Shown here one piece after another: positions 1 to 64,000 of a stretch of DNA of 64,000 bases. How positions within the stretch are numbered: the stretch's first letter is position 1; each line of letters opens with the position of its first letter. A program made the translations under genes and the position numbers. The notes below the pieces were generated by a model. It saw only the letters and a list, made by a program, of their open reading frames with translations. It did no database searches and was not told the origin of the DNA. The stretch spans positions 2,296,045 to 2,360,044 of the forward strand of contig NZ_CP090898.1 in the NCBI RefSeq assembly GCF_023078835.1. Reading direction: 5' to 3'. Origin of the DNA: Synechococcus sp. NB0720_010 (GTDB lineage: Bacteria > Cyanobacteriota > Cyanobacteriia > PCC-6307 > Cyanobiaceae).

Positions 1-77
1 CGGGGCGGGCATTGCCTTGGACTGGATGGGGCCTCAGACCGTAGCGAGCGAGCGACTGAGCTGGTTTTGTTCAGGCT

Positions 78-146
78 TTGGAAGCCAATCTGCAATTGGG
101 AAATAAGTCTGAATTTGGGAAGCAATTTTGAAAGTTGGAAGCTTTT
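78..146. repeat. Degenerate 19-bp tandem repeats upstream of the sigma factor gene
   Basis: About three and a half head-to-tail units begin with TTGG(G)AA at positions 78, 96, 115 and 135, giving spacings of 18, 19 and 20 bases. The first and third units also share AAGC(C)AAT followed by a T-rich and GAA/CAA tail. The block ends about 60 bases before the chosen sigma factor start, so it could be a multi-site regulator-binding array or the remnant of a local duplication. Positions 1 to 77 show nothing I can assign. Confidence 0.5.
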
Positions 147-206
147 TAGTGGCTTTCTTTTTTGAGTCAAAAACCCCTTAGGTTCAAATCAGCAGAACGC
201 GCAAAC

Positions 207-1142
207 ATGGCCAGCTCGCTGAGTGCTTTCTTGGGTGAAATTGGTCGTCACCAGTTGTTGACGCCAGAGCAAGAGCTGATGCTTGGCCGCAAGGTACAAG
301 CCATGGTGCAGCTGCACGAGCGCTGCACCATGGCTGGTGGTGTTGGTGAAGCCTGCAGCTACAACGACATCGAGAAGCGCACGATGCGTGTGGGCGAGCG
401 GGCTAAAGATCAGATGATCACGGCCAACCTGCGCTTGGTGGTCAACCTGGCAAAGCGTTACCAGGGCAAGGGACTTGACCTGTTGGACCTGATTCAAGAG
501 GGGACCCTGGGTCTGACCCGAGCCGTTGAGAAGTACGACCCCACCCGCGGCCACCGCTTCAGTACTTATGCCTACTGGTGGATTCGCCAGGGACTCAACC
601 GTGCGCTCTCGACCCAAAGTCGCACGATTCGTATTCCTGTCAATGTCAACGAAAAACTGACACGTTTGCGGGCTGCAAAGGCGCGTTTGATGCAGCGCAA
701 TGGCATGGCGCCTAATTCACAACAGCTGGCCACAGCGTTGGGTTTGCCGCTCGATGAAATTGAGGATTTGCTCGGTTGTGAGCTCCGCAGCGTCACCGTC
801 AGCCTGCAGGGCATCGTCAAATCCAAATCCGATCCCACGGAACTGGTGGATGTGCTTCCTAGTGAGGATCTGCCTCCCATGGAGCGCTGTGAACTGGCGG
901 AGCGCAATGCCGCGGTTTGGAAGCTTCTGGATCAGTCCAACCTCACGCCGAAAGAGCGCACTGTCGTGATGCTGCGCTTTGGTCTCGATGGCAGCCATGA
1001 GTGGCGCACCCTCGCTGAGGTGGCCCGTCTCCTGGGCTGCAGTCGGGAGTACTGCCGTCAGGTGGTCCAGCGGGCCCTGCGCAAGCTGCGCAAAGTGGGC
1101 ATCCAGAGCGGATTGGTCGACGTCAGTTCTGTCGTTCAGTAG
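207..1142 (+). CDS. Group 2 (non-essential) RpoD-type sigma factor
   Basis: This is a sigma-70 family subunit that directs RNA polymerase to promoters. Region 1.2 starts at the N-terminus (SAFLGEIGRHQLLTPEQE). Region 2 spans about residues 75-150 and contains NLRLVVNLAKRY, the core-binding LLDLIQEG and FSTYAYWWIRQ. Region 3 follows, and region 4 ends with the helix-turn-helix TLAEVARLLGCSREYCRQVV. The absence of a long acidic region 1.1 fits the cyanobacterial group 2 class rather than the principal SigA. I chose the ATG at 207 because family members begin close to SSLSAFLGEI; an in-frame TTG at 162 would add 15 residues. Which sigma (SigB, C, D or E type) cannot be decided by eye. Confidence 0.93.
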   Translation: MASSLSAFLGEIGRHQLLTPEQELMLGRKVQAMVQLHERCTMAGGVGEACSYNDIEKRTMRVGERAKDQMITANLRLVVNLAKRYQGKGLDLLDLIQEGTLGLTRAVEKYDPTRGHRFSTYAYWWIRQGLNRALSTQSRTIRIPVNVNEKLTRLRAAKARLMQRNGMAPNSQQLATALGLPLDEIEDLLGCELRSVTVSLQGIVKSKSDPTELVDVLPSEDLPPMERCELAERNAAVWKLLDQSNLTPKERTVVMLRFGLDGSHEWRTLAEVARLLGCSREYCRQVVQRALRKLRKVGIQSGLVDVSSVVQ

Positions 1143-1157
1143 GTCGGCCTTCAGAAT

Positions 1158-1181
1158 GGTGTCACCGCTTGAGGTGACACC
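1158..1181. repeat. Perfect 9-bp inverted repeat between sigma factor and DUF1232 gene
   Basis: GGTGTCACC and GGTGACACC flank a six-base loop (GCTTGA), starting 16 bases after the sigma factor stop and ending 5 bases before the next ATG. No T-run follows, so it is not a standard terminator. It could be a protein-binding dyad or an mRNA hairpin that limits translation of the next gene. Confidence 0.55.
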
Positions 1182-1186
1182 AGCCC

Positions 1187-1552
1187 ATGGCTGTCGATCC
1201 TGCTGCTCAACCCATTGATGCCCAAGTGCTGGGCAGCACCGAGGTCGATGAGGGCGCGCTGCGACGCCTCCTGCGTCGTGCAGGTCGCGCGATCGCGCGG
1301 CCTGCCATCGAATGCCTCGAGTTGTTGCTGGATTCCGGCACCCCGCCACAGGTTCGCCTGACGATGCTGGCGGCCCTGACCTATCTGCTGGTTCCGGTTG
1401 ATTTGATCCCGGACTTCATCCCGGCGGCGGGCTTCAGCGATGACCTGGTGGCCTTGACCGCCCTGCTCGGTCTCTGCTCGAGTCACATGAGCGAACCCAT
1501 TCGGATGCGGGCGCAGCGCAAACTGGATCGCTGGTTTCCTCCGACGCGCTGA
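1187..1552 (+). CDS. YkvA/DUF1232 family protein
   Basis: A 121-residue protein with the DUF1232 signature in its middle: about residues 65-90 read ALTYLLVPVDLIPDFIPAAG followed by FSDDLVAL. The domain carries a short hydrophobic hairpin and is usually membrane-associated; its biochemical role is unknown. The stop overlaps the next start by one base (TGATG), indicating translational coupling. The gene follows the sigma factor by 44 bases, a gap that contains a perfect hairpin. Confidence 0.85.
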   Translation: MAVDPAAQPIDAQVLGSTEVDEGALRRLLRRAGRAIARPAIECLELLLDSGTPPQVRLTMLAALTYLLVPVDLIPDFIPAAGFSDDLVALTALLGLCSSHMSEPIRMRAQRKLDRWFPPTR

Positions 1553-1881
1553 TGGCTGCTCTGACCTCTGAGCAGTTAGACGAACTGCAATCGTTCATCA
1601 AGGATTGGCTCCGCCACAGCGGCCGGACCCAGTCGGACCTGCGGCGAGCCCTGCGGGCAAGCTCGATTCGGATGCCGGTCCTTCTGGATGAGTTGGACCG
1701 CACCTACCGCCGTGACGGTTTGGTGGGCCTGGCTGAACGTCTCTGTGCCATTGAGGCGGTCTGGCAGAGCGAGGACCAAGGCGGGGTTGGTTCCGCCGAT
1801 GCCGCTCCAGCCGTTGAGGACTCCCTTGGGCAATTGGATCTGCTCCTGGAAGAAATCCGACTGGAAGTCGGAGACGGCTGA
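1552..1881 (+). CDS. Conserved hypothetical protein
   Basis: A 109-residue, mostly helical soluble protein I do not recognise. The first 70 residues have the look of a DNA-binding or protein-binding helical domain (TSEQLDELQSFIKDWL, then LRRALRASSIRMPVLLDELD). The C-terminal part is acidic and low in complexity. It is coupled by a one-base overlap to the DUF1232 gene. No function is proposed. Confidence 0.7.
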   Translation: MAALTSEQLDELQSFIKDWLRHSGRTQSDLRRALRASSIRMPVLLDELDRTYRRDGLVGLAERLCAIEAVWQSEDQGGVGSADAAPAVEDSLGQLDLLLEEIRLEVGDG

Positions 1882-1928
1882 CGGAGGCCTGCACTCACGT
1901 CACAGTGGGTGCACGTTGCACCGTTGAG

Positions 1929-2174
1929 ATGACCTGCGCGCGTTGGCTGGCTTGGGCGTCCGTTGCGGCCCTGGGTGCTGCAATGCCTTCGGCCGTTCAT
2001 GCCCAGGCGGAGAGTTTCCTCTGGGGACCCGGCAGCAATGTGGGCCCCTCCACCACCGTGGAACCCAAGAACTGCGTGACGGCGGCCGACGGAAGTATCA
2101 CCTGCGACACCAAGTTGGTGAACCCTCCGGGGGATACTCCGGCTAAGCCTCAGTACACGCCCTTTCGCAATTGA
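1929..2174 (+). CDS. Small secreted protein of unknown function
   Basis: Starting at the ATG at 1929 gives 81 residues with a Sec-type signal peptide (hydrophobic WLAWASVAALGAAM, probable cleavage after AVHAQA) and a short polar mature part with two cysteines (NCVTAADGSITCD) that could form a disulfide. A GTG at 1905 in frame would add eight residues before the signal and is less likely. The stop overlaps the next start by four bases. Confidence 0.65.
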   Translation: MTCARWLAWASVAALGAAMPSAVHAQAESFLWGPGSNVGPSTTVEPKNCVTAADGSITCDTKLVNPPGDTPAKPQYTPFRN

Positions 2175-2659
2175 AGTCTCTGTTTTGTGATCGCGCGTTC
2201 CTGCGAGGAATCTCGGGTTTCGAACGCGCTCTGGCCAAGGTCCTCTCGGTCACCCTCACCGTGGTGTTGGTGGTCGCGACCCTTCAGCTCCTGATCTTTT
2301 TGGGCAGTGACCTGCTGGATTTGCAGGTCAATTGGACCGGTGAGGGCCTGGTGAGCCTGTTGGATCAGGTGCTGGTGATCCTGATTGCCCTGGAGGTGCT
2401 GCAGAACCTCACCGCTTACCTGCGGGAGCATGTGATTCAGATCGAATTAGTGCTGGTCACGGCCCTGACCGCCGTGTCCCGCAAGGTGATCGTTTCTCCC
2501 CCGGGGATGCAGAAGGACCCTGCGGTTCTGATTGGCTTGGGGGTGGCGATCCTCTCCCTCGCTGCCGCCTATTGGCTGGTGCGGCAATCCAACCTCAAGC
2601 GCCCACCGACCAGAACAGAGCTAGCCAGACCGTCCCAGGATTCGGGTCGGTTGCCGTAA
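2171..2659 (+). CDS. PsiE-family membrane protein
   Basis: A 162-residue protein with about four membrane segments (around residues 25-45, 65-80, 88-105 and 120-137), resembling the phosphate-starvation-inducible PsiE family, whose function is not established. The start appears to be TTG at 2171, overlapping the previous stop as TTGA; coupling to the upstream secreted protein may compensate for the weak start codon. Its last 65 bases overlap the 3' end of the opposing Nif11-cupin gene. Confidence 0.75.
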   Translation: MKSLFCDRAFLRGISGFERALAKVLSVTLTVVLVVATLQLLIFLGSDLLDLQVNWTGEGLVSLLDQVLVILIALEVLQNLTAYLREHVIQIELVLVTALTAVSRKVIVSPPGMQKDPAVLIGLGVAILSLAAAYWLVRQSNLKRPPTRTELARPSQDSGRLP

Positions 2660-3128
2660 CCCGATGGCGGCGATGCGGCGCAATCATCAGCGCATCGCCG
2701 ACGCAGAGGTCCCGCGGCTGCTCTTCGTCTTCAAAGTGCAGCGACGCACTTCCGCGCAGAACCAGAACCCATTCGCTCTCCTCTTGGTCGTACCAGCCCT
2801 CGGCTGGGCTGCTGGCCTGGCAGGAATGAATTCGCTCGAGGCGCCAGTTCTGTCCACTGGCGAGCACGTCGGTTTGTTCCTGGCCTGACTCCGGGCAGTC
2901 CCCCCGCAGCAGATTGGGTTGATCAGCGGGCCTGTCTGGCTGGGGGCTGCTGTCCCCCCAGCGCCGGCCGATGTCAAAGCCAAATTGGGCTGCCAGTTGG
3001 ACCACATCGTGGTGGTTGCTGCAGTCTCTGAGGGCTTGCCGAAGCTCGGGCTGGGCTTCAGTCAAGGCCACGAAGGCATTGAGCTGTTGGATCTTCTGGA
3101 GGAACTGTTGGAGCTGGGCTTCGGCCAT
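2595..3128 (-). CDS. Nif11 domain / cupin domain fusion protein
   Basis: A 177-residue protein. Residues 1-57 match the Nif11 domain seen in nitrogen-fixation accessory proteins and in RiPP leader peptides (LQQFLQKIQQLNAFVALTEA, FGFDIG). Residues about 95-170 form a single cupin barrel with the conserved EWVLVLRGSASL strand and a histidine pair near APHRRHRV. Metal or ligand binding is plausible, but the substrate is unknown. The start overlaps the stop of the upstream GNAT gene by one base, so the two are probably co-transcribed. The 3' end overlaps the psiE-like gene in antisense. Confidence 0.8.
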   Translation of the reverse strand: MAEAQLQQFLQKIQQLNAFVALTEAQPELRQALRDCSNHHDVVQLAAQFGFDIGRRWGDSSPQPDRPADQPNLLRGDCPESGQEQTDVLASGQNWRLERIHSCQASSPAEGWYDQEESEWVLVLRGSASLHFEDEEQPRDLCVGDALMIAPHRRHRVTATDPNPGTVWLALFWSVGA

Positions 3129-3601
3129 CAGCTCAGTATCGGGTTCAGCGTTTTGCTGAGGTTGAACCGCTCGAAGTGCACCCCGCGGATCAGGAGCTCT
3201 TCTCTCCAGCGGATCCGCCAGCCCAGCTTCAGCAGTAGAGGGGTGGAGATCAGGCTGGCTTCGGTGACGAGGGCGCCGAGCTTGTCCTGAGTCGCTTCCG
3301 CCTCAATGGCCTCAATCAGGGCGCGTCCATGGCCCCGCTGCTGGTGTTCAGGATGGCAATAGAGCAGGGATAGGCGTTGGCTTGGATCCCGCAGGGCAAA
3401 GGCGAGGACGCCTCCATCCGTTGCTTCGCTGGCCAGGGCGCGACCGCGCTCGAGCTGAAGTGCTAGTGCCGGACCTTGACTGGCCCAGGCTTCTCTTTGT
3501 GCCTGCGTGTACAGCTTCGGGTCGCAACTCAGGACGGCCTTCTGATAAATCGTGATCGCCTCAGAGTGCTCGTCCCTGCGTAATTCACGGATTCGATGCA
3601 T
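3128..3601 (-). CDS. GNAT family N-acetyltransferase
   Basis: 157 residues with the GNAT core. The acetyl-CoA pyrophosphate-binding motif is visible as HPEHQQRGHGRALIEAIE at about residues 83-100 (Q-x-x-G-x-G/A), preceded by the beta-4 strand RLSLLYCHP. The substrate cannot be predicted. It is the first gene of a two-gene unit with the Nif11-cupin gene and is divergent from cyAbrB across a 120-base intergenic region. Confidence 0.85.
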   Translation of the reverse strand: MHRIRELRRDEHSEAITIYQKAVLSCDPKLYTQAQREAWASQGPALALQLERGRALASEATDGGVLAFALRDPSQRLSLLYCHPEHQQRGHGRALIEAIEAEATQDKLGALVTEASLISTPLLLKLGWRIRWREELLIRGVHFERFNLSKTLNPILS

Positions 3602-3721
3602 CGAGGCCTTTGATACTCAACTCCTTGCCGAATTCTGGCTTGGTTTGATCTTCATGGAGCTGGTGCCTAGTTAAACCGTGTTGTATGTTGCACGAGTATC
3701 TGGCTCAAGCCCTCTACCTCA

Positions 3722-4087
3722 ATGCTCACCGGTTCCGATCTTCTGGCCAAAGTTAAAGAGCTTGGCGATGTAAGTAAGTCCGATATCGTCCGCGCTTGCG
3801 GTTATGTCTCCTCCAAGAAGGACGGCGGCGAGCGTCTGAACTTCACCGCTTTCTACGAAGCGCTTCTCGAGGCCAAGGGTGTTGAGCTTGGCGTGAGCAG
3901 CAAGGTCGGCAAGGGTGGCCGCAAGCTCAGCTACATCGCCACCGTTCAGGGCAACGGCAACCTGCTGATCGGTAAGGCCTACACCGCCATGCTGGATCTT
4001 CAGCCCGGTGACGAGTTCGAAATCAAGCTCGGCCGTAAGCAGATCCGTCTGATTCCCGCCGGCGGCAGCGACGAAGACGAAGAGTGA
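3722..4087 (+). CDS. cyAbrB-type transcriptional regulator
   Basis: A 121-residue AbrB-like protein of the cyanobacteria-specific cyAbrB group. These proteins bind DNA and modulate nitrogen, carbon and hydrogenase genes. The AbrB-like DNA-binding fold lies in the C-terminal half (GNGNLLIGKAYTAMLDLQPG, then DEFEIKLGRKQIRLIP), with a Lys/Gly-rich N-terminal part and an acidic tail. It is monocistronic: a divergent gene lies upstream, and a strong terminator follows inside the 3' end of the converging sbcC-like gene. CalA or the second cyAbrB paralogue cannot be distinguished here. Confidence 0.9.
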   Translation: MLTGSDLLAKVKELGDVSKSDIVRACGYVSSKKDGGERLNFTAFYEALLEAKGVELGVSSKVGKGGRKLSYIATVQGNGNLLIGKAYTAMLDLQPGDEFEIKLGRKQIRLIPAGGSDEDEE

Positions 4088-4096
4088 TCGACAGCC

Positions 4097-6784
4097 CTAA
4101 CGGCTGAGCGTGACCTCCACGCCATTGGCCCCCTCCAGCGATTGGAGGGGGCTTTTTTGTGCCCAGCCCAGAACGTTTTGATAGTCCTCGGGATGGCAGC
4201 TGAGCAGGATGATTTGAATCCCCTGCTCCATCCCCCGCTGCAACATTGCTTGCAATGGATCGAGGCGTTGCCGATCGGTATTGGTAAAGGCGTCGTCGAA
4301 GACCAAGGGCAGGGCACCGTCATAGGCACCCATCAGGACTTCGGCCATGGCCAGTCGCAGCGCCCCTGCGAATTGTTCGCGCATGCCTCCACTGAGTCGC
4401 GCAAAGTCATAGGCCTGGCTGTCCTGCAGCAGTTGCAGTTGCTGGAAGCCATGTTTGGGATTGAAGGCCAACAGGGCCTTCTCCGCTCCTGTCGGCAAGA
4501 GGGCCCCGAGGTAGGGATTGAGGGCTGAACAGAGCGGTTCGCTGTAGCGATTGGCCAGCTCAGCTTGGGCCTGATGGAAGTGCTCCTGCAGCAGTTGCAG
4601 AGCGTTGGCCTCCCGTTCTTGCGTTTGGCGTTCCTGCTGGACGTTCTCCCAGCGGGCCTGGGCTAGCTCCAGTTGAGCACTGGGGTTTTGGGCTCCCAGG
4701 CTGGCGCAGCGCTGTTCGTTCTGCCCCCGCTCATTGAGGAGAAGCTCTTTCTCCTGGTTGAGCTGCTCGAGCAGTTGCAGGGCCCCAACGGATCCCTGGC
4801 GGTGTTGCTGCAATGTTTTTCGTTCGCTCTCCATCGCCGCTAGGACCGCTCGCCGCTCCTTGACGTCTTGCTCCAGGTGTTGGAGCTGCTCGACGCTCGC
4901 TGGGGTTGACTCTTGTTGCAGTCGTTGCTCGACCATCGCCAAGGAGCCGGCGAGTTGCTCGAGCCGATTGCGGCATTGCTCCAGCTGGCGGCTCTGGGCT
5001 AGCTCCTGTTGCCGCTGTTGCTGATGCTGTTGCAGCTGCTGATCGAGGGCGCTGCTTTGTTGCTGGATGGTCTGGCGTAGCTGCGTGTCCAGCTCTTCGA
5101 GTGCCGTTGGATCGCTGGGCAGTCCCTCCTGGCGATCGAGACTGATGGCTTGCTCCAGGTCCTGCTGGCGCGGGAGCAAGGCACTGAGACGTTCGCTCAG
5201 CCCGGACCAGGGGATGGCCTTGGCTGCGCTGCGAAGGTCGCTGAGATCCCGCTCCAGGCTGCGCCGTTGTTGCTCAATCGCCTCCGCGGCTTCGCTGTTG
5301 ACGGCCCCGAGCTGCTGGGTTAACCGTTCGCAGTCTTGGCGGCAGCGCTCCAGCTGAGCCTGGGCCTGGGGCAGCGCGTCGCCGCCGCCGGGGCTCACCC
5401 GTAGGCGGACGGCAGCTCCAACCTGCAGTTCAGTGATGCTGTTGAGCTGGCGCTTCTCTCCGGCCTGGATCGCTTCACCGGCGAGCGTGATGGCCTGATC
5501 GCTTTGGATCACTTCGATGCTGGTGGCCATGGCCTCCAGCCGCGCCTGGGCCTGGGCGAGGGCCTGCTCGGCGCGCCGCAGTCCGCGCACCTGTTCGGCA
5601 TCGATCGGCGGCAGTTGGGACAGGGTTTGCTTGAGCCGGTTCGCTTCTGACTGCAGGCGGTTCATCTCCTGCTGGTGGGCTTCAAGCTGTTGGCGCTCCC
5701 TACGCAGTTGCAGGAGGTCGAGCCGCTGACGCACTCCCTCTTGCCGCGTCCGCAGGGTTTGCAGCTGTTGCTGAGCGGCTGCGATCTGCTGCTCCTGCTT
5801 CTGCTGCTGCTCGGTTTTGAGGGCGTCCTGCTCGAGTGCCCGCTTCAGCTGCTCTTGCAGCAGGAGTTGCTCTTGCTGCTGCTCCTGCTGGGTTCGCTTG
5901 AGTTCCTGCTGTTGTTTCTGCTGTTGCTCAAGGGTCTGGCGTTGCAGCAGCACCGGTTCAAGTTCCGCCTGCAGCAACTGCTGTTGCTGCTCCAGTTCCC
6001 GCTCTCTCAGTAAGGCGGGCCGCAGGTCCTGGTCAATGCAGTGGAGCCTCTCGGCGATGGCGCCCAGGCGCTCCATGGCTTGTTCGAGCTCGAGCAGTTG
6101 TTGTTTGGCCCCGTTCAGCTCCTCCAGGCACTCCTGTTCCCGTTGCAGCACTTGGGCGAGGGCTGATCCGGCCTTCACGCGCCCCGTCGGAGTGAACACC
6201 TGTCCCAGGCGCTGCTGGAGTTGCTCGACCACCTGGCGATCCAGGGGGGACTGCAGCGTTCCTAGATCGGTCTTGGATTGAAGCTGCTGGAGCAGCCGCT
6301 CGTAGTCGTAGCTCTCCGGCTTCCCCTCCAGGGGGTTGAAGCCTGCGTCCCCCTGCCGCACCCAGAGGTGGGCCCAGCGCTCGGGCAGCTGCGCGATCCG
6401 CCTGCCTTCGACGGGACCCTCCAGGCCGAGCAGCCGCGCCAGCTCTTCTTCCGCTGCTGGACCACTGAGGGCCTGCCCTTTCTGGTTGCTGAGCTGACAG
6501 GTTCCCCCGGCACCAGCGAAGCGTTTGCGCAGCGTCCAGCGTTCTCCCTGGGCGGCAAAACAGAGCTCGACCTCCGGCAGGCCGCCATGGGTGCGTGAGC
6601 GCAGCTCCTCCACACCGCGCCCGGTGGCGGTGGAGCGCAGGAAGAGGGTTTTGTGGAGTGCCTCCACCAGGGTGCTTTTGCCCGATTCGTTGACCCCGCC
6701 GACCAGGGTCAGTTGGCGACCAAAGCTGAGCTCTAGATCGAGGTGTTGACGAACCCGTTGCAGGCGGCAGGAGAGCAGGTGCAT
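4097..6784 (-). CDS. SbcC/Rad50-like (YhaN-type) AAA ATPase
   Basis: An 895-residue SMC-like ATPase expected to work with the adjacent SbcD-like nuclease in DNA end processing. It has an N-terminal Walker A (GGVNESGKSTLVE, about residues 29-41). The very long middle is coiled coil rich in Gln, Glu and Leu. Near the C-terminus lie the ABC signature (LSGGMREQFAGALRLAMAE) and Walker B (LPLVFDDAFTNTD). I see no CxxC zinc hook at the coiled-coil apex (only CRQDC), which favours the YhaN type over classical SbcC. It starts three bases after the nuclease stop. Confidence 0.85.
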   Translation of the reverse strand: MHLLSCRLQRVRQHLDLELSFGRQLTLVGGVNESGKSTLVEALHKTLFLRSTATGRGVEELRSRTHGGLPEVELCFAAQGERWTLRKRFAGAGGTCQLSNQKGQALSGPAAEEELARLLGLEGPVEGRRIAQLPERWAHLWVRQGDAGFNPLEGKPESYDYERLLQQLQSKTDLGTLQSPLDRQVVEQLQQRLGQVFTPTGRVKAGSALAQVLQREQECLEELNGAKQQLLELEQAMERLGAIAERLHCIDQDLRPALLRERELEQQQQLLQAELEPVLLQRQTLEQQQKQQQELKRTQQEQQQEQLLLQEQLKRALEQDALKTEQQQKQEQQIAAAQQQLQTLRTRQEGVRQRLDLLQLRRERQQLEAHQQEMNRLQSEANRLKQTLSQLPPIDAEQVRGLRRAEQALAQAQARLEAMATSIEVIQSDQAITLAGEAIQAGEKRQLNSITELQVGAAVRLRVSPGGGDALPQAQAQLERCRQDCERLTQQLGAVNSEAAEAIEQQRRSLERDLSDLRSAAKAIPWSGLSERLSALLPRQQDLEQAISLDRQEGLPSDPTALEELDTQLRQTIQQQSSALDQQLQQHQQQRQQELAQSRQLEQCRNRLEQLAGSLAMVEQRLQQESTPASVEQLQHLEQDVKERRAVLAAMESERKTLQQHRQGSVGALQLLEQLNQEKELLLNERGQNEQRCASLGAQNPSAQLELAQARWENVQQERQTQEREANALQLLQEHFHQAQAELANRYSEPLCSALNPYLGALLPTGAEKALLAFNPKHGFQQLQLLQDSQAYDFARLSGGMREQFAGALRLAMAEVLMGAYDGALPLVFDDAFTNTDRQRLDPLQAMLQRGMEQGIQIILLSCHPEDYQNVLGWAQKSPLQSLEGANGVEVTLSR
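4128..4158 (+). terminator. Intrinsic terminator of cyAbrB, inside the opposing sbcC-like coding sequence
   Basis: A perfect 10-bp stem (GCCCCCTCCA and TGGAGGGGGC) with a five-base loop is followed by six T residues. It lies 40 bases after the cyAbrB stop and inside the last codons of the converging gene, where it encodes part of the C-terminus on the other strand. Confidence 0.9.
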
Positions 6785-6787
6785 GGC

Positions 6788-7966
6788 TTACTCCCCTGCG
6801 CAGCGGTGCAGTTCGGCCAGGGCCAGCTGCAGCAGTTCGCGCCGCTCCTCCAGCAGCGCGCTGTCCGCCAATTCGCTCTGAAGGCGATGGGCGACGTTGG
6901 CAATCAAGGGGTCACTGGGGCGCTGGCTGAGGGCCTTGAGTTCGATTGGATCGGGAGCCTGGGCGCAGCGCCCGCGGCGCTTGAGCCGCAGCAGTTGTGC
7001 CTCCAACCGCTCGATCAGCGCGTCGTAGCGGCGATGACCCTCGAGGCTCAGGCTGCCGCTCTCCTCCAGCAGCAGAAGATGTTGTCCTGGCTCGTCGCCC
7101 AGGAGCGTCTGGAGCTGCGCTTCAAAGCGCTCCAGCTCCGCGTCGCTGCTCAGCCGCACCGCCGTGGCGTGCCATTGCAGCATCGCAGTCGCCAGAGGGG
7201 TCACCTTGGGAAGACTCCCCCGCTCAGCGCGCACCGCCAGGACGACTCCATCGCGGTAGGCGTCATGGCGAGGAAAGCGATCGGGCTCCGGGGTCCCGCT
7301 GTACCAGGCCTTGGCATGGACCTGCTTGAGGCCATGCCAATCCCCCAGGGCGACGTAGTCCAGCTGCTCCAGTAGGCCAGCGTCCAGGCGCAGTTGGTTT
7401 TGGGCGCTGGTGGGATTCTCCTCATCGGCATCCAGGTCATCGGAGCCAAAACCATGGATGGAGCCATGGGCAAGCAGGAGGCGAGGGCGGTCGCTGGGCA
7501 GTGAGGCCCAATCGATCGATCGCACCCATGCGGTGGGGTCCTGGCTGTCCGTGCGGCGCAACAGCGGGCAGGGCAGCACGATCGCCTGCTCCAGCACGAG
7601 CGGTTCGCGGCTCAGGAGCACCTGGAGGTTGGGGGCCCGGCGCTGGCACTCCTCCTGGAAAAAACGTTGGTGCCAGACACTGCCTGGGGCACCGTGGTCA
7701 TGGTTGCCAGGAATCACCAGCACCGGGCAGCTCAGGCGGCCGAGGGCCTGGCAGACCGCACTGATGTCACTGCTGCTGGGGGTTGGTGAGTCAAAGAGAT
7801 CACCGGCGACCAGGAGGAAGGCGGCCGCCTGCTCCTTGGCGCATTGACCGATTTGATCGATGGCGGCGATGCGCACCTGCCGCAACTTGGCCCGCTTGTC
7901 GGGGTCCTGGACCCGGGCGTAGGGCTTGCCGATCTGCCAGTCGGCGCTGTGCAGAAAGGACAGCAT
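6788..7966 (-). CDS. SbcD/YhaO-like DNA repair exonuclease
   Basis: A 392-residue calcineurin-like phosphoesterase. The metal-binding motifs appear in order: FLHSADWQIG (D-x-H equivalent), VAGDLFDSP (GDxxD), IPGNHDHG (GNHD) and GDWHGLKQV near residue 215. This is the nuclease subunit paired with the downstream ATPase. I chose the ATG at 7966, giving MLSFLHSADW, because family members begin immediately before the first motif. The longer reading from 8005 adds 13 proline-rich residues. Confidence 0.85.
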   Translation of the reverse strand: MLSFLHSADWQIGKPYARVQDPDKRAKLRQVRIAAIDQIGQCAKEQAAAFLLVAGDLFDSPTPSSSDISAVCQALGRLSCPVLVIPGNHDHGAPGSVWHQRFFQEECQRRAPNLQVLLSREPLVLEQAIVLPCPLLRRTDSQDPTAWVRSIDWASLPSDRPRLLLAHGSIHGFGSDDLDADEENPTSAQNQLRLDAGLLEQLDYVALGDWHGLKQVHAKAWYSGTPEPDRFPRHDAYRDGVVLAVRAERGSLPKVTPLATAMLQWHATAVRLSSDAELERFEAQLQTLLGDEPGQHLLLLEESGSLSLEGHRRYDALIERLEAQLLRLKRRGRCAQAPDPIELKALSQRPSDPLIANVAHRLQSELADSALLEERRELLQLALAELHRCAGE

Positions 7967-8064
7967 GGGGTGCGTGGGTGTGGGGCTATTTGAGCGCGGA
8001 CACACCGGGAGTGGGCCGGTCAGACTGACGCTTGGCGCGCTGCGCCCCCCTTGCCCTTGACCCG

Positions 8065-8400
8065 ATGTCCTTTGCGTTGCTGCGCCGGCTGTTGTTGGCT
8101 CTGGTGTTGGTGCTGGGTTTGAGCGTGGCCCAACCTGCCTGGGCCGATGGTGCCCAATTGTTTGAGCTCCACTGCGCGGGCTGTCACCTCAATGGCGGCA
8201 ACATCATTCGCCGCGGCAAAACCTTGAAGTTGGCGGCCCTAGAGCGCCAGGGCATTGCCTCCCAGGAGGCCATTGCGGCGATCGCTGCCCAGGGCCAGGG
8301 ACAGATGAGCGGCTACGTCGAGGCCCTGGGTGAGGACGGTGTCCAGCAGGTGGCTGAGTGGGTCTGGCAGCAGAGCCAAGCCGGTTGGCCGAAGGCTTGA
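8065..8400 (+). CDS. Cytochrome c6-like (c553) soluble c-type cytochrome
   Basis: A 111-residue lumenal or periplasmic electron carrier. A signal peptide (LLRRLLLALVLVLGLSVAQPAWA) precedes the mature part. The haem c motif CAGCH follows shortly after cleavage, then NGGNIIRRGKTL, typical of the c6 family, and the probable axial methionine in QGQMSGY. Family members shuttle electrons from cytochrome b6f to photosystem I or to an oxidase. The start at 8065 is chosen for the signal peptide; the longer frame from 8032 has a non-signal extension. Whether it is the main PetJ or a paralogue is unclear. Confidence 0.88.
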   Translation: MSFALLRRLLLALVLVLGLSVAQPAWADGAQLFELHCAGCHLNGGNIIRRGKTLKLAALERQGIASQEAIAAIAAQGQGQMSGYVEALGEDGVQQVAEWVWQQSQAGWPKA

Positions 8401-8401
8401 T

Positions 8402-8668
8402 CTAGAAGGCCTGGATCCAGGGGTAGACCTCGAGGGCCGTCCAGATTCCCTGGCGCCAATACACATCGTTGTGGAGCAGATCCACCACCTGCTGCTTGGA
8501 CTCGGCCTCGTAGATCCCGAAGACGTGGCTGCTGGTTTCCGTGGGTCCCAGGGTGATCAATACGCCGTCATCCTTTTGGCGCTGCAGCCCCGCGAGATGC
8601 TCCTCGCGGTAAGGGGTGCGTTTCTCCAGCGCGTTCTCGCAGTAGGTCCCCCAGAGAACAAAGCGCAC
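8402..8668 (-). CDS. YCII-related (YciI-like) domain protein
   Basis: An 88-residue single-domain dimeric alpha/beta fold. It has the typical RFVLWGTYCENALEKR start, the R-x-x-H motif (TPYREEHLAGL) and the GPTETSSHVFGIYEAES strand-helix unit. YCII proteins resemble muconolactone isomerase folds, but their substrate is unknown. The start is a GTG. The stop is one base beyond the converging cytochrome gene. Confidence 0.8.
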   Translation of the reverse strand: MRFVLWGTYCENALEKRTPYREEHLAGLQRQKDDGVLITLGPTETSSHVFGIYEAESKQQVVDLLHNDVYWRQGIWTALEVYPWIQAF

Positions 8669-8693
8669 GGATCAGCAGGCGTGTGCGAGCAAG

Positions 8694-8996
8694 TTACAGC
8701 CAGCCACTGGCGAAGATCGGCTGGCGAATTTTGGCGGGCAGCAGCACCGGCAGGTTGCTGGGTTCGGCGCCGGCTTTGTCGCTCCAGCGCACCTTGCAAC
8801 GGAAGTTGCCGTCCTTGACTTTGAGCACGTATTGCTGAGGAACGGCCTGTTCGGGCATCAGGTACTGGGCCTGATTGCAGGCATCCACCTCAGAGATGTT
8901 GGAGGTGTACTCACTCCAGCCGGCCTGGGCGGCGCTGGGGGCGACCAGCAGCGCGGCGCCAAGGAGTCCACGGGAGAGGCGGTTGCGCAGCGCCAT
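8694..8996 (-). CDS. Small secreted cyanobacterial protein
   Basis: A 100-residue protein with a clear signal peptide (RNRLSRGLLGAALLVAPSAA, cleavage near AQAG). The mature domain contains two cysteines (DACNQAQYL and FRCKVRW), probably disulfide-bonded. Longer readings in this frame run antisense through trpA and are shadows. The function is unknown. Confidence 0.7.
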   Translation of the reverse strand: MALRNRLSRGLLGAALLVAPSAAQAGWSEYTSNISEVDACNQAQYLMPEQAVPQQYVLKVKDGNFRCKVRWSDKAGAEPSNLPVLLPAKIRQPIFASGWL

Positions 8997-9060
8997 TGAA
9001 AACGGTCCCTCGCAGGGGCGAACTGCGCTGATTCTGCCGTGCGGATCGAGGGCTGGCCGC

Positions 9061-9873
9061 TTAGTTGTCGAGGGCCTGGCGCAGTTGGCCGCAGAACTGA
9101 CCCGCAGCAGCAGCAATGTCCCCCTGCTGGCTGTGGCTTTCAGCCATGACCTTGACCAGGGCGCTGCCGACGATGGCGCCATCGGCGCCCCAATCACGAA
9201 CTTGGCGCGCCTGCTCGGGGCCGGAGATGCCAAAGCCAACGGCGACTGGGGTTGGCCCCATTCCTTTGAGTTGATGCACCAGGGTGGCGACCCGGTTTTC
9301 CAGGGTGGTGCGGACACCGGTGACCCCGGTGACGCTGACCAGGTAGGTGAAGCCGCGGCTGGCCTGGGCGATGCGGGCCATGCGATCGCTCGGGGTGGTG
9401 GGCGCCACCAGCAGCACGAGATCCAGCCCTGCCGCTTCGGCAATGGCCGACAGCTTTTCTGCTTCTTCCAGGGGGAGATCAGGCACCACCAGGCCGGCGG
9501 CACCCGCCGCTGCGGCATCGCGGCAGAAGGTCTCCATGCCGCGGTTCAGCAAGGGGTTGCTGTAGGTGAAGAGGATCACCGGGATGGTGAGCTCGCCCTT
9601 GAGGCTGCGGAGCATCTCCAGCACCCGACCAGGGGTGGTCCCGCTGCCCAGTGCTCGGCTGGCCGCGGCTTGGATCACCGGACCATCGGCCAGCGGATCG
9701 CTGTAGGGAATCCCCAGTTCGATCATGTCGGCCCCGCCGGCCTCCAGGGCCAAGAGGGTCGAGCGGGTCTGCTCCAGATCCGGATCGCCGGCCATCAGGA
9801 ATGGCATCAAGGCGCAGCGGCCCTCGGTCTTGAGCTTCTGAAAACGCTGCTGGATCGGGGTGCTGGTGGTCAC
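9061..9873 (-). CDS. trpA: Tryptophan synthase alpha subunit
   Basis: A 270-residue TIM barrel that cleaves indole-3-glycerol phosphate to indole and glyceraldehyde 3-phosphate; indole passes to TrpB. Hallmarks are [11 protein letters not shown], the catalytic Glu/Asp region ([20 protein letters not shown]), the loop [11 protein letters not shown] and the phosphate-binding GFGISGPEQ. The length is normal. It lies downstream of ndhL and a DUF3007 gene, a recurrent cyanobacterial arrangement. Confidence 0.97.
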
Positions 9874-9906
9874 GGCAGCGTGAGATCTGCAGCTGAGCCT
9901 ATGGCC

Positions 9907-10245
9907 TCAGCCTTCGCTGTCCTGGGCGAGTTCCCGCATGAGCTTCTCTTGCTCTTCGGGGCTGAGGGCGTCAAAACGCTTCTGCAGCTCTTCGTCGGTG
10001 GCAGCGTCGTAACCCGAGCGGTAGCGGCGGCGCTGCTCCATGTAGGTCATGTTTCCGGTCACGACCCGGAACAAGTAAGAGCCCGTCCAGACCAGGACGA
10101 TGACCACCAGTAGGGCCTGGGCGGCAATGCCCGCACTAAACCCTTCAAAGCCAGCGGCTTGGAAGCCCCAGTAACCGATGCCGCCGATGCCAAAGATGGC
10201 CAGGCCGGCCAGAAGCGCCTTGCCGCGTGTGATGCCGGATCCCAT
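9907..10245 (-). CDS. DUF3007 family membrane protein
   Basis: 112 residues with two membrane segments (ALLAGLAIFGIGGIGYWGF and AQALLVVIVLVWTGSYLF) and a charged cytosolic tail (DEELQKRFDALSPEEQEKLM). It is conserved next to ndhL in cyanobacteria and plant-plastid relatives; the role is unproven. The ATG at 10245 shares a base with the ndhL stop (TAATG), so the two are coupled. Confidence 0.82.
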   Translation of the reverse strand: MGSGITRGKALLAGLAIFGIGGIGYWGFQAAGFEGFSAGIAAQALLVVIVLVWTGSYLFRVVTGNMTYMEQRRRYRSGYDAATDEELQKRFDALSPEEQEKLMRELAQDSEG

Positions 10246-10496
10246 TAAGTGTTGCCCTGGCCCTGCAGACGCAGATTCACGAAGGGGGCGAAGACGATCA
10301 GTCCGGGGAAGAACAGGAAGACCAGTCCATAGACCGCCGTGCGCTCGATCTTGCCCATCACGGTCCAGCGCTTGGTCATCCAAGCCATCAGAGCCAGGGG
10401 GACTGCCACCAGGTAGGCACCGGCGAGTGCCCCGTAGGCGGCCAGCACCAGCAGGGTCTCACTGGTGAGGGAACTGAGGAACCCGGGCAGCGGCAC
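10245..10496 (-). CDS. ndhL: NAD(P)H-quinone oxidoreductase subunit L
   Basis: A small membrane subunit of the cyanobacterial NDH-1 complex, which passes ferredoxin electrons to plastoquinone in respiration and cyclic flow. Two to three hydrophobic segments are visible ([20 protein letters not shown] and [20 protein letters not shown]). The start is uncertain: the open frame extends upstream through the opposing tRNA gene, which cannot be coding for this protein. A GTG at 10496 (83 residues, normal size) or a TTG at 10520 is likely. Confidence 0.85.
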
Positions 10497-10539
10497 GGCG
10501 ATGGTGCAACGTCCCGCCAAATCTAAGATGGTCTGCGCC

Positions 10540-10623
10540 GGGACCATGGCGGAATTGGTAGACGCAGCGGACTTAAAATCCGCAGACGGCAACGTTGTGA
10601 GGGTTCAAGTCCCTCTGGTCCCA
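10540..10623 (+). tRNA. tRNA-Leu(UAA), uninterrupted
   Basis: The 7-bp acceptor GGGACCA pairs with TGGTCCC. The anticodon stem GCGGA/TCCGC encloses the loop CTTAAAA, giving anticodon UAA. A short variable arm and GGGTTCAAGTCCC T-arm follow. The CCA end is not encoded. The group I intron found at this anticodon in many cyanobacteria is absent. Confidence 0.95.
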
Positions 10624-10633
10624 CTGACTGCTC

Positions 10634-11371
10634 TTAGCGAGCTTCGCCGTTCATCCAGCTGATCCAGTCCGCGGAAATCTCTTTCGGGCAGACGGCTTCG
10701 CATTCGAGATTGCTGCTGCAACTCCCGAATCCTTCCTGCTCCATCGCGGCCTGCATCGAACGCGCCCGTGAGCGCCGTTCGGGTTGTCCCTGGGGAAGCT
10801 GGCCGAGGTGCGCCAACTTGGCGGCGGTGAAGAGGCTCGCCGAGGCATTGCGGCAACTGGCAACGCAGGCGCCACAGCCGATACAGGTTGCTGTTTCAAA
10901 GGCGGAGAGAGCCTGCTCCTGTCCGATCAACATCGCGTTCCCATCGGGTGCTTGCCCGGTGTTGATCGAGCAGTAGCCGCCGCCGGCAATGATCCGGTCC
11001 AAGGCTGAGCGTTCAACCGCCAGATCTTGAATGAGAGGGAAGGCCGCAGCGCGCCAGGGTTCCAAGGTCACGGTTTCTCCGTCCTGGAACTCCCTCACGT
11101 AGAGCTGGCAAACAGTCGTCGCCCGCTGGGAGCCATGGGCCTGGCCATTGACGAGGAATCCGCAACTGCCGCAGATCCCTTCCCTGCAGTCGTGCTCGAA
11201 GTAGATCGGGCGCTCATCGCTGCGAATGAGCTGATCGTTCAACTGATCCAGCACCTCCAGCAAAGAAAGGTCGGGGCTGAGGCCTTTGAGCGTGTAGGTC
11301 TGGAAGGTGCCCTTGGTCTGCTGGTGCTCCTGGCGCCAGATCCTCAGCGTGAGAGAGAGGGTGGGCGTCAT
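10634..11371 (-). CDS. sdhB: Succinate dehydrogenase/fumarate reductase iron-sulfur subunit
   Basis: A 245-residue electron-transfer subunit. The [2Fe-2S] ligands lie in [15 protein letters not shown] at about residues 62-76. The C-terminal ferredoxin domain has [11 protein letters not shown] and [10 protein letters not shown] for the further clusters. It links the SdhA flavin to quinone at SdhC. It overlaps sdhA by four bases and is the last gene of the sdhC-A-B operon. Confidence 0.95.
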
Positions 11372-13290
11372 CGGTAGCTGCGGGTGCTGGGTTGCAGGGC
11401 TGTGAACTGCAGAGGTTCGCTGTGACGTAAGGGGTCGGCACCGTCTTGGTACTCCCAGGCGGCGATGTGGGCGAAGTGCTCGTCATCTCTCTGGGCTTCA
11501 CCCTCTGGGGTTTGGTGCTCCTCGCGGAAGTGGGCCCCGCAGGATTCCTCGCGGGCCAGGGCGTCCCGGAGCATCAACTGGGCTAAGCCAAAGAAGTCGC
11601 TTAACCGAAGCCCTTTTTCCAATTCGAGATTGGGTCCCTCGGCGCCGCCTGGAATGCGAACCCGCGCGTGGAAGTCCTGCTCGAGTTCACGGACCTCCTG
11701 GAGTCCCTGGCTCAGTCCAGCGGCATCACGGCTGATGCCGCAGCGCTCGATCATCGTCAGGCCCAACTGACGGTGGAATTGATCGACTGGGGTGTCACCT
11801 TTCGTGGCGACCAGGCGGGCAATTCGTGTCTGGGCAGCCGCCAGGGCTTCCCGGCAGGCCGAATGGTCTTGCGTGACCAGCGGTCCGCTGTGACTCGCCA
11901 GCCATGCGGTGACGGTGGCTGGTGCGATGAAGTAGCCGTCTGCGAGGCCTTGCATCAGGGCGCTGGCGCCAAGGCGGTTGGCCCCATGTTCAGAGAAGTT
12001 GGCTTCCCCGAGCACGAAGAGCCCAGGAATGGAGCTCATCAGGTGGTAGTCAACCCAAAGCCCGCCCATCGTGTAGTGCGGTGCGGGGTAGATCTTGAGC
12101 GGCTTGGCGTACGGGTCTTCGCCGCTAATCCGCTCATACATCTCCAGAAGGTTGCCGTAGCGCTTCTCGATGACATCGCGGCCGCTCTCTCGGATGGCAT
12201 CGCGAAGATCCAGGTAGATCGAGCGACCGGCTGGGCCCACACCTTGGCCTTCATTGCAGAGCTCCCGTGCCCTGCGGGATGCCACATCCCTCGGGACCAT
12301 GTTCCCGTAGCTGGGGTATTGGCGCTCGAGGAAATAGTCCCGCTCGGTCTCAGGAATGGTCTCTGGATCACGGCTGTCCTGGCGGCGTTGCGGCAGCCAG
12401 ACGCGGCCATCGTTGCGCAGGCTCTCGCTCATGAGCGTGAGCTTGCTCTGGTAGGGATCGCCGCTGGGGATGCAGGTGGGGTGGATCTGTGTGAAGCAGG
12501 GATTGGCAAAGAGGGCCCCCTGTTCATGGGCCCGCCAGATCGCACTGGCGTTGGATTTCAGGGCATTGGTGGAGAGGAAGTAGACGTTGCTGTAGCCACC
12601 GGTGGCGAGCACCACCGCATGGCCCGTGTGGGTTTCCAGGGCTCCACTGAGCAGATTGCGGCAGATCACCCCTCGGGCGACCCCGTCGACGCGAATCAGC
12701 TCAAGCAGATCCCGCCGGGGTAGCAGTTCCACCCGCCCGAGTTGCACCTGGCGCATCAGGGCCTGGTAGGCGCCGTAGAGCAGCTGCTGACCGGTCTGCC
12801 CACGGGCATAAAAAGTGCGGCTCACCAGGGAGCCGCCGAAGTTGCGGGTGGCCAAGGTGCCGCCGTACTCGCGGGCAAAGGGCACCCCCTGGGCCACGCA
12901 TTGATCAATGATCGCGCTGCTGATTTCAGCGAGGCGGTGACAGCCCGCTTCGCGGGCGCGGAAGTCGCCGCCGCGGACGGTGTCCCTGAAGAGTCGGCTG
13001 ATGCTGTCGCCGTCAACGGCAACCGGCCGGGCGGCGTTGATCCCGCCCTGGGCAGCGACCGAGTGGGCACGGCGGGGACTGTCGTGAAAGGTGATCACCT
13101 TCACGCGGTAACCCTGCTCAGCCAGGGTTGCTGCGGCCGAGGATCCAGCTAAGCCCGTTCCAACAACCAGGATCGTCAGCTCTCGCTTGCGCAGCGGGCT
13201 GATCAGGGGCAGCTCTTCCTTGGTTCTTGTCCAGGCATCACGAACCGGACCCGAGGGAATTCGAGGATTGAGGGCGTTCATCGGCGTCAT
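11368..13290 (-). CDS. sdhA: Succinate dehydrogenase/fumarate reductase flavoprotein subunit
   Basis: The 640-residue catalytic subunit oxidising succinate to fumarate. The FAD-binding [20 protein letters not shown] is near residue 45. [12 protein letters not shown] includes the histidine expected to bind FAD covalently. The substrate-site HPTCIPSGD and the arginine-rich [14 protein letters not shown] region follow. The length and domain order are those of the three-subunit b-type enzyme. It is coupled by four-base overlaps to both neighbours. Confidence 0.96.
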
Positions 13291-13901
13291 CCCTGCAAGG
13301 CCAACCAGCCGGCGGAACCGGCGAAGCCCAGGCCAAGAATCAATCCCACTGCGCGGGCCGTGCTGCGGATGATCCCAGCGTTCTCTGGACTGAGGACTCC
13401 CAAGCTGCGCTGTGCCGACTCACCGCCCTGGACGACATGCAGTCCGAGGGCAAGGCAGGCCAGTCCGTAGAGGGTCAGGGTGATGGGGGACTGGAGGCTT
13501 GCGCTCAAGTGCAGGAGCTCGAGGCCAGGGGCTGGTCGCGGTAGTCGTAGCTGTTTGAGGTGGACAGCGATGAAGAGCAGCAGGGTGAGACCGCCGAGGG
13601 GTTGCAAGCGGGCGCTCCAGCTGCCAAGACGATCGCCACGTCGACTCTGGAGCTGAGCATGGTTTCCCGCTCTCCAGTTGCTGAGAGTTTTGCCCAGGCT
13701 GATGCTGACGTGCAGGCCGGCCGCGAGTAGCAGCAGTCCCTCAACGACAGGCAGCCACCAGCTCTGATGCAGGGCGCTGGCGTAGTTCTCGAACTGCAGT
13801 GGCGCGAGAGGAGCAATGGCGACGCCGATGAGATGAAGCACAAGGAACGCCATCAGCATCAGGCCGGAGCCTGCTAGGAGCACGCGGCGGACCATGGCCA
13901 T
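13287..13901 (-). CDS. sdhC: Succinate dehydrogenase cytochrome b subunit
   Basis: A 204-residue membrane anchor with five predicted helices and conserved histidines ([40 protein letters not shown]) that would hold two haem b groups, as in the B. subtilis-type b558 subunit. It starts the operon; divergent DUF2231/oxidase genes lie 110 bases upstream. Confidence 0.88.
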
Positions 13902-14011
13902 CGGTTGCTGCCTTGAACGCTAGGCAGGTCGCCTCCGCTTCATGACAAATCGGCTGACAGTTTGAAAAGCCGTGGCCAGGCTGATCACTGTTGAGCCCTG
14001 GCCCGTTCTTC

Positions 14012-14509
14012 ATGCTTGAGCTGCTGCCGCCGCTCAACGATCACAACCTCCCTTGGATGGACACGATTCATCCAATCGTGGTGCATTTCGTGATCGCCAT
14101 GGCCCTGATCGGGTTCGTGTTCGATCTGATCGGGGTGATCTGGCGCCGCCCGGCGCTGTTTGAAGCCAGTTTCTGGAATTTGTTATTCGCGACGGGCGCG
14201 ATCTTCGTTGCGATCATTTTTGGTCAGGTGGAGGCCGGTTTGGCCTCGCCCTATGGCGCAGCGCGCAACATCCTTGATATTCACACCACGATTGGCTGGT
14301 CCCTGGCCGGTGTGTTGTCGCTGTTGACGGGCTGGCGCTATGTGCTGCGCAGCCGTGATCCTGAGGCGCTGCCCCTCTCCTTTCTCGGCGCTGGGGCCTT
14401 GGTCAGTGCCTTGATCATGGTTCAAGTGGTCTTGGGCGACAAGCTGATCTGGACCTATGGCCTGCACACCGTGAAGGTGGTGGCGGCCACCCGGGAGGGG
14501 CTGATCTGA
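14012..14509 (+). CDS. DUF2231 membrane protein at the head of the oxidase operon
   Basis: A 165-residue, four-helix membrane protein with conserved histidines (DTIHPIVVHFVIAM and LDIHTTIGWSLAG), typical of DUF2231, which may bind haem. The ATG at 14012 is preferred over the TTG at 13991. It overlaps the second DUF2231 gene by one base and begins the alternative oxidase operon, suggesting a role in electron delivery or assembly of that oxidase. Confidence 0.82.
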   Translation: MLELLPPLNDHNLPWMDTIHPIVVHFVIAMALIGFVFDLIGVIWRRPALFEASFWNLLFATGAIFVAIIFGQVEAGLASPYGAARNILDIHTTIGWSLAGVLSLLTGWRYVLRSRDPEALPLSFLGAGALVSALIMVQVVLGDKLIWTYGLHTVKVVAATREGLI

Positions 14510-15147
14510 TGCTCGTTCAGGCGATGGCCTTGGCCTACAGCCCAGAGGCCACTCCCATTGATCAAATCGCGGGGGAGTTAGGGCCGAATGGCTTGCCCTA
14601 TGCCCTGCCCATTCATCCGAATTTGGTGCACCTCACCATCGGTTTGTTTGTGATTGCGATTGCCTTTGATGTGGTGGGTGCTCTGTACCCCCTGGAAAAA
14701 CGGGTCTTTCGCTTTTTGGCCCTTCCGATTACCCGCGGGGGCTTTCACGACGTCGGTTGGTACAACCTGCTGGCCTGCTGCCTGGTGACTTTTTTCACCG
14801 TCGCCAGTGGCTTCTACGAAATGCTCACCGCCGTCCCGCTGCCGGGTGTTGTGAGCACCTTTGGGCTCGGCAGCATGACCACGATGCTCTGGCATGGCGT
14901 GGGCGGCGTGCTGCTGCTCACGGTGATTACGGCCATGACCGTTTGGCGTGGTTTCCAGCGCTATCTCTGGCGGCGCGACATGGGGCGGCAGGTGCAGTGG
15001 CTCTACCTGCTGGTCGGCCTCGGCATGTTTGCGCTGCTGGGTTTGCACGGGACCCTCGGCGCCCAGTTGGCGGCTGAATTCGGTGTGCACATCGCGGCTG
15101 ACCAGTTGCTGCAGGCCGGCGCTGACCTTCACGCCGCCCTGCCCTGA
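14509..15147 (+). CDS. Second DUF2231 membrane protein
   Basis: 212 residues with four to five membrane segments and the DUF2231 histidines (LPIHPNLVHLTIGLFV at about residue 38 and MLWHGVGGVLLL). It is a paralogue of the preceding protein and immediately precedes ctaC. The pair is a recurring companion of the cyanobacterial alternative terminal oxidase; the biochemical function is not established. Confidence 0.82.
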   Translation: MLVQAMALAYSPEATPIDQIAGELGPNGLPYALPIHPNLVHLTIGLFVIAIAFDVVGALYPLEKRVFRFLALPITRGGFHDVGWYNLLACCLVTFFTVASGFYEMLTAVPLPGVVSTFGLGSMTTMLWHGVGGVLLLTVITAMTVWRGFQRYLWRRDMGRQVQWLYLLVGLGMFALLGLHGTLGAQLAAEFGVHIAADQLLQAGADLHAALP

Positions 15148-15148
15148 G

Positions 15149-16090
15149 ATGAGCAATAGCGCCCCCCGCCCCAGCCTCTCCCGGCCCGCTCTGTTGGCCT
15201 GGTTGGTTTGGGTTGTTCTGCTCCTGGCCCTCAGCGTCTGGATGGGTCAGCAGTCCCACCATTGGCTTCCTGTTCAGGCCTCAACGGCGGCGCCGTTGGT
15301 GGATGACCTGTTCAGCTTGGAGACCGCCATCGGCACCCTCGTCTTCTTTGGCGTGGTCTCGGTGATGGTCTGGGTGGTGCTCTTCAACCGCGCCGAGAAG
15401 TACGACGACAGCGACGCCTTCCCGATTGAAGGCAACACGAAGTTGGAGGTCATCTGGACCGCTATTCCCTTTGTGTTGGTGATGGCGATTGCCTTCTGGA
15501 CGATTCGCGCCAGCGACAAGTTGGGGATGTTGGGTCCGATGGAGCACATCCATCTGCGCAATTCCACAGAAGAGGTTGGGGGCTATCCCGGTGATCGCTT
15601 GCCGGCCGAACAGGTGGAGGTGATTGCCCGCCAATGGTCTTGGGAGTTTCGCTATCCAGGCAGCAATGTCTCCTCCACGGAACTGCACCTGGAGCTGGAT
15701 CAACCGGTGAGTTTGCGGTTGGTCTCCGAGGACGTGCTCCACAGCTTGTTTATCCCCGCCTTCCGCATCAAACAGGACGTGGTTCCAGGCCGGGCGATTG
15801 ATCTGAATCTCACGCCAACGCGCGAGGGGATCTACCGCCTGCGGGATGCCCAGTTCAGTGGCACCTGGCATGCCGCGAATCAGGTCGATGTGGTGGTGGA
15901 GAACTCCCAGGCCCATCAGCAGTGGCTCGAGCAGGCCGCGCGCCAACCGCTGCAGCCGGGCCTGAGCCTTGCCGTGGATGAGTTCGCCATCCGTCAGACC
16001 AAGCCCAACCCGGGCTGGGCGACCGTCCCTCCCGCTCCGCCCCCTCAGGTGAATGTCCCTGGAGACCCCAATCAGCCCCATGACGCCTGA
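15149..16090 (+). CDS. ctaC: Alternative terminal oxidase subunit II lacking CuA ligands
   Basis: A 313-residue subunit II with two N-terminal membrane helices and the periplasmic cupredoxin domain. LHSLFIPAFRIKQDVVPGR is conserved. At the CuA site, however, the two cysteines are D233 and S237 and the methionine is N244; only H198 and H241 remain. Loss of CuA is the mark of the alternative respiratory terminal oxidase (ARTO), which probably takes electrons from quinol rather than cytochrome c. The ATG at 15149 follows the DUF2231 stop by one base. The C-terminus is proline-rich. Confidence 0.92.
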   Translation: MSNSAPRPSLSRPALLAWLVWVVLLLALSVWMGQQSHHWLPVQASTAAPLVDDLFSLETAIGTLVFFGVVSVMVWVVLFNRAEKYDDSDAFPIEGNTKLEVIWTAIPFVLVMAIAFWTIRASDKLGMLGPMEHIHLRNSTEEVGGYPGDRLPAEQVEVIARQWSWEFRYPGSNVSSTELHLELDQPVSLRLVSEDVLHSLFIPAFRIKQDVVPGRAIDLNLTPTREGIYRLRDAQFSGTWHAANQVDVVVENSQAHQQWLEQAARQPLQPGLSLAVDEFAIRQTKPNPGWATVPPAPPPQVNVPGDPNQPHDA

Positions 16091-16101
16091 GACCTGAGCC
16101 G

Positions 16102-17778
16102 ATGACCATCGCCACCTTTCCCCCTGAACCGCCACCGCAGAGCAGCTGGAAGCGCTACTTCGGCTTTTGCACGGACGCCAAGGTCATTGGCATCCAGTAC
16201 ATCGTTACGGCCTTCTTCTTCTTCTTGATCGGTGGCCTGCTGGCCATGGTCATCCGCGGGGAGCTGATTACACCTGCCGCCGATCTGGTTGATCGCTCGG
16301 TCTACAACGGCATCTACACGATGCACGGAACAATCATGTTGTTCCTGTTCATCTTTCCGGTCCTCAACGGTCTCAATAATCTGTTGATTCCAACCATGAT
16401 CGGTGCGCCCGACATGGCCTTCCCGCGTCTGAATGCGGTGGCCTTCTGGTTGGTTCCGATCTTTGGATCGATTTTGATCGCCAGCTTTTTTGTCCCAGGT
16501 GGTCCGGCCTACGCCGGCTGGTGGAGTTATCCGCCCGTCAGTCTTCAGAACCCGGCGGGACACCTCTTCAATGGCGAGGGCCTCTGGATTACGGCTGTGG
16601 CCCTATCGGGGGTGTCCTCGATCATGGGTGCGATCAACTTTGTGACGACAATCCTGCGCATGCGGGCCCCGGGGATGACCCTGACCCGGATGCCTGTGTT
16701 TTGTTGGACCGCCTTTGCGGCCCAGTCCCTGCAGTTGATTGGCCTGCCTGCACTGACCGGTGGGGCGATCATGCTGTTGATGGACCTGAACTTCGGCACC
16801 AGCTTTTACCGGGCCGAGGGTGGTGGTGATCCGGTGCTCTATCAGCACTTTTTCTGGTTCTATTCCCATCCGGCGGTCTATGTGATCATCCTGCCGGTCT
16901 TTGGGGTCTTCTCAGAGCTGTTTCCGGTGTATTCCAGGAAGCCACTCTTTGGTTACCTCTACGTCGCCTTTGCCTCCTTCATCATTGTTGGCCTGGGCTT
17001 GATTGTTTGGGTTCACCACTTCTTCACCAGTGGTGTGGCGCAGTGGATGCGCAATCTGTTCATGGTCACCACCATGTTGATTGCCGTGCCAACGGGGGTG
17101 AAGGTCTTTGCCTGGCTGGGCACCCTTTGGGGCGGGAAGTTACGCCTGACGACCCCGATGCTGTTTTGCCTGGGGGGCCTCTTTAACTTTGTCTTTGCTG
17201 GCATCACCGGCATCATGCTGGCCACGGTGCCGATCGATATTCACGTCTCGAACACCTACTTCGTCGTCGGTCATTTCCATTACGTGATCTACGGGGCCGC
17301 GGTGATGGGGATCTTTGCGGCGATCTACCACTGGTTCCCGAAGTTCACCGGGCGCATGCCCTACGAAGGCCTCGGCAAACTGCACTGCCTGCTCACCTTT
17401 GTGGGGGCGAATCTGAATTTTCTGCCGATGCATCCCCTGGGGCTGATGGGCATGCCGCGGCGGGTGTCGAGCTACGACCCTGAATTCACCTTCTGGAACG
17501 TGATCGCCAGCCTGGGCGCCTTCCTGCTGGGGGTTTCGATCATTCCCTTCCTGCTCAATATGGTGAGCTCCTGGATCCGGGGTCCCAAGGCCACCCATAA
17601 CCCCTGGAATGCCATCGGACTGGAGTGGTTGTTGCCCTCTCCGCCGCCGGAGGACAACTTTGGGGAGGAGGTCCCCACTGTGATTGCGCGTCCCTACGGC
17701 TATGGCAGCGGCGAACCGCTGGTGGAACACCAGGCTGAGCTGGAGCGTGCCTTGGTGCTGCAGGAGGCGGCGCAATGA
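16102..17778 (+). CDS. ctaD: Haem-copper oxidase subunit I (alternative oxidase)
   Basis: The 558-residue catalytic subunit with about twelve helices. Haem and CuB ligands are visible: TMHGTIMLF (low-spin haem), SHPAVYVIILP with the CuB histidine, VHHFFTSG (two CuB histidines) and VGHFHYV (high-spin and low-spin haem). YSHPAVY in place of GHPEVY marks the A2 subtype. The K-channel lysine is in PTGVKVF. It overlaps ctaE by four bases. Confidence 0.96.
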   Translation: MTIATFPPEPPPQSSWKRYFGFCTDAKVIGIQYIVTAFFFFLIGGLLAMVIRGELITPAADLVDRSVYNGIYTMHGTIMLFLFIFPVLNGLNNLLIPTMIGAPDMAFPRLNAVAFWLVPIFGSILIASFFVPGGPAYAGWWSYPPVSLQNPAGHLFNGEGLWITAVALSGVSSIMGAINFVTTILRMRAPGMTLTRMPVFCWTAFAAQSLQLIGLPALTGGAIMLLMDLNFGTSFYRAEGGGDPVLYQHFFWFYSHPAVYVIILPVFGVFSELFPVYSRKPLFGYLYVAFASFIIVGLGLIVWVHHFFTSGVAQWMRNLFMVTTMLIAVPTGVKVFAWLGTLWGGKLRLTTPMLFCLGGLFNFVFAGITGIMLATVPIDIHVSNTYFVVGHFHYVIYGAAVMGIFAAIYHWFPKFTGRMPYEGLGKLHCLLTFVGANLNFLPMHPLGLMGMPRRVSSYDPEFTFWNVIASLGAFLLGVSIIPFLLNMVSSWIRGPKATHNPWNAIGLEWLLPSPPPEDNFGEEVPTVIARPYGYGSGEPLVEHQAELERALVLQEAAQ

Positions 17779-18353
17779 CGACGACGACCCCTCAGGCTGA
17801 GTTGGAGCTGCATCCCAAGCACAACCTCACCGGCTTCATCATTTTTCTGTGCTCAGAAAGCGTCATCTTTCTGGCCTTTTTCAGCGGCTATGCCCTGCTG
17901 AAGACCTCAGCCCTCGACTGGCTTCCCCCTGGTGTGGAGGGGTTGGAGTGGAAGATGCCGCTGGTGAACACCGTGGTCCTGGTGTCCAGTTCCGGGACGA
18001 TCGCCCTGGCTGAGCACTTCAAGGCCAAAGAGAACATGGCCCTCTTCCGGGGGTTCTGGCTGCTGAGCATGGCCATGGGGGCCTACTTCCTCTTTGGGCA
18101 AGCCGTGGAATGGGGCGGCCTGAAGTTTGGCTTCACCTCGGGAACCTTTGGCGGCACGTTCTATCTCCTGACCGGTTTTCACGGCCTCCATGTGGCGACG
18201 GGAATCCTGTTGATGGGATTGATGTTGGTGAAGTCGTTTATCCCTGGCAATTACAGCGGCGGGGAACAGGGAGTTCAGGCCACGTCCTTGTTCTGGCACT
18301 TCGTGGATGTCATCTGGATCATCCTCTTTTTGCTGATCTACGTCTGGCAGTAG
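17775..18353 (+). CDS. ctaE: Haem-copper oxidase subunit III
   Basis: A 192-residue, five-helix subunit III with the conserved ESVIFLAFFSGYALL and the C-terminal TGFHGLHVATG and WHFVDVIWIILF. It stabilises the catalytic subunit. Only ten bases separate it from the following GMC oxidoreductase, so the oxidase operon probably continues into sugar-oxidation genes. Confidence 0.94.
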   Translation: MTTTTPQAELELHPKHNLTGFIIFLCSESVIFLAFFSGYALLKTSALDWLPPGVEGLEWKMPLVNTVVLVSSSGTIALAEHFKAKENMALFRGFWLLSMAMGAYFLFGQAVEWGGLKFGFTSGTFGGTFYLLTGFHGLHVATGILLMGLMLVKSFIPGNYSGGEQGVQATSLFWHFVDVIWIILFLLIYVWQ

Positions 18354-18363
18354 CCCAAGAACC

Positions 18364-19878
18364 ATGATCATTGACGACATTCACTACGACGTCATCGTGA
18401 TCGGCAGCGGTGCTGCTGGCGGGACGATCGCTGGACAGTTGGCGGCCTCGGGCAAGCGCATCCTGCTGCTGGAGCGCGGTGGGGTGATGCCCCTGGCGGA
18501 TCAGAACGTCGCGGACGTCGACTTGTTCCGCAAGGACCGCTACCACCCTGGCGAGCAGTGGTTCGGGACCGATGGGGACCCCTTCTCGCCCCAGACGATC
18601 TATGCCTTGGGTGGCAACAGCAAGATCTGGGGCGGCGTTCTCGAGCGCATGCGTGAGCGTGAGTTTGGCGGGCTCCCTCTGCAGGAGGGGACGGCTCCGA
18701 ATTGGGAGCTGAGCTACGAGGATTTCGCCCCGTACTACGACCGTGCCGAAGCGCTCTATCGGGTCCACGGCGAAGCCGGTGTCGACCCGACTGAGCCTGG
18801 GCGCACTGGGCCCTATGGCCATCGCCCGAGGTCCTTTGAGCCCTGGGTGGCTGAGCTCAGGGCAGCGCTGGAGCGCCAGGGGACCCACCCCTATGCCTTG
18901 CCGCTGAGCTGGTCGGAATCCGCTGAAGACCCCACGGGTGATGCGGAGTTGTTCGGCGTGGATCTGGCGAAACAGGCCAGCAATGTCAGCATCCGTGATC
19001 GGGTCAAGGTGCGTCGCCTACACGTCAACCCCAGTGGCAATGAGGTGCGTGCTGTCGAGGCGGAGGTTGACGGTCACGCCTGGTTGTTCAGTGGCGATCT
19101 GGTGGTTCTGGCCGCCGGCGCCATCAACAGTGCTGCGATCCTGCTGCGCTCGGCGACCGAGCATCACAGCCGCGGACTCGCCAATGGCTCTGATCAGGTG
19201 GGCCGCAATCTGATGAAGCCCCAGCTGACGTCGATCATTCAGCTGGCGGCGGCGGCCAATTCCGGTCGCTATGGCCGCAGCCTGGGCATCACGGATTACC
19301 TCTGGGGCGACAGCAATGTCAGCTTCCCCCTGGGCTCGATTGCCAGTGGCGGTGGTGTTCTGCAGGACGCCCTGTTTGCGGAATCCCCACCGGTTCTCTC
19401 CCTGGTGACCAAGTTGATGCCCAACTTTGGCCTGGAGCAACTGGCTGCGCGATCGGTGACCTGGTGGGCGATGAGCCCGGTCCTGCCCGACGCCCATAAC
19501 CGGGTGACCCTGCGGGGGAATCATCTCCAGATTCACTACCTCCCGAACAATCGCGAGGCCCATGACCGCTTGGTCTATCGCTGGATCGACACCTTGAAGA
19601 AGGTGGAGAACGATCCCCTCTGTCATGTGGTGAAGCCCGCTCCAACGCACCCCCGCGGTGAGGCTCCGCTGACGGTGATGGGCAGTGTCTGCGGCACCTG
19701 CCGCATGGGCTCCAATCCGGCGACCTCGGTGGTGGATCTCCAGGGGCGGAGCCATGAGCTGGCCAACCTCTATGTCGCCGATGCCAGCGTCTTCCCCAGC
19801 TGTCCTGCCGTGGGCATAGGGCTGACGGTGATTGCCAACGCCCTGCGGATTGGCGATCAGGTGTTGGGTGTGCTGTGA
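18364..19878 (+). CDS. GMC-family FAD oxidoreductase
   Basis: A 504-residue flavoenzyme. The N-terminal ADP-binding motif is VIGSGAAGGTIAGQLAASG. GGNSKIWGGVLERM is the GMC signature region. The C-terminal GMC_oxred_C domain has GSVCGTCRMGSNPATSVVD and NLYVADASVFPS. Family members oxidise sugars, polyols or alcohols. There is no signal peptide and, unlike the second GMC enzyme at 22619, no cysteine cluster in the middle. Position in the ARTO operon and a four-base overlap with the glucosidase gene suggest electrons from a sugar pass to quinone. Confidence 0.88.
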   Translation: MIIDDIHYDVIVIGSGAAGGTIAGQLAASGKRILLLERGGVMPLADQNVADVDLFRKDRYHPGEQWFGTDGDPFSPQTIYALGGNSKIWGGVLERMREREFGGLPLQEGTAPNWELSYEDFAPYYDRAEALYRVHGEAGVDPTEPGRTGPYGHRPRSFEPWVAELRAALERQGTHPYALPLSWSESAEDPTGDAELFGVDLAKQASNVSIRDRVKVRRLHVNPSGNEVRAVEAEVDGHAWLFSGDLVVLAAGAINSAAILLRSATEHHSRGLANGSDQVGRNLMKPQLTSIIQLAAAANSGRYGRSLGITDYLWGDSNVSFPLGSIASGGGVLQDALFAESPPVLSLVTKLMPNFGLEQLAARSVTWWAMSPVLPDAHNRVTLRGNHLQIHYLPNNREAHDRLVYRWIDTLKKVENDPLCHVVKPAPTHPRGEAPLTVMGSVCGTCRMGSNPATSVVDLQGRSHELANLYVADASVFPSCPAVGIGLTVIANALRIGDQVLGVL

Positions 19879-22580
19879 CCAGCGGCTCGAGCCAGGTGAC
19901 CTCTGAACTCCGCCGGATGGCGGAACGGGACCAGGACCAGGTGCCCTGGTCGCTTTGGGGCAGCTATTTGCCGGAGCGCCAATGGGGGACGGTTCGAGAG
20001 GACTACTCCGCCGATGGCAACGCTTGGACCTCCTTTCCCCATGACCATGCCCGTTCACGGGTCTATCGCTGGGGAGAGGACGGTCTGCTGGGGATCTGCG
20101 ATTCGGAATGTCGCCTCTGCTTTTCGCTGGCCCTTTGGAATGGTCAGGATCCAATCCTCAAGGAGCGCCCCTTTGGCTTGGCCAACGGCGAGGGGAACCA
20201 CGGCGAGGATCTCAAGGACTACTACTTCCACCTCGCCAATACGCCGACCCACAGCTTCATGCGTGGGCTCTACAAGTACCCGCAGCAGCGCTTCCCCTAC
20301 GAAGACCTGATCGCTGAGAACGGCCGGCGCAGTCGCGATGAACCCGAGTACGAACTGGTCGACACCGGCATCTTTAACGAGAGCCGCTATTTCGATGTCT
20401 TTATCGAGTACGCCAAGCGCTCCCCCCGCGACCTGGCGATTCGCCTGAGGGTGATCAACCGCGGTGATCAGGCGGCTCCGTTGACCCTGCTGCCCACCCT
20501 CTGGTTACGCAACACCTGGAGCTGGGCCTATCCGGATGAGCAGGAGCAGCCGATGGCTCTCAAGGGTGATGTCCTGCAGGCCCAGGTGGGCGGTGGCTTG
20601 GGCGCTTACGAACTCCACTGCCGCAATGAGGGGCGTTGGATTTTTACCGACAACGAAACCAACACCGAACGCCTCTACCAACAGCCCAATACGCGGCCCT
20701 ATCAAAAAGATGGCTTCCACCGCTATTTGATCGAGTCCGAGCAGGGAGCGATCAACCCCCAGCAGAGTGGGACCAAGGCTGCTCGCCTCCTGCAGCGCAC
20801 CCTGCAACCTGGCGAGGAATGGCAGGTGGACCTGCGCCTGATGGCCCAGGACGAGACCAGTGGGAATGAGGCCTTTGGTCCTGAGACCGATGCCCTGTTT
20901 GTGCAAAGGGAGCGGGAATGGAACGAGTTCTTCGCCGAGCGTGTTCCCAACCTCTCCAAGGAGGACCGTTTAATCCACAGCAGCGCCGCGGCGGGTTTGC
21001 TGTGGTGCAAGAAGTACTACGGCTGGAGTGTTCTGCGCTGGCTGGACGGCGATCCGACCTCCCCGGTGCCACCCCCCCAGCGCTGGGCGACGGACAACGC
21101 GGAATGGCAGCGGCTGCATGCCCACGACGTGATTTCGATGCCCGATGCCTGGGAGTACCCCTACTTCTGCCAATGGGACCTGATGTTCCATGCGGTCGCC
21201 TTTGCGGTGATCGATCCGGCGACGGCCAAGCAACAGGCGATGGTTCTGCGGACGCCCCACTACACGGCGCCGAATGCGCAAACCCCTGCCTACGAGTGGG
21301 CCCTTTCTGATCCCAACCCGCCGATTGGCGCCTGGGCGGCGATGCGCATTTTTCAGATCGAGCGCAAGCAGAACGACGAGGGCGATCTGGGCTTTCTGCA
21401 TGCGGCCCTGCGGAAGTTGATCCTGGAATACGGCTGGTGGGCGAACCGTAATGACCGGGGGGGGGACAACCTCTTTGAGGGGGGCTTCCTCGGTCTCGAC
21501 AACATCGCGGTGTTTGATCGCCGTTACCCCTTGGCCGATGGCAGCCGCATTGAGCAGTGCGACGGGACCGCCTGGATGGCCTCCTTGAGCCTGAACCTGC
21601 TCAATATCAGTGTGGAATTGACGCGCACGGAACCCGAGTACGCCGATATCGCGGAGCGGTTTGTCTACGACTTTGTTCAGCTGGCCCTGACGCTGAACCT
21701 GCCCGGCAATCGCGGCTACCTGAATTGGGATGAGCAGGACGGCTTCTATTACGACGTCATCAAACGACCGGATGGATCGACGGAATACCTGCGGACCCGC
21801 TCGGTCTCTGGCCTGATTCCACTGTTGGCTGTGGCCAGCTTTGACGTTGAGACGATCAAACGGCTGCCTGTTCTTGATGTCACCCAGAGCTTGAGCTGGT
21901 TTTTGCATGAACGCACCAGCCCAGATTGGTTGTTGGATCACTTCGGGCAATGGCGCCATGACCGCCTGCTGTTTGCCCTGGTGCCGGAGCAGCGGCTCCG
22001 CCGCATCTGCGAGCGGCTCTTTGACGAATCAGAGTTTCTCTCGCCCTACGGCATTCGCGCCCTCTCGAAGGTCTACGAAGACCAGCCCTACAGCTTTACC
22101 GAGGGGAGTGAGACCCAAACCTTGGCCTACAGCCCAGCCGATAGCCCGGTGGCGATGTTTGGTGGTAACTCCAACTGGCGCGGTCCCGTTTGGATCCCAA
22201 TCAACTTTCTCTTGATTGAGTCCCTGCAGAAGTTTGGCCACTACTACGGCGCTGACTTCAAGGTGGAGTTCCCCACCGGCTCTGGCTGCTGGATGAATCT
22301 TTGGGATGTCTCGCTGCAACTGCAGCATCGTTTGGTCAATTTGTTTCGCCGTGATGCCTCCGGTCAGCGGCCCTTCTTGGGCGATGTGGAGCTGTTTCAG
22401 AACGATCCCCATTGGCGGGATCTGATGCTGTTCAACGAGTATTTCCACGGCGACAACGGCCGGGGGGTCGGGGCGAGTCACCAAACCGGTTGGACGGCGA
22501 TGGTCTGCAAGATGATCAATCAGCTCAGCCGCTATCCAGCGCCAGGCGCCCCTTCATCACAATCAGCGGACAGCCATTGA
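19875..22580 (+). CDS. GH63 / MGH1-like glucosidase
   Basis: A 901-residue glycoside hydrolase of the large cytosolic glucosidase family. The diagnostic N-terminal block (ERQWGTVREDYSADGNAW, then HDHARSRVYRWGEDGLLG) and LKERPFGLANGEGNHGEDLK are intact. A C-terminal (alpha/alpha)6 barrel contains SMPDAWEYPYFCQWDLMFH and WRGPVWIPINFLL, where the catalytic acids are expected. The likely substrates are alpha-glucosides such as compatible solutes or oligosaccharides. The GTG start overlaps the GMC stop by four bases, linking sugar release to sugar oxidation. Confidence 0.85.
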   Translation: MTSGSSQVTSELRRMAERDQDQVPWSLWGSYLPERQWGTVREDYSADGNAWTSFPHDHARSRVYRWGEDGLLGICDSECRLCFSLALWNGQDPILKERPFGLANGEGNHGEDLKDYYFHLANTPTHSFMRGLYKYPQQRFPYEDLIAENGRRSRDEPEYELVDTGIFNESRYFDVFIEYAKRSPRDLAIRLRVINRGDQAAPLTLLPTLWLRNTWSWAYPDEQEQPMALKGDVLQAQVGGGLGAYELHCRNEGRWIFTDNETNTERLYQQPNTRPYQKDGFHRYLIESEQGAINPQQSGTKAARLLQRTLQPGEEWQVDLRLMAQDETSGNEAFGPETDALFVQREREWNEFFAERVPNLSKEDRLIHSSAAAGLLWCKKYYGWSVLRWLDGDPTSPVPPPQRWATDNAEWQRLHAHDVISMPDAWEYPYFCQWDLMFHAVAFAVIDPATAKQQAMVLRTPHYTAPNAQTPAYEWALSDPNPPIGAWAAMRIFQIERKQNDEGDLGFLHAALRKLILEYGWWANRNDRGGDNLFEGGFLGLDNIAVFDRRYPLADGSRIEQCDGTAWMASLSLNLLNISVELTRTEPEYADIAERFVYDFVQLALTLNLPGNRGYLNWDEQDGFYYDVIKRPDGSTEYLRTRSVSGLIPLLAVASFDVETIKRLPVLDVTQSLSWFLHERTSPDWLLDHFGQWRHDRLLFALVPEQRLRRICERLFDESEFLSPYGIRALSKVYEDQPYSFTEGSETQTLAYSPADSPVAMFGGNSNWRGPVWIPINFLLIESLQKFGHYYGADFKVEFPTGSGCWMNLWDVSLQLQHRLVNLFRRDASGQRPFLGDVELFQNDPHWRDLMLFNEYFHGDNGRGVGASHQTGWTAMVCKMINQLSRYPAPGAPSSQSADSH

Positions 22581-22618
22581 GCCCGTTTCTAGTTTGCGGG
22601 TAGTGGCTGGTTGATCCA

Positions 22619-24202
22619 GTGTTCGAGGCACAACTGCAGAAGCCCGATCGTCAGGACTTCGATCTGGTGATCATTGGCAGTGGTGCTGGTGGCGGCACCT
22701 TGGCGCGGGTTCTCGCGCCGACGGGTCTGCGCATCTTGATCCTGGAGCGCGGGGATTGGTTGCCCCAGGAACCGGAGAATTGGGATGCCGAAGCTGTTTT
22801 TCAGAAGGGTCGATACGTCTCCAAAGACATCTGGTACGACGGCAAGGGCCAGCCGTTCCAGCCAGGAAGTCATTACTTCGTCGGTGGTGCCACCAAGATG
22901 TATGGCGCCCACCATTTCCGTCTGCGGCAGCGGGACTTTGAGGAGCTGGAACACCGCGACGGCGTCTCCCCGGCGTGGCCCCTGCGCTACAGCGACTTCG
23001 AGCCTTTTTACCAAAAGGCCGAGGAGATGTATCACGTCCATGGACTTCGCGGTGAGGACCCCACCGACCCCCCAAGTTCAGCGCCCTATCCCCATCCGCC
23101 GATTTCCCACGAACCGCGGATTCAACAGCTTGCCGATGATCTGCGCTCGGCCGGATTGAACCCCTTTCATGCCCCCAGTGGCGTGATGCTGAATGAAGCC
23201 AATATGGAGATCAGCCGCTGTAGGCGCTGCAACAACTGTGATGGCTTCCCCTGTCTGGTGCATGCCAAAGGTGATGCCGAGGTCTGTGGTGTCAGACCGG
23301 CGCTCAAGGAAAGCGGAAATGTCTCCCTCTTGACCCGCGCTGAGGTGAAGCGCCTGGTGACCAATCCAGAGGGGAGTGCCGTCACCTCCATTGAGGTGGA
23401 ACGCGATGGGGAACAGCTCAGCTACAAGGCCAATGTTGTGGTCGTCAGTTGCGGTGCGGCGAATAGCGCCCGCTTGCTGTTGATGTCGGCCAACGATCGT
23501 CATCCCCGCGGATTGGCCAATGGCTCCGATCAGGTGGGCCGGAACTACATGTTCCACAACAGCAAGGCCGCCGTTGCCCTGTCCCACGAGCCCAATCCAA
23601 CGGTCTTCCAGAAGACCATCTCAATCAATGACTGGTATTTCGGCGATGCCGATTACGACTACCCGATGGGCAATATTCAAATGACGGGTAAGACCCGCGG
23701 CGCGATCATGAAGGGCTACGCCCCGCTGGAGACCTTCCTGGTTCCGGGCTGGACCATGGACAAAATCGCCGAACACGCCCTCGACTTTTGGGTGTCAACG
23801 GAGGATCTGCCGGATCCAAATAACAGGGTGACGATTGATGCGGGGGGGCACATTCACCTGAACTACAAGGTCAATAACCAGACCTCAGCGGATCGGCTCT
23901 GGGGTCGCCTTCAGGGAATCCTCGACAAGCTCTACTTGAAGAAACACCTGGTGGAGCGTCAGGTGTACATCAAAAATGCCATGGGCATCGCGGCCGTGGG
24001 TCACCAGGCTGGGACCTGCCGGTTTGGCACGGATCCGGCGAGCTCGGTGCTCGATGTCAATTGCAAGGCCCATGAGCTCGACAACCTGTATGTCGTCGAT
24101 ACCAGCTTCTTCCCCAGCATTGGGGCGGTGAATCCATCCCTCACCGCCATCGCCAATGCCATTCGTGTGGGCGAGCACCTGACGGCTCGCCTGAGGACCT
24201 AG
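22619..24202 (+). CDS. GMC oxidoreductase with a cysteine cluster
   Basis: A 527-residue FAD enzyme (IIGSGAGGGTLARVLAPTG at the N-terminus, AGTCRFGTDPASSVLD at the C-terminus). Residues C201, C204, C207 and C212 form CRRCNNCDGFPC. FAD-dependent glucose dehydrogenases of Burkholderia carry a [3Fe-4S] cluster in a comparable insertion, which lets them pass electrons beyond the flavin. A cluster here is an inference. The start is a GTG 38 bases after the glucosidase gene. It converges with doxX, overlapping by four bases. Confidence 0.87.
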   Translation: MFEAQLQKPDRQDFDLVIIGSGAGGGTLARVLAPTGLRILILERGDWLPQEPENWDAEAVFQKGRYVSKDIWYDGKGQPFQPGSHYFVGGATKMYGAHHFRLRQRDFEELEHRDGVSPAWPLRYSDFEPFYQKAEEMYHVHGLRGEDPTDPPSSAPYPHPPISHEPRIQQLADDLRSAGLNPFHAPSGVMLNEANMEISRCRRCNNCDGFPCLVHAKGDAEVCGVRPALKESGNVSLLTRAEVKRLVTNPEGSAVTSIEVERDGEQLSYKANVVVVSCGAANSARLLLMSANDRHPRGLANGSDQVGRNYMFHNSKAAVALSHEPNPTVFQKTISINDWYFGDADYDYPMGNIQMTGKTRGAIMKGYAPLETFLVPGWTMDKIAEHALDFWVSTEDLPDPNNRVTIDAGGHIHLNYKVNNQTSADRLWGRLQGILDKLYLKKHLVERQVYIKNAMGIAAVGHQAGTCRFGTDPASSVLDVNCKAHELDNLYVVDTSFFPSIGAVNPSLTAIANAIRVGEHLTARLRT

Positions 24203-24714
24203 AGGGTGAGGCCGGTCTGGAGCACCTGCTCGGTAATGGCGTGATCCAGCGAGAAGAAGCCGCCGCCGCAACCGATCAAGACAACACACATCACGACATA
24301 CATCGCCGCTTTCTCCCAGCTGGGGGGCTCGCCCACCCCAAGGGGGCCGGCGTAGTCCCCTTCTGGAATCAGATAGGGGTCAACGGCAACGAAGGGCAGT
24401 CCACCCTTCATCTCCAGGACCATGGCGTAGGCCATCGACACCAGAATTCCAAAGGCCGCAATCGGGGTCAGGATTCCGGCCACCAACGCGATGCCGCCGG
24501 CCCACATCGATCCGGCTGAGAGAAAGCAGAGCCAGGCCGGGGTGCCCAACATTTGCGACCAGGTCTGCAGGTTTTTCAGCTTCGGCCAGCCATGGCGGAT
24601 GAAGCAGATCCCCGTAAAGACCCGCAGCACCAGCAAGGAGGCTTCCGCAATAGGCGAAGGGGCCAGACCTGCGGGTGCATCGGGCACCAGCAAATTCACA
24701 AGAGTGACGTCCAC
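24199..24714 (-). CDS. DoxX family membrane protein
   Basis: 171 residues with four membrane helices and the DoxX start LLVLRVFTGICFIRHGWPKL. DoxX relatives serve as small quinone-linked or redox-associated subunits in several systems. The neighbouring GMC, lactonase and oxidase genes fit a membrane redox role, though this is context only. It is convergent with the GMC gene. Confidence 0.8.
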   Translation of the reverse strand: MDVTLVNLLVPDAPAGLAPSPIAEASLLVLRVFTGICFIRHGWPKLKNLQTWSQMLGTPAWLCFLSAGSMWAGGIALVAGILTPIAAFGILVSMAYAMVLEMKGGLPFVAVDPYLIPEGDYAGPLGVGEPPSWEKAAMYVVMCVVLIGCGGGFFSLDHAITEQVLQTGLTL

Positions 24715-24767
24715 AGCACTTCCGTGACTTCCCGAAAACTAGACATCACAACCGAAACCGGCCGCGC

Positions 24768-25745
24768 TTAATCCACGCTGATTAACTGCAGCTGGTGGCC
24801 GTCTGGATCGCGCACCTGCAATCCCCGCTGGAAACCCAAGAGCGCCGCCTGCTCGCTGTTCAGCGTCTGCACTCCGTCGGACACGTGCGAGCCGCCAAAG
24901 GACTCGAGACGTTGGCTGATGGCATCGAGCTCTGCGACCTCAAGACGGATCTGCCAGTGGGCCAGGTCTGCCGCGGATTGATCGACCGGCAGGGGCCTCC
25001 CCCCGGTGGGCTCGATGTAGTTCAGGCATTCCACCCCCGCTCCCTCAGGGCAGCGGTGGGAACTGATGTGGACCCGCGTTCCCTCCAGACCATCCAGCCG
25101 GTCCTGCTCCAGGCCATGGTTCACCCCATCACCGCCGAAGCGCAGGCCTAGGAGGTCTCCATAGAACGCAGTGCTGCGTTCGGTGTTGGCGTTGGCAATG
25201 GCGCTGTGGTCGATGCCAAGGAAGGTCCCGGCAGGCGTGTTGGGATGCCAGCGGGCATCGCCTTTGCCCCCTGGGAACTGCAGCAGCTCAAGGCAGTGCC
25301 CTTCGGGGTCGTGGAATTTGTAGGCCTGAATTCCAGCCGCCCCTTGGTTCCACTGCGGCAACGTTTGCGGACCAGTGGAGATGGGCTGAAGCGCACCGGC
25401 CTGCACCTGGGCCGTGATCGGCTCCGCCGCCTTCGCCATGTCGGAGACCACGATGCAGATGTGCTGAAACCAGAGATCGCAACTTCTGGAATCCTGCTGA
25501 ATCGGACGCCCTGGGGGCAGTCCTGGGCCTAGTTCCAGGACCTCGGTGAACTCCAAACGCTCCTGGCCGAGTTGGAGTTGGTGCAGGCGCAAGCGGCTTC
25601 CAGGCAGGCCGATGAGCTCCGCGTAGGGACCGGCGTCGATGTCGAACGCGGCCACCGGGCTGAAGCCGAGGTGTGTTTCGTAGAACGCGCTGAGGCGGTT
25701 GGCATCTGAGCAGCTGAAGCCGATGCTTTTGATCTGGGGAGTCAT
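24768..25745 (-). CDS. VOC superfamily protein with two glyoxalase-type domains
   Basis: 325 residues comprising two to four beta-alpha-beta-beta-beta units. One domain starts at residue 5 (IKSIGFSCSDANRLSAFYET) and has the metal ligand region FHDPEGHCLELLQ. The second starts near residue 175 (GIDHSAIANANTERSTAFYG) and has VRDPDGHQLQLIS. The pattern is that of extradiol dioxygenase/glyoxalase-like enzymes, and the substrate is unknown. The ATG overlaps the lactonase stop by four bases. Confidence 0.85.
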   Translation of the reverse strand: MTPQIKSIGFSCSDANRLSAFYETHLGFSPVAAFDIDAGPYAELIGLPGSRLRLHQLQLGQERLEFTEVLELGPGLPPGRPIQQDSRSCDLWFQHICIVVSDMAKAAEPITAQVQAGALQPISTGPQTLPQWNQGAAGIQAYKFHDPEGHCLELLQFPGGKGDARWHPNTPAGTFLGIDHSAIANANTERSTAFYGDLLGLRFGGDGVNHGLEQDRLDGLEGTRVHISSHRCPEGAGVECLNYIEPTGGRPLPVDQSAADLAHWQIRLEVAELDAISQRLESFGGSHVSDGVQTLNSEQAALLGFQRGLQVRDPDGHQLQLISVD

Positions 25746-26653
25746 CGGGTACCTCGGGTGTTTGTGAAGAGGGAATAGAGCTGGTTCGAGGCACAGATGA
25801 AGAGGCGACTGCCGTAGCGATCGCCAAAGCAGAGGTTCGAGACCCGTTGGGGAACGCGAATTTTTCCGAGGAGCGCTCCATCCGCGGCAATCACATGCAC
25901 GCCATCACCGGCGCTGCACCAGAGGTTCCCCTGCTCATCGATTTGAAATCCGTCGGCCCAGCCGACATTGACTTTGTGAAAGAACTGACCCGGTCCCAGG
26001 CTGCGTCCATCGGCTGCAACTGGATAGCGAATGATGTGTTGCCGCGGTTCATCGGCGTCAGGGGCTCCTGTCTCAGCGACATACAGCCACTGCTCATCGG
26101 GTGAGAAGGCCAGACCATTCGGTCCGTCGAGGTCGCGGATCACTGCATCAAGCGCGCCTGTTTCAGGGTCCAGGCGATAGAGCGCAGCGGGCTGCTCAGA
26201 GGCTTGCCGGCCCCCTTCGTAGTCATTGAGCAGGCCATAGAGGGGATCGCTAAACCAGATCGATCCATCCCGCTTCACCACGACATCGTTCGGTGCATTC
26301 AGGCGTTTACCTTCGGCCGCATCCACCAGGGTCGTCACCTGTCCATCGTGTTCCAGTCGGGTGAGACAGCGACTGCTGTGATGGCATTGGATCAGGCGTC
26401 CAGCGGCATCACGGGCTTGTCCGTTGGCGAAGTCAGAGGGTTCCCGAAAGACACTGACCCCATCGCGTTCGCTCCAGCGCAGCGTGCGGTTGTTGGGGAT
26501 GTCGTTAAACAGAAGGCAGTGGTGGTCTCCAAACCAGAGCGGACCCTCCAGCCAGCGAAATCCCTCCGCAAGTAGCTCGAGCTCCGCGTTGAAGAGCACC
26601 AGCTGCTTGAAGCGCGGGTCGAGGCAGTCGCAGTGAGGAGCAAGCGGGCTCAT
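25742..26653 (-). CDS. SMP-30/gluconolactonase-like hydrolase
   Basis: A 303-residue six-bladed propeller. Metal-site residues of SMP-30 are visible: LEGPLWFGD (Glu), LNAPNDVVVKRDG (Asn), DGPNGLAFSPD and VGWADGFQIDEQG (Asp). The expected reaction is hydrolysis of a sugar lactone such as gluconolactone, the product of glucose or GMC dehydrogenases. I chose the ATG at 26653, which overlaps the cupin stop by four bases, over a TTG at 26668. Confidence 0.86.
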   Translation of the reverse strand: MSPLAPHCDCLDPRFKQLVLFNAELELLAEGFRWLEGPLWFGDHHCLLFNDIPNNRTLRWSERDGVSVFREPSDFANGQARDAAGRLIQCHHSSRCLTRLEHDGQVTTLVDAAEGKRLNAPNDVVVKRDGSIWFSDPLYGLLNDYEGGRQASEQPAALYRLDPETGALDAVIRDLDGPNGLAFSPDEQWLYVAETGAPDADEPRQHIIRYPVAADGRSLGPGQFFHKVNVGWADGFQIDEQGNLWCSAGDGVHVIAADGALLGKIRVPQRVSNLCFGDRYGSRLFICASNQLYSLFTNTRGTR

Positions 26654-27195
26654 GGCTGGGCAAAACAACCCGGTTGCAGATTCAGCCAGCGCTCATCCCG
26701 CGGTTGGATGGCCATCTGGATGCAGGGTTCATCCCCCAGTTGTTCGGAGAGGTGACCGCAGCGTCCCTCGGCATCGGTGATGCAGTTCTGATCGCCGCCG
26801 AAGGAGAACTCGCCAGGCCCCACTTCAATGCGCTGGCCATCCATGCTCGTGATGGCCCAGCGCCCCTTGAGCACATAGATCAATTTGGGTGCTGGGTTTT
26901 CATGCCAGCTCGCTTTCCAACCCACGGGTAGGACCACGGCCGTGGCCATTAACTCGTTCTCAATCACCCGGTTGAACAGAGGGGTATTGCGCGGTCCCAG
27001 TTGGATCAACTCAAAACCGCTGAGCTCGCAGTAGGTCTGTCGACTGATGCCATCGGCATCACGCCAAAGGTGCCAGTAGCCAAGAGCAATGCCTTGGTCG
27101 CTGTTGTTCACGGTCTCTTGTTGCGGTGGGCCCCAGCTCAGCTTGTCCTTGGTCCTGGTGGTTGTCAGCTGTGGTCTGTTACCGCCGCCATGCAT
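26650..27195 (-). CDS. Cupin domain protein
   Basis: 181 residues from the ATG at 27195, with one conserved cupin barrel (GWKASWHENPAPKLIYVLKG, then IEVGPGEFSFGGDQ). Single-domain cupins in sugar-acid loci can be isomerases, dioxygenases or sensors. A TTG at 27216 would add seven residues. It begins the cupin-lactonase-VOC unit and is divergent from the SDR gene, 26 bases away. Confidence 0.78.
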   Translation of the reverse strand: MHGGGNRPQLTTTRTKDKLSWGPPQQETVNNSDQGIALGYWHLWRDADGISRQTYCELSGFELIQLGPRNTPLFNRVIENELMATAVVLPVGWKASWHENPAPKLIYVLKGRWAITSMDGQRIEVGPGEFSFGGDQNCITDAEGRCGHLSEQLGDEPCIQMAIQPRDERWLNLQPGCFAQP

Positions 27196-27221
27196 ACCCT
27201 GCGGATGAGTGATCAAACGGC

Positions 27222-28025
27222 ATGTCGACGAATCCCTACGCCATGGAGACCCTCTCCAATTTCCTCAAGGGAAAGGTGATCATCGTGACGGGCGGCAACA
27301 GCGGAATTGGTAAGTCGATTGTTGAAACGGTGGCCCGCCTTGGCGCCAAGGTGGTGATCGACTACCGCTCCCATCCCGAGGCAACGGAAGAGCTCGAGCA
27401 AGAGATTGGCGAGCTGGGGGGCTGCTCCTATGGGGTGCAGGCCGATGTGGGCAAGTTGGATGATTTGCAGCGTTTGGTTGAGGCCGCGGTGAGTCGTTAT
27501 GGCCGCCTCGATGTCATGGTGAATAACGCTGGTATCGAAACCAGGACGTCGATTCTGGACACCACGCCAGAGGATTTCGACAAGGTCCTGAATGTCAACC
27601 TGCGCGGCGTTTTCTTCGCGACCCAGTACGCCGCCAAGCAGATGATCGCCCAGGGCAGTGGCGGCCGTGTGATCAATATCTCCTCGGTGCATGAGGACTG
27701 GCCGATGCCCAATAACACCCCCTATTGCGTGGCCAAGGGTGGTGTGCGGATGTTGACCCGAACCGCTGGCGTGGAGCTGGCCTCCAAGGGCGTGACGATC
27801 GTGAATGTGGGGCCGGGCGCTGTGGCCACGCCGATCAACGACTCGACGATGAACAACCCGGAGTTGCTGGCCAAGCTCAACGCCGCGATCCCGATGGGGC
27901 GGATGGCTCAGCCCGATGAGATCGCCAAGGTGGTGGCTTTCCTGGCGAGCGATGCCGCCAGCTACATCACGGCCACCAGCATCTTTGCCGATGGCGGAAT
28001 CATGCAGAGCAGTCCTGGTCTTTAA
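27222..28025 (+). CDS. SDR-family glucose 1-dehydrogenase-like enzyme
   Basis: A 267-residue short-chain dehydrogenase. The cofactor motif is TGGNSGIGKS, then NNAG, catalytic Ser in VINISSVHE and YCVAK (Tyr-x-x-x-Lys). The C-terminal TSIFADGGI is typical of the glucose 1-dehydrogenase group, which oxidises beta-D-glucose to gluconolactone with NAD(P)+. The adjacent lactonase makes that substrate plausible, though SDR specificity is hard to read. Confidence 0.85.
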   Translation: MSTNPYAMETLSNFLKGKVIIVTGGNSGIGKSIVETVARLGAKVVIDYRSHPEATEELEQEIGELGGCSYGVQADVGKLDDLQRLVEAAVSRYGRLDVMVNNAGIETRTSILDTTPEDFDKVLNVNLRGVFFATQYAAKQMIAQGSGGRVINISSVHEDWPMPNNTPYCVAKGGVRMLTRTAGVELASKGVTIVNVGPGAVATPINDSTMNNPELLAKLNAAIPMGRMAQPDEIAKVVAFLASDAASYITATSIFADGGIMQSSPGL

Positions 28026-28048
28026 GGGCACGCCTTGACCGTGCGGTC

Positions 28049-28762
28049 ATGAAGATCACCCCCGAGCAACTGCTGCAGATGCGCCGCCGCCATCGCGGTT
28101 ATCGCATCACCTTGGGGGCGCAACTCCTGTTGCTGTTGCTGTTGCCGGTGGCACAGCGGGTGCCCTGGTTGCTGTCCTTGATGCTCTGCCTGCTGGCCAT
28201 CGAGTTGATGGTGTTTTTGGCGCGCTATTCACCGCTGGGGCGTAAACGCCTGACCTACAGCCTGGGGACGCTCGCGGTGGTGCTGGAGATCACCTGGCAT
28301 CTGGCCCTGCGTTGGTGGCCAATCCTGGGAAAAATTCTGACCCTGCCCCATGTCATGGTCTGGGTTCTGTTTCTTTTGGTGGTGGCGATTCGCAAGGTCA
28401 AGGCTCTGGTGCGGGAGCCCTATGTGACCTTCTCGGTTGTGCTTGGGGCCGCCTCGGGTTACCTCAGTGTCGGTCTGGCTGGTGGTGTGCTGTTGACAGC
28501 TCTTTGGGTGCTGCACCCAGCGGCCTTTCTGCAATCATCCCTGCCTCAGCTCTCGGCCCTGGGCGACCTCACCGTGGCCGTGGCTCCAGCCCTGATGGCG
28601 GCCTCGTTTTCATTGCTTACCACTGTGGGAACGGAGGTGCTGCGTTCGAGTGATGTCACGGTTCAGGTGTTAGCGAACCTGATCACGATTAGTGGGCAGC
28701 TCTACGTCGCCATCTTGATTGGTTTGATTTTGGGGCGTGTGCATCACCGGGCCGTGATCTGA
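28049..28762 (+). CDS. Channel-like membrane protein with degenerate selectivity filter
   Basis: 237 residues with an arginine-rich N-terminus (MRRRHRGYR) and about six hydrophobic segments. The C-terminus resembles the last two helices of bacterial potassium channels: FSLLTTVGTEVLRSSDV sits where TTLGYGD-V-P is expected, followed by ISGQLYVAILIGLILGRVH, which matches the inner helix GQLYLAILVARLV. Replacement of GYGD by GTEV argues against K+ selectivity. It may be a decayed channel, a non-selective channel or a sensor. The following gene is a ClC transporter. Confidence 0.65.
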   Translation: MKITPEQLLQMRRRHRGYRITLGAQLLLLLLLPVAQRVPWLLSLMLCLLAIELMVFLARYSPLGRKRLTYSLGTLAVVLEITWHLALRWWPILGKILTLPHVMVWVLFLLVVAIRKVKALVREPYVTFSVVLGAASGYLSVGLAGGVLLTALWVLHPAAFLQSSLPQLSALGDLTVAVAPALMAASFSLLTTVGTEVLRSSDVTVQVLANLITISGQLYVAILIGLILGRVHHRAVI

Positions 28763-28805
28763 CGCGATTTCGGCGGCATCATGTGCTCGGTTTGAGAGCA
28801 CCGCC

Positions 28806-30113
28806 GTGGTTCTGCGCACCCGCGAGCTGATCCGCAACCTGTTGCAGTTGTCGCTGCTTGGTGTGCTCGTCGGGGTGGCCTGTTGGCCCTTCAACATGCT
28901 CGATCGTTGGCAGGACCAACTGCTGGGTCTGCTGCCGGCCTTCAGTGGTGAGGGGTGGACCCCAACCTCCCTTGCCTTGGCCTGTTCGCCGCTGGTGGTG
29001 GTGCCGATCCTGCTGTTGTTGCAACGGGGAATCTGGGCCCGGGGCGCCGGCTCGGGTATCCCCCAGACCATGACCAGCATTGAGCATCCAGCCCAAGCCT
29101 CGGCGCTGCTGGGCTGGGCACCCAGCCTGCAGCGCTTGGCCCTTTGGGGAATCGCCAGCCTTGCCCTGATCCCGATCGGCCGTGAGGGGCCCGTGGTGCA
29201 GGTCGGTGCGTCGGCCGCCCATTTTTTGCGGCGCCGTTTCCCGAATTGGTTCTATGGCTTAGGGCAAGCCGAGCTCTTGGCGGTGGCCGGCGGTGCTGGT
29301 TTGGCCGGGGGTTTCGATACGCCGCTCTTGGGTGTGGTGTTTGTGGTGGAGGAGTTCATCAGTGCCTTTTCCTCCACCCTGATCTGGCCTGCCCTGGTCG
29401 TCAGTGGGATGGCCGCCTCCTTCAGCAACCTGGCCGGTCAGCCGATGTTTGCCTTGGGCACCGTGGGCGTCGAGCCGATGGAACTGCTGCAGGTGCTTTG
29501 GGCGCTTCCCGTTGGCCTGCTCGGCGGTTTGGTGGGGGCGGCCTTCGCCCGCCTGTTGCTGGCGGGCACCCGTCGGGGTGTTGCGTTGGCGCGCCGTTAT
29601 CCGATTCGTTTAGGCCTCGGTGTCGGAGCGTTCCTGTCGCTGTTCCTGCTGGTCAGCGGCGGTATGGGAGGTGGTGACGGCGAGCTGCTGATGGGGCGGT
29701 TGCTGTTTGGCTCAGCCGATGGGGTGGAGCTCCCCCATGGGTTGTGGACCGATCTGCTCACGCTTGTGCTGCGGATCATTGGTCCGGTTTTGGCCCTCTC
29801 CACCGGTATCCCCGGCGGATTGATTGATCCCTCCTTCACCTTTGGCGCGGCCATGGGACAGGTGATCGGCGATCTTGCGGGCTCGCCTCAACTCTTTTTG
29901 GCCTTGGGCATGGTGGCTGGACTGTCCGGCGCCACCCAGCTCCCGGTGATGTCAATTCTCTTTGGGATTCGACTGGCGGGAGATCAGCAGTTGCTACCGG
30001 GACTGCTGGTGGCTTGCGTGCTGGCCGCCTACGTCAGCCGGCAGTTCGTTGCCAAGCCGATCTACCACGCACTCCATGCCCTGAGTGGCGAAGCTACGAA
30101 GACGTCTCCGTAA
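28806..30113 (+). CDS. ClC-family chloride channel or H+/Cl- exchanger
   Basis: 435 residues with the ClC signatures GAGSGIPQ (anion-binding serine), GREGPVVQ (gating glutamate), LLGVVFVVEEF (internal proton glutamate) and STGIPGGLIDPSFTFGA. Presence of both glutamates favours an exchanger. There is no C-terminal CBS pair. The start is a GTG 43 bases after the channel-like gene. Its last 20 bases overlap the converging NDH-2 gene. Confidence 0.93.
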   Translation: MVLRTRELIRNLLQLSLLGVLVGVACWPFNMLDRWQDQLLGLLPAFSGEGWTPTSLALACSPLVVVPILLLLQRGIWARGAGSGIPQTMTSIEHPAQASALLGWAPSLQRLALWGIASLALIPIGREGPVVQVGASAAHFLRRRFPNWFYGLGQAELLAVAGGAGLAGGFDTPLLGVVFVVEEFISAFSSTLIWPALVVSGMAASFSNLAGQPMFALGTVGVEPMELLQVLWALPVGLLGGLVGAAFARLLLAGTRRGVALARRYPIRLGLGVGAFLSLFLLVSGGMGGGDGELLMGRLLFGSADGVELPHGLWTDLLTLVLRIIGPVLALSTGIPGGLIDPSFTFGAAMGQVIGDLAGSPQLFLALGMVAGLSGATQLPVMSILFGIRLAGDQQLLPGLLVACVLAAYVSRQFVAKPIYHALHALSGEATKTSP

Positions 30114-31416
30114 TCACCAGGGCTGAGCGCTCGCGGGTGGCAATCATCCAGAGCCATTTGGTCAGCAACGTCAACCGACTTTCATTGGCGGGCATGAAGG
30201 CCAGGTGCGCCAGGCCCCAGAGGACCCAGCCCAGGGGACCGCTGAGTTTGAGGCCCCGCAGGTTGGCGACCGCAAAGAGTGGTCCGACCACCGCCATGCT
30301 GCCGAAGTCGGTGAACGCAAATGCGGGATTGGGCTGGCTTTGGCACTGGGCCAGGATGTCCTTGGCCACCCAGCCCCCCATCTGCACCGCCGGGCCGGCC
30401 ATCCCAGGCAGGGGTTTGCCATCGCGGGTATGGCTGTAGCTGCAGAGATCTCCGATCACTCGGATCTCGCCATGCCCTTTGATCGAAAAGTCCGGCTCCA
30501 CTACGACTCGGCCGCCACGGTCGAGTTCACAGCCGGTGCGCTCGGCCAGCAGCTTCCCGAGGGGGGAGGCGGCGACACCGGCCGTCCAGCAGATGGTGTT
30601 GGCCTCCAGGGTGACTTCGCCATCTTTGGTGGTGATGACGACCTTGCCCTCGCTGATGTCCTTGACACGCCCCCCCAGCAGGAGCTCGACCCCCTTGGCT
30701 TTGAGGTGATCGCCAGCCGAGGCTGAGAGCTGCGGATCCATGGCCCGCAGGACTCGATCGCCTGGGTCCACCAGCGTGACCTTGCAGTGGGTGGGATCGA
30801 TCTGCATGAAATCCCGCTCCAGGGTGTGCCGCATCAGATCGTTGAGGGATGCGGCGAGTTCGCAGCCGGTTGGACCTCCTCCGATCACCACCACGGATTG
30901 CAGCCACTTGCGGCGTTCTGGGTCGGGGGTTTGCTCGGCCTCCTCGAGGGAGTTCAAGACTTTGCGGCGGATGGCGTAGGCATCCTCCAGGGTCTTCATC
31001 GGAATGGCCTCGCTGCGCCATTCGTCATGGCCGAAGTAGCTGCTGGTCGCTCCTGCGGCCAGAACGAGATGGTCGTAGCGGTAGCGGCGGTTGTTGAAGA
31101 CCACCTCCTTGTCCTTGGTATTGATGTCATCCACTTCCCCCATCAGGATCTGGATGTTTTCGGATTCCCCCAACATCACCCGCAGGGGGGAGGCCACATC
31201 GGTTTGGGAGACCAGGCCAGAAGCCACCTGATAAAGCAGGGGCTGGAATAGGTTGAAGTTGCGCCTGTCGATCAGGGTGACGCGAACGGTCTTCCCCGCC
31301 AGGACATGGGCCGCCCGCAGCCCGGCAAACCCACCGCCAACGATCACCACATGGGGCGCGGATCTGAGCAATTCAGACGGAGGGGTCAGCTCGAGAAAAA
31401 AGCGTTCGGGAGCCAT
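30094..31416 (-). CDS. Type II NAD(P)H-quinone dehydrogenase (NDH-2)
   Basis: A 440-residue flavoprotein with two Rossmann folds: FAD-binding VVIVGGGFAGLRAAHVLAG near residue 23 and NAD(P)-binding VVVIGGGPTGCELAASL near residue 180. ATSSYFGHDEW and VIGDLCSYSHTRDGKPLPG are typical of NDH-2. It oxidises NAD(P)H and reduces plastoquinone without pumping. The C-terminal amphipathic/hydrophobic helix (LLTKWLWMIATRERS) would attach it to the membrane. Confidence 0.92.
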   Translation of the reverse strand: MAPERFFLELTPPSELLRSAPHVVIVGGGFAGLRAAHVLAGKTVRVTLIDRRNFNLFQPLLYQVASGLVSQTDVASPLRVMLGESENIQILMGEVDDINTKDKEVVFNNRRYRYDHLVLAAGATSSYFGHDEWRSEAIPMKTLEDAYAIRRKVLNSLEEAEQTPDPERRKWLQSVVVIGGGPTGCELAASLNDLMRHTLERDFMQIDPTHCKVTLVDPGDRVLRAMDPQLSASAGDHLKAKGVELLLGGRVKDISEGKVVITTKDGEVTLEANTICWTAGVAASPLGKLLAERTGCELDRGGRVVVEPDFSIKGHGEIRVIGDLCSYSHTRDGKPLPGMAGPAVQMGGWVAKDILAQCQSQPNPAFAFTDFGSMAVVGPLFAVANLRGLKLSGPLGWVLWGLAHLAFMPANESRLTLLTKWLWMIATRERSALVITETSS

Positions 31417-31472
31417 CGGCCAGTGGGTGCTGACTTCAAACTATCCACGGTTTTCAAAGCTGGCTTTAGCGC

Positions 31473-31826
31473 CTAGAGACCCAGCCGGACTTTCACAGAC
31501 CCTTCGGGTTGAACTTGAACCTCCATCGGTTTCTCTTCTCCCACGCGGACCTGCATCGGTTTTTTCTCGCTGATCTCGACGTTGATCGGTTTGGGATGAC
31601 TCATCCTGAGCTGAATCGGCACAGCCTCCCTCATGCGGACCAGCACCGGCTTCTCCATGACGAGGTCATGTTGCAAGGTCCCCCCGACGGTCACCGGCTT
31701 GCTGAAGCTCACCTCCAAGCGGAGTTGAATCGGGTGCCGGCTGCTTCGTGCCAGCAGCACAAAACCCATGGCCCCAAGTAGGAGCACGGTGACCGGCCAA
31801 CGGAGATCGAGCCAACGCTTATCCAT
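31473..31826 (-). CDS. Membrane-anchored protein with repeated KP-hydrophobic strands
   Basis: 117 residues: one N-terminal membrane helix (WPVTVLLLGAMGFVLLA), then a chain of short alternating strands in which Lys-Pro or an equivalent recurs every 13-17 residues (SKPVTV, EKPVLVRM, AVPIQLRM, PKPINVEI, KKPMQVRV, EKPMEVQV, GSVKVRL). The pattern suggests a beta-solenoid or elongated beta-structure. I do not recognise the family. It stands upstream of NDH-2 on the same strand with a 56-base gap. Confidence 0.65.
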   Translation of the reverse strand: MDKRWLDLRWPVTVLLLGAMGFVLLARSSRHPIQLRLEVSFSKPVTVGGTLQHDLVMEKPVLVRMREAVPIQLRMSHPKPINVEISEKKPMQVRVGEEKPMEVQVQPEGSVKVRLGL

Positions 31827-32192
31827 GGCTTGAGTTAAGCCTGATTGGACGATTGGCGCTCAACGTTGTCCCAATAAGTCATCCCAGCTCGGAGGGCAGC
31901 TTGGCCTGGGGCTGGCCTGTGGCCGCTGCTGATGACGGCTGGTGTCGACGCTTTTGTTTGGCTGCTTTGTCTGGCTTGCGGTTGTGTTCTCTGGCCGCAG
32001 CTTGGAATGTGTGTGTGGCATGAACTGAATCTGGAATGGGATATGAACGCACGCAGCTTTTGCTGTGACCTCAAGATAGTCCTGATGACTTGGAGTAACC
32101 ACTGGCTGATGGCAATCCAGCCCGTTCTCATCCTTGCGGGTGGTTAGTTCTTCAATACATCGACTGCAGTCTCAATCTCCACACAGTTGCCA
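31827..32192. other. Intergenic region without a convincing gene
   Basis: Between the KP-repeat gene and the next small gene I see only overlapping low-quality frames on both strands (about 31835-32131 minus, 31932-32147 plus). They lack ribosome binding sites or recognisable motifs. It may hold promoters for the minus-strand genes. Confidence 0.5.
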
Positions 32193-32441
32193 TCAATGCG
32201 AATGTTTCTCCAGGTATTCGAAAACTGCTTGGTAGTGGGCTGTCGTCCAGGACTTGCGACCTTGCATCGCTTCTGCAAATTCGGTCGCCTCGATCTGCCG
32301 CTCACGCTCGCGTCTTGATCGTTCGTCCAGTTTTCGCCAGGTTGACTCTCTCATCAGATCTTGGCCGCGGCGGGTTGGATTGGATCCACCGACGATGTCC
32401 TCCGCTTCAGCAAACTCCCCTTCCTTGAGCGCAGCGGCCAT
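32193..32441 (-). CDS. Small charged hypothetical protein
   Basis: 82 residues from the ATG at 32441 (a tandem GTG at 32453/32450 would extend it by up to four). It is soluble and highly charged, with an Arg/Glu-rich helix (WRKLDERSRRERERQIEATE) and an aromatic C-terminal helix (TTAHYQAVFEYLEKH). No family is recognised. The coherent helical pattern makes a real gene more likely than not. Confidence 0.5.
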   Translation of the reverse strand: MAAALKEGEFAEAEDIVGGSNPTRRGQDLMRESTWRKLDERSRRERERQIEATEFAEAMQGRKSWTTAHYQAVFEYLEKHSH

Positions 32442-32453
32442 GCCCAGCACCAC

Positions 32454-32850
32454 TGCATCAGCCCTCAGCGCAACCGTTGCAGCGAAACCCTGCCCTCACA
32501 CCTGGCTCACTGATCACTGGGAGCTTGCGTTTCCAAGAGCAGACTCTTCTATCTGCAACGGTTGTTTCTTGGTTGCGACGGGGCACCCCCAAGTCGTTTT
32601 GGAGCGCTGCTGGAAGGGTTGATCCAGCTGGATCAGTTCATAGGACCAGTGACAACTCAGGGCGGCCAAGAGGCTTTGGCGATCTCCAAAGATCCGGAGC
32701 ATGGTGGTTGTGTCGCTCCGCCAAGGCTGGCCCCAGCTGAGGACGGTGCTGCGGCAAAGGATGCGACGGGGTGCGCCAAAAAGCACAGCCGGCGGTAGCG
32801 GACGGCGGCCTGATTGCGTCAACCTGGGGAGACCTTGCTCGATCCCAGCC
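32454..32850. other. Sparse region with a 12-bp inverted repeat
   Basis: CAACCGTTGCAG at 32471-32482 and its exact reverse complement CTGCAACGGTTG at 32553-32564 are separated by 70 bases. A minus-strand frame from 32702 to 32514 (62 residues, start ATG) is possible but has no visible ribosome binding site and no recognised motif. Otherwise I see only the upstream region of the phosphoesterase gene. Confidence 0.45.
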
Positions 32851-33711
32851 ATGCACCGTCGCGCGCTGCTGCTGCTCATGGCTGGAGCGGCCACGGCCAC
32901 CGTTGCTGCTGGACACAGTTGGGCCCAGGTGGCGAGTCCACCTCCCCTGAGCACCACCCGCTTTTTAGCGGTGGGCGATGTGGGCAGCGGCAACGTCCAT
33001 CAGCGGGCCGTTGGGACCCAAATGGCGGCGGTGCATCGCCGGAAGCCCGTGGACTTGGTGCTGCTGGCTGGGGACAACATCTACCCCTCAGGAGACATTC
33101 GCAAGGTTCAGTCGACGTTCCTTGGTCCCTACGCCGAGTTGCTGGCCGCCAAGGTCCCCTTCCACGCAGTCCTGGGCAACCACGACATCCGCACGGCCAA
33201 CGGCGATCCCCAGGTGGCCTACAAGCCCTATGGCATGAAGGGGCGCTTCTACAGCGTCCGCCGCGGCGAGGTCGAATTTTTCATGCTGGACACCAACGGC
33301 AATGCGCCCTGGACGTCCCAGTTGTCCTGGCTGCGCTCCGCCTTGGCCAAGAGCCAGGCCCCCTGGAAAGTGGTGGTGGGCCATCACCCGATCTACTCCT
33401 CCGGTCTCTACGGCAACAACCCCGGCCTACGGGGCAAGTTGAGCTCCTTGATGCAGCGCCATGGGGTGCAGCTCTACATCAATGGCCATGAACACCACTA
33501 CGAGCGCAGCAAGCCGATCGACGGCATCACCTACCTGATCGTTGGAGGCGGAGGGGCCTATCTCCGCCCCGTGATCGCCAAGCCCCAATCGGCGAAGGCC
33601 GTGAGCGTTTACAGCTTTGCGGAACTGGAGGCTGGGCCCAACAGCCTGACCGTGCGGGCTTGGGACCGTGACGGAAAGCTGATCGATCAGGGCGTCGTCG
33701 CTCGCCGCTAG
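32851..33711 (+). CDS. Secreted calcineurin-like metallophosphoesterase
   Basis: 286 residues with a signal peptide (MHRRALLLLMAGAATATVAA, cleavage near SWAQVA). The purple-acid-phosphatase-like motifs run in order: VGDVGSGN (GDxG), LAGDNIYPSGD (GDNxY), VLGNHDIR (GNHD), VVGHHPIYSSG (GHHP) and INGHEHHYER (GHxH). It probably hydrolyses phosphate esters in the periplasm. Longer plus-strand readings from 32701 are not needed. Its stop shares a CTAG with the converging futB stop. Confidence 0.88.
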   Translation: MHRRALLLLMAGAATATVAAGHSWAQVASPPPLSTTRFLAVGDVGSGNVHQRAVGTQMAAVHRRKPVDLVLLAGDNIYPSGDIRKVQSTFLGPYAELLAAKVPFHAVLGNHDIRTANGDPQVAYKPYGMKGRFYSVRRGEVEFFMLDTNGNAPWTSQLSWLRSALAKSQAPWKVVVGHHPIYSSGLYGNNPGLRGKLSSLMQRHGVQLYINGHEHHYERSKPIDGITYLIVGGGGAYLRPVIAKPQSAKAVSVYSFAELEAGPNSLTVRAWDRDGKLIDQGVVARR

Positions 33712-35288
33712 CGCTGCTCCAGTCGATCCAGGCTCGGGATCAAGGCGGCGGCGGCGATCAGGCCCATGCTCAAGATCAGCAGGGCTGGGATCAGGGCCGC
33801 CCCGACTCGCTCATCGCTGGCGTACTGATAGACGCGAACGGCCAGGGTGTCGAAGTCAAAGGGCCTGAGCGCAAAGGTCAGCGGCAGTTCCTTCACCGTG
33901 TCGACAAAGACCAGCAGGCTCCCCATCAGCAGCGGTCCCCGCAGCAGGGGGAGATGGATGCGCTGCAGCACGCCCCCCCAGCTCTGGCCCAGGGAGGTGG
34001 CGGCCTCATCGATGCTCGGGGGAATGCGCTCCAGGGCCGCGTCGAGGCCGCCTTTGGAGACCGCTAGGAAGCGATCGACGTAGCCCCAGACCAGCAGCAG
34101 CAGAGGGGCCAGGGCCAAGGGGCCACCAATCAGCATCAGGGCGAGGGCCAGAACGGTGCCCGGAATGGCGTAGCCCAGGCCAGCGGCAAAGCTCAGGCGC
34201 CGAATGCCGGCATTGGGAATCCAGCGTTTGGCAATGGAGAGCACCAGGCTGACGACCACCGTCAGGACGGCGGCCACCAGGGCCAGGCCAAAGGAACGGA
34301 GACCCAGCTCGAGCAGTTCCGCGCTGTCTTCGCTCTGGAGCTGGTCCCAACTCAGCAGGGCCCAAACCAAGGGCAGGCCAAGGCTCAGCAGGGGAGGGGC
34401 CAGGCAAAACAATTGACTGAGCCAGCGCTGATGCCCCTGAAGCCGCCAGCGCTGTTCGGGCTCGCCGCCGCCGCTGATGGTCCAGCAGCGGCTACGGCGC
34501 CGCAGGGTGCGCTCCGCTCCGACCAGGAGGCCCACGATCACCAGGGCCATCAGGGCCAGAGCGACAGCGGCTTGGGGATCCCCCTCTTGCTGCCAGCGCA
34601 TCAGGATCCCGGAGGAGAGGGTCGGGACCCCGAGCAGTTGCACCGCTCCCAGCTCGTTCACCACCTCCATGCCCGTGAGCGCCACCCCGGCTCCAATCGA
34701 GGGCAGGGCCATGGGCAGGGCCACGCGCCAAAAGCTGCCCCAGGGGCCGACTCCGAGGCTGCGGCAGGCCTCTAGCTGCCGTTTGCCGCTCACCGAGAAG
34801 CTCTCGGTCGAGAGCAGGAAGACATAGCTGTAGGTGCTCAGCACCATCACCGCCAGGGTGGGGTTGAAGCCATGGATGCGCTGGCCAAATCGACTGCCCA
34901 GGTCGATCAAGGTGGCCGCCAGCAGATAGCTCGGCGTGGCCAGGGGCAGCAGCTGCGCCACCCGCAACCAGCGGCGCCCGGGGAAGTCACAGCGGGCCGT
35001 CAGCCAGCCCGTTCCGGTGCCTAGTGCGGCGGCCAGCCCCCCGACCAGGAGCACCAGGGCCAGGGTGTTGCGCACCTGAACCGGGCCTTCATCACCCAGG
35101 CCCCAACTCTCGATGCCGCCGCCGCTGAGGGCAAACCAGGCCAGGCCGAGGACCGGGGCGAGGGCCGCTGCGCAAATCAGCAGGACTCCGGCGCCCAGCA
35201 GGCTTCGCTGTGGCAGTTGTCCCCGTGCCAATGCTTTGCCTGAGGCTGCGGCGCAAAGCCTACGGGGAAGGGATGTGATGAATGTCAC
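33708..35288 (-). CDS. futB: Iron(III) ABC transporter permease, two fused permease domains
   Basis: A 526-residue permease with about twelve membrane helices arranged as two homologous halves, each with an EAA-type loop (EACRSLGVGPWGSFWRVALP and DEAATSLGQSWGGVLQRIHLP). It imports ferric iron delivered by the FutA/IdiA-type binding protein encoded divergently 64 bases away. I take the GTG at 35288 as start; a longer frame runs to 35342. No ATPase gene (futC) is present in the window. Confidence 0.9.
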   Translation of the reverse strand: MTFITSLPRRLCAAASGKALARGQLPQRSLLGAGVLLICAAALAPVLGLAWFALSGGGIESWGLGDEGPVQVRNTLALVLLVGGLAAALGTGTGWLTARCDFPGRRWLRVAQLLPLATPSYLLAATLIDLGSRFGQRIHGFNPTLAVMVLSTYSYVFLLSTESFSVSGKRQLEACRSLGVGPWGSFWRVALPMALPSIGAGVALTGMEVVNELGAVQLLGVPTLSSGILMRWQQEGDPQAAVALALMALVIVGLLVGAERTLRRRSRCWTISGGGEPEQRWRLQGHQRWLSQLFCLAPPLLSLGLPLVWALLSWDQLQSEDSAELLELGLRSFGLALVAAVLTVVVSLVLSIAKRWIPNAGIRRLSFAAGLGYAIPGTVLALALMLIGGPLALAPLLLLVWGYVDRFLAVSKGGLDAALERIPPSIDEAATSLGQSWGGVLQRIHLPLLRGPLLMGSLLVFVDTVKELPLTFALRPFDFDTLAVRVYQYASDERVGAALIPALLILSMGLIAAAALIPSLDRLEQR

Positions 35289-35352
35289 AGATGCGGGTGG
35301 CCAATGATCAACCCCGCGGCAGAGGGGATCGGGCCTGGGCATAGTTCCGCCA

Positions 35353-36423
35353 GTGCTCTTTGATTCGGTCTTGGCGTTTCAGCGTCTTCGTTCCTTCATC
35401 GCACCTGAGCGCCTGGCAGCGGCTGCTCTGCTCGGCGTCACCGCCGGTGCGGCTGTCCTGACCTCCCTGGCGAAGGCCAACAGTCAGGAAATTGGCGTCT
35501 ATTCGGGCCGCCACTACAACACCGACAAGGCGCTCTACAAGCAATTCACCCAGAAGACGGGGATCAAGGTCCGCTTGCTTGAGGCGAAGGATGACGCCTT
35601 GATCGAGCGGATTAAACGCGAAGGATCCAACAGCCCAGCCGATGTTCTGGTGTTGGCCGATGCGGCGCGCCTGGACAAGGCTGCAGGCGCGGGTCTGTTT
35701 CGCCCCAGTCGCTCGGTCTCGCTCAGCCGCGACGTGCCTGCGAACCTGCGGGACTCCAAGGGGCTCTGGTTTGGCCTGACGCGTCGGGTTCGCGTGGTGG
35801 TGGTGAACCCCAAGGCGGTGAACCCGGGCAGCATCCGCACCTACGCCGACCTGGCCAATCCGGCCTTGAAAGGCAAGCTGTGCCTGCGCAATCGCAAGAG
35901 CGTCTACAACCAATCGCTGGTCGCTGACCAGATGATCCTGCGCGGCGATCAACAGGCTGCGGCATGGGTGAAGGCCATGACCGCCAACGTCACGCAGCCC
36001 TACTTCAGTTCCGATACCCCCCTGATTCGCGCCGTCGCCAATGGCCAGTGCGGCGTTGGTCTGGTCAACTCCTATTACGTCGCCCGGATGCTGGCTGGCG
36101 GTAACGGCTCCTCCGACCAGAAGCTGGCCGACCGAGTGAAGGTTCTCTTCCCCAATCCCGCCCACGTGAACATCACCGGTGCCGGGGTGGTCAAAACCGC
36201 GAAGAACCCCGAGGCGGCGCTGAAGTTGATCGAGTTCTTGGCGTCACCCAGTGGAGGTCGCGGTTATGCGGAAGCCAACAACGAATATCCGCTGCGGGGC
36301 TTTGGCAATAACGCGGTGCTCAAGCGCCTGGGCACGTTTAAGGCCGACGGGGTCTCGGCCCAGCAGATGGGTGCCAAGAACAAGGCGGCGGTGGCCTTGA
36401 TGCAGTCCAGCGGTTGGCGCTGA
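35353..36423 (+). CDS. futA: Iron(III)-binding periplasmic protein (FutA/IdiA type)
   Basis: A 356-residue ABC solute-binding protein with a signal-anchor-like N-terminus (RLAAAALLGVTAGAAVLTSLAKA) and the iron-family start EIGVYSGRHYNTDKALYKQF. Conserved tyrosines for Fe(III) lie in GRHYNTD and in LVNSYYVARM. The start is a GTG at 35353. In cyanobacteria these proteins supply ferric iron and protect photosystem II. It is divergent from its permease, so one shared region could regulate both, and a strong terminator follows. Confidence 0.93.
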   Translation: MLFDSVLAFQRLRSFIAPERLAAAALLGVTAGAAVLTSLAKANSQEIGVYSGRHYNTDKALYKQFTQKTGIKVRLLEAKDDALIERIKREGSNSPADVLVLADAARLDKAAGAGLFRPSRSVSLSRDVPANLRDSKGLWFGLTRRVRVVVVNPKAVNPGSIRTYADLANPALKGKLCLRNRKSVYNQSLVADQMILRGDQQAAAWVKAMTANVTQPYFSSDTPLIRAVANGQCGVGLVNSYYVARMLAGGNGSSDQKLADRVKVLFPNPAHVNITGAGVVKTAKNPEAALKLIEFLASPSGGRGYAEANNEYPLRGFGNNAVLKRLGTFKADGVSAQQMGAKNKAAVALMQSSGWR

Positions 36424-36451
36424 CGCCCTGGCGCAAGAGCGCAAGGACTCG

Positions 36452-36480
36452 GCCAGCCGCCCTGCGCGGCTGGCTTTTTT
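36452..36480 (+). terminator. Intrinsic terminator after futA
   Basis: A perfect 9-bp stem (GCCAGCCGC and GCGGCTGGC) with loop CCTGC is followed by six T residues, 28 bases after the futA stop. It isolates futA from the downstream regulator gene. Confidence 0.92.
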
Positions 36481-36520
36481 GTTGCGCGGCCCGCGCTCCA
36501 TTTGCAGCTAGGAACTGCTA

Positions 36521-36540
36521 TTGAGAATCGCTTGCAAAAG
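36521..36540 (+). promoter_or_regulatory. Fur-box-like motif upstream of the Crp-type regulator
   Basis: TTGAGAATCGCTTGCAAAAG lies 57 bases before the regulator ATG, with an AT-richer stretch (TTGTTTATCTTGCG) just downstream that could be the -10 region. It shares the core GAGAATCG-N-TTGCAA with a site upstream of the 46-residue Cys/Lys-rich gene at 38121. The iron-storage and iron-transport neighbourhood makes Fur the first candidate. Confidence 0.45.
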
Positions 36541-36596
36541 GCGGGGTTTCTTGTTTATCTTGCGACGCATTCGCAACTAGCCCGTTTTCGGGGGTC

Positions 36597-37196
36597 ATGT
36601 CCTTCCGCTTTCTCCCTGACGCCCCTGCCAGTGCCGTGCGGATGCCGGTCGGCCAAACCGTCTTGCTCGATCCTGCTTTGCATGCCGGTGGCAGCTGCAT
36701 CGAGGTGCTCGAGGGCATGGCTCGCGTCTATTGCCCCTGTGAGGAGACCGAGGGGATGACCCTGGCCTTCCTCCAGCCCGGCGATCAGCTCCGCACCGAT
36801 CGGCTCTGCAGTGAGGGTGTGTGCGTGGAGGCCTTGACTCCGTTGGTCTTCAGCAGCGATGCCAAGGCTGTGGGGGCTGGCGGCTTTGACCCGGTCAATG
36901 AGTGGACCCTGCAGCTGCTGCGCATTCGCCACCTGGGCACGGCTGAGCAGCGGTTGCATGCTCTCTTGAGCCTCTTGGTCCATCGCCTGGGTCGCCGCTG
37001 CGGCGATTGGTGCGATCTCCCTTTCCGCCTTACCCATGACCGGATCGGTGAGTTGATCGGTGCGACCCGGGTGACTACCACCCGGATGATCTCGAAGTTC
37101 CGTCAGGCCGAGCTGCTGGAGGCGCCATTGGGTGAGGCTGGCTTCCGCCTGGCTCCAGCCCTGGTGGATTCCGCTCCTCTGGCTGGGGGGTTCTGA
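36597..37196 (+). CDS. Cys-rich Crp/Fnr-family transcriptional regulator
   Basis: A 199-residue regulator. The C-terminal winged helix-turn-helix is clear (FRLTHDRIGELIGATRVTTT, then RMISKFRQ). The N-terminal half is a shortened cupin-like sensor domain without a recognisable cAMP site but with cysteines at about positions 34, 46, 48, 71 and 76, plus a pair before the HTH (CGDWC). Metal, iron-sulfur or redox sensing is therefore plausible. It sits between futA and ferritin and is followed after one base by another Cys-rich protein, so it may be an iron-responsive regulator. Confidence 0.85.
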   Translation: MSFRFLPDAPASAVRMPVGQTVLLDPALHAGGSCIEVLEGMARVYCPCEETEGMTLAFLQPGDQLRTDRLCSEGVCVEALTPLVFSSDAKAVGAGGFDPVNEWTLQLLRIRHLGTAEQRLHALLSLLVHRLGRRCGDWCDLPFRLTHDRIGELIGATRVTTTRMISKFRQAELLEAPLGEAGFRLAPALVDSAPLAGGF

Positions 37197-37197
37197 A

Positions 37198-37482
37198 ATG
37201 CAGTGCCCTTGTGAGGCCGGCGTCTCGGTGGATGCCCTGGGCTGTCTCTGCCGGGAGGCGGAAGGGTTGCGGTCGCGTTTGGTTCGCATCGATGCAGACC
37301 AGGCGCGCTGTCAAAACCCTGCTCTGTGCCGGCGCTTGCAGCGGGAATCGGAGCAGCTGTTTTTGCGCCTGGCTGAGCTCAGGCGACTGGGCCAGTGGCT
37401 GCAGTCCGCGCCCGTGGCGGTTGATCGCTTGACGCTGTCGCTGTTTCAGGAGCTCTGCAGGCGGCCCCTACCCAGTTCTTAG
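37198..37482 (+). CDS. Cys-rich small protein co-transcribed with the Crp-type regulator
   Basis: A 94-residue protein starting one base after the regulator stop. The N-terminus carries CPC, then CLC, then C38 and C44, six cysteines in the first 44 residues, followed by a helical part (LQRESEQLFLRLAELRRLGQ). The spacing suggests metal binding or a role in loading a cluster. I do not recognise the family. Its 3' end overlaps the opposing ferritin gene by four bases. Confidence 0.75.
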   Translation: MQCPCEAGVSVDALGCLCREAEGLRSRLVRIDADQARCQNPALCRRLQRESEQLFLRLAELRRLGQWLQSAPVAVDRLTLSLFQELCRRPLPSS

Positions 37483-38036
37483 GCGACGGAGGCCGGTGCG
37501 CTTTGGCCGGCGGTGAGTTCTCCGTCGATCACCAGCAGGGCGGCTGGGTCGGAATGGGAGAAGCTGATGCGATCCAGCAGATGTGCCGCTTGGTTTTCTG
37601 AGTCGATCTGGCTCTGCACGAGGGGATCGAGGAAGACGGTCGTGCGCACATCGCCGCTGCGCTCGGCCATGGCATAGAGCTGATGCAGGGAGGTGGTGAC
37701 CTCGGCCTCCATTTGGAAGATGCCTTGGAAGACCTCTTCGACGCTGGTCCAGCTCTGGCGCGGTGCTGTGAGGGGTTCCAGCGTGACCGCCTGGCCCCGG
37801 GCAATCAGGTAATCCGCGAACAGGCCGGCGTGGTGCTGCTCCTCGCTGGACTCCTGTTTCAAGAAGCTGCTGAAGCCCCGCAGCCCGCGTTCGGCGAACC
37901 AGATCGCCAGGGCCCAGTAGGCCGCACTGGCTTGGCGCTCCATGGTCAGGTGCTCCTGCAGCGCCCCGAGGAGATCAGGGGCCATCGGTTGGGCCACGGC
38001 CCGCCCGGCGGGGCCGCGGGCGATTGATTGGGTCAT
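37479..38036 (-). CDS. Ferritin
   Basis: A 185-residue, four-helix-bundle iron-storage protein. Ferroxidase-site residues are visible: the first-helix glutamate in LTMERQASAAYWAL, and the E-x-x-H motif in ESSEEQHHAGLFADYL. An N-terminal extension of about 20 residues precedes the bundle. It oxidises Fe(II) and stores it as ferric mineral in a 24-mer. Neighbouring iron-uptake genes and the nearby Fur-box-like motif in the divergent region (38037-38176) suggest iron control. Confidence 0.92.
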   Translation of the reverse strand: MTQSIARGPAGRAVAQPMAPDLLGALQEHLTMERQASAAYWALAIWFAERGLRGFSSFLKQESSEEQHHAGLFADYLIARGQAVTLEPLTAPRQSWTSVEEVFQGIFQMEAEVTTSLHQLYAMAERSGDVRTTVFLDPLVQSQIDSENQAAHLLDRISFSHSDPAALLVIDGELTAGQSAPASVA

Positions 38037-38108
38037 GGGGGGCCGTGGGGAGTTGGCCGCAAGCTACGGGCTCAGCTGGTCTGGCGCAAATCAATGCTGA
38101 CAATCAAC

Positions 38109-38140
38109 TCGCTTGCGCAAAAGAGAATCGATTGCAATAA
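38109..38140 (+). promoter_or_regulatory. Fur-box-like motif in the ferritin / Cys-Lys peptide divergent region
   Basis: AAGAGAATCGATTGCAATAA (38121-38140) matches 15 of 20 positions of the site upstream of the Crp-type regulator. Just before it, CTCGCTTGCGCAAAAG repeats the second half of that same site. Two overlapping copies between divergent genes could serve both ferritin and the small peptide gene. Confidence 0.45.
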
Positions 38141-38176
38141 GATGACTGCATTGCGATCCTGCACGGTTCGACCCTG

Positions 38177-38317
38177 ATGGCCCCATCCATTGGCCCCTCC
38201 TCGGATCTGCCTGTCCAGCCTGAGGGCAGGCTCCAGGCCTGCGCCAAAAAGAAGGGTTGCAAGCAGAAGAAGTGCTCGAAGTGGAAAGGCGGGAAGTGTC
38301 GTTGCGGCCGGGACTAG
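38177..38317 (+). CDS. 46-residue Cys/Lys-rich peptide, possible metal-binding protein
   Basis: A short gene starting with ATG at 38177 and ending in TAG. Residues 1-20 are neutral and proline-rich. Residues 21-46 hold five cysteines among twelve lysines and arginines (ACAKKKGCKQKKC, then KWKGGKCRCGRD). The pattern suggests metal or nucleic-acid binding, as in a small metallothionein-like or zinc-knuckle protein. A Fur-box-like motif lies 37 bases upstream and ferritin is divergent. Its stop shares CTAG with the converging tauE gene. I know of no named family for it. Confidence 0.6.
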   Translation: MAPSIGPSSDLPVQPEGRLQACAKKKGCKQKKCSKWKGGKCRCGRD

Positions 38318-39108
38318 CTCCCAGGGCGGATCAGGTCGGCCCGAGGGGATTCGCCCGCCGGCTGCCGTTTCCAGGCCTCTGCGCCGGTCAGGACGGCTGA
38401 GGCAATCAGTAATAAGGAGAAGCCCCGCCGTAGATGGCGATCGCTGAGGTGAGGAGCCAGCCATTGGCCGGCCACCGCGCCCGCGGCTCCGCCCGCCAGC
38501 AGCGGAATGAGGAGCGGAAGGCTGGCCTGCGGCCAGTGGCCCAGGGCAGCCAAGGCCACCAACCCATTGACGGCGATCAGCAGCAGGCTAGTGCCGCTGG
38601 CGAGGGCCATCGGTAGACCGGCCAACAGCACCAGGGCCGGAACGATGGCGAACCCTCCGCCGACGCCGGCGATGCCCGTCAGTAGACCCACCAACAGACC
38701 CTGCGGCAGCAGCAGAGCTTCGGACGCCGCGCGGCCGCCTGCCGGGGCTGGACGTAGGAGCAGCCAGGAGGCCAGGACGGCGGCGGCGGCAAAGACGCTG
38801 AGTTGAACCGCCTCAGGGATTAGTCCGGCCTTGACCCAGCTCCCGCCGATCCAGCTGCCGGCGAGGGCCGGGAGTCCCAGCAGTAGGGCGGGCCTGGGGG
38901 CGAATTGGCCGCGGCGGAGGTAGGGCCCCAGGTTGGCCAGCGCCAGGATCATCACGACGATCAAGGAGAGCGGCACGGCCTCCTTGGTCGGCAGAGCGGC
39001 GCCGCTGACCAAGAGAGGCAGCAGCAGGATGGAGCCCCCTGCCCCGAGGACGGAGAGCAGAAAGCCGATCAGGCCGCCCCCCAGTCCCAGCAGGATCAGG
39101 CTGATCAC
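38314..39108 (-). CDS. TauE/SafE-family sulfite exporter
   Basis: A 264-residue membrane protein with eight predicted helices and the family's internal repeat: GGGLIGFLLSVLGAGGSILL near the start and GLLVGLLTGIAGVGGGFAIV in the middle. It exports sulfite or related sulfur anions. The start overlaps the rhodanese stop by four bases, and it is last in a three-gene sulfur unit under an ArsR-type operator. Confidence 0.88.
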   Translation of the reverse strand: MISLILLGLGGGLIGFLLSVLGAGGSILLLPLLVSGAALPTKEAVPLSLIVVMILALANLGPYLRRGQFAPRPALLLGLPALAGSWIGGSWVKAGLIPEAVQLSVFAAAAVLASWLLLRPAPAGGRAASEALLLPQGLLVGLLTGIAGVGGGFAIVPALVLLAGLPMALASGTSLLLIAVNGLVALAALGHWPQASLPLLIPLLAGGAAGAVAGQWLAPHLSDRHLRRGFSLLLIASAVLTGAEAWKRQPAGESPRADLIRPGS

Positions 39109-39626
39109 AGGGAGACCCGGTTCCAGGGCATGACGGCCAGCAGGCGGGCCATGCCACAGAAGCCGCTGACGCCGGCAAAGGTCAGGCCAGCGCCAACGAA
39201 CCAGGTCAGCGCAATCCAGCCGGGGGCGACGGTGTTGCTGAGGATCAGGCCCAGCAGCACCAGTGAACCGGCGGCAATTTGCACCTGACGCATCAGGGGC
39301 AGGGGTGCGTTTTTGAGTTTGCGCACGGGGAAGCCGGCCCCCTGCCAGGTGGGGAGTCCCCCCTGCAGCTCACTGAGCGGGTGGGGGTGCCCCTGGGCCA
39401 TGAGTTGCCCGAGGGCGCGGTTGCTGCGGTTGCCGCTTTGGCAGACCAGCACCAGGGGGCCCTGGGGAAGATCCGCCTGCAGCAGGCGGTTGAGCGGCAC
39501 GTTCAGGCTGCCGGCGATGTGACCGCTGGCGAACTCCATCGGTTCACGCACATCAATCACGCTGATGCGCTTGGCGGCGAGTTGATCGGCCAGGTCGTGG
39601 GCGCTGATCGGTTGGGTGTGGGTCAT
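39105..39626 (-). CDS. Rhodanese domain fused to DUF2892-type membrane tail
   Basis: 173 residues. Residues 5-105 form a rhodanese domain with active-site cysteine in LVLVCQSGNRSNRAL and the VIDVREPMEFASGHI start. Residues 110-165 carry two hydrophobic segments of the DUF2892 type. It transfers sulfane sulfur at the membrane, probably handing persulfide sulfur to the co-encoded dioxygenase or removing it. Confidence 0.87.
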   Translation of the reverse strand: MTHTQPISAHDLADQLAAKRISVIDVREPMEFASGHIAGSLNVPLNRLLQADLPQGPLVLVCQSGNRSNRALGQLMAQGHPHPLSELQGGLPTWQGAGFPVRKLKNAPLPLMRQVQIAAGSLVLLGLILSNTVAPGWIALTWFVGAGLTFAGVSGFCGMARLLAVMPWNRVSL

Positions 39627-39643
39627 GGGAGTGGGTGGGGTGA

Positions 39644-40765
39644 TTAGTGGTGGATGGAGCCCACGAGTGGGTAGCCCTCATCGCTCCAGCGCAGGAGCCC
39701 GCCGCGCAGATTCGCGACGCGATCGAAGCCGGCCTTCAGGAGCTGTTGGGTGGCCAAGGCCGATCGGCTCCCCGCATGGCAGACCACAACGAGGGGACGG
39801 TCGCTGGGTAGCTCTGTTTGGCGCTGCTCCAGGTCCTGCAGGGGAATGTGCAGGCTGGTTTCGATCCGGCCATCGGGGCCCTCGACTTCGTCCTCCGAGC
39901 GGACATCCAGCACGGTCACCGCGTTGCGATGTTCCGCCAGCCAGCTGGGGGGGAGCTCGGGGAGCCCTGCGAAGCTGCGCTGAACCGGTGCCCAGTGCTG
40001 AGCGGGTTGCTCGTCGCGGGGCTGACCCGAGCGCATGTTCCCGGGAAGGGCGATGGCGATCTTGCCCGGGTGGGGCAGCTTCATGTTGGTCATGTGACCC
40101 ACGAAGTCCCGTTCATCGGCACCACCGCCGAGGCGCGCGTTGAAGGCTTTCTCCTCGGCCACTGAGGTGAGGGTTCGGCCGGTGTAGTCGTGGCCTGGGT
40201 AGAGCAGGCAGCTGTTGGGCAGGCTGAAGATCTGCTCGGTGATGGAGCGCCAGAGGGTGTGGGGGTCACCCTGCTGGAAGTCGCAGCGCCCGCAGCCGCG
40301 AACCAAGAGGGCGTCGCCGGTGAAGGCGGCGGATTGGTCGTCCAGGACGTAGGTGACACACCCATCGGTATGCCCCGGGGTGCTGCGCACCTGCAGGTGG
40401 CGGCTGCCAAAGGCCACGTGGTCCCCGTGCTCGAGGGGCAGGGTGACGTTTTGGGCGCGGGCGGACTGGGCGAGGCCAATGGCGCAGCCGGTGGCTTGCT
40501 GCATCAGCCAGCTGCCGGTGACGTGATCCGCGTGGGCGTGGGTATCGAGGCTGGCGACCAGCTGGATTCCCAGCTCGCGAATGAAGGAGAGATCTCGGTC
40601 GTGTTGTTCAAACACCGGATCGATGATCACGCCCTCGCCGGAGGTGACATCGGCCAGCAGATAGGTGTAGGTCCCCGTTGTCGCGTCGAAGAGTTGGCGA
40701 TGCAGCAGGGGTTGCCCACCGGCTGCATCAGAGAGCGCGACCGGGGAGGGCGCGATGGAGGCCAT
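39644..40765 (-). CDS. Persulfide dioxygenase-like MBL hydrolase fused to rhodanese
   Basis: 373 residues. The metallo-beta-lactamase domain (residues about 20-240) has the ETHE1-type iron site: THAHADHVTGS, STPGHTDGCVTYV and TGDALLVRGCGR, then YPGHDY. The C-terminal rhodanese (about 270-370) has the active cysteine in LVVVCHAGSRSALA. Fused enzymes of this kind oxidise glutathione persulfide to sulfite and handle thiosulfate. The adjacent TauE would export the sulfite. It is first in the operon, with an operator-like site 18 bases upstream of the ATG. Confidence 0.9.
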   Translation of the reverse strand: MASIAPSPVALSDAAGGQPLLHRQLFDATTGTYTYLLADVTSGEGVIIDPVFEQHDRDLSFIRELGIQLVASLDTHAHADHVTGSWLMQQATGCAIGLAQSARAQNVTLPLEHGDHVAFGSRHLQVRSTPGHTDGCVTYVLDDQSAAFTGDALLVRGCGRCDFQQGDPHTLWRSITEQIFSLPNSCLLYPGHDYTGRTLTSVAEEKAFNARLGGGADERDFVGHMTNMKLPHPGKIAIALPGNMRSGQPRDEQPAQHWAPVQRSFAGLPELPPSWLAEHRNAVTVLDVRSEDEVEGPDGRIETSLHIPLQDLEQRQTELPSDRPLVVVCHAGSRSALATQQLLKAGFDRVANLRGGLLRWSDEGYPLVGSIHH

Positions 40766-40782
40766 GGACTCCGCTTCAGGCT

Positions 40783-40801
40783 TGTATGACTATACACGCA
40801 T
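40783..40801. promoter_or_regulatory. ArsR-type operator-like site upstream of the persulfide dioxygenase gene
   Basis: TGTATGACTATACACGCAT has dyad character (TATG and CATA arms). Its reverse complement matches 17 of 19 positions of the sequence between the methyltransferase and ArsR genes at 41438-41456. It overlaps the expected promoter of the MBL-rhodanese-TauE unit. Confidence 0.6.
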
Positions 40802-40814
40802 AAAGCCTTTGTGA

Positions 40815-41420
40815 TCACGCGCCCTGTTTTCGGCCAAAGGCTTGAACCACAGCGCTCTGGCCCTGGTGGAAGGGGCCTTCCTCGATCCAGCGTTCGGTTT
40901 CCTGGAGTTCGAGCCAGGTCAGTCCCTGGAGCTCGGCTTCCAGCTGGGCCGCTGTGATCAGTAGCGCCGGGTTGGGCGGCCCGCCGGTCCCTCGGTTGAG
41001 TTGCGCCGGGTTGTAGGCCTCAAGGATCAGGTGCCCTCCAGGTTTGAGCGCTGCAACGGCGCGCCGGTGCACCAGGGCCCGGAGTTCGGGTTCGAGGTGC
41101 ATCCAGATGGCGACGATCAGGTCGACGCTCTCGGGCTCGGGGCTGAAGTCTCGCAGGTCCCCGCAGCGGCAGTGCAGCGTCACTCCCTGGGTCTCGGCGA
41201 GCTGTTGGGCCATTTCCAGGCCGACGGGGCTGAGGTCTTGGGCGGTGACGCGGTGCCCCTGTTTGGCCAGGTGGACGGCGTTTCGCCCTCCCCCTTCCGC
41301 CAGGCAGAGGGCGTCTCCAGGGGAGAGGGAGGCCGCCTTGGCTCTCAGGAAGTCGTTGGGCTCTGTGCCGTAGGCGTAGTGGCTCTCGCGGAAGCGCTGA
41401 TCCCAGAACTCCTGATTCAT
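40815..41420 (-). CDS. Class I SAM-dependent methyltransferase
   Basis: 201 residues from the ATG at 41420 (MNQEFWDQRF). The SAM motif I region is DALCLAEGGGRNAVHLAKQG, followed by VTAQDLSPVGLEMA and the post-I acidic residue. The small size and start resemble TehB or thiol/thiopurine methyltransferases, which often methylate toxic thiols or oxyanions. It is divergent from arsR and 14 bases from the sulfur operon's operator region. A longer frame to 41483 would run across the shared operator. Confidence 0.82.
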   Translation of the reverse strand: MNQEFWDQRFRESHYAYGTEPNDFLRAKAASLSPGDALCLAEGGGRNAVHLAKQGHRVTAQDLSPVGLEMAQQLAETQGVTLHCRCGDLRDFSPEPESVDLIVAIWMHLEPELRALVHRRAVAALKPGGHLILEAYNPAQLNRGTGGPPNPALLITAAQLEAELQGLTWLELQETERWIEEGPFHQGQSAVVQAFGRKQGA

Positions 41421-41437
41421 TGGCGAGGCCAGGCATA

Positions 41438-41456
41438 ATGCGTTTATCGTCATACA
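41438..41456. promoter_or_regulatory. ArsR-type operator-like site between methyltransferase and arsR genes
   Basis: ATGCGTTTATCGTCATACA matches 17 of 19 positions of the reverse complement of the site at 40783-40801. It lies 17 bases upstream of the methyltransferase ATG and just before the ArsR start, where autoregulation is expected. Confidence 0.6.
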
Positions 41457-41464
41457 GCATTGCA

Positions 41465-41803
41465 ATGGGCGCCGCAGGTGCAATGCCCTCCCAGGAGTTG
41501 CTGGAGGAGTACAGCCAGTTCTTTCGGCTGCTGAGTGAGCCGGCGCGGCTGCAGCTGCTCTGCCATCTCAAGCAGGGGCCCATTGATGTCGCGGCCTTGA
41601 TTGAGGCCACCGGTTTTTCCCAGTCCCACATCAGCCGGCAGCTCGGTCAGTTGCAGCGCGCGGGTCTGGTCCGCTGTGAGCGTGAGGGGACTCGAACGAT
41701 CTGGCAGGCGGAGGGCGATTTGGTCGATGACCTGTGCGCCTTGGTTCAAAACCGTCTCAAGCAACGACTTCAGGCCCAGCTGGATCAGCTCCAGTCGGCC
41801 TGA
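41465..41803 (+). CDS. ArsR-family transcriptional repressor
   Basis: 112 residues with a winged helix: FFRLLSEPARLQLLCHL, the recognition helix in FSQSHISRQLGQLQRAGLV and the wing REGTRTIW. Possible sensing cysteines are C41-type (LLCHLK) and later ones. The context (persulfide dioxygenase, rhodanese, TauE) suggests a persulfide or sulfur sensor like BigR/SqrR rather than a metal sensor. Starts at 41465 or 41483 are both possible. The ATG at 41438 lies inside the operator-like site and is unlikely. Confidence 0.88.
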   Translation: MGAAGAMPSQELLEEYSQFFRLLSEPARLQLLCHLKQGPIDVAALIEATGFSQSHISRQLGQLQRAGLVRCEREGTRTIWQAEGDLVDDLCALVQNRLKQRLQAQLDQLQSA

Positions 41804-41899
41804 GAGTTGCGTTTTCTGTTCTCAATGCTTAAGCGCCCCTTGATTTCTGTTTGATCAGCGGTAATCGGCGTAGGTTGGTTTTCTTCGGTTAAAGGGGCG

Positions 41900-42160
41900 A
41901 TGCAGGTCACGCACCGGTCTGAGGACAACGTCCAGATCACGATGAGCCGCGAAGAAGTCGCGATGCTTGTCGATCTCTGCCACGCGGCAGCCTTCTCAGA
42001 CTTGCTGCCGCAGCGGCGTGAGTCCCAGGTTCGGGTTCAGCGTTTCGTCTGGGATGTGCAGAACACCCTGTTTGATGCCGCCCAGTCGGTCTGGCAGGCC
42101 AAGCGTCACCTGACCATGCCGGTGAGCTCCGCGCGCCGCCGCTCGTCCGTCGCGGCCTAA
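41900..42160 (+). CDS. Conserved hypothetical protein
   Basis: 86 residues, soluble, with an N-terminal strand (NVQITMSREEVAMLVDLCHAA) and a helical middle (VQRFVWDVQNTLFDAAQSVW). I do not recognise it. The coding pattern, an ATG start and its own intergenic space of about 95 bases support a real gene. It is convergent with the FAD oxidoreductase, three bases apart. Confidence 0.6.
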   Translation: MQVTHRSEDNVQITMSREEVAMLVDLCHAAAFSDLLPQRRESQVRVQRFVWDVQNTLFDAAQSVWQAKRHLTMPVSSARRRSSVAA

Positions 42161-42163
42161 GCC

Positions 42164-43387
42164 CTAGAGCTGCTTCATCAGTTGTGTGGCCAGGTCTTCG
42201 GCACTCAATAGAGCACCCTCGATCCGGCCAAAGCCGTCCCCAGCGAGGCTGTCCCCGCAGAAGCCGATGGCACTTTCCGGGCAGCAGCTGTGGCCGGGGT
42301 CCAGTCCTGGAGCCAGCGGGAAGGCGGCTCCCCAACGCATCAGTTGCCTTGGTGCGTCACCCAGGGTTTGTCCGCTGAGATCCGTCAGGGCCTGGGTCAG
42401 GGCATCTAGCACCCGCCTTTCATCCGAGGGATCCGGCTTGGCGCCGAGCAGTTGAGCGGCCGATGAGCGCGATCCGTAGACATGGAGATGGGCCGCGGCG
42501 AAGGCGGGACTGGATTCAGCGACCACGGCACAGCGCCCGCCGGCCAGGGGTTGGATGCTGATGCGTCGCAGTCCCCAACGCTCCTGGGCCGAGGGGGTGC
42601 ATTGCAGAACTTGCCAGGGCAGTGCCAACCAGGCGCTGGCCTGCTCCGGCGGAAGGGTTAGCAACAGATTGCAGCTGGCCTGGCCCTCGATCGAAGCCAG
42701 CTGGGCCTGCGCAGCGTTGAGCTGGGGATCAGCCAGGCTTTCGGCTGCCTGCTCTAGCGGAATACCGTCCCAGCCAAAGACCTGCTGACAGCGGGGATGG
42801 GCCAGCAGTGTTCCGCTGAGGACCAGCCAGCGGGCCTCGACCAAGGCTTCCCCGCTGCTGTTTTCCAAAGTCCAGCGCAGACCGGTTTTGGAGCGTTCGG
42901 GCCTCAGGTGGCGCACAAGGGTTCCAAAGCGCCTGCTCAGGACTCCGCCCTCTGCCTCGGCCAGCTCCAGCAGTCCAGCGGCGAGGGCATCCATTCCTCC
43001 GCGGCCCTGCCAGAGCTGCCCGTCGCTGAAGCCATCGTCAATGGCAGGGCCCAGTGACCGTTGCCCATCGAGGCTCTGAATGGATCCGCGGAAGGGGCTG
43101 ATGACCTCCCGTTGCTCGAGTGCCTGAAGCAGCTCTGGCGGCGTCTGGGCTCGGATGTTGAAGAGCGGGGCCCCATGGTTGATCCGTAGGTCCGGGTCTT
43201 GGCGCGAGTAGCGGGTGGCCGCTCGGCCCGCGGGACCGCGCCCGATTTCCAGGAGTTCCATGGATCCGCGCCAGCCGCGCCGGCGCAGCGAGGCCGCCAG
43301 CGCACAGCCCGAGACTCCTGCGCCGACGATGGCGAGATCAGTGCGCGGGAGCGAGGAGGGCAACGGAATCGACCAGAGCCTGACCAT
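42164..43387 (-). CDS. NAD(P)/FAD-dependent oxidoreductase (renalase/amine-oxidase-like)
   Basis: 407 residues with an N-terminal FAD-binding fold (LAIVGAGVSGCALAASLRRRG), an early GRGPAGRAATR segment and a C-terminal FAD contact (IGFCGDSLAGDGFGRIEGALLS). The layout is that of renalase-like flavoproteins. The substrate is unknown. It is divergent from the 43411 gene, 23 bases apart. Confidence 0.82.
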   Translation of the reverse strand: MVRLWSIPLPSSLPRTDLAIVGAGVSGCALAASLRRRGWRGSMELLEIGRGPAGRAATRYSRQDPDLRINHGAPLFNIRAQTPPELLQALEQREVISPFRGSIQSLDGQRSLGPAIDDGFSDGQLWQGRGGMDALAAGLLELAEAEGGVLSRRFGTLVRHLRPERSKTGLRWTLENSSGEALVEARWLVLSGTLLAHPRCQQVFGWDGIPLEQAAESLADPQLNAAQAQLASIEGQASCNLLLTLPPEQASAWLALPWQVLQCTPSAQERWGLRRISIQPLAGGRCAVVAESSPAFAAAHLHVYGSRSSAAQLLGAKPDPSDERRVLDALTQALTDLSGQTLGDAPRQLMRWGAAFPLAPGLDPGHSCCPESAIGFCGDSLAGDGFGRIEGALLSAEDLATQLMKQL

Positions 43388-43410
43388 GCTGGGTCTTTGC
43401 TTGGGCTGTC

Positions 43411-43911
43411 GTGGCGGAAGGGATTGATCAATCCATCACGGCCGAGGCGTTGCTTGCCCTCGAGGGGCGAGCCCGATCGGAGGGAACGGGCCTTGAGGCC
43501 GCTGATCTGGTCGGTTGCTGGCAGTTGGAGCAGGTCTGGCCGAAGGGGCGACTCCAGGCGTCCCAGTTCTCAGGGGTGCTGTTGCGGGGACTGGCGGCTC
43601 AGCTGGAGATCCGCGAGGAGGCCGGCGCGTTGCAGCTGCGCAACAGCGTGCGGCTGGGCGCCGTTGAACTGTTTTTTGAAGGTCCTGGAGCCCTCAAGGG
43701 GCGCCGTCCTCTGCTGCAGTTCCAATTTCTGCGGATGGGTTTGAGGGTCGCTGGGCGGCAGTGGTGGGAGCGTGCCTTGCCGGCTCCGGCTCCCCAGCGG
43801 ACGCCGTTCTTTGCCTTGATTGGCCGCGATGCCTCCGGTTGGCTGGCGGCTCGAGGGCGTGGGGGTGGCCTGGCCCAGTGGCGGCTTCCTGGTCAACATG
43901 GGCTGAGTTGA
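43411..43911 (+). CDS. Conserved cyanobacterial protein, possibly PAP/fibrillin-like
   Basis: 166 residues from a GTG. LVGCWQLEQVWPKG and ELFFEGPGALKGRRPLLQFQF recall the short beta-barrel of plastid lipid-associated (fibrillin) proteins, and the C-terminus is a strand-rich tail. The assignment is tentative. It heads a run of three small plus-strand genes. Confidence 0.62.
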   Translation: MAEGIDQSITAEALLALEGRARSEGTGLEAADLVGCWQLEQVWPKGRLQASQFSGVLLRGLAAQLEIREEAGALQLRNSVRLGAVELFFEGPGALKGRRPLLQFQFLRMGLRVAGRQWWERALPAPAPQRTPFFALIGRDASGWLAARGRGGGLAQWRLPGQHGLS

Positions 43912-43926
43912 ACGGTCCTTGGCTCG

Positions 43927-44190
43927 ATGGGGTGCCCCCGCTGCGGCAGTTGGTCGGTGAAATCCGACCGAAGCTTGGGAGGCCGGATGGTCTGCGGGAG
44001 GTGTGGCACGCCCCTCGATGGCGTCGCCCAGCGGGGACGGGGGCCAATGCCCAGGCTCTCGGGCATGTCCCGTCAACCCTGGCGCGTTGGCTTGATCGCC
44101 CTGGTTGCCTTGGCGGCGTTCTTCGCCGCCTGGAATCCCCGCGCTCCGATCCAGCAGCAACGCACTCCTGCTTCCCAGGGGTTCCTCTGA
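43927..44190 (+). CDS. Zinc-ribbon protein with one membrane helix
   Basis: 87 residues. The N-terminal zinc ribbon has CPRCGS and CGRCGT pairs separated by 15 residues. One membrane helix follows (VGLIALVALAAFFAAW) and a short tail. Likely a membrane-tethered zinc-ribbon protein of unknown role. Confidence 0.72.
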   Translation: MGCPRCGSWSVKSDRSLGGRMVCGRCGTPLDGVAQRGRGPMPRLSGMSRQPWRVGLIALVALAAFFAAWNPRAPIQQQRTPASQGFL

Positions 44191-44199
44191 CCGGGCAGG

Positions 44200-44616
44200 G
44201 TGGAGGCGCTGTCGCTTCTGCGTCTCATGGCTGATGCCCCCTATTTGATCGTTCTGGCTTTGCTGGAGCAGGGCGGGCAGCGGGCGATGCCCCTGCAGGG
44301 CAAGTCGCTGCGCGAGGCCCTGCCCGCTGGGGCTGATCCCGGTGAGGTCGGACGTGAGCAGGCGCTGGATCTCTTGGTGCGGGTCTGGCAGCGCAGCGAC
44401 CAGGGCGAGTTGCGTCGCGCAGCTGGAGAACGGAGTCTGCTGCTGGTCACGGTGCCGATTGAGTCCCTGCAGGACCAGCTCCCGGCGTTGAAGGCCCAAT
44501 GGCTCAACGACGGCGACACCGCGGCCCTGATCGCCGCATTGCAGGATCTCGGCAGTGGGCTTTGGTCGCTGACCATGGAGCACCGTCAGCCTTTGGCCTA
44601 TCAGGCGCTGGCTTGA
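44200..44616 (+). CDS. Conserved hypothetical protein
   Basis: 138 residues from a GTG at 44200; an ATG at 44227 is an alternative. Mixed alpha/beta with a Leu/Gln-rich character (DQLPALKAQWLNDGDTAALIAALQDLGSG). I do not recognise a family. It is followed by a hairpin terminator shared with the converging secreted-protein gene. Confidence 0.58.
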   Translation: MEALSLLRLMADAPYLIVLALLEQGGQRAMPLQGKSLREALPAGADPGEVGREQALDLLVRVWQRSDQGELRRAAGERSLLLVTVPIESLQDQLPALKAQWLNDGDTAALIAALQDLGSGLWSLTMEHRQPLAYQALA

Positions 44617-44647
44617 ACTGAACGCTGGAGTTAAGGGCGCAAGAGAA

Positions 44648-44676
44648 AGCCCCCAGTCGGGTAGCGGCTGGGGGCT
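44648..44676. terminator. Hairpin terminator between converging genes
   Basis: AGCCCCCAG and CTGGGGGCT form a 9-bp stem with an 11-base loop. The plus-side tail is T/G-rich (TTGTTGTC) and the minus-side tail reads CTTTCTCTTG, so it may act in both directions. A very similar hairpin occurs at 46123, next to the paralogous gene. Confidence 0.7.
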
Positions 44677-44697
44677 TGTTGTCTTGATGGGTTGGTT

Positions 44698-45408
44698 TTA
44701 GAGGCCGAGCCCACCGAGGGGTTGGATGCGCTTGAGGGGGATGTTGCGGTGGACCTTGAGGTTGGAGGACTTGTGTAGGCCCTGGATGGTGCGGTTGACC
44801 TTGATGTTGGAGAGTCCGCGGAGGCGATCGCCGCTGATAGAGGGAGATTGCTTGCCGGGGAAGTTTGGAATGCCTGGCAGTTTGGGGTAGACGGTGGATT
44901 TGGGGAGGTTGGGGAGTTTGACGCCGGGACGTGTACCGACGTTTCCAGGACGTTTGCCAGGGCGCTTGCCGGGGCCTTTGCCGCGAAGGGGCTGTCCATC
45001 TAGGCACAAGCCCCCACATTCTTCGTAACCATGGCCGTGGTCGTAGTCATGGCCGCGGTTCATGGAGCCTTCAATGACGCCACCGAGGATGCCGCCGACC
45101 ACGCCACCGAGGAAGGCTTCTCCCGAGGAGGAGGACTGAACGGGAACGGGTTGGGTGGTGTAGACGACGTTGAGGTTGGGGTTGTGTTGTCCTTGGACCA
45201 TGGCCTCTGCACTGGCGAGGCAGGCGAGATCAAGGCTGGTCATGTCGATGGCTGACTTGATGAGCAGCTCACCGGTTTGCCGAGAGAAGCAGTCGTAATC
45301 GAGGGAAGCGGCTTGAGCGTTGGTGGTGATGGCCAGGAGGGAGGAGCCGGCAAGGGCAGCGGCGGTGATGCCAGTGAAGCCTTGACGGAAGAAGGAGAGG
45401 GAAGTCAT
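44698..45408 (-). CDS. Secreted Gly/Lys/Pro-rich protein, paralogue of the gene at 46178
   Basis: 236 residues. The signal region FRQGFTGITAAALAGSSLLA precedes AQAASLDYDCFSRQTGELL. A glycine-zipper-like segment (AFLGGVVGGILGGVIEGSMN) follows, then a His/Asp/Tyr-rich linker and a basic, Pro/Gly/Lys-rich C-terminus (RGKGPGKRPGKRPGNVG). The N-terminal third and the promoter region are nearly identical to those of the 46178 gene, while the C-terminal part has diverged. The role is unknown; an extracellular or outer-membrane-associated location is likely. Confidence 0.72.
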   Translation of the reverse strand: MTSLSFFRQGFTGITAAALAGSSLLAITTNAQAASLDYDCFSRQTGELLIKSAIDMTSLDLACLASAEAMVQGQHNPNLNVVYTTQPVPVQSSSSGEAFLGGVVGGILGGVIEGSMNRGHDYDHGHGYEECGGLCLDGQPLRGKGPGKRPGKRPGNVGTRPGVKLPNLPKSTVYPKLPGIPNFPGKQSPSISGDRLRGLSNIKVNRTIQGLHKSSNLKVHRNIPLKRIQPLGGLGL

Positions 45409-45554
45409 GGGAGGAGCGTGTGAGGAGTGAGGAGAGGGGGATGTGTTCCCCGCTGATCACAAGCTCGCCCGGTTGGGAGGAGAAGTTGTTGAGGGACGCC
45501 ACGACCTGAGGTGACGTTGGTCTCAATTTGCGACGGCTAAAGAAATAGGGGGCT
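45285..45554. repeat. 270-bp near-identical block, copy 1
   Basis: Covers the first 124 bases of the 44698 coding sequence and 146 bases upstream. It matches 46588-46857 at a constant offset of 1303 with only a handful of differences (for example near 45332, 45355 and 45503). The noncoding upstream part is as well conserved as the coding part. Confidence 0.9.
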
Positions 45555-45701
45555 TGAGGGTGGACTGAGAGGGCCTGAAAGGGGCGATGTGAGCAAGGTC
45601 ACAGGCGGGCTTGATGGAGGTCCGGCGGCGGCTTTTTTCTTCTGGAAAAGTGAATTCATCGAGGCCAATCGGCCTTTGTTGTTCCCTCTCTGACTCCTGT
45701 G

Positions 45702-45911
45702 ATGACCAGCTCGACTCGTCCTCTGAATTTCGATGTTCATAGCGGTGTGATGAAGCGCTCGAGCGCTGTCTCGAGCCGACGAGCCGCGGTCTATTTGCTC
45801 TATGGGGTCGCCGGGATTGTGCTGTTCCACGTGCTGGGGTCGGGCGCAGTTCTGGCGAGCAGCGGCGTGGCGATTGCGTTTGTACTGGGAGTGCTGGCGT
45901 CCTGCGATTGA
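45702..45911 (+). CDS. Small membrane protein
   Basis: 69 residues: a polar Ser/Arg-rich N-terminus, then two close hydrophobic segments (AVYLLYGVAGIVLFHVL and SGVAIAFVLGVLASC). Starts at the ATG at 45702 (a GTG immediately precedes it). It lies between the two copies of the duplicated secreted gene. No family recognised. Confidence 0.5.
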   Translation: MTSSTRPLNFDVHSGVMKRSSAVSSRRAAVYLLYGVAGIVLFHVLGSGAVLASSGVAIAFVLGVLASCD

Positions 45912-45973
45912 TGGGAGTGCTGTTTGGGACCGGAGTTTTTTGATCTGTTGTTTTGCATTTGAGGAGTGAGTCG

Positions 45974-46093
45974 ATGACGGAACCGTGTTTTGTGGATGTA
46001 GATCGCTATGTGGCTGATCAGTTGCGGCGTGGTTGGCGGCTTGCGGTAGCAGGTCTGCGTCGTCGTCGCCGGCAGCGGAGGTGGCGGGGATGA
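45974..46093 (+). CDS. 39-residue Arg-rich peptide
   Basis: A short frame with a good ribosome binding site (GAGGAGTGAGTCG before the ATG) encoding MTEPCFVDVDRYVADQLRRG, then a Trp/Leu helix and an extremely arginine-rich C-terminus. It ends 30 bases before a strong bidirectional terminator. Spacing and the ribosome site argue for a real small gene, possibly binding RNA or a membrane. No homologue is recognised. Confidence 0.45.
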   Translation: MTEPCFVDVDRYVADQLRRGWRLAVAGLRRRRRQRRWRG

Positions 46094-46122
46094 GGGCAAG
46101 CCCGCAGTCGAGGAATCAAAAG

Positions 46123-46157
46123 AAAGCCCCCAGGCCGGCGAGCGGCTGGGGGCTTTT
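46123..46157. terminator. Bidirectional intrinsic terminator
   Basis: AAAGCCCCCAG and CTGGGGGCTTT form an 11-bp stem with a 12-base loop. TTTT follows on the plus side and the opposite strand has TTTCTTTTG. It separates the converging 39-residue gene and the 46178 secreted gene and is related in sequence to the hairpin at 44648. Confidence 0.85.
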
Positions 46158-46177
46158 GTGTGGTTTGGGGCCAGAGA

Positions 46178-46711
46178 TCAGAAGAGATTGGGGCGGAGCT
46201 GCAGTGGGCGACGCAGTCCTTCTCTGGAGGTGCGGTTGAGGACCTTGATGGCGTTGTTACGTTCGCTGAGCTGGCGGAAGGTGTTGGCGCGGTTGCCGAG
46301 GGGATGGCGAGCCTGTTGACGCTGACCATGGCCATGACCGCCATGGCCGTGGTGACCGTGATGGCCTTGATTCATCGAGCCTTGGATGACGCCACCGAGG
46401 ACACCGCCGAGGACACCGCCCAGGAAGGCTTCTCCCGAGGAGGATTGCTGAACGACGGGTTGGGTGTAGGTGACGGGAATGACTTGAGAGGGAGCCGGAG
46501 CGACCGCCTGCAGACCAGGGACACAGGCCAGATCAAGGCTGGTCATGTCAACGGCGGATTTGAGGAGGAGCTCGCCGGATTGACGTGAGAAGCAGTCGTA
46601 ATCGAGGGAAGCGGCTTGAGCGTTGCTGGTGATGGCCAGGAGGGAGGAGCCGGCAAGTGCAGCGGCGGTGATGCCAGTGAAGCCTTGACGGAAGAAGGAG
46701 AGGGAAGTCAT
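46178..46711 (-). CDS. Secreted Gly/His-rich protein, paralogue of the gene at 44698
   Basis: 177 residues with the same signal region and AASLDYDCFSRQSGELLLKS start as its paralogue. It has a glycine-zipper-like stretch (AFLGGVLGGVLGGVIQGSMN), then a His/Gly run (GHHGHHGHGGHGHGQRQQ) that could bind metal ions, and a basic C-terminus. The function is unknown. It probably arose by tandem duplication together with its promoter and terminator. Confidence 0.72.
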   Translation of the reverse strand: MTSLSFFRQGFTGITAAALAGSSLLAITSNAQAASLDYDCFSRQSGELLLKSAVDMTSLDLACVPGLQAVAPAPSQVIPVTYTQPVVQQSSSGEAFLGGVLGGVLGGVIQGSMNQGHHGHHGHGGHGHGQRQQARHPLGNRANTFRQLSERNNAIKVLNRTSREGLRRPLQLRPNLF

Positions 46712-46857
46712 GGGAGGAGCGTGTGAGGAGTGAGGAGAGGGGGATGTGTTCCCCGCTGATCACAAGCTCGCCCGGTTGGGAGGAGAAGTTGTTGAGGGAC
46801 GCCACGGTCTGAGGTGACGTTGGTCTCAATTTGCGACGGCTAAAGAAATAGGGGGCT
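46588..46857. repeat. 270-bp near-identical block, copy 2
   Basis: The partner of 45285-45554. Identity stops abruptly after the shared AAAGAAATAGGGGGCT, which marks the outer edge of the duplicated upstream region. Confidence 0.9.
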
Positions 46858-46875
46858 CAATCCCCCTTCTGGCGC

Positions 46876-47091
46876 TCAGTTGTATTCGCCGGGCATGTCG
46901 TTCTTATGGACCGTGACCCGATCGAACTTTTTGCCGGAGACCCGCAGCAGTTCATCCCCAGAGAACTCAAAGCCGAGCTTCAGGCCGATCTGCGCCACGT
47001 CATCGGCGGTGGCGGCGGCCAGGACCTGCTGCTTCAGGGCCTCATCGGCCTGAAGGCGAGCCAGGAAGGCCTTGAGTTGATCGAGCGACAT
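46876..47091 (-). CDS. Nif11-like leader-peptide family protein
   Basis: 71 residues with the Nif11 motif (LKAFLARLQADEALKQQVLA, DVAQIGLKLGFEFSGDEL). The tail after the leader-like domain (KKFDRVTVHKNDMPGEYN) lacks a double-glycine cleavage site and has no Cys/Ser/Thr-rich core. No modification enzyme is nearby. It is probably a stand-alone Nif11 protein rather than a natural-product precursor. Confidence 0.8.
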   Translation of the reverse strand: MSLDQLKAFLARLQADEALKQQVLAAATADDVAQIGLKLGFEFSGDELLRVSGKKFDRVTVHKNDMPGEYN

Positions 47092-47126
47092 GGCAGCGCC
47101 GTCGGGCGCAACAGTCTCCCAGAGGC

Positions 47127-47645
47127 TCAGAGCCAGTGATGCGGATAGTGCTCCGCACCGGGCTGCAGCCGGCTATAGGCCACGGCGATCAGCATCATCA
47201 CCAGCGAACCGCTGAGCACGGGCATCCAGATGAATCCAGGCTGGGCCTTGAGCAGGACCCCCAGCAGCGCCACCGCCCCGGCCGGTGGATGCAGGCAACG
47301 CAGCACCTGCCCCAGGGCGATGGTCACGGCCACGGCCAGGCCCATCACCCAGGGGGCATCGCCGAAGGCCATGACGCAGGCGACGCTGACGATGGCGGCC
47401 ACGGTGTTCCCTAGGACCACATTCCGCGGTTGCGCCAGGGGGCTGGACGGGTGGCCAAAGAGCAGAACGGTCGAGGCTCCGAAGGGTGCCACCACCAGGG
47501 GGTAGTGACTCCAGAGACTGATCAAGCCCAGGGCCGTAATGGCCAGCAGAGCACCCAGCCAAGCTCCGATCACCTGCCGCTGTTGGAAGCGCGGTTGGTA
47601 CTCCCTGCCCCGTTGGCGCTCCGACTGGATCCTGTCCCAGACCAT
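47127..47645 (-). CDS. HPP family membrane protein
   Basis: 172 residues with four to five hydrophobic segments and the defining HPP motif (RCLHPPAGAVALLG). A conserved SSPLAQPRNVVLGNTVAA segment is also present. Related proteins have been linked to nitrite transport in chloroplasts and cyanobacteria; that role is not shown here. The peroxiredoxin-like gene lies seven bases upstream on the same strand. Confidence 0.85.
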   Translation of the reverse strand: MVWDRIQSERQRGREYQPRFQQRQVIGAWLGALLAITALGLISLWSHYPLVVAPFGASTVLLFGHPSSPLAQPRNVVLGNTVAAIVSVACVMAFGDAPWVMGLAVAVTIALGQVLRCLHPPAGAVALLGVLLKAQPGFIWMPVLSGSLVMMLIAVAYSRLQPGAEHYPHHWL

Positions 47646-47652
47646 CGGTCTT

Positions 47653-48336
47653 TCAGCTCAGATAGGGATCCAAGAAGGACAGCGGGCGACTCATTGTTGC
47701 CGAGAAGCCCAGCATTCCTCGGTCCCGATGCTCATAGAGCAGGGAGTCGTCGCTCTCCAAGAGGAAGGTGGCTCCGCGTTGGGTGATGAAGTCATCACGG
47801 GGGACATAGGTCCGCCAATTCCCCAGCACCTCGGTCATGTTGCGCAGGCGCACGGTGGCGAGCTCAAAGGGCCGCTGGAATCCCTCGCCGCCCGCCAGGC
47901 GAAAGAGGGGACTCTCGAAGCGTTGCGGCGCTGATCGATCTCCGGTGTAGCCGCGCAGGACTTCGCTCAAGGTCCCTGGGGAGCCGATGCCGGCACACAT
48001 CAACAGCAGACCCGGCCAAGGTCCGCCGGGCGTCTGCAGGCCGGAGTAGAGCTCGAGCGCGCGGTGCAACCTCGGTTCGCTCTCCACCCTGAGGTTGCCC
48101 CTGGGGAAGCCGGTGAACTGGCAGAACCGCTCGGCTCCGGCCTCGTCACCAATGCCGATCGCCAGGGTCTTGATTCCGGCCTGCTCCAGCCTGGGCAAAA
48201 CGGGGGCAAGCGCCTGGGCGTATTCCAGCGAATCGAAATCCCCGAGCTGGCTCATCAGGATCACCAGCCGTCTGGACCCTGGCTCCATCCCTGGGATAGA
48301 GCGGAGGGCGTCCAGCAGAAGGTCGGGCGTCGTCAT
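47653..48336 (-). CDS. AhpC/TSA-like (peroxiredoxin-like) protein
   Basis: 227 residues with a thioredoxin-like core (RRLVILMSQLGDFDSLEYAQ and GIKTLAIGIGDEAGAERFCQ) as in AhpC/TSA-type antioxidant proteins of the FAM213-like group. The N-terminal position where a peroxidatic cysteine would be expected (ILMSQLGDF) has Ser, so peroxidase activity is doubtful. C-terminal RRDRGMLGFSATMSRPLSFL-type ends are common in cyanobacterial members. Confidence 0.75.
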   Translation of the reverse strand: MTTPDLLLDALRSIPGMEPGSRRLVILMSQLGDFDSLEYAQALAPVLPRLEQAGIKTLAIGIGDEAGAERFCQFTGFPRGNLRVESEPRLHRALELYSGLQTPGGPWPGLLLMCAGIGSPGTLSEVLRGYTGDRSAPQRFESPLFRLAGGEGFQRPFELATVRLRNMTEVLGNWRTYVPRDDFITQRGATFLLESDDSLLYEHRDRGMLGFSATMSRPLSFLDPYLS

Positions 48337-48671
48337 GGGTCTGAGGTCATCGGCGTTGAGGACGGCTCTGGTCTCAACGTCTCCTCAGCCTCGCTGAACG
48401 GGTGGGGTGGGGCGAGATGCACCTCGCCCCGTTTGAGGCGCGTCTGACGAAGAGAGCAACCTCAATCCATTGATGCCATCGCCCCGGGATGTTGTCCACG
48501 GAGGGTTGGCGACTGCAGAAAAGCCAAAAAAACTCCGCTGGTCAATCGACCGGCGGAGGTGCGTCTCTTCGTCAAAAGCGCAGGTCCTTCCTAGGAAGTC
48601 GACCAGCCCAGGCGCCATAGGTATTTGTTCCTGGTCGTATCCAGCACAATGGCGAGAGGGGAGGCCTGCCC
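48337..48671. other. Intergenic region containing a minus-strand terminator
   Basis: No convincing protein gene. It holds a strong minus-strand terminator (48526-48558), an 11-bp inverted repeat (TGACGAAGAGA at 48445 and TCTCTTCGTCA at 48564) that brackets that hairpin, and a 12-bp palindrome CTTCCTAGGAAG near 48590. The minus-strand 77-residue frame (48385-48618) is interrupted by the terminator and is unlikely to be coding. Confidence 0.5.
48526..48558 (-). terminator. Orphan intrinsic terminator, possible small RNA 3' end
   Basis: On the minus strand CTCCGCCGGTC and GACCAGCGGAG pair over 11 bp (one G-T) around GATT and are followed by seven T residues. No protein gene ends just upstream on that strand, so it may terminate a small RNA starting near 48620. 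Confidence 0.55.
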
Positions 48672-48812
48672 ATGCGCCGTCATCGTTGGCTCTTGTTGAT
48701 CGCAGCCCTGGCTTGCATCGGCAGCTTGCTGCTCTGGATTGCTGAGATCGATGTGGGGATTGAAGAGTCCCTCCCTACCCCGGCTCCTGTTGCTGCTCCC
48801 TCCAATCCATGA
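48672..48812 (+). CDS. 46-residue membrane-anchored peptide
   Basis: Starts at the ATG at 48672: RRHRWLLLIAALACIGSLLL forms one membrane helix, then a short acidic and Pro/Ala-rich tail ending APSNP. Its stop overlaps the DUF1499 start (ATGA), so it is translated together with that gene. No family recognised. Confidence 0.6.
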   Translation: MRRHRWLLLIAALACIGSLLLWIAEIDVGIEESLPTPAPVAAPSNP

Positions 48813-49216
48813 CGGCTCTTTTCTCCCACTTCCTGCTGGTCTTCACCCTGGGGCTCTTTCATCTGGTGGGTCCCGTGCCGGAGGACCTGGGTGTGCAGAA
48901 CGGCGCCCTCTCCCCCTGCCCCAGTCCGGCCCATTGCGCCCGCGTGGATTGGGCCGTGGCCAATCCCGAGGCGGCCCTTCAATCTCTGCTCCCGGTGATC
49001 CGGGCCACCCCGCGCACCGAGATCGTCGAAGAGGGGAACGGCTACCTGCACGCGACGGCCACGAGTGCCCTGTTTGGCTTCGTCGACGATCTCGAGCTCT
49101 ACGCCGATCCCAATGCTGGGGTGCTTCAGGCCCGCTCGGTCTCACGTCTGGGCGATTCGGACCTGGGTGTGAATGCGAAGCGCCTGCAGGATCTGGCGGA
49201 TCAACTCAAGGATTGA
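48809..49216 (+). CDS. DUF1499 family protein
   Basis: 135 residues with a hydrophobic signal-like N-terminus (FSHFLLVFTLGLFHLVG) and the DUF1499 domain: LSPCPSPAHCARVDW, then YLHATATSALFGFVDDLELY and ARSVSRLGDSDLGVNAKRL. Likely periplasmic; the function is unknown. The 3' end overlaps the converging PPOX gene by 11 bases. Confidence 0.85.
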   Translation: MTALFSHFLLVFTLGLFHLVGPVPEDLGVQNGALSPCPSPAHCARVDWAVANPEAALQSLLPVIRATPRTEIVEEGNGYLHATATSALFGFVDDLELYADPNAGVLQARSVSRLGDSDLGVNAKRLQDLADQLKD

Positions 49217-49772
49217 GGCACTCTTCCGCCCAGTCCTGATCCAGCCGCCAGCGGCGACGCCGGTGGGGGTGACCCACCAGCTCCAGCAACTCCACCTGCT
49301 GGATCTCGATCCGCACCAATTCAAAGGTCTCCGGTAGCGGGACCGCATCGCCGAGGGCCTCGGGAAAGTCCCCCAGGGGATCAAAGGGGGCTCCGGGTTG
49401 GGGCCAGCCCCAGAGACTCCGCGCTCCGGGATGGAGTTGTTGCCAGTGTTGGCTGCGGGCGGACTGATCGTCGTCGGCGTTCAGGAGGAGGCGATGCCCC
49501 CTAATCCGAAATTGTGATTTCGCCTTGGGCAGAAGCCAGCAGAGCTCCAGCCTGGGTTCAGCGCTGAGTTCAGCGCTCTTCTCGCTGCGTCGATCCGTGA
49601 GCAGATCCAGTTGGCAGGCTCCGGCCCAGCCGCGGAAGACGAGCGTGCGCACCCGAGGCGCCCCATCGCTTCCGAGGGTGGCCAATTGGAGCCATCGGGC
49701 CTGGGGAGACCTCCCTTCCCGCTGCCGCGCTCCGCGCAGGAGCGGCCTCCAGGGCGGCAGAGCATCACTCAT
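49206..49772 (-). CDS. PPOX-type FMN-dependent flavoprotein
   Basis: 188 residues resembling the pyridoxamine-phosphate-oxidase-like family of cyanobacteria: PQARWLQLATLGSDGAPRVR, TLVFRGW, then DRRSEKSAELSAEPRLELCW and the C-terminal RRRRWRLDQDW. The fold binds FMN. The reaction is not known. It overlaps the preceding minus-strand secreted gene by four bases. Confidence 0.83.
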   Translation of the reverse strand: MSDALPPWRPLLRGARQREGRSPQARWLQLATLGSDGAPRVRTLVFRGWAGACQLDLLTDRRSEKSAELSAEPRLELCWLLPKAKSQFRIRGHRLLLNADDDQSARSQHWQQLHPGARSLWGWPQPGAPFDPLGDFPEALGDAVPLPETFELVRIEIQQVELLELVGHPHRRRRWRLDQDWAEECLNP

Positions 49773-50122
49773 GCCGCGGACTCGCAGCGGTAATGGGCGA
49801 TCTCGCCGCCGCCGCGCCGGCGCTCAGCAAAGTCAGGCTTGGCTGGATCGGCGGCCTGCCACCACCAGCGCCCATCGGTGTAACTCGGGGCCCCGGCGTT
49901 GTTGGTGCGGGGCAGTTGCAGGCTCACGCCTCGCCACTCGATCACGACAAAGGCACCAGGAACGGTCCCGCCCGCGCTGTTGGGAATTCCGCTGGCATCC
50001 ACGGCGCCCTGGTGCACTTCGGCGCTCAACGGATCGCCCTCACAGAGGTATTGCGTGGCGCTGGCCTGCAGCGGCCAGAGCAACAGCAGCAAGGCCATTG
50101 CCAGATGGAGTAACGCGGTCAC
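49769..50122 (-). CDS. Small secreted hypothetical protein
   Basis: 117 residues from a GTG at 50122; a TTG at 50155 or an ATG at 50098 are alternatives. A signal peptide (LLHLAMALLLLLWPLQASA) is followed by a compact domain with two cysteines (QYLCEGD and HYRCES) at its ends and tryptophans in between (GRWWWQAAD), reminiscent of lysozyme-inhibitor-like MliC folds. That resemblance is weak. Confidence 0.6.
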   Translation of the reverse strand: MTALLHLAMALLLLLWPLQASATQYLCEGDPLSAEVHQGAVDASGIPNSAGGTVPGAFVVIEWRGVSLQLPRTNNAGAPSYTDGRWWWQAADPAKPDFAERRRGGGEIAHYRCESAA

Positions 50123-50154
50123 GGCAGCGGCACAGCGGAGATCAGGATGGCGCA

Positions 50155-50556
50155 ATGACCCTGGTGCTCGTGTACGACGGCGGCTGCCCCTTTTGCAGTC
50201 ATTTCGCCCTGCGCTCAGAGCTGGTGGGCGGGCTGCCGGGACTGGAGATCCGCGATGGGCGCGCTGATCACGCCCTGCGCACTGAGCTCAAGCGCCGTGG
50301 CCTGGACCTGGCCCGCGGTGCGGTGGTGCTGGAGGGGGACCAGGCCTGGCATGGGGCCGAGGCGATCGCCCAACTCTGCGGCCGGCTGCGCCCGAGTGAT
50401 CCCCTGCTGGCCTTGCTGCGTCAGCTCTTTGCCGCTCCGCCCCAGGCCCGCCGCCTCTATCCCCTTCTGCTCTGGGCACGCCGGCGGGCCTTGCAATGGA
50501 AAGGCCTGCCTGAGGACCCCGATCAAGGGGTGCCTCGGCAGGCCGGCAAGAGCTGA
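50155..50556 (+). CDS. DUF393 (DCC family) thiol-disulfide protein
   Basis: 133 residues starting LVLVYDGGCPFCSHF, the D-G-x-C-x-x-C motif that names the DCC family. The rest matches DUF393 in length. A thioredoxin-like redox role is inferred from CPFC. It ends 12 bases before the converging phycocyanin gene. Confidence 0.85.
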   Translation: MTLVLVYDGGCPFCSHFALRSELVGGLPGLEIRDGRADHALRTELKRRGLDLARGAVVLEGDQAWHGAEAIAQLCGRLRPSDPLLALLRQLFAAPPQARRLYPLLLWARRRALQWKGLPEDPDQGVPRQAGKS

Positions 50557-50568
50557 TCTCAGCGGAGA

Positions 50569-51087
50569 TCAGGCAACAGCAGCAGCAGCGCGATCGAAGT
50601 AGGTGCCGATCTCGCTCATCAGAGCGGAGCAGTCGCCGGGGGTGATGCCGTTGCGATCGTTAGCGATCGAGATGGCAGCGTCCTTCATCTTGCGGATGCC
50701 TTCAGCCACGGAAGCGCCAGGAACGCCCAGGGCCAGGTAGGTCTCACGCAGGCCGTTCAGGCAGCGGTCTTCCAGCACGGAAGCGTCGCCGGTGAACACG
50801 GCGTAGGTGACGTAGCGCAGCACGATCTCCATGTCGCGCAGGCAAGCAGCCATGCGACGGTGGGTGTAAGCGTTACCGCCGGGGGCGATCAGAGCGGGCT
50901 GCTCGTCGAACAGCGCGCGGGCTGCATTGGTGACGATGGCAGAAGCGTTGGAGGTGATGCGGTTCACAGCATCCATGCGCTTGTTGCTCTCGCTCACCAT
51001 GGCGGCGAGGGCATCAATCTGACCAGCGTTCAGGAATTCGCCGCGGGCGTCAGCCTGGGCAACAACCTTGGTGAAAGCGTCGAACAT
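50569..51087 (-). CDS. cpcB: C-phycocyanin beta subunit, without an adjacent alpha gene
   Basis: 172 residues, the exact family length, starting [17 protein letters not shown]. Chromophore cysteines C82 ([12 protein letters not shown]) and C153 ([11 protein letters not shown]) and the methylated-Asn site N72 (GGN) are all present. It is a rod pigment subunit of the phycobilisome that normally pairs with CpcA. Here no cpcA follows: the next gene downstream converges from the other strand. An intact reading frame indicates function, either with CpcA encoded elsewhere or as a second cpcB copy. A TTG two codons upstream is not needed. Confidence 0.96.
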
Positions 51088-51174
51088 GAACAATTGTGTT
51101 CTTGTCCTCAGAATGTAGGGAGGCCCTGGGCGCGAGCGTGAGCACTACGGTCAGGACGCGCCCAACGCTCAGGC

Positions 51175-52215
51175 ATGCAAGACGTCGTTCAGGCCTATTA
51201 CGGCAAGGAACTGCAGAGCACCGCTGATCTCAAGACCAGTGCCTGCTGCGATGCCGACGCGGTCCCCAACTGGCTCAAGCCCCTCTTAAGCCGGGTCCAC
51301 CCTGAGGTGAGCAGCCGCTACTACGGCTGCGGTTTGGTCTGCCCGCCCCAGTTGGAGGGCTGCCGCGTGCTGGATCTCGGCAGTGGCAGTGGCCGCGATG
51401 TCTATCTGCTCTCCCAGTTGGTGGGTGCCTCGGGTGAGGTCGTCGGGGTGGACATGACCCCGGAACAGCTGGCGGTGGCTCGGGAGTACCTGCCGTTCCA
51501 TGCGGAGCAATTTGGCTATGCCAACGTCCGCTTTCTCGAGGGGCAGATCGAGCGGCTGGAGGAGCTGGATCTGCAGCCCGCCAGCTTTGACGTCATCGTC
51601 AGCAACTGCGTCTTGAATCTCTCCACCGACAAGCCTGCGGTCTTGAGGGGTATTCAGCGGCTCCTGAAGCCCGGTGGGGAGTTCTATTTCTCGGACGTCT
51701 ACGTGGACCGGCGCCTACCGGCGGCCGTTCAGCGTCATCCGGTGCTCTACGGCGAATGCCTGGGCGGAGCGCTCTATTGGAATGACTTCCTGCGGATGGC
51801 CCGCGGGGCGGCCTTCACGGATCCGCGCCTGGTGAGCGACCGTCCCCTGGAGATCACCGAGCCCCAGCTGGCGGCTCTGGTGGGTGAGGCCCGCTTCTAC
51901 TCCGCCACCTACCGGCTCTTCAACATCCCTGAACTGGAGGATGCCTGCGAGGACCACGGTCAGGCCGTCATCTACCGCGGCTCCATCGACCAGGCGCCCA
52001 CGCGACTGGAGTTCGACAAGCACCACAGCATCGAGGCCGGCAAGGTCTTCCCGGTCTGCGGGAACACCTATCGGATGCTGCACCAGACCCGTTTCGCTCC
52101 CCACTTCCAGTTCATCGGGGACTTTGATCGCCACTACGGGCTGTTTGAGGGTTGCGGTTCGGCCATTCCCTTTGACCAGCTCGCCGCTGTCAGTGCGGCG
52201 GCGAGCTGCTGCTGA
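51175..52215 (+). CDS. arsM: ArsM-like SAM-dependent methyltransferase
   Basis: 346 residues. The SAM motif is CRVLDLGSGSGRDVYLLSQL, followed by VVGVDMTPEQ. Cysteines expected of arsenite methyltransferases are placed in SACCDAD, YYGCGLVCPP, IVSNCVLNLS and GECLGGALY, and a CC pair ends the protein. The reaction would be stepwise methylation of As(III). No other ars gene is adjacent. It is divergent from cpcB, and only 87 bases separate the starts. Confidence 0.85.
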   Translation: MQDVVQAYYGKELQSTADLKTSACCDADAVPNWLKPLLSRVHPEVSSRYYGCGLVCPPQLEGCRVLDLGSGSGRDVYLLSQLVGASGEVVGVDMTPEQLAVAREYLPFHAEQFGYANVRFLEGQIERLEELDLQPASFDVIVSNCVLNLSTDKPAVLRGIQRLLKPGGEFYFSDVYVDRRLPAAVQRHPVLYGECLGGALYWNDFLRMARGAAFTDPRLVSDRPLEITEPQLAALVGEARFYSATYRLFNIPELEDACEDHGQAVIYRGSIDQAPTRLEFDKHHSIEAGKVFPVCGNTYRMLHQTRFAPHFQFIGDFDRHYGLFEGCGSAIPFDQLAAVSAAASCC

Positions 52216-52239
52216 TGGCCTGGGCTCAAGCCTTGGCTT

Positions 52240-52398
52240 TTAACCGAAAAAGCCCTTGCTGTTGAGCCAGAGCCCTAAGCCCAGCATCGGTACGAACACG
52301 GCGCCAGCGATCTGGAGCTTGATGCGCATGGCCGAGGGTTCGGCTTTGACCGGCTGTGCTGGCTTGGTCGAGGTCTTCTTGGAGCGGGATTTCGCCAT
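52240..52398 (-). CDS. 52-residue basic membrane peptide
   Basis: Minus-strand ATG at 52398: a Lys/Ser/Thr/Pro-rich N-terminus (MAKSRSKKTSTKPAQPVKAE), then RIKLQIAGAVFVPMLGLGLW as a single membrane helix and NSKGFFG at the end. Upstream GGGGG lies before the ATG. The overlapping 67-residue frame is a shadow. Small proteins of this layout are common in picocyanobacteria; the function is unknown. Confidence 0.65.
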   Translation of the reverse strand: MAKSRSKKTSTKPAQPVKAEPSAMRIKLQIAGAVFVPMLGLGLWLNSKGFFG

Positions 52399-52415
52399 GG
52401 GGGTGGGGGCCGGAG

Positions 52416-53063
52416 TTAGCGGTGCTCAATCAGATCGGAGGCGGAGTAGCGGACCTTGGCGAGGCCGGCGTACTTGTCCTCGGCGCTGCGGTAGCCGCAG
52501 GCGCAGACCACGCAGCTTTGGTAATCGCTGCTCTCGAGTCCCAGGATCTTGTCGTAGTCGCTGGGACTGAAGCCCTCGATGGCGCAGGTGTCCACCTCCA
52601 ACAGGGCGGCGCTGGTGAGCAGGTTGCCCAGGGCGATATAGACCTGGTTGGCGCTCCACTGGCCAATGGCCTGGCTACGGGGTCCGTCGATCAGATCCAC
52701 CTGAATCATCTGGCGGTACCCCTCGAGCAGGCTGGCGTCGATGCCCCGGGTTGAGGCGGTGGCCTCGATCAGCCGATCGGCATCGGCGGCCAGGATCTCC
52801 CGCTTCTTCAGCAGCACCACCAGGTGGGAGCAGTCGGTGATTTGAGATTGGTTCCAGGAGTGGGGGCGTAGCTGGGCCCGCAGCTCGGCGTCGGTGATGA
52901 CCAAGAACTTCCAGGGCTGGAGCCCATAGGACGAGGCCGTTAGAACCAAGGCGGACTCAAGCGCCTCCCAGGTTTCAGTCGGGATGCGCTGGCTGGGATC
53001 GAAGGTCTTCGTGGCGTAGCGCCACTGCAGGGCCTGCAGCAGTTGCGGGGAGGCCGTCGCCAT
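52416..53063 (-). CDS. Nitroreductase-family FMN oxidoreductase
   Basis: 215 residues from the ATG at 53063. The fold signatures are QALQWRYATKTFD (FMN contact), ALVLTASSYGLQPWKFLVIT and VYIALGNLLTSAALLEVDTC with AIEGF near residue 165. It probably reduces nitro compounds, quinones or related acceptors with NAD(P)H. The exact substrate is unknown. Confidence 0.88.
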   Translation of the reverse strand: MATASPQLLQALQWRYATKTFDPSQRIPTETWEALESALVLTASSYGLQPWKFLVITDAELRAQLRPHSWNQSQITDCSHLVVLLKKREILAADADRLIEATASTRGIDASLLEGYRQMIQVDLIDGPRSQAIGQWSANQVYIALGNLLTSAALLEVDTCAIEGFSPSDYDKILGLESSDYQSCVVCACGYRSAEDKYAGLAKVRYSASDLIEHR

Positions 53064-53094
53064 CAAGGTTCAGTCGTTGGCCACAGCTTCCCAT

Positions 53095-54078
53095 TCAGCC
53101 CGCAGCACCTGAGGGCCCGATCTGACCGCTGACCCAGTAGCGGACCCGTTCCGGATGCTGATCGAGGTACGCGTCCACGGCGGACTGGGCCGTGTCTTGA
53201 TGGGCCTTCAACAACACCTCGGCCAGATCGGCATCGGGGATCCGAAAGCGCGTCAAGAAATCGGTGACCTCAGGGGCGAGAGCACTGAGGTCTGGCTGGC
53301 CGATGGCGTGGATCCATTCAGTTCCTCCGAAGGCGCGTTTGGGGTCGCTGAGGAATCGCAGTTTGTAGCGAGCAAACATCCAGTGGGGTGTCCAGCTGGT
53401 GACCACGACCCAACGACGCTCGCGGATGGCCTGGTCCAGCACGGCACTCATCGCTGCACTGCTCGAGGCCACCAACTTGATCGCGCTGAGGTCGTAGTCC
53501 TTCAGGGCGACCTGTGAGAGCTGATTCAGGCCCGATCCCGGGTCGATCCCTTGAACCTGATGGTCAAAGCGCGCAGCAATGGAGGCTTGGCGGAGATCGC
53601 CAATGGAGTTGACCAGATCCGGATCGACGTAGTCGGGGACGACCCAGCCCAGCCGTCCGGAGTACATCGGACCGAGGTCTAAGACCCGATCGCGGACGCG
53701 CTTCCAGTAGTCCCGATGGGTCAGGGGAAGCCAGGCCATCAACATCAAATCCAGATCCCCTCGGGCAACGGAGGCGTATTGGATGCCGATGTCGGCCAGG
53801 ACGCGTTCGACGGGCCAGCCCAGTTCCGTCTCGATCAGTTGCTTGGCCATCAGGCTGATCACCTCCGCATCAGCCCAGGGGGACCAGCCCAGTCGTAAGG
53901 GTCTCCGCTCAGTCCGGCCCTGCGCCTGAATTGTGCTTTGAGCCAGGGATTCGCTGCTGTTGCGTTGGCCCCCCTGTTGTTGGCGACCCAACTGGACCAA
54001 GCTCGCCAGCGAGAGTCCCGCCAGGCCCATGCCGCCCACCAGGGCGCTGCGCCGTGACCAGCGTGGAGCGTCGCTCAT
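53095..54078 (-). CDS. proX: Glycine betaine/proline-type ABC substrate-binding protein
   Basis: 327 residues from the ATG at 54078. A twin-arginine-like export signal (SRRSALVGGMGLAGLSLASL) replaces the usual lipobox, then LRLGWSPWADAEVISLMAKQ starts the OpuAC-type domain. Aromatic residues that could form the betaine cage lie in SPWADA, DYWKR, YSGRLGWVVPDY and TSWTPHWMF. Its start overlaps the permease stop by four bases. It is the last gene of the V-W-X operon. Confidence 0.9.
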   Translation of the reverse strand: MSDAPRWSRRSALVGGMGLAGLSLASLVQLGRQQQGGQRNSSESLAQSTIQAQGRTERRPLRLGWSPWADAEVISLMAKQLIETELGWPVERVLADIGIQYASVARGDLDLMLMAWLPLTHRDYWKRVRDRVLDLGPMYSGRLGWVVPDYVDPDLVNSIGDLRQASIAARFDHQVQGIDPGSGLNQLSQVALKDYDLSAIKLVASSSAAMSAVLDQAIRERRWVVVTSWTPHWMFARYKLRFLSDPKRAFGGTEWIHAIGQPDLSALAPEVTDFLTRFRIPDADLAEVLLKAHQDTAQSAVDAYLDQHPERVRYWVSGQIGPSGAAG

Positions 54079-54935
54079 CGTTGTCTCCGGGCGTTGCTGG
54101 GTGAGAGGCCCTGGCTCAGGCGATCGAGAATCACCGCCAGGATCACCACCGCGATTCCCCCCTCGAAGCCCAGGCCAACATTGAGCTGTTGAATGCCTCT
54201 GAGCACGACATCGCCGAGGCCGCCTCCGCCGATCATTGAGGTGATGACCACCATGGAGAGCGCCAACATGATGGTCTGGTTGACCCCGCTCATCACCGTC
54301 GGTAGAGCGCTGGGGAGTTGCACCATCCACAGCAGTTGCAGGTCGCTGCAACCAAAGGACCGTCCGGCCTCCACCAGATCTGTGGGCACCTGAGTGATCC
54401 CCAGGTAGGTGAGCCGCACGATCGGAGGCATGGCGAAGATCAAGGTGGCGATGATCGCGGGAACGGCTCCTGTGCTGAACAACATCACCGCCGGGATGAG
54501 GTAGACGAAGGCCGGCATCGTCTGCATCAGATCCAGTCCGGGGCGCAGCAGTCTCCAGAGCCAGGGCTGACGGGTCCCAAGCACCGCCAGGGGAAAGCCC
54601 AGAAGCAAGGCCAACAGTGAGGAGGTGATCACGAGGGCCAAGGTGGCGAGCATCGGCTCCCAAAGACCCAGGGCCAGGACCAGGTTCAAGCCCAGCAGGC
54701 TGAAGAGGGCAAAGCTGCCTCCCACCAAACGCCACCCCACCACGGCAACGACCAGGGCAAACAGCCATGGCGCGGGTTGAGCCAGGACGAACTCAAGCGT
54801 TGCGGTCAATCGCTCAATGGCGACCTGGACCACGTCGAAGAGGCCCTGGCCGTTGTTTAAGAGCCACTCCACAGCGGCATCTACCCCTAGCCCCAGCGGC
54901 CCGGCCTGCTCGAGACTCGCCAGCGTGAGCACCAT
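54075..54935 (-). CDS. proW: Glycine betaine/proline-type ABC permease
   Basis: 286 residues with about seven membrane helices and the EAA loop (LVEAGRSFGCSDLQLLWMVQ) that docks to the ATPase, followed by LPSALPTVMSGVNQTIMLAL and the conserved SMIGGGGLG. The first 75 residues are an N-terminal extension with one helix. The start is coupled to the proV stop (TGATG). Confidence 0.92.
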   Translation of the reverse strand: MVLTLASLEQAGPLGLGVDAAVEWLLNNGQGLFDVVQVAIERLTATLEFVLAQPAPWLFALVVAVVGWRLVGGSFALFSLLGLNLVLALGLWEPMLATLALVITSSLLALLLGFPLAVLGTRQPWLWRLLRPGLDLMQTMPAFVYLIPAVMLFSTGAVPAIIATLIFAMPPIVRLTYLGITQVPTDLVEAGRSFGCSDLQLLWMVQLPSALPTVMSGVNQTIMLALSMVVITSMIGGGGLGDVVLRGIQQLNVGLGFEGGIAVVILAVILDRLSQGLSPSNARRQR

Positions 54936-55963
54936 CAGCCCTGCTCCTTAAGGGCCTGCAGCAGCCCCCTTGGTGTCACCACTCCCAATGGTCGTCGTTC
55001 AGGGTCCAGAACGGGGGTGGGCCAGGGGTTGCTTGAGACCGCATGAATGGCCTCGTTCAGCAGGAGTTCCGAGGGGAGAGCTCCGGCGGCTGAAGCCTCG
55101 ATCCAAATGTTCTCTGGGTTGCGTAGGCCTTGGAAGCGTCCCTCGGAATCCAGGCTGAGAGTGATCCCCAGGTCTTCGGGGATGGGTTCGACGATCTGCC
55201 GCAGGGTGAGCACCGAACCCCGATCGACCGTTTGAAAGAAGGCCCGGACCGCGGGGTTCGCCGGTGCTTCAAGGAGCTCCTGGGGTGTTCCGCACTGCAG
55301 CACCTCCCCCGATTGCATCAGGGCGATGCGATCGCCAATGCGGATGGCCTCATCGAGGTCATGGGAGATGAACACCACTGTGCGTCGCTGTTCGGCCTGC
55401 AGGTCCAGCAGTAGGTCCTGCATGTCTCGGCGGATGAGCGGATCGAGGGCGGAGAAGGCCTCATCCATCAACAGGATCGGGGGATCCAGCGCCAGGGCCC
55501 GGGCCAGTCCCACCCGCTGCTGCATCCCTCCGGATAGTTGGGCTGGCTTCTGCTTCAACTGGCTGCCCAGCCCCACCCGCTCCAGGGCACGTCTGGCTTG
55601 CTTCTGACGCTCCGCCCTGGGAACGCCGGCCACCTCCAGGCCAAACGCAGCGTTGTCGAGAACGCTGCGTTGCGGGAACAGGGCAAAGGACTGGAAGACC
55701 ATGGCCATGGCGTTCCGGCGCAGTTGGTTGAGCGCCTTTGGAGAGAGTGTCGCCAGGGCCTGGCCGCGCACTTGCACGGATCCCGAGCTGGGCTCGATCA
55801 GTCCGTTAATCATGCGCAACAAGGTGGACTTCCCCGAGCCCGAGAGGCCCATCACCACAAAGATCTCGCCGGGTTGGATCGTGAGGGAGACCTGCTGGAC
55901 AGCCGCTTTGGGCTGCCCCAAGAACTGCTTTGAAACGGCTTGAAGTGTGATCTCTGCAGACAC
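54935..55963 (-). CDS. proV: Glycine betaine/proline-type ABC ATPase
   Basis: 342 residues: Walker A GLSGSGKSTLLRM, signature LSGGMQQRVGLARAL, Walker B ILLMDEAFSALDP and switch ISHDLDEAI. The C-terminal 100 residues form a CBS-like regulatory region (AIHAVSSNPWPTPVLD, RRPLGVVTPRGLL), as in osmoregulated OpuA/ProU ATPases that sense ionic strength. It heads the operon and is divergent from the betaine synthesis genes. Confidence 0.93.
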   Translation of the reverse strand: MSAEITLQAVSKQFLGQPKAAVQQVSLTIQPGEIFVVMGLSGSGKSTLLRMINGLIEPSSGSVQVRGQALATLSPKALNQLRRNAMAMVFQSFALFPQRSVLDNAAFGLEVAGVPRAERQKQARRALERVGLGSQLKQKPAQLSGGMQQRVGLARALALDPPILLMDEAFSALDPLIRRDMQDLLLDLQAEQRRTVVFISHDLDEAIRIGDRIALMQSGEVLQCGTPQELLEAPANPAVRAFFQTVDRGSVLTLRQIVEPIPEDLGITLSLDSEGRFQGLRNPENIWIEASAAGALPSELLLNEAIHAVSSNPWPTPVLDPERRPLGVVTPRGLLQALKEQG

Positions 55964-56281
55964 CTCAAAGCCGAAGCACTGCGGCGACCCTAGCGATCAA
56001 AAGCTCAATCAACAGGCTGAAGGGTGATCGTCAGGTCTTTAGCAAGTTCAAACATTTGCTCGAATGGCCTTTGCTCACTTTGATGTCGGCGACTGAGCGG
56101 CAATCAGATCACTTTGCAGCTTGAAGCAACCACTGACAGCCCTAGGCCTCATCGATAGGTTGCGGCCATGGCTTAGTTCACGACTTCGTGAACTGTGTCC
56201 GGAGGCCTCTTCAGAGGTGATCCCCCAGCCCTATTGCTGAGCCCTGAAGGTTTGCGTCTATCGGTGGCTCCCGAGGATTGA
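55964..56281. other. Divergent regulatory region between proVWX and betaine synthesis genes
   Basis: 318 bases without a gene. It contains the 20-bp palindrome described separately, a smaller CCTCTTCAGAGG repeat near 56205, and AT-richer stretches (for example 56035-56085) that may be promoters for both directions. No riboswitch is recognised. Confidence 0.6.
56175..56194. promoter_or_regulatory. Perfect 20-bp palindrome, candidate operator
   Basis: AGTTCACGA and TCGTGAACT are exact inverted copies around a CT centre. It lies 88 bases before the GSMT start and 212 bases before proV. The length and symmetry fit a dimeric repressor site for salt- or betaine-dependent control. Confidence 0.6.
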
Positions 56282-57154
56282 ATGACGACATCCCACCGCA
56301 CACAAGCATCCTCGGCCCATCGGCCGAAGACTGCTGGAGCAATGGATGAGCAGCGGTTTGGTGCCGCTCCTGAATCTGTTCGTGAGACCGATCACTATCA
56401 GCAGGAGTACATCGAGCAGTTCGCTGATCGATGGGATCGCCTGATCGATTGGGAGGCCCGCGCGCAGGCGGAGGGTGATTTCTATATCCGGATCCTGCGC
56501 GAGCACGGGGTGAAGTCCGTGCTGGACGTCGCGACGGGGACGGGGTTCCACTCCATTCGCCTCCTCCAAGAAGGTTTTGATGTGGTGAGTGCCGATGGCA
56601 GTCCCAACATGCTCGCCCGCGCCTTCCGCAATGCCCGAGATCGTGATCAGCTCCTGCGGACTGCCCAGGCGGACTGGCGCTTTCTGAACCGGGATATCCA
56701 CGGCACGTTTGATGCTGTGATTTGTTTGGGTAATTCTTTTACGCACCTGTTTCGCGAGCGTGATCGGCGTAAATCTCTGGCGGAGTATTACGCCGTCTTG
56801 AAGCACAACGGCCTGCTGATTCTCGACCATCGCAATTACGACCGCCTGCTTGAAGGTGGTGCCGCCGTGAAGCAGGGGAAGGGGACGGTCTATTGCGGAG
56901 AGGATGTCTCAGTGAGCCCCGATTGTGTGGATGAGGGTCTTGCTCGCTTCCGCTATGCCTTCAGTGATGGCAGTACTTTCCACCTCAACATGTTCCCGCT
57001 TCGCTATGGCTATGTGCGTCGCTTAATGCGCGAGGTGGGTTTCCAGAAAATCACCAGTTACGGCGATTACCAGCGCGGCAAGGATGATCCTGACTTTTAT
57101 GCCCATGTGGCCCATAAGGCCTATGAGGTTGATGGCGATACAACGGTGATCTAG
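56282..57154 (+). CDS. Glycine/sarcosine N-methyltransferase
   Basis: 290 residues; the first two steps of betaine synthesis, glycine to sarcosine to dimethylglycine, with SAM as donor. The SAM motif is VLDVATGTGFHSIRLLQEGF, then VSADGSPNML. VICLGNSFTHLF and LILDHRNYDRLL are typical of GSMT. The N-terminus has about 35 extra residues before YIEQFADRWDRLIDWEARAQ. It is separated from the next methyltransferase by two bases. Confidence 0.95.
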   Translation: MTTSHRTQASSAHRPKTAGAMDEQRFGAAPESVRETDHYQQEYIEQFADRWDRLIDWEARAQAEGDFYIRILREHGVKSVLDVATGTGFHSIRLLQEGFDVVSADGSPNMLARAFRNARDRDQLLRTAQADWRFLNRDIHGTFDAVICLGNSFTHLFRERDRRKSLAEYYAVLKHNGLLILDHRNYDRLLEGGAAVKQGKGTVYCGEDVSVSPDCVDEGLARFRYAFSDGSTFHLNMFPLRYGYVRRLMREVGFQKITSYGDYQRGKDDPDFYAHVAHKAYEVDGDTTVI

Positions 57155-57156
57155 TC

Positions 57157-58008
57157 ATGACTCAGACCCAGTTCTCAGTCGCTGAGCGCACGGCTTCGGA
57201 CTACTACGACAGCGTCGATGCTGATCGCTTCTATGAAGAGGTCTGGGGTGGCGAAGACATTCACATCGGTCTCTATGACTCCGATGCCGAGGCCATCGCA
57301 CCTGCCAGTCAGCGCACGGTCAATGCCTTAATTGAATTGATCGGAACGCTCCCACCTGGGGCGACGGTTGTTGATTTGGGTTCGGGCTACGGCGGCGCCG
57401 CCCGCCGCCTCGCCAAGGAGTTCGGGGCCCGCGTTGAGGCGATCAATATTTCCGCCGTTGAGAACGCTCGCCATTGCCAGCTCAATGAACGCGCTGGATT
57501 GCAAGGGCAAATCCAGGTGCATGACGCCTCCTTTGAGGACGTTCCGCTTCCGGCCGGTTGTGCCGATGTGGTCTGGAGTCAGGACGCCATCCTTCACTCA
57601 GGCGACCGGCAGAAAGTCCTTCAAGAGGCTGCGCGCCTGCTGAAGCCGGGGGGGGTCATGGTCTTGACCGATCCGATGGCCGCCGATGGGGTGGAGGCCG
57701 CGTCCCTCACGGCCATCCTCGATCGCATTCATCTCCCGGACCTCGGGTCACCGGATCGCTATCAGCAGTGGGCGGGCCAGGCCGGACTCGTGCGGGAGGT
57801 CTGGCAGGACCAGACGGCGATGCTGGTTCGCCATTACAGCCGTGTTCGCGAGGAGCTCACGCGACGGGAGCAGGAGCTGCAGGCCAAGATCAGCCCGGAA
57901 TACCTCCAGCGCATGGCCGCGGGCCTGGGGCACTGGATTGAAGGAGGGCAGCAGGGGCGCCTGAGTTGGGGGTTAATGCGCTTCCGCAAGCCAGCTGCAG
58001 AGGTCTGA
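57157..58008 (+). CDS. Dimethylglycine N-methyltransferase
   Basis: 283 residues; the last methylation of betaine synthesis (some enzymes also use sarcosine). SAM-binding VVDLGSGYGGAARRLAKEFG, then VEAINISAVENARH and SQDAILHSGDRQKVLQEAAR. FYEEVWGGEDIHIGLY at residues 25-40 is the family hallmark. It follows GSMT by two bases and shares its stop (TGATG) with the start of a 41-residue membrane peptide. Confidence 0.95.
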   Translation: MTQTQFSVAERTASDYYDSVDADRFYEEVWGGEDIHIGLYDSDAEAIAPASQRTVNALIELIGTLPPGATVVDLGSGYGGAARRLAKEFGARVEAINISAVENARHCQLNERAGLQGQIQVHDASFEDVPLPAGCADVVWSQDAILHSGDRQKVLQEAARLLKPGGVMVLTDPMAADGVEAASLTAILDRIHLPDLGSPDRYQQWAGQAGLVREVWQDQTAMLVRHYSRVREELTRREQELQAKISPEYLQRMAAGLGHWIEGGQQGRLSWGLMRFRKPAAEV

Positions 58009-58133
58009 TGGATTCGTTCGCGGGCGCTGTCTTGATCTTTGTGGTGGGCGGTGTCGTCACCTTGGCGACCACCGTGATGGTGATTCAGGGCCATCTGCAC
58101 TGGCGTGGCCGGGATCCCTGGGGGGAGGGCTAA
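58008..58133 (+). CDS. 41-residue membrane peptide, possible symporter accessory subunit
   Basis: ATG at 58008 overlaps the methyltransferase stop and the peptide ends three bases before the symporter start. It is one membrane helix (AVLIFVVGGVVTLATTVMVI) followed by HLHWRGRDPWGEG. Small one-helix proteins beside SSS symporters have been noted in other prokaryotes as accessory subunits. The placement here makes that the best guess. Confidence 0.65.
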   Translation: MDSFAGAVLIFVVGGVVTLATTVMVIQGHLHWRGRDPWGEG

Positions 58134-58136
58134 GTC

Positions 58137-59576
58137 ATGGCGTTTGTTCCCCTGCTGGCTGTTCAACCCTTCTTGGCCCCCGGGATCGCCTGGGCCCTGG
58201 TGGTGATTTTTTCGGTCCTTTGGATCGCCCTTGGGGTCTCCTGGGGACGCCGGGGTTCTGGCGATGCCGATGACTACATGCTGGCCGGCCGCAACATCGG
58301 TTTGGCCCTGAGCACAGCCACCTTGATGGCGTCCTGGGTGACCGGAAACACCACCTTGCTGGCGCCTGAGTTCGGCTATCGCAACGGTCTCTGGGGGATG
58401 TTCAGCTATGCCCTGGCCGGCCTGGGCCTGGTCCTGTTTGCACCCTTGGCTCTGCGGATCAAAACGCTGATGCCCAAGGGGCGCACCAGCGGCGACTTCA
58501 TCCGCCTGCGCTATGGCCGAGCCGCCTGGTGGGTCTTCATGGTGATCACGGCGATCTACACCCTGGGCTTCCTGGTGACCCAGGCGATGGGGGCCGGGAT
58601 CCTGCTGGAGGCCCTCTCCGGCTTCGACTATCGGCTCGGGATGGTTGTCGTCATCGGTGTCTCCACGATCTACACCCTCTATGGCGGCATGCGCGCCGTG
58701 GTGGGAACGGACTTCATTCAGTCCCTGCTGATCATGGGCCTGCTGGTCTTGGTCGCTGTTCTTGCCCTGCAGCAGTTCCCGGTACAGGAGCTCCACCGGG
58801 AACTGGCGGCGCAGCATCCAGAGCGCCTGAATTTGCTGTTGCCCGCTGGCTTGTTGATTGCTTGGAACTCCGCCCTCTTCTCCATGGGAGAGGTGTTTCA
58901 CAACAACATCTGGTGGTCACGGGTCTTCTCCAGCCGCGCCTCCGTGGTGTTTGCCTCGTTTGTGCTGGGCGGTTTGGCCTGGATGACGGTGCCGCTGGTG
59001 ACCGGTTCGATCGGCCTGGTGGCGCTCGCGCAGGCGGTGGATCTGCCCCAGGTGAACATGCTCTTCCCGGTGGTGGCCTCCCAGCTCTTGGGCGCCGGTG
59101 GTGCAGCGCTGGTGTTTGTGGTGGTCTTTGCCTCCTTGACCTCCACCCTGGATTCCCTCTTGGCGTCGACGGCGGATTTGGTGGCGGAGGACGTGGTCTT
59201 CAAGTTGCTGAACCCCAACTTGAGTGATGCCCAGTTGCGGCAGGCCACCCGCTTGGTGGTGCTGGGTTTGGGGCTGTTGACCCTGCTGCTCTCCTGGCCG
59301 CGGCTCGACTCTCTGGCCTCTGTGCTGTTCTTCACCGGTGCCCTGGTGGCGTCCACGATTTGGCCGGTGGCCTACGGGCTCTACTGGCCTAGCGCCAACC
59401 GCTGGGCGGCGATTGCGGCGATGGTCTCAGGCAGCGCCGTGGGCTTAGGCGCCTATTTCCTGATCGCTCCCTACTGCGCAGCTCTGCTGTCTGCGGCGGT
59501 GTCCGCAGTGGTCATGGCCGTCGGTACCCAGCTCCAGCCGGAGCGTTTCAACTGGTTGACCCTGAAGGAGGGATAG
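58137..59576 (+). CDS. Sodium:solute symporter (SSS family)
   Basis: 479 residues with about thirteen helices. The family core is visible: DDYMLAGRNIGLALSTATLM at the first inverted repeat, ASWVTGNTTLLAPEFGYRNG, TLGFLVTQAMGAGILLEALS and FASLTSTLDSLLASTADLVAED, where the Na+-site Ser/Thr pair lies. SSS proteins carry proline, choline, urea, sugars or osmolytes. The osmolyte island suggests such a solute. Tiny membrane proteins flank it on both sides with 2-3 base gaps. Confidence 0.9.
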   Translation: MAFVPLLAVQPFLAPGIAWALVVIFSVLWIALGVSWGRRGSGDADDYMLAGRNIGLALSTATLMASWVTGNTTLLAPEFGYRNGLWGMFSYALAGLGLVLFAPLALRIKTLMPKGRTSGDFIRLRYGRAAWWVFMVITAIYTLGFLVTQAMGAGILLEALSGFDYRLGMVVVIGVSTIYTLYGGMRAVVGTDFIQSLLIMGLLVLVAVLALQQFPVQELHRELAAQHPERLNLLLPAGLLIAWNSALFSMGEVFHNNIWWSRVFSSRASVVFASFVLGGLAWMTVPLVTGSIGLVALAQAVDLPQVNMLFPVVASQLLGAGGAALVFVVVFASLTSTLDSLLASTADLVAEDVVFKLLNPNLSDAQLRQATRLVVLGLGLLTLLLSWPRLDSLASVLFFTGALVASTIWPVAYGLYWPSANRWAAIAAMVSGSAVGLGAYFLIAPYCAALLSAAVSAVVMAVGTQLQPERFNWLTLKEG

Positions 59577-59578
59577 GG

Positions 59579-59803
59579 ATGAAACGTTGGTCGCTCAAAA
59601 CCCGTGTTGCCCTTGCTGCGGCAGCCCTGGCTCTGGCCTTGCCCGCCGCCCGAGCGGCGCAGTCGACGGACTCCCCGCGCTGGCTGGTGGATCTACCGCT
59701 GTTGCGCCTGGTGATTTATGGAAGTGTGGCGGGGTTGGCGCTTTCTGTGCTGGTTCTTCTGCTGATTTGGTGGAACGAATGGAGGCGCGGCGATGTCTGG
59801 TAA
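59579..59803 (+). CDS. Small membrane protein downstream of the symporter
   Basis: 74 residues with a signal-like first helix (TRVALAAAALALALPAARA) and a second helix (LLRLVIYGSVAGLALSVLVL) ending LIWWNEWRRGDVW. It starts two bases after the symporter stop and is probably co-translated with it. It may be a second accessory subunit. The similar end (W-x-x-G-D/R-x-W) of the 41-residue peptide is a vague resemblance only. Confidence 0.68.
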   Translation: MKRWSLKTRVALAAAALALALPAARAAQSTDSPRWLVDLPLLRLVIYGSVAGLALSVLVLLLIWWNEWRRGDVW

Positions 59804-59841
59804 CGCCTTTGTTTGCATGCCCCATGGCAAGAAGAGTGGCG

Positions 59842-59865
59842 TTTGTGTAGCCGTTGCTACGCAAA
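59842..59865. repeat. Inverted repeat between the transporter and carbamoyltransferase units
   Basis: TTTGTGTAGC and GCTACGCAAA pair over ten positions (one G-T) around CGTT. A T-rich stretch follows at 59875. It may be a weak terminator of the symporter unit or a regulatory dyad for the carbamoyltransferase operon. Confidence 0.45.
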
Positions 59866-59992
59866 TCTGCCCCGTTTTAAGCAGCTTGAACTTGGAGAAA
59901 GTGATGTGGCAGGGTGGATTTTGGTTTGAGACTCAGTGCGACCAATTCCGCCGCAGCGTTCTGCAGCAGTGGGCCTGGGTCCCCTAATCGCT

Positions 59993-61111
59993 ATGACTGC
60001 ACTCCACTCCGTCAAGACGAGTACCGGCGCTGACGCACCCGTGCGTTTTGATCCACTGGGGCCGGATGTCTTTGGCGCAGCCTCTCCCCAGGCCCTGTTG
60101 GGGGCGATTCAAGAGGACGGCGAGGCGCTCCAGGATCTGGTGGGGCAGCACGTGATCTCGATTCAGCCCTTCCGGCCCGAGACCCTGCTGCAGTTGTTTC
60201 GTCTGGCAGCCAAGTTTGAGAGCAATCCCGATCGCTATACGGCCCACAACACGCCGTTGAAGGGAAAGATTTTGATCAACGCCTTCTACGAACCCAGCAC
60301 CCGCACGCGGCTGTCCTTTGACAGCGCCTGGCACCGTCTGGGCGGCGATTCGATCAACATCACCGACCGCGCCACGACGGGCCTGGCGAAGGGGGAGTCG
60401 CTGGAAGACGTCGCCCACATGTTCAACAACTACGGCGACTGCATCGTTCTGCGCGATACCGACTCCCAGGCCATCTATGCGATGACCGACACCCTGCGGA
60501 TTCCGATCATCAACGCCGGCAATGGCATTGATGAACACCCCACCCAGGCAATGGCCGACCTCTACACGATGCTCAAGTGGCGCCCCGCCTTGGCGTCCCC
60601 TGAGGTCCCCGAGGATCAGCGGGCGCGCATCGGCATCGTTGGCATCCCCAGCCGCATGCGCACGGTTCGCTCACTGCTGCGGATCCTGGCCAAATTCCCG
60701 CAGATGGTGGAGGAGTTGGTCCTCATCCATGACCCGGCCAACGATGCCAGAGAGGACCTCTTTGATCGCGGCCAGCTGGAGGAGTTGCAGCAGGCGGGTC
60801 TGAAGGTGCGCTGCACCGGAGACCTGCAGGGCGAGATCCCCGGTCTGGATGTCATCTACATCAACGCCATTGCTTGGGTGGGCGATAGCTATGAGGTCCA
60901 CGGCAACAGCTTTCGGCTGACGCGGGATCTGCCCTACAAGCCGGACGCCATCGTGTTGCATCCCCTGGCCCGTGGGCCGGAACTGAGTACTTGCCTCGAT
61001 GACACCCCCCACAACTGGTACTTCAGTCAGGCCCGGGGGGCGGTCTTCCTGCGCATGGCTCTGTTGACCTGCATGGTGGACCGCACCAACCGGGTCATGG
61101 ATGTGATCTGA
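59993..61111 (+). CDS. Aspartate/ornithine carbamoyltransferase-family protein, altered amino-acid site
   Basis: 372 residues, longer than usual PyrB, with about 55 extra at the N-terminus. Carbamoyl-phosphate residues are kept: PSTRTR (S102-T105), HPTQ (H182, Q185) and KGES. The arginine matching E. coli PyrB R167, which holds the alpha-carboxylate, is R223. The motif TRVQ, whose R229 and Q231 bind the aspartate side chain, is replaced by INAIA (290-294), and HPLPR is HPLAR. A housekeeping PyrB is therefore unlikely; the acceptor is probably another amino acid. The operon partner is an AsnB-like amidotransferase 13 bases downstream. The ATG at 59993 is preferred to the GTG at 59936. Confidence 0.85.
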   Translation: MTALHSVKTSTGADAPVRFDPLGPDVFGAASPQALLGAIQEDGEALQDLVGQHVISIQPFRPETLLQLFRLAAKFESNPDRYTAHNTPLKGKILINAFYEPSTRTRLSFDSAWHRLGGDSINITDRATTGLAKGESLEDVAHMFNNYGDCIVLRDTDSQAIYAMTDTLRIPIINAGNGIDEHPTQAMADLYTMLKWRPALASPEVPEDQRARIGIVGIPSRMRTVRSLLRILAKFPQMVEELVLIHDPANDAREDLFDRGQLEELQQAGLKVRCTGDLQGEIPGLDVIYINAIAWVGDSYEVHGNSFRLTRDLPYKPDAIVLHPLARGPELSTCLDDTPHNWYFSQARGAVFLRMALLTCMVDRTNRVMDVI

Positions 61112-61124
61112 GGAGGACGAAGGG

Positions 61125-63161
61125 ATGTGTGGAATTGGTGGGGTCTTCAGCACCAGGGCGGATCAGCCCGTTGACCCGCAGCTGTTGGTCAACATGGCTG
61201 CGATCCAGGAGCATCGCGGTCCCGATGGTTTTGGCTACCGCACGCTGGATGAAGCCGGCGTGGGCTTCTGTCATGCCCGCCTCTCGATCATTGATCTGAA
61301 TGAGACCCGGGCCCGTCAACCCTTCCTGAGCGCAGAGGCGGGGGCCGGCGCCCGGGTCCTGATGGCCCACAACGGCGAGTTCTATGACTTTCAGCGGATC
61401 CGCGCCGATCTGACGGCCCGCGGTGTTCGCTTCAGCAGCAAGAGCGATTCCGAGATCCTGCTGCGTCTCTATCAACAGCAGGGTTTAGGGGCGACGCTGC
61501 CGCAATTGCGCGGTGAGTTCGCCTTCGCGATCTACGACGAGGCCGGCGATGTGTTGCACCTGGTCCGGGATCGCTTCGGGATCAAACCCCAGTACTGGAC
61601 GATCACATCCCAGGGCTTGGTCTTTGGCTCGGAACTCAAGGTCCTGTTTGCCCATCCGGCGGTCGAGCGGCGTTTCACCTCCGAAGGGCTCTTCCACCAG
61701 TTGATGCAAACCATGGTCCCCGGGACCACGGCCTTCGCGGGCATCCATCAGGTGCCGCCTGGCCATGGCATCAGTGTTCGCCGGCGCAACGGCAACCTTG
61801 AGGTGGAGACCTGGAAGTACTGGGACATGGACTTCCCGCGTCAGGGCGAGCGGGACAGCAGTAAGAGTGAAGCCGACCACATCGAGGCGATCCGTGCCGC
61901 CCTGCTGGAAGCGGTGGAGTTGCGGATGGTCGCTGATGTCCCGGTGGGTTGCTACCTCTCCGGAGGCATTGATAGCTGCTCAATCCTGGGGCTGGCCGCT
62001 GCCGTCAGCCAGAGCCCGGTGAAGGCCTTCACCATTGGCTTTGACGACGCGCGCTACGACGAGTCGCCCATCGCCCAGGAGATGGCCGAGGCCACAGCCG
62101 CTGAGCAGGACGTCATGCGTCTCTCGGGCAAGGAGCTCTATGGCTGGATGGAGCGCACCCTCTGGCACACGGAGCGCACGATCTACAACACCCTGGCGGT
62201 GGCCAAGTTCTTGATGAGCCGCCACGTCAACAGCGTCAACTACAAGGTGGTGATGACCGGAGAGGGCTCCGATGAGCTCTTCGGTGGCTATCCCGCCTTC
62301 CGCCGCGACATGTTCCTGCACGGTCTGCAGGATCTGCCGGAGCCGGAGCGCAAAGCCTGGGAAGACCTGCTGCAGCAATCGAATGCCTTGGTGCAGGGGG
62401 CGATGTTGGCGGCTGATCAAGTGGATGACCCCGACCTCGATGCGGTCGTGGGCTTCACCCCCAGTTGCCTCCAGCCTTGGTTGGCCTGTGCGCCCTTGGT
62501 GCCGGACCTGCTCGCGGAGGCCCATCGCTCGGTCCTTTCGGACTATTCGCCGGGCCAGGCCATCGCCAAGACCCTGGATCCCGATCAGCTGGAGGGGCGC
62601 CACGCCCTCGATAAGGCCCAGTACGTCTGGATCAAGACGATGCTGGAGGGCCAGATCCTCACCTGGGGTGGTGACCGGGTGGACATGGCCAATTCCATGG
62701 AGGCGCGTCCGGCCTTCTTGGATCACCACCTGGCGGCAGCGGCGGTTCAGGTCCCACCTGAGCTGCGGATCAAGGGCAAGACCGAGAAGTACGTCCTGCG
62801 CGAGGCCATGGCGGGCCTTTTGCCGGAGGTGCTCTACAAGCGCGAAAAATTTGCCTTCATGGCTCCGCCGGCCCACACCGAGCCCGAGAAGTGGGAGCAG
62901 ATGAAGCAGCTGGCCGATGACTACCTGAGTGATCAGGCGATCGAGGCGGCGGGACTCCTGAGCGTCGCGGGTGTTCGGGCCCTCTTCGCCCGCCATGACG
63001 ACCCGGCCACGACCGATGCGGACCGCGTTCAGATGGACGCCATGATCAACCACCTGCTTGGCGTGCAGATGTTGCACCGGATGTTCATTGCCGCGGATGT
63101 GCCGGCCCAGGCCCGCGCCAAGGCCGATGCCCTCGGCTGGCACCCGGCCGCTGCGGCTTAA
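61125..63161 (+). CDS. AsnB/AsnO-type glutamine-dependent amidotransferase
   Basis: 678 residues. The N-terminal glutaminase has the Cys2 nucleophile (MCGIGG), HRGPDG and MAHNGEFYDF. The synthetase domain has the ATP pyrophosphatase loop SGGIDS at 279-284 and MTGEGSDELFGGY. It forms an amide on a carboxylate activated by ATP. A good ribosome site (GAGGAGGA) precedes the ATG. It could be plain asparagine synthetase, but relatives (AsnO) amidate the alpha-carboxyl of acylated glutamine peptides to make osmolytes; pairing with a carbamoyltransferase in an osmolyte island favours a specialised role. Confidence 0.88.
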   Translation: MCGIGGVFSTRADQPVDPQLLVNMAAIQEHRGPDGFGYRTLDEAGVGFCHARLSIIDLNETRARQPFLSAEAGAGARVLMAHNGEFYDFQRIRADLTARGVRFSSKSDSEILLRLYQQQGLGATLPQLRGEFAFAIYDEAGDVLHLVRDRFGIKPQYWTITSQGLVFGSELKVLFAHPAVERRFTSEGLFHQLMQTMVPGTTAFAGIHQVPPGHGISVRRRNGNLEVETWKYWDMDFPRQGERDSSKSEADHIEAIRAALLEAVELRMVADVPVGCYLSGGIDSCSILGLAAAVSQSPVKAFTIGFDDARYDESPIAQEMAEATAAEQDVMRLSGKELYGWMERTLWHTERTIYNTLAVAKFLMSRHVNSVNYKVVMTGEGSDELFGGYPAFRRDMFLHGLQDLPEPERKAWEDLLQQSNALVQGAMLAADQVDDPDLDAVVGFTPSCLQPWLACAPLVPDLLAEAHRSVLSDYSPGQAIAKTLDPDQLEGRHALDKAQYVWIKTMLEGQILTWGGDRVDMANSMEARPAFLDHHLAAAAVQVPPELRIKGKTEKYVLREAMAGLLPEVLYKREKFAFMAPPAHTEPEKWEQMKQLADDYLSDQAIEAAGLLSVAGVRALFARHDDPATTDADRVQMDAMINHLLGVQMLHRMFIAADVPAQARAKADALGWHPAAAA

Positions 63162-63188
63162 ACGGTCGCAACGGTTACGCAGTACTTC

Positions 63189-63220
63189 GCCCTCCTGGCG
63201 GATGGTGGGGGGGCTTTTTT
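63189..63220 (+). terminator. Intrinsic terminator after the amidotransferase gene
   Basis: GCCCTCC and GGGGGGC pair over seven bases (one G-T) around a 12-base loop, followed by six T residues, 27 bases after the stop. It separates the carbamoyltransferase-amidotransferase pair from the hydrolase gene. Confidence 0.8.
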
Positions 63221-63238
63221 GAACGTGCAGGTCTGCGG

Positions 63239-64000
63239 TTGGTTCTCTCTGCCCCGGGCTCCCAAACCCTTGCGCCCACCGCTCAACTGAAGAGACCCTC
63301 GGTCAACGCCATGCGCCTCCTGGCCTCCTTGGAGGCCATGGCCGAAGTCGGTCTTCAGCCAGATGGTTCCATTTGCCGGCGCGGCTTCAGCGCCGAGGAC
63401 CGTCAGGGCCGTGAACTGCTGAGTGAATGGCTGATCGACGCGGGGATGAGCCTGCGCATCGATGCCGCCGGCAATCTGATTGGTCGCCTGGAGGGCTCAG
63501 AGCCCAACCTCCCCGCGCTGGTGAGCGGCTCACATCTGGACACCGTTCCAACCGGTGGTCGCTACGACGGCACCCTCGGCGTCTTGGCTGGACTGGAACT
63601 GGTCCGCTGCCTGAAGGATGCCTCGCTTCAGCTGCGGCACCCCTTTGAGCTGATCGTCTTTGCCGATGAGGAGTCCACGATGGTGGGCTGCAAAGGGATG
63701 GCCGGAACGGCCAGCGGCGACCCCAGCGATTACACCACCAGTAACGGTGATCCGATTGAGCGGAACCTGGCTCGCCTGGGTGGGGATTGGGAGCGCCTGA
63801 CCACTGCGGCCCGCAGCGATGACGCCATCGCTGCTTTTCTCGAGCTCCACGTGGAGCAGGGTGCTGTTCTGGAGCAACGCGGCGACAGCATTGGTGTCGT
63901 TCAAGGGGTGGTCGGCCAGCGCCGTTTCACGATCCGCGTTTGCGGGCAGGCCAACCACGCCGGTACGACGCCGATGGATCAGCGGCAGGATGCCCTGGTG
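63239..64000 (+). CDS. N-carbamoyl-L-amino-acid hydrolase / allantoate amidohydrolase family, truncated by window end
   Basis: 254 residues are visible of a family about 400-430 long. It is a peptidase-M20-type binuclear metalloenzyme: SGSHLDTVPTGGRYDG (first metal ligands H and D), VFADEESTMVGCKGMAGT (catalytic Glu pair) and LELHVEQGAVLE (His ligand), then NHAGTTPM. It removes a carbamoyl group, releasing amino acid, CO2 and ammonia. The first ATG (63311) falls inside the conserved start (relatives have a similar NGERLWxSL), so a TTG at 63239 is more likely. It is a candidate catabolic partner of the upstream carbamoyltransferase. Confidence 0.88.
   Translation, partial: MVLSAPGSQTLAPTAQLKRPSVNAMRLLASLEAMAEVGLQPDGSICRRGFSAEDRQGRELLSEWLIDAGMSLRIDAAGNLIGRLEGSEPNLPALVSGSHLDTVPTGGRYDGTLGVLAGLELVRCLKDASLQLRHPFELIVFADEESTMVGCKGMAGTASGDPSDYTTSNGDPIERNLARLGGDWERLTTAARSDDAIAAFLELHVEQGAVLEQRGDSIGVVQGVVGQRRFTIRVCGQANHAGTTPMDQRQDALV

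Follow-up and report, generated by a model that had tools for sequence, protein, structure and literature searches.

A conserved carbamoyltransferase–amidotransferase cassette of picocyanobacteria and proteobacteria as a candidate pathway for N-alpha-carbamoyl-L-glutamine 1-amide

What is made by a carbamoyltransferase, an amidotransferase and an N-carbamoyl-amino-acid hydrolase whose genes stand side by side in the genome of Synechococcus sp. NB0720_010? One candidate is N-alpha-carbamoyl-L-glutamine 1-amide (CGA), which was described in 1991 and was reported as a compatible solute of Ectothiorhodospira marismortui. It is described as a minor solute, so far known from that one organism. The original prediction, which proposed a pathway for such a solute from the three genes, knew of no genes assigned to CGA; our searches of open papers agree, having returned no gene assignment and no enzyme assay or solute measurement for the genes described here. 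In this report we analyzed a window of 64,000 nucleotides, the whole stretch of DNA containing these genes, together with related loci in other genomes. The relevant features are as follows.

56282..58008, + strand: GSMT and SDMT, the glycine/sarcosine and sarcosine/dimethylglycine methyltransferases of betaine synthesis (context only)
58137..59576, + strand: sodium/solute symporter (SSS, PF00474; from Pfam)
59579..59803, + strand: small protein of 74 aa with one transmembrane segment (assigned by eye; no Pfam match)
59993..61111, + strand: CTase, an ATCase-fold carbamoyltransferase of 372 aa (from Pfam, NCBIfam and active-site residues)
61125..63161, + strand: AsnL, an asparagine-synthase-type amidotransferase of 678 aa (from Pfam and NCBIfam)
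63239..64000 in the window and on to about 64522, + strand: Ncarb, an M20-family N-carbamoyl-amino-acid amidohydrolase
about 64519-65238, outside the window, after Ncarb: DUF1028 protein, a proposed amidase
beside the cassette, in the betaine locus, - strand: ABC transporter with an OpuAC betaine-binding domain

CTase and AsnL are separated by only 13 bases, and the Ncarb and DUF1028 genes share an ATGA overlap. CTase, AsnL, Ncarb, the symporter and DUF1028 constitute one cassette, which is larger than the trio originally noticed by the symporter, the small membrane protein and the amidase candidate. We propose that the symporter is a re-uptake carrier for leaked osmolyte, and the 74-aa protein is possibly its partner. 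A promoter/terminator scan gave no promoter-like sites, and terminators at chance level. In the neighboring betaine genes, profile searches place GSMT (56282) above its own family cut-off, while SDMT (57157) is the best-matching model for its gene, yet with a score under its cut-off.

The CTase resembles PyrB without scoring as one. It has the ATCase fold (Z up to 33.7 against solved ATCases) and matches the Pfam domains OTCace_N (141.4 bits) and OTCace (46.5 bits), but its best NCBIfam model, TIGR00670, gives 196.9 bits, below the cut-off of 236.95, and NF002032 gives 183.9 bits, under a cut-off of 263. The genome's own PyrB exceeds both cut-offs, so that the second, canonical pyrB whose existence the original prediction had left as a question is indeed present. 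Among 146 cassette CTases (136 distinct), K84, R105, H134, Q137 and R167 are retained without exception, and the STRT motif is missing from a single, frame-broken copy (145/146). In ATCase numbering, we take STRT, K84, R105, H134 and Q137 to be the carbamoyl-phosphate site and R167 to be the alpha-carboxylate arginine. What differs from PyrB in every one of the 146 is R229 (replaced by Ala, Ser or Thr) and Q231 (Ala, Ser or Val)—the pair that binds the side chain of aspartate in ATCase—as well as P268 (Ala). For the aspartate assay named in the original prediction, this loss is only a sequence proxy, though a favorable one. Moreover, the cassette CTases form one group separate from PyrB in our tree, and they are additional to a normal PyrB in the same genomes. 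Exactly three OTCace_N matches occur in each of the 14 named carriers, and a separate RxQ PyrB-type protein was found in 12 of these (the other two are unread) and in the NB0720_010 genome, 13 such proteins altogether. Loci were obtained for only 30 of the 42 OTCace_N matches in named carriers; the 32 carbamoyltransferase loci sorted by type are 13 RxQ, 10 ornithine, eight cassette and one (L001) unread. We propose that the CTase is an L-glutamine N-alpha-carbamoyltransferase.

Its partner AsnL is an amidotransferase of the asparagine-synthase type (304.9 bits with Pfam Asn_synthase; 412 bits with TIGR01536, above the cut-off). Counting truncated copies, an N-terminal MCG, which we take to be the Cys glutaminase, is present in 131 of 133 copies, and SGGxDS, presumably the ATP site, in 129 of 133. 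Two further proteins of the NB0720_010 genome pass the same asparagine-synthase cut-off, and family models do not distinguish AsnL from an ordinary asparagine synthase. The earlier description of this protein as AsnO-like needs correction: with TIGR03104, the model for the NAGGN amidotransferase, it reaches 289.6 bits against a cut-off of 570.1, which led us to reject filing it as AsnO. We propose that it amidates the alpha-carboxyl of N-carbamoylglutamine.

AsnL lies directly downstream of the CTase in all 129 testable loci, picocyanobacterial and proteobacterial alike, once ten duplicate loci had been removed and only loci with sufficient flank were included. This, together with the family matches, bears out the claims that the three enzymes are encoded side by side and that the block is conserved across genomes. 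Synechococcus RCC307 and Kangiella aquimarina DSM 16071 are among the carriers. The recycling genes vary between loci, and CTase–AsnL is the invariant core. Ncarb is found no more than 6.5 kb from the cassette in 92 of 109 testable loci. Among the named proteobacteria it is absent near 17 of 36 testable loci, and 16 of those 17 belong to Idiomarinaceae. Of the testable cyanobacterial loci, 43 of 64 have a symporter gene upstream in the same orientation, as do all 37 named proteobacterial loci and 14 of 16 class-sample loci; it is beside the cassette in none of the 10 Ectothiorhodospira loci. The 74-aa protein has a tblastn match (E 0.01 or better) at 37 cyanobacterial cassette loci, duplicates included, and most proteobacterial loci have another small protein with one transmembrane segment (by eye) before the SSS gene. 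The glycine betaine locus predicted to flank the trio is real in this window (GSMT, SDMT and the OpuAC transporter), but such adjacency is rare elsewhere: leaving out the window itself, GSMT occurs within 8 kb of the cassette in 2/49 cyanobacterial, 0/36 named proteobacterial, 1/14 class-sample and 0/10 Ectothiorhodospira loci. Betaine genes are also absent from the corresponding spot in G017, and on these grounds we rejected betaine synthesis as a fixed feature of the cassette. In genome G850, GSMT-SDMT directly follow AsnL, which we count in favor of the CGA reading.

The hydrolases are less uniform. For full-length cyanobacterial Ncarb the best model is the ErtE N-carbamyl-L-glutamate amidohydrolase (NF058540), although the score of 422.2 bits is below the cut-off of 520, whereas proteobacterial Ncarb scores highest with the broad allantoate-amidohydrolase subfamily rather than ErtE. 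A solved N-carbamoyl-L-amino-acid hydrolase, 3n5f, is among the two best PDB matches of Ncarb. An amidase role for DUF1028 is guesswork. Searched by pattern, a Thr immediately follows the start Met in 45 of 62 copies but not in the other 17, and no mention of DUF1028 was found in the literature searched.

The decisive lead comes from the genus of the reported CGA producer. The CTase is present in all 10 Ectothiorhodospira genomes (one copy is frame-broken, the CTase of G979 being split over two frames), and the order Ncarb, isochorismatase-fold hydrolase, CTase, AsnL is found in all 10. In nine of the 10 loci, a MarR-type gene lies on the same strand 164-309 bases before Ncarb. In the named proteobacteria, the distance between MarR-like genes and the cassette ranges from 3 to 5754 bases, and most of these genes are on the opposite strand; we counted MarR proximity as evidence for the Ectothiorhodospira arrangement only. 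Two of the genomes, G925 and G976, have a GMT and a second, weaker GMT, and betA was not found in them, a profile that, among the published Ectothiorhodospira entries consulted, is given only for E. mobilis and E. marismortui. In size, G+C and gene profile, G925 matches E. marismortui DSM 4180 (G+C 68.2%) and G976 matches E. mobilis DSM 237 (G+C 68.3%). We infer that the reported producer carries the cassette genes, the identity of G925 being itself an inference. A search for ectoine synthase gave no match in any of the 10 genomes, but neither did the control.

Taken together, we consider it roughly 75% probable that the cassette makes, recaptures and recycles CGA, the chemistry being unproven. 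In the route that we infer, the CTase, in which the carbamoyl-phosphate site and alpha-carboxylate arginine survive without the two aspartate side-chain residues, would use carbamoyl phosphate to carbamoylate L-glutamine at its alpha-amino group. AsnL would then amidate the alpha-carboxyl using ATP and a second glutamine, yielding CGA, which has no net charge. Leaked CGA might be recaptured by the symporter, where present. For recycling, the terminal amide would be removed by DUF1028 in cyanobacteria and, in Ectothiorhodospira and some other bacteria, by an isochorismatase-fold cysteine hydrolase, and the M20 enzyme would remove the carbamoyl, returning glutamine. What was observed is which genes are present, how they are linked and how widely they occur, how the active site has changed, and that the genus of the CGA producer has them; these observations support the original interpretation overall, in which product identity and osmotic role remain inferred. 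Several points speak against CGA. The solute is known from one organism, yet many marine bacteria carry the cassette, as does every one of the 10 Ectothiorhodospira genomes; none of those 10 loci has an adjoining symporter; and the recycling genes are not constant. We found no report of CGA in picocyanobacteria, and the word "carbamoyl" is absent from the main texts of three Synechococcus salinity studies.

It is possible, although we consider it unlikely, that the product is a different N-carbamoyl amino acid amide, derived for instance from asparagine, alanine or glycine, and that Ectothiorhodospira either makes its CGA outside this cassette or is alone in making it with this enzyme. From the loss of the Arg/Gln pair it follows merely that side-chain binding differs from that of aspartate, no residue was identified that binds the side chain of glutamine, and proteobacterial CTases are 57-66% identical to the window CTase, so that specificity could have drifted. 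However, active-site residues vary very little within the family, the solute reported from the sole studied carrier genus is a glutamine compound, and cyanobacterial Ncarb is nearest to an N-carbamyl-glutamate enzyme model. A less probable variant retains the same or a similar molecule but has the cell store it for its nitrogen and carbamoyl, or scavenge it as a nutrient, instead of using it as an osmolyte. This would suit a compound with four nitrogens per six carbons and a cassette that often includes hydrolases and a symporter, as well as streamlined Prochlorococcus, which keep CTase, AsnL, Ncarb and DUF1028 with no adjoining symporter. Against a reserve, it is the biosynthesis pair that is invariant and the hydrolases that vary, CGA has been reported as a compatible solute, and there is occasional linkage to betaine genes and MarR-type genes.

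Catabolic carbamoyltransferases exist, and the cassette could in principle be a system in which an imported ureido compound is split and a reversed carbamoyltransferase supplies carbamoyl phosphate for ATP. The symporter and hydrolases, and weak CTase matches to putrescine and YgeW models, would be consistent with this, but we give it little credence: the inseparable partner is an amidotransferase of a type that consumes glutamine and ATP, with its motifs intact, which fits synthesis, and hydrolases are absent near many copies. Finally, the best generic names of the proteins (aspartate carbamoyltransferase, asparagine synthase, allantoate/hydantoin hydrolase) might suggest ordinary pyrimidine, asparagine and hydantoin genes grouped by chance. 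We rejected this explanation as scarcely credible, because the CTase is an extra carbamoyltransferase, apart from PyrB in the tree and in genomes with a separate PyrB, because aspartate-binding residues are lost in every copy, and because the linkage to AsnL is unbroken across phyla.

CGA synthesis by the cassette would have a parallel in the operon for the osmolyte NAGGN, N-acetylglutaminylglutamine amide (PA3459-PA3461 in Pseudomonas aeruginosa, asnO-ngg in Sinorhizobium), which is under the control of a MarR regulator. In both, an N-blocked glutamine would have its terminal carboxyl amidated by an asparagine-synthase-type enzyme, with a hydrolase gene in the operon and a MarR-type regulator next door. 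The difference is that in NAGGN Ngg adds both an acetyl and a second glutamine, whereas here a carbamoyl from an ATCase-type enzyme is proposed, and the cassette has a symporter and other hydrolases. The cassette neighbors that we identified belong to families other than ngg, although no targeted ngg search was made. EctR is a regulator of the MarR type. Clusters for ectoine and glycine betaine likewise combine genes for making compatible solutes with transporter genes, and ectR is part of some ectoine clusters, but their enzymes and product are unrelated to those of the cassette.

If the CGA assignment is true, it would close a gene gap that has existed since the solute was described and would give a nitrogen-rich solute, present in some of the ocean's most abundant phototrophs, a precise sequence signature, making its spread mappable and its release into seawater measurable. 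It would also correct database names, since annotation from family scores may well label these CTases aspartate carbamoyltransferase. As a separate observation, relatives of the CTase occur on plasmids, where the best 15 of 173 records are 30-35% identical and those that are annotated are named pyrB.

The core of the cassette consists of an ATCase-fold carbamoyltransferase (CTase) and an asparagine-synthase-type amidotransferase (AsnL), around which transport and hydrolase genes vary. The genome is one contig of 2,410,448 bases, of which the window, with a G+C of 60-66%, covers 2296045-2360044 and holds the following cassette genes, all in the same direction:

58137-59576, sodium/solute symporter (SSS)
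59579-59803, 74-aa protein with one transmembrane (TM) segment
59993-61111, CTase
61125-63161, AsnL
63239-64522, M20 N-carbamoyl-amino-acid amidohydrolase (Ncarb), its final 522 bases beyond the window
about 64519-65238, DUF1028 protein (proposed amidase), nearly all beyond the window

The betaine block beside these genes looks, from gene content alone, like a separate movable unit: locus L043 of a close relative (G017; CTase 92% identical), compared with window positions 52400-58100, has the methyltransferase gene at 5170 and the symporter at 7664, with no match to any gene for betaine synthesis or transport in between. Genome G850 has the betaine-synthesis methyltransferase genes GSMT and SDMT directly after AsnL, an arrangement unlike that of the window.

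Linkage was counted only in distinct loci with enough flank. AsnL lies directly downstream of CTase on the same strand in every testable locus: 67/67 cyanobacterial, 37/37 named proteobacterial, 15/15 from the gammaproteobacterial class sample and 10/10 Ectothiorhodospira. The symporter is upstream in 43/64, 37/37, 14/16 and 0/10 loci of these groups, respectively, and Ncarb lies within 6.5 kb in 49/49, 19/36, 14/14 and 10/10. The named proteobacteria without Ncarb near the cassette include Idiomarinaceae. It is this constancy of one pair amid variable symporter and hydrolases that identifies the core. Breakdown genes, where present, are the M20 carbamoylase, often plus one of two unrelated hydrolases: DUF1028 (49/49 cyanobacterial loci, zero in the other three groups) or an isochorismatase-fold protein (14/14 class-sample and 10/10 Ectothiorhodospira loci, absent from the cyanobacterial and named proteobacterial groups). 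Such a swap would be expected if one of the bonds cleaved were carbamoyl and the other a plain amide. By a simple pattern, the Asp, Lys and Cys motifs of the isochorismatase-fold protein, presumably catalytic, occur in 26/26 copies; its nearest named models (biuret amidohydrolase, RutB, PRK11440 and nicotinamidase) all score far under cut-off. In nine cyanobacterial loci (L051, L052, L053, L056, L060, L074, L075, L077 and L078), DUF1028 is inverted and sits between AsnL and Ncarb. Before the symporter in 24 of 28 clustered proteobacterial loci (L124-L162) is a small, secreted-looking protein with, by eye, one C-terminal TM helix; it has no NCBIfam match and may be a symporter subunit.

Could these be ordinary pyrimidine and asparagine genes placed together by chance? 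The predicted CTase structure (mean pLDDT 85.2) has the ATCase fold, ATCases making up all 50 PDB matches listed (Z up to 33.7). The genome encodes three carbamoyltransferase-domain proteins, and the canonical pyrB whose absence would have refuted the original prediction is present at 1275492, its product scoring 355.4 and 279.1 bits against PyrB cut-offs of 263 and 236.95, respectively. No family cut-off is reached by the cassette CTase. Further asparagine-synthase genes were likewise found, encoding two proteins of similar size with 28-33% identity to AsnL. Across 14 named carriers that range from Kangiella to Prochlorococcus MIT 9314, the number of OTCace_N matches per genome is exactly three; the 30 of these 42 obtained as loci for typing sort into an ornithine type, an RxQ aspartate type (read in 12 of the 14 carriers) and the cassette type. 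A housekeeping identity is rejected given the genome's own PyrB and the third match in 14/14 carriers.

The active site points to a different acceptor. Among 146 CTases (136 distinct) aligned to solved ATCases and to one another, K84, R105, H134, Q137 and R167 are retained in all, and STRT in 145, the exception (G979) being split over two frames. In contrast, the R229 position is A in 130, S in 15 and T in one, the Q231 position is A in 134, S in 11 and V in one, and P268 is replaced by A in all 146. In ATCase, the aspartate side chain is held by R229 and Q231, and its alpha-carboxylate by R167. The acceptor is therefore expected to be an alpha-amino acid whose side chain is uncharged and whose alpha-carboxyl is free, in which case carbamoylation would precede amidation.

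Judged by sequence, the CTase family is discrete. Of the named carriers, marine Synechococcus are nearest, followed by Cyanobium and Prochlorococcus. CTase was found in 43 of 251 genomes of the family-wide sample (weakest match E 5e-151), the remainder giving no match at 1e-30 or better, and in 16 of 386 genomes phylum-wide, every one in that single family. Beyond the cyanobacteria, 201 relatives came from a scan of named genomes, and the best 80 were retained; 38 of these are proteobacterial (a mislabelled MAG left out), namely Kangiella, Aliikangiella, Pleionea, Idiomarina, Pseudidiomarina, Aliidiomarina, Pseudoalteromonas, Ketobacter and Kordiimonas, all known as marine or saline genera, and some MAGs without a genus. 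The class-wide gammaproteobacterial sample had CTase in 22 of 368 genomes, the chosen centre excluded. A quick tree combined 57 cassette CTases with eight PyrB. Every cassette CTase falls on the same side (SH-aLRT 99); among them, the 18 rows from cyanobacteria form a single group (99) nested among proteobacterial rows, which suggests a single transfer into picocyanobacteria, with the caveat that PyrB branches are long and the root uncertain. Prochlorococcus MIT 9314 and many single-cell Prochlorococcus genomes (L118, L098-L117, most of these loci being of that genus) keep CTase, AsnL, Ncarb and DUF1028 with no adjoining symporter; presence is apparently patchy, only one of the listed genomes of genus group g17 giving a match. 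One picocyanobacterial genome (G197) carries two complete copies (L049 and L050). Picocyanobacteria-type cassettes filed under a gammaproteobacterial MAG (L090) and a Trichodesmium MAG (L114) are probably binning errors.

Two of 23 class-sample carriers have reaction-centre genes. The PufM of one, G925, is nearest to solved chains 7vrj and 8wdu, which we take to be from Allochromatium; G925 and nine further genomes of its genus are Ectothiorhodospira. All ten have CTase, in an unbroken frame in nine, and the order Ncarb, isochorismatase-fold hydrolase, CTase, AsnL. In the tenth (G979, L267, about 9454-10475), the frame breaks near residue 94-95 with neighbours in place, which may be a genuine loss or an error of sequencing. 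Five of the ten have two GMT matches, and of these only G925, with GSMT-SDMT-metK in a row, and G976 lack betA; their local G+C is 0.67-0.69. Among the Ectothiorhodospira rows consulted in PMC7824335, only E. mobilis DSM 237 and E. marismortui DSM 4180 combine GMT-DMT-MAT with a B-type GMT and lack genes for choline oxidation, and their G+C is given as 68.3% and 68.2%, respectively (PMC8877833, seen in excerpt). Because betaine gene profile and G+C fit, we infer that G925 is E. marismortui DSM 4180 and G976 E. mobilis DSM 237. According to the available portions of two papers, N-carbamoyl-glutamine amide (CGA), our proposed product, was reported from E. marismortui (Roberts 2005, PMC1224877) and is a minor solute of one organism so far (PMC3857566). 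G709 (2.0 Mb; L217, L219), which groups with Ectothiorhodospira, has reaction-centre genes and no GSMT match; its PufM is nearest to other solved chains than that of G925 (9h19, 9k3q and 7eqd).

Glutamine as the CTase acceptor is inferred, without assay or solute data, from this Ectothiorhodospira link and from the model to which the cyanobacterial carbamoylase comes closest. Against it, proteobacterial carbamoylases, unlike the cyanobacterial one, score best with a broader subfamily. Also counting against the proposed reading are the Idiomarinaceae without Ncarb near the cassette, Ectothiorhodospira without an adjoining symporter and its one frame-broken CTase. The literature searched yielded no assay or solute measurement supporting any step, and the word "carbamoyl" does not occur in the main text of any of three studies on Synechococcus and salinity. 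No gene assignment for CGA, searched alone or with Ectothiorhodospira, was found in open-licence literature, nor one for the cassette enzymes with betaine, Prochlorococcus, salinity or Idiomarina; a report in a subscription journal is possible.

The NAGGN operon of Pseudomonas aeruginosa offers a parallel: as far as the accessible text of PMC8070244 goes, the terminal amide is installed there by an asparagine-synthase-type enzyme and a MarR regulator is in control, this control being reported as necessary for high-osmolarity adaptation. In nine of ten Ectothiorhodospira loci, Ncarb is preceded at 164-309 bases, and on its own strand, by a MarR-type gene (one copy Pfam-confirmed). MarR-like genes in 23 other loci count for less because their distance from a cassette gene varies (3 to 5754 bases) and they are mostly on the opposite strand.
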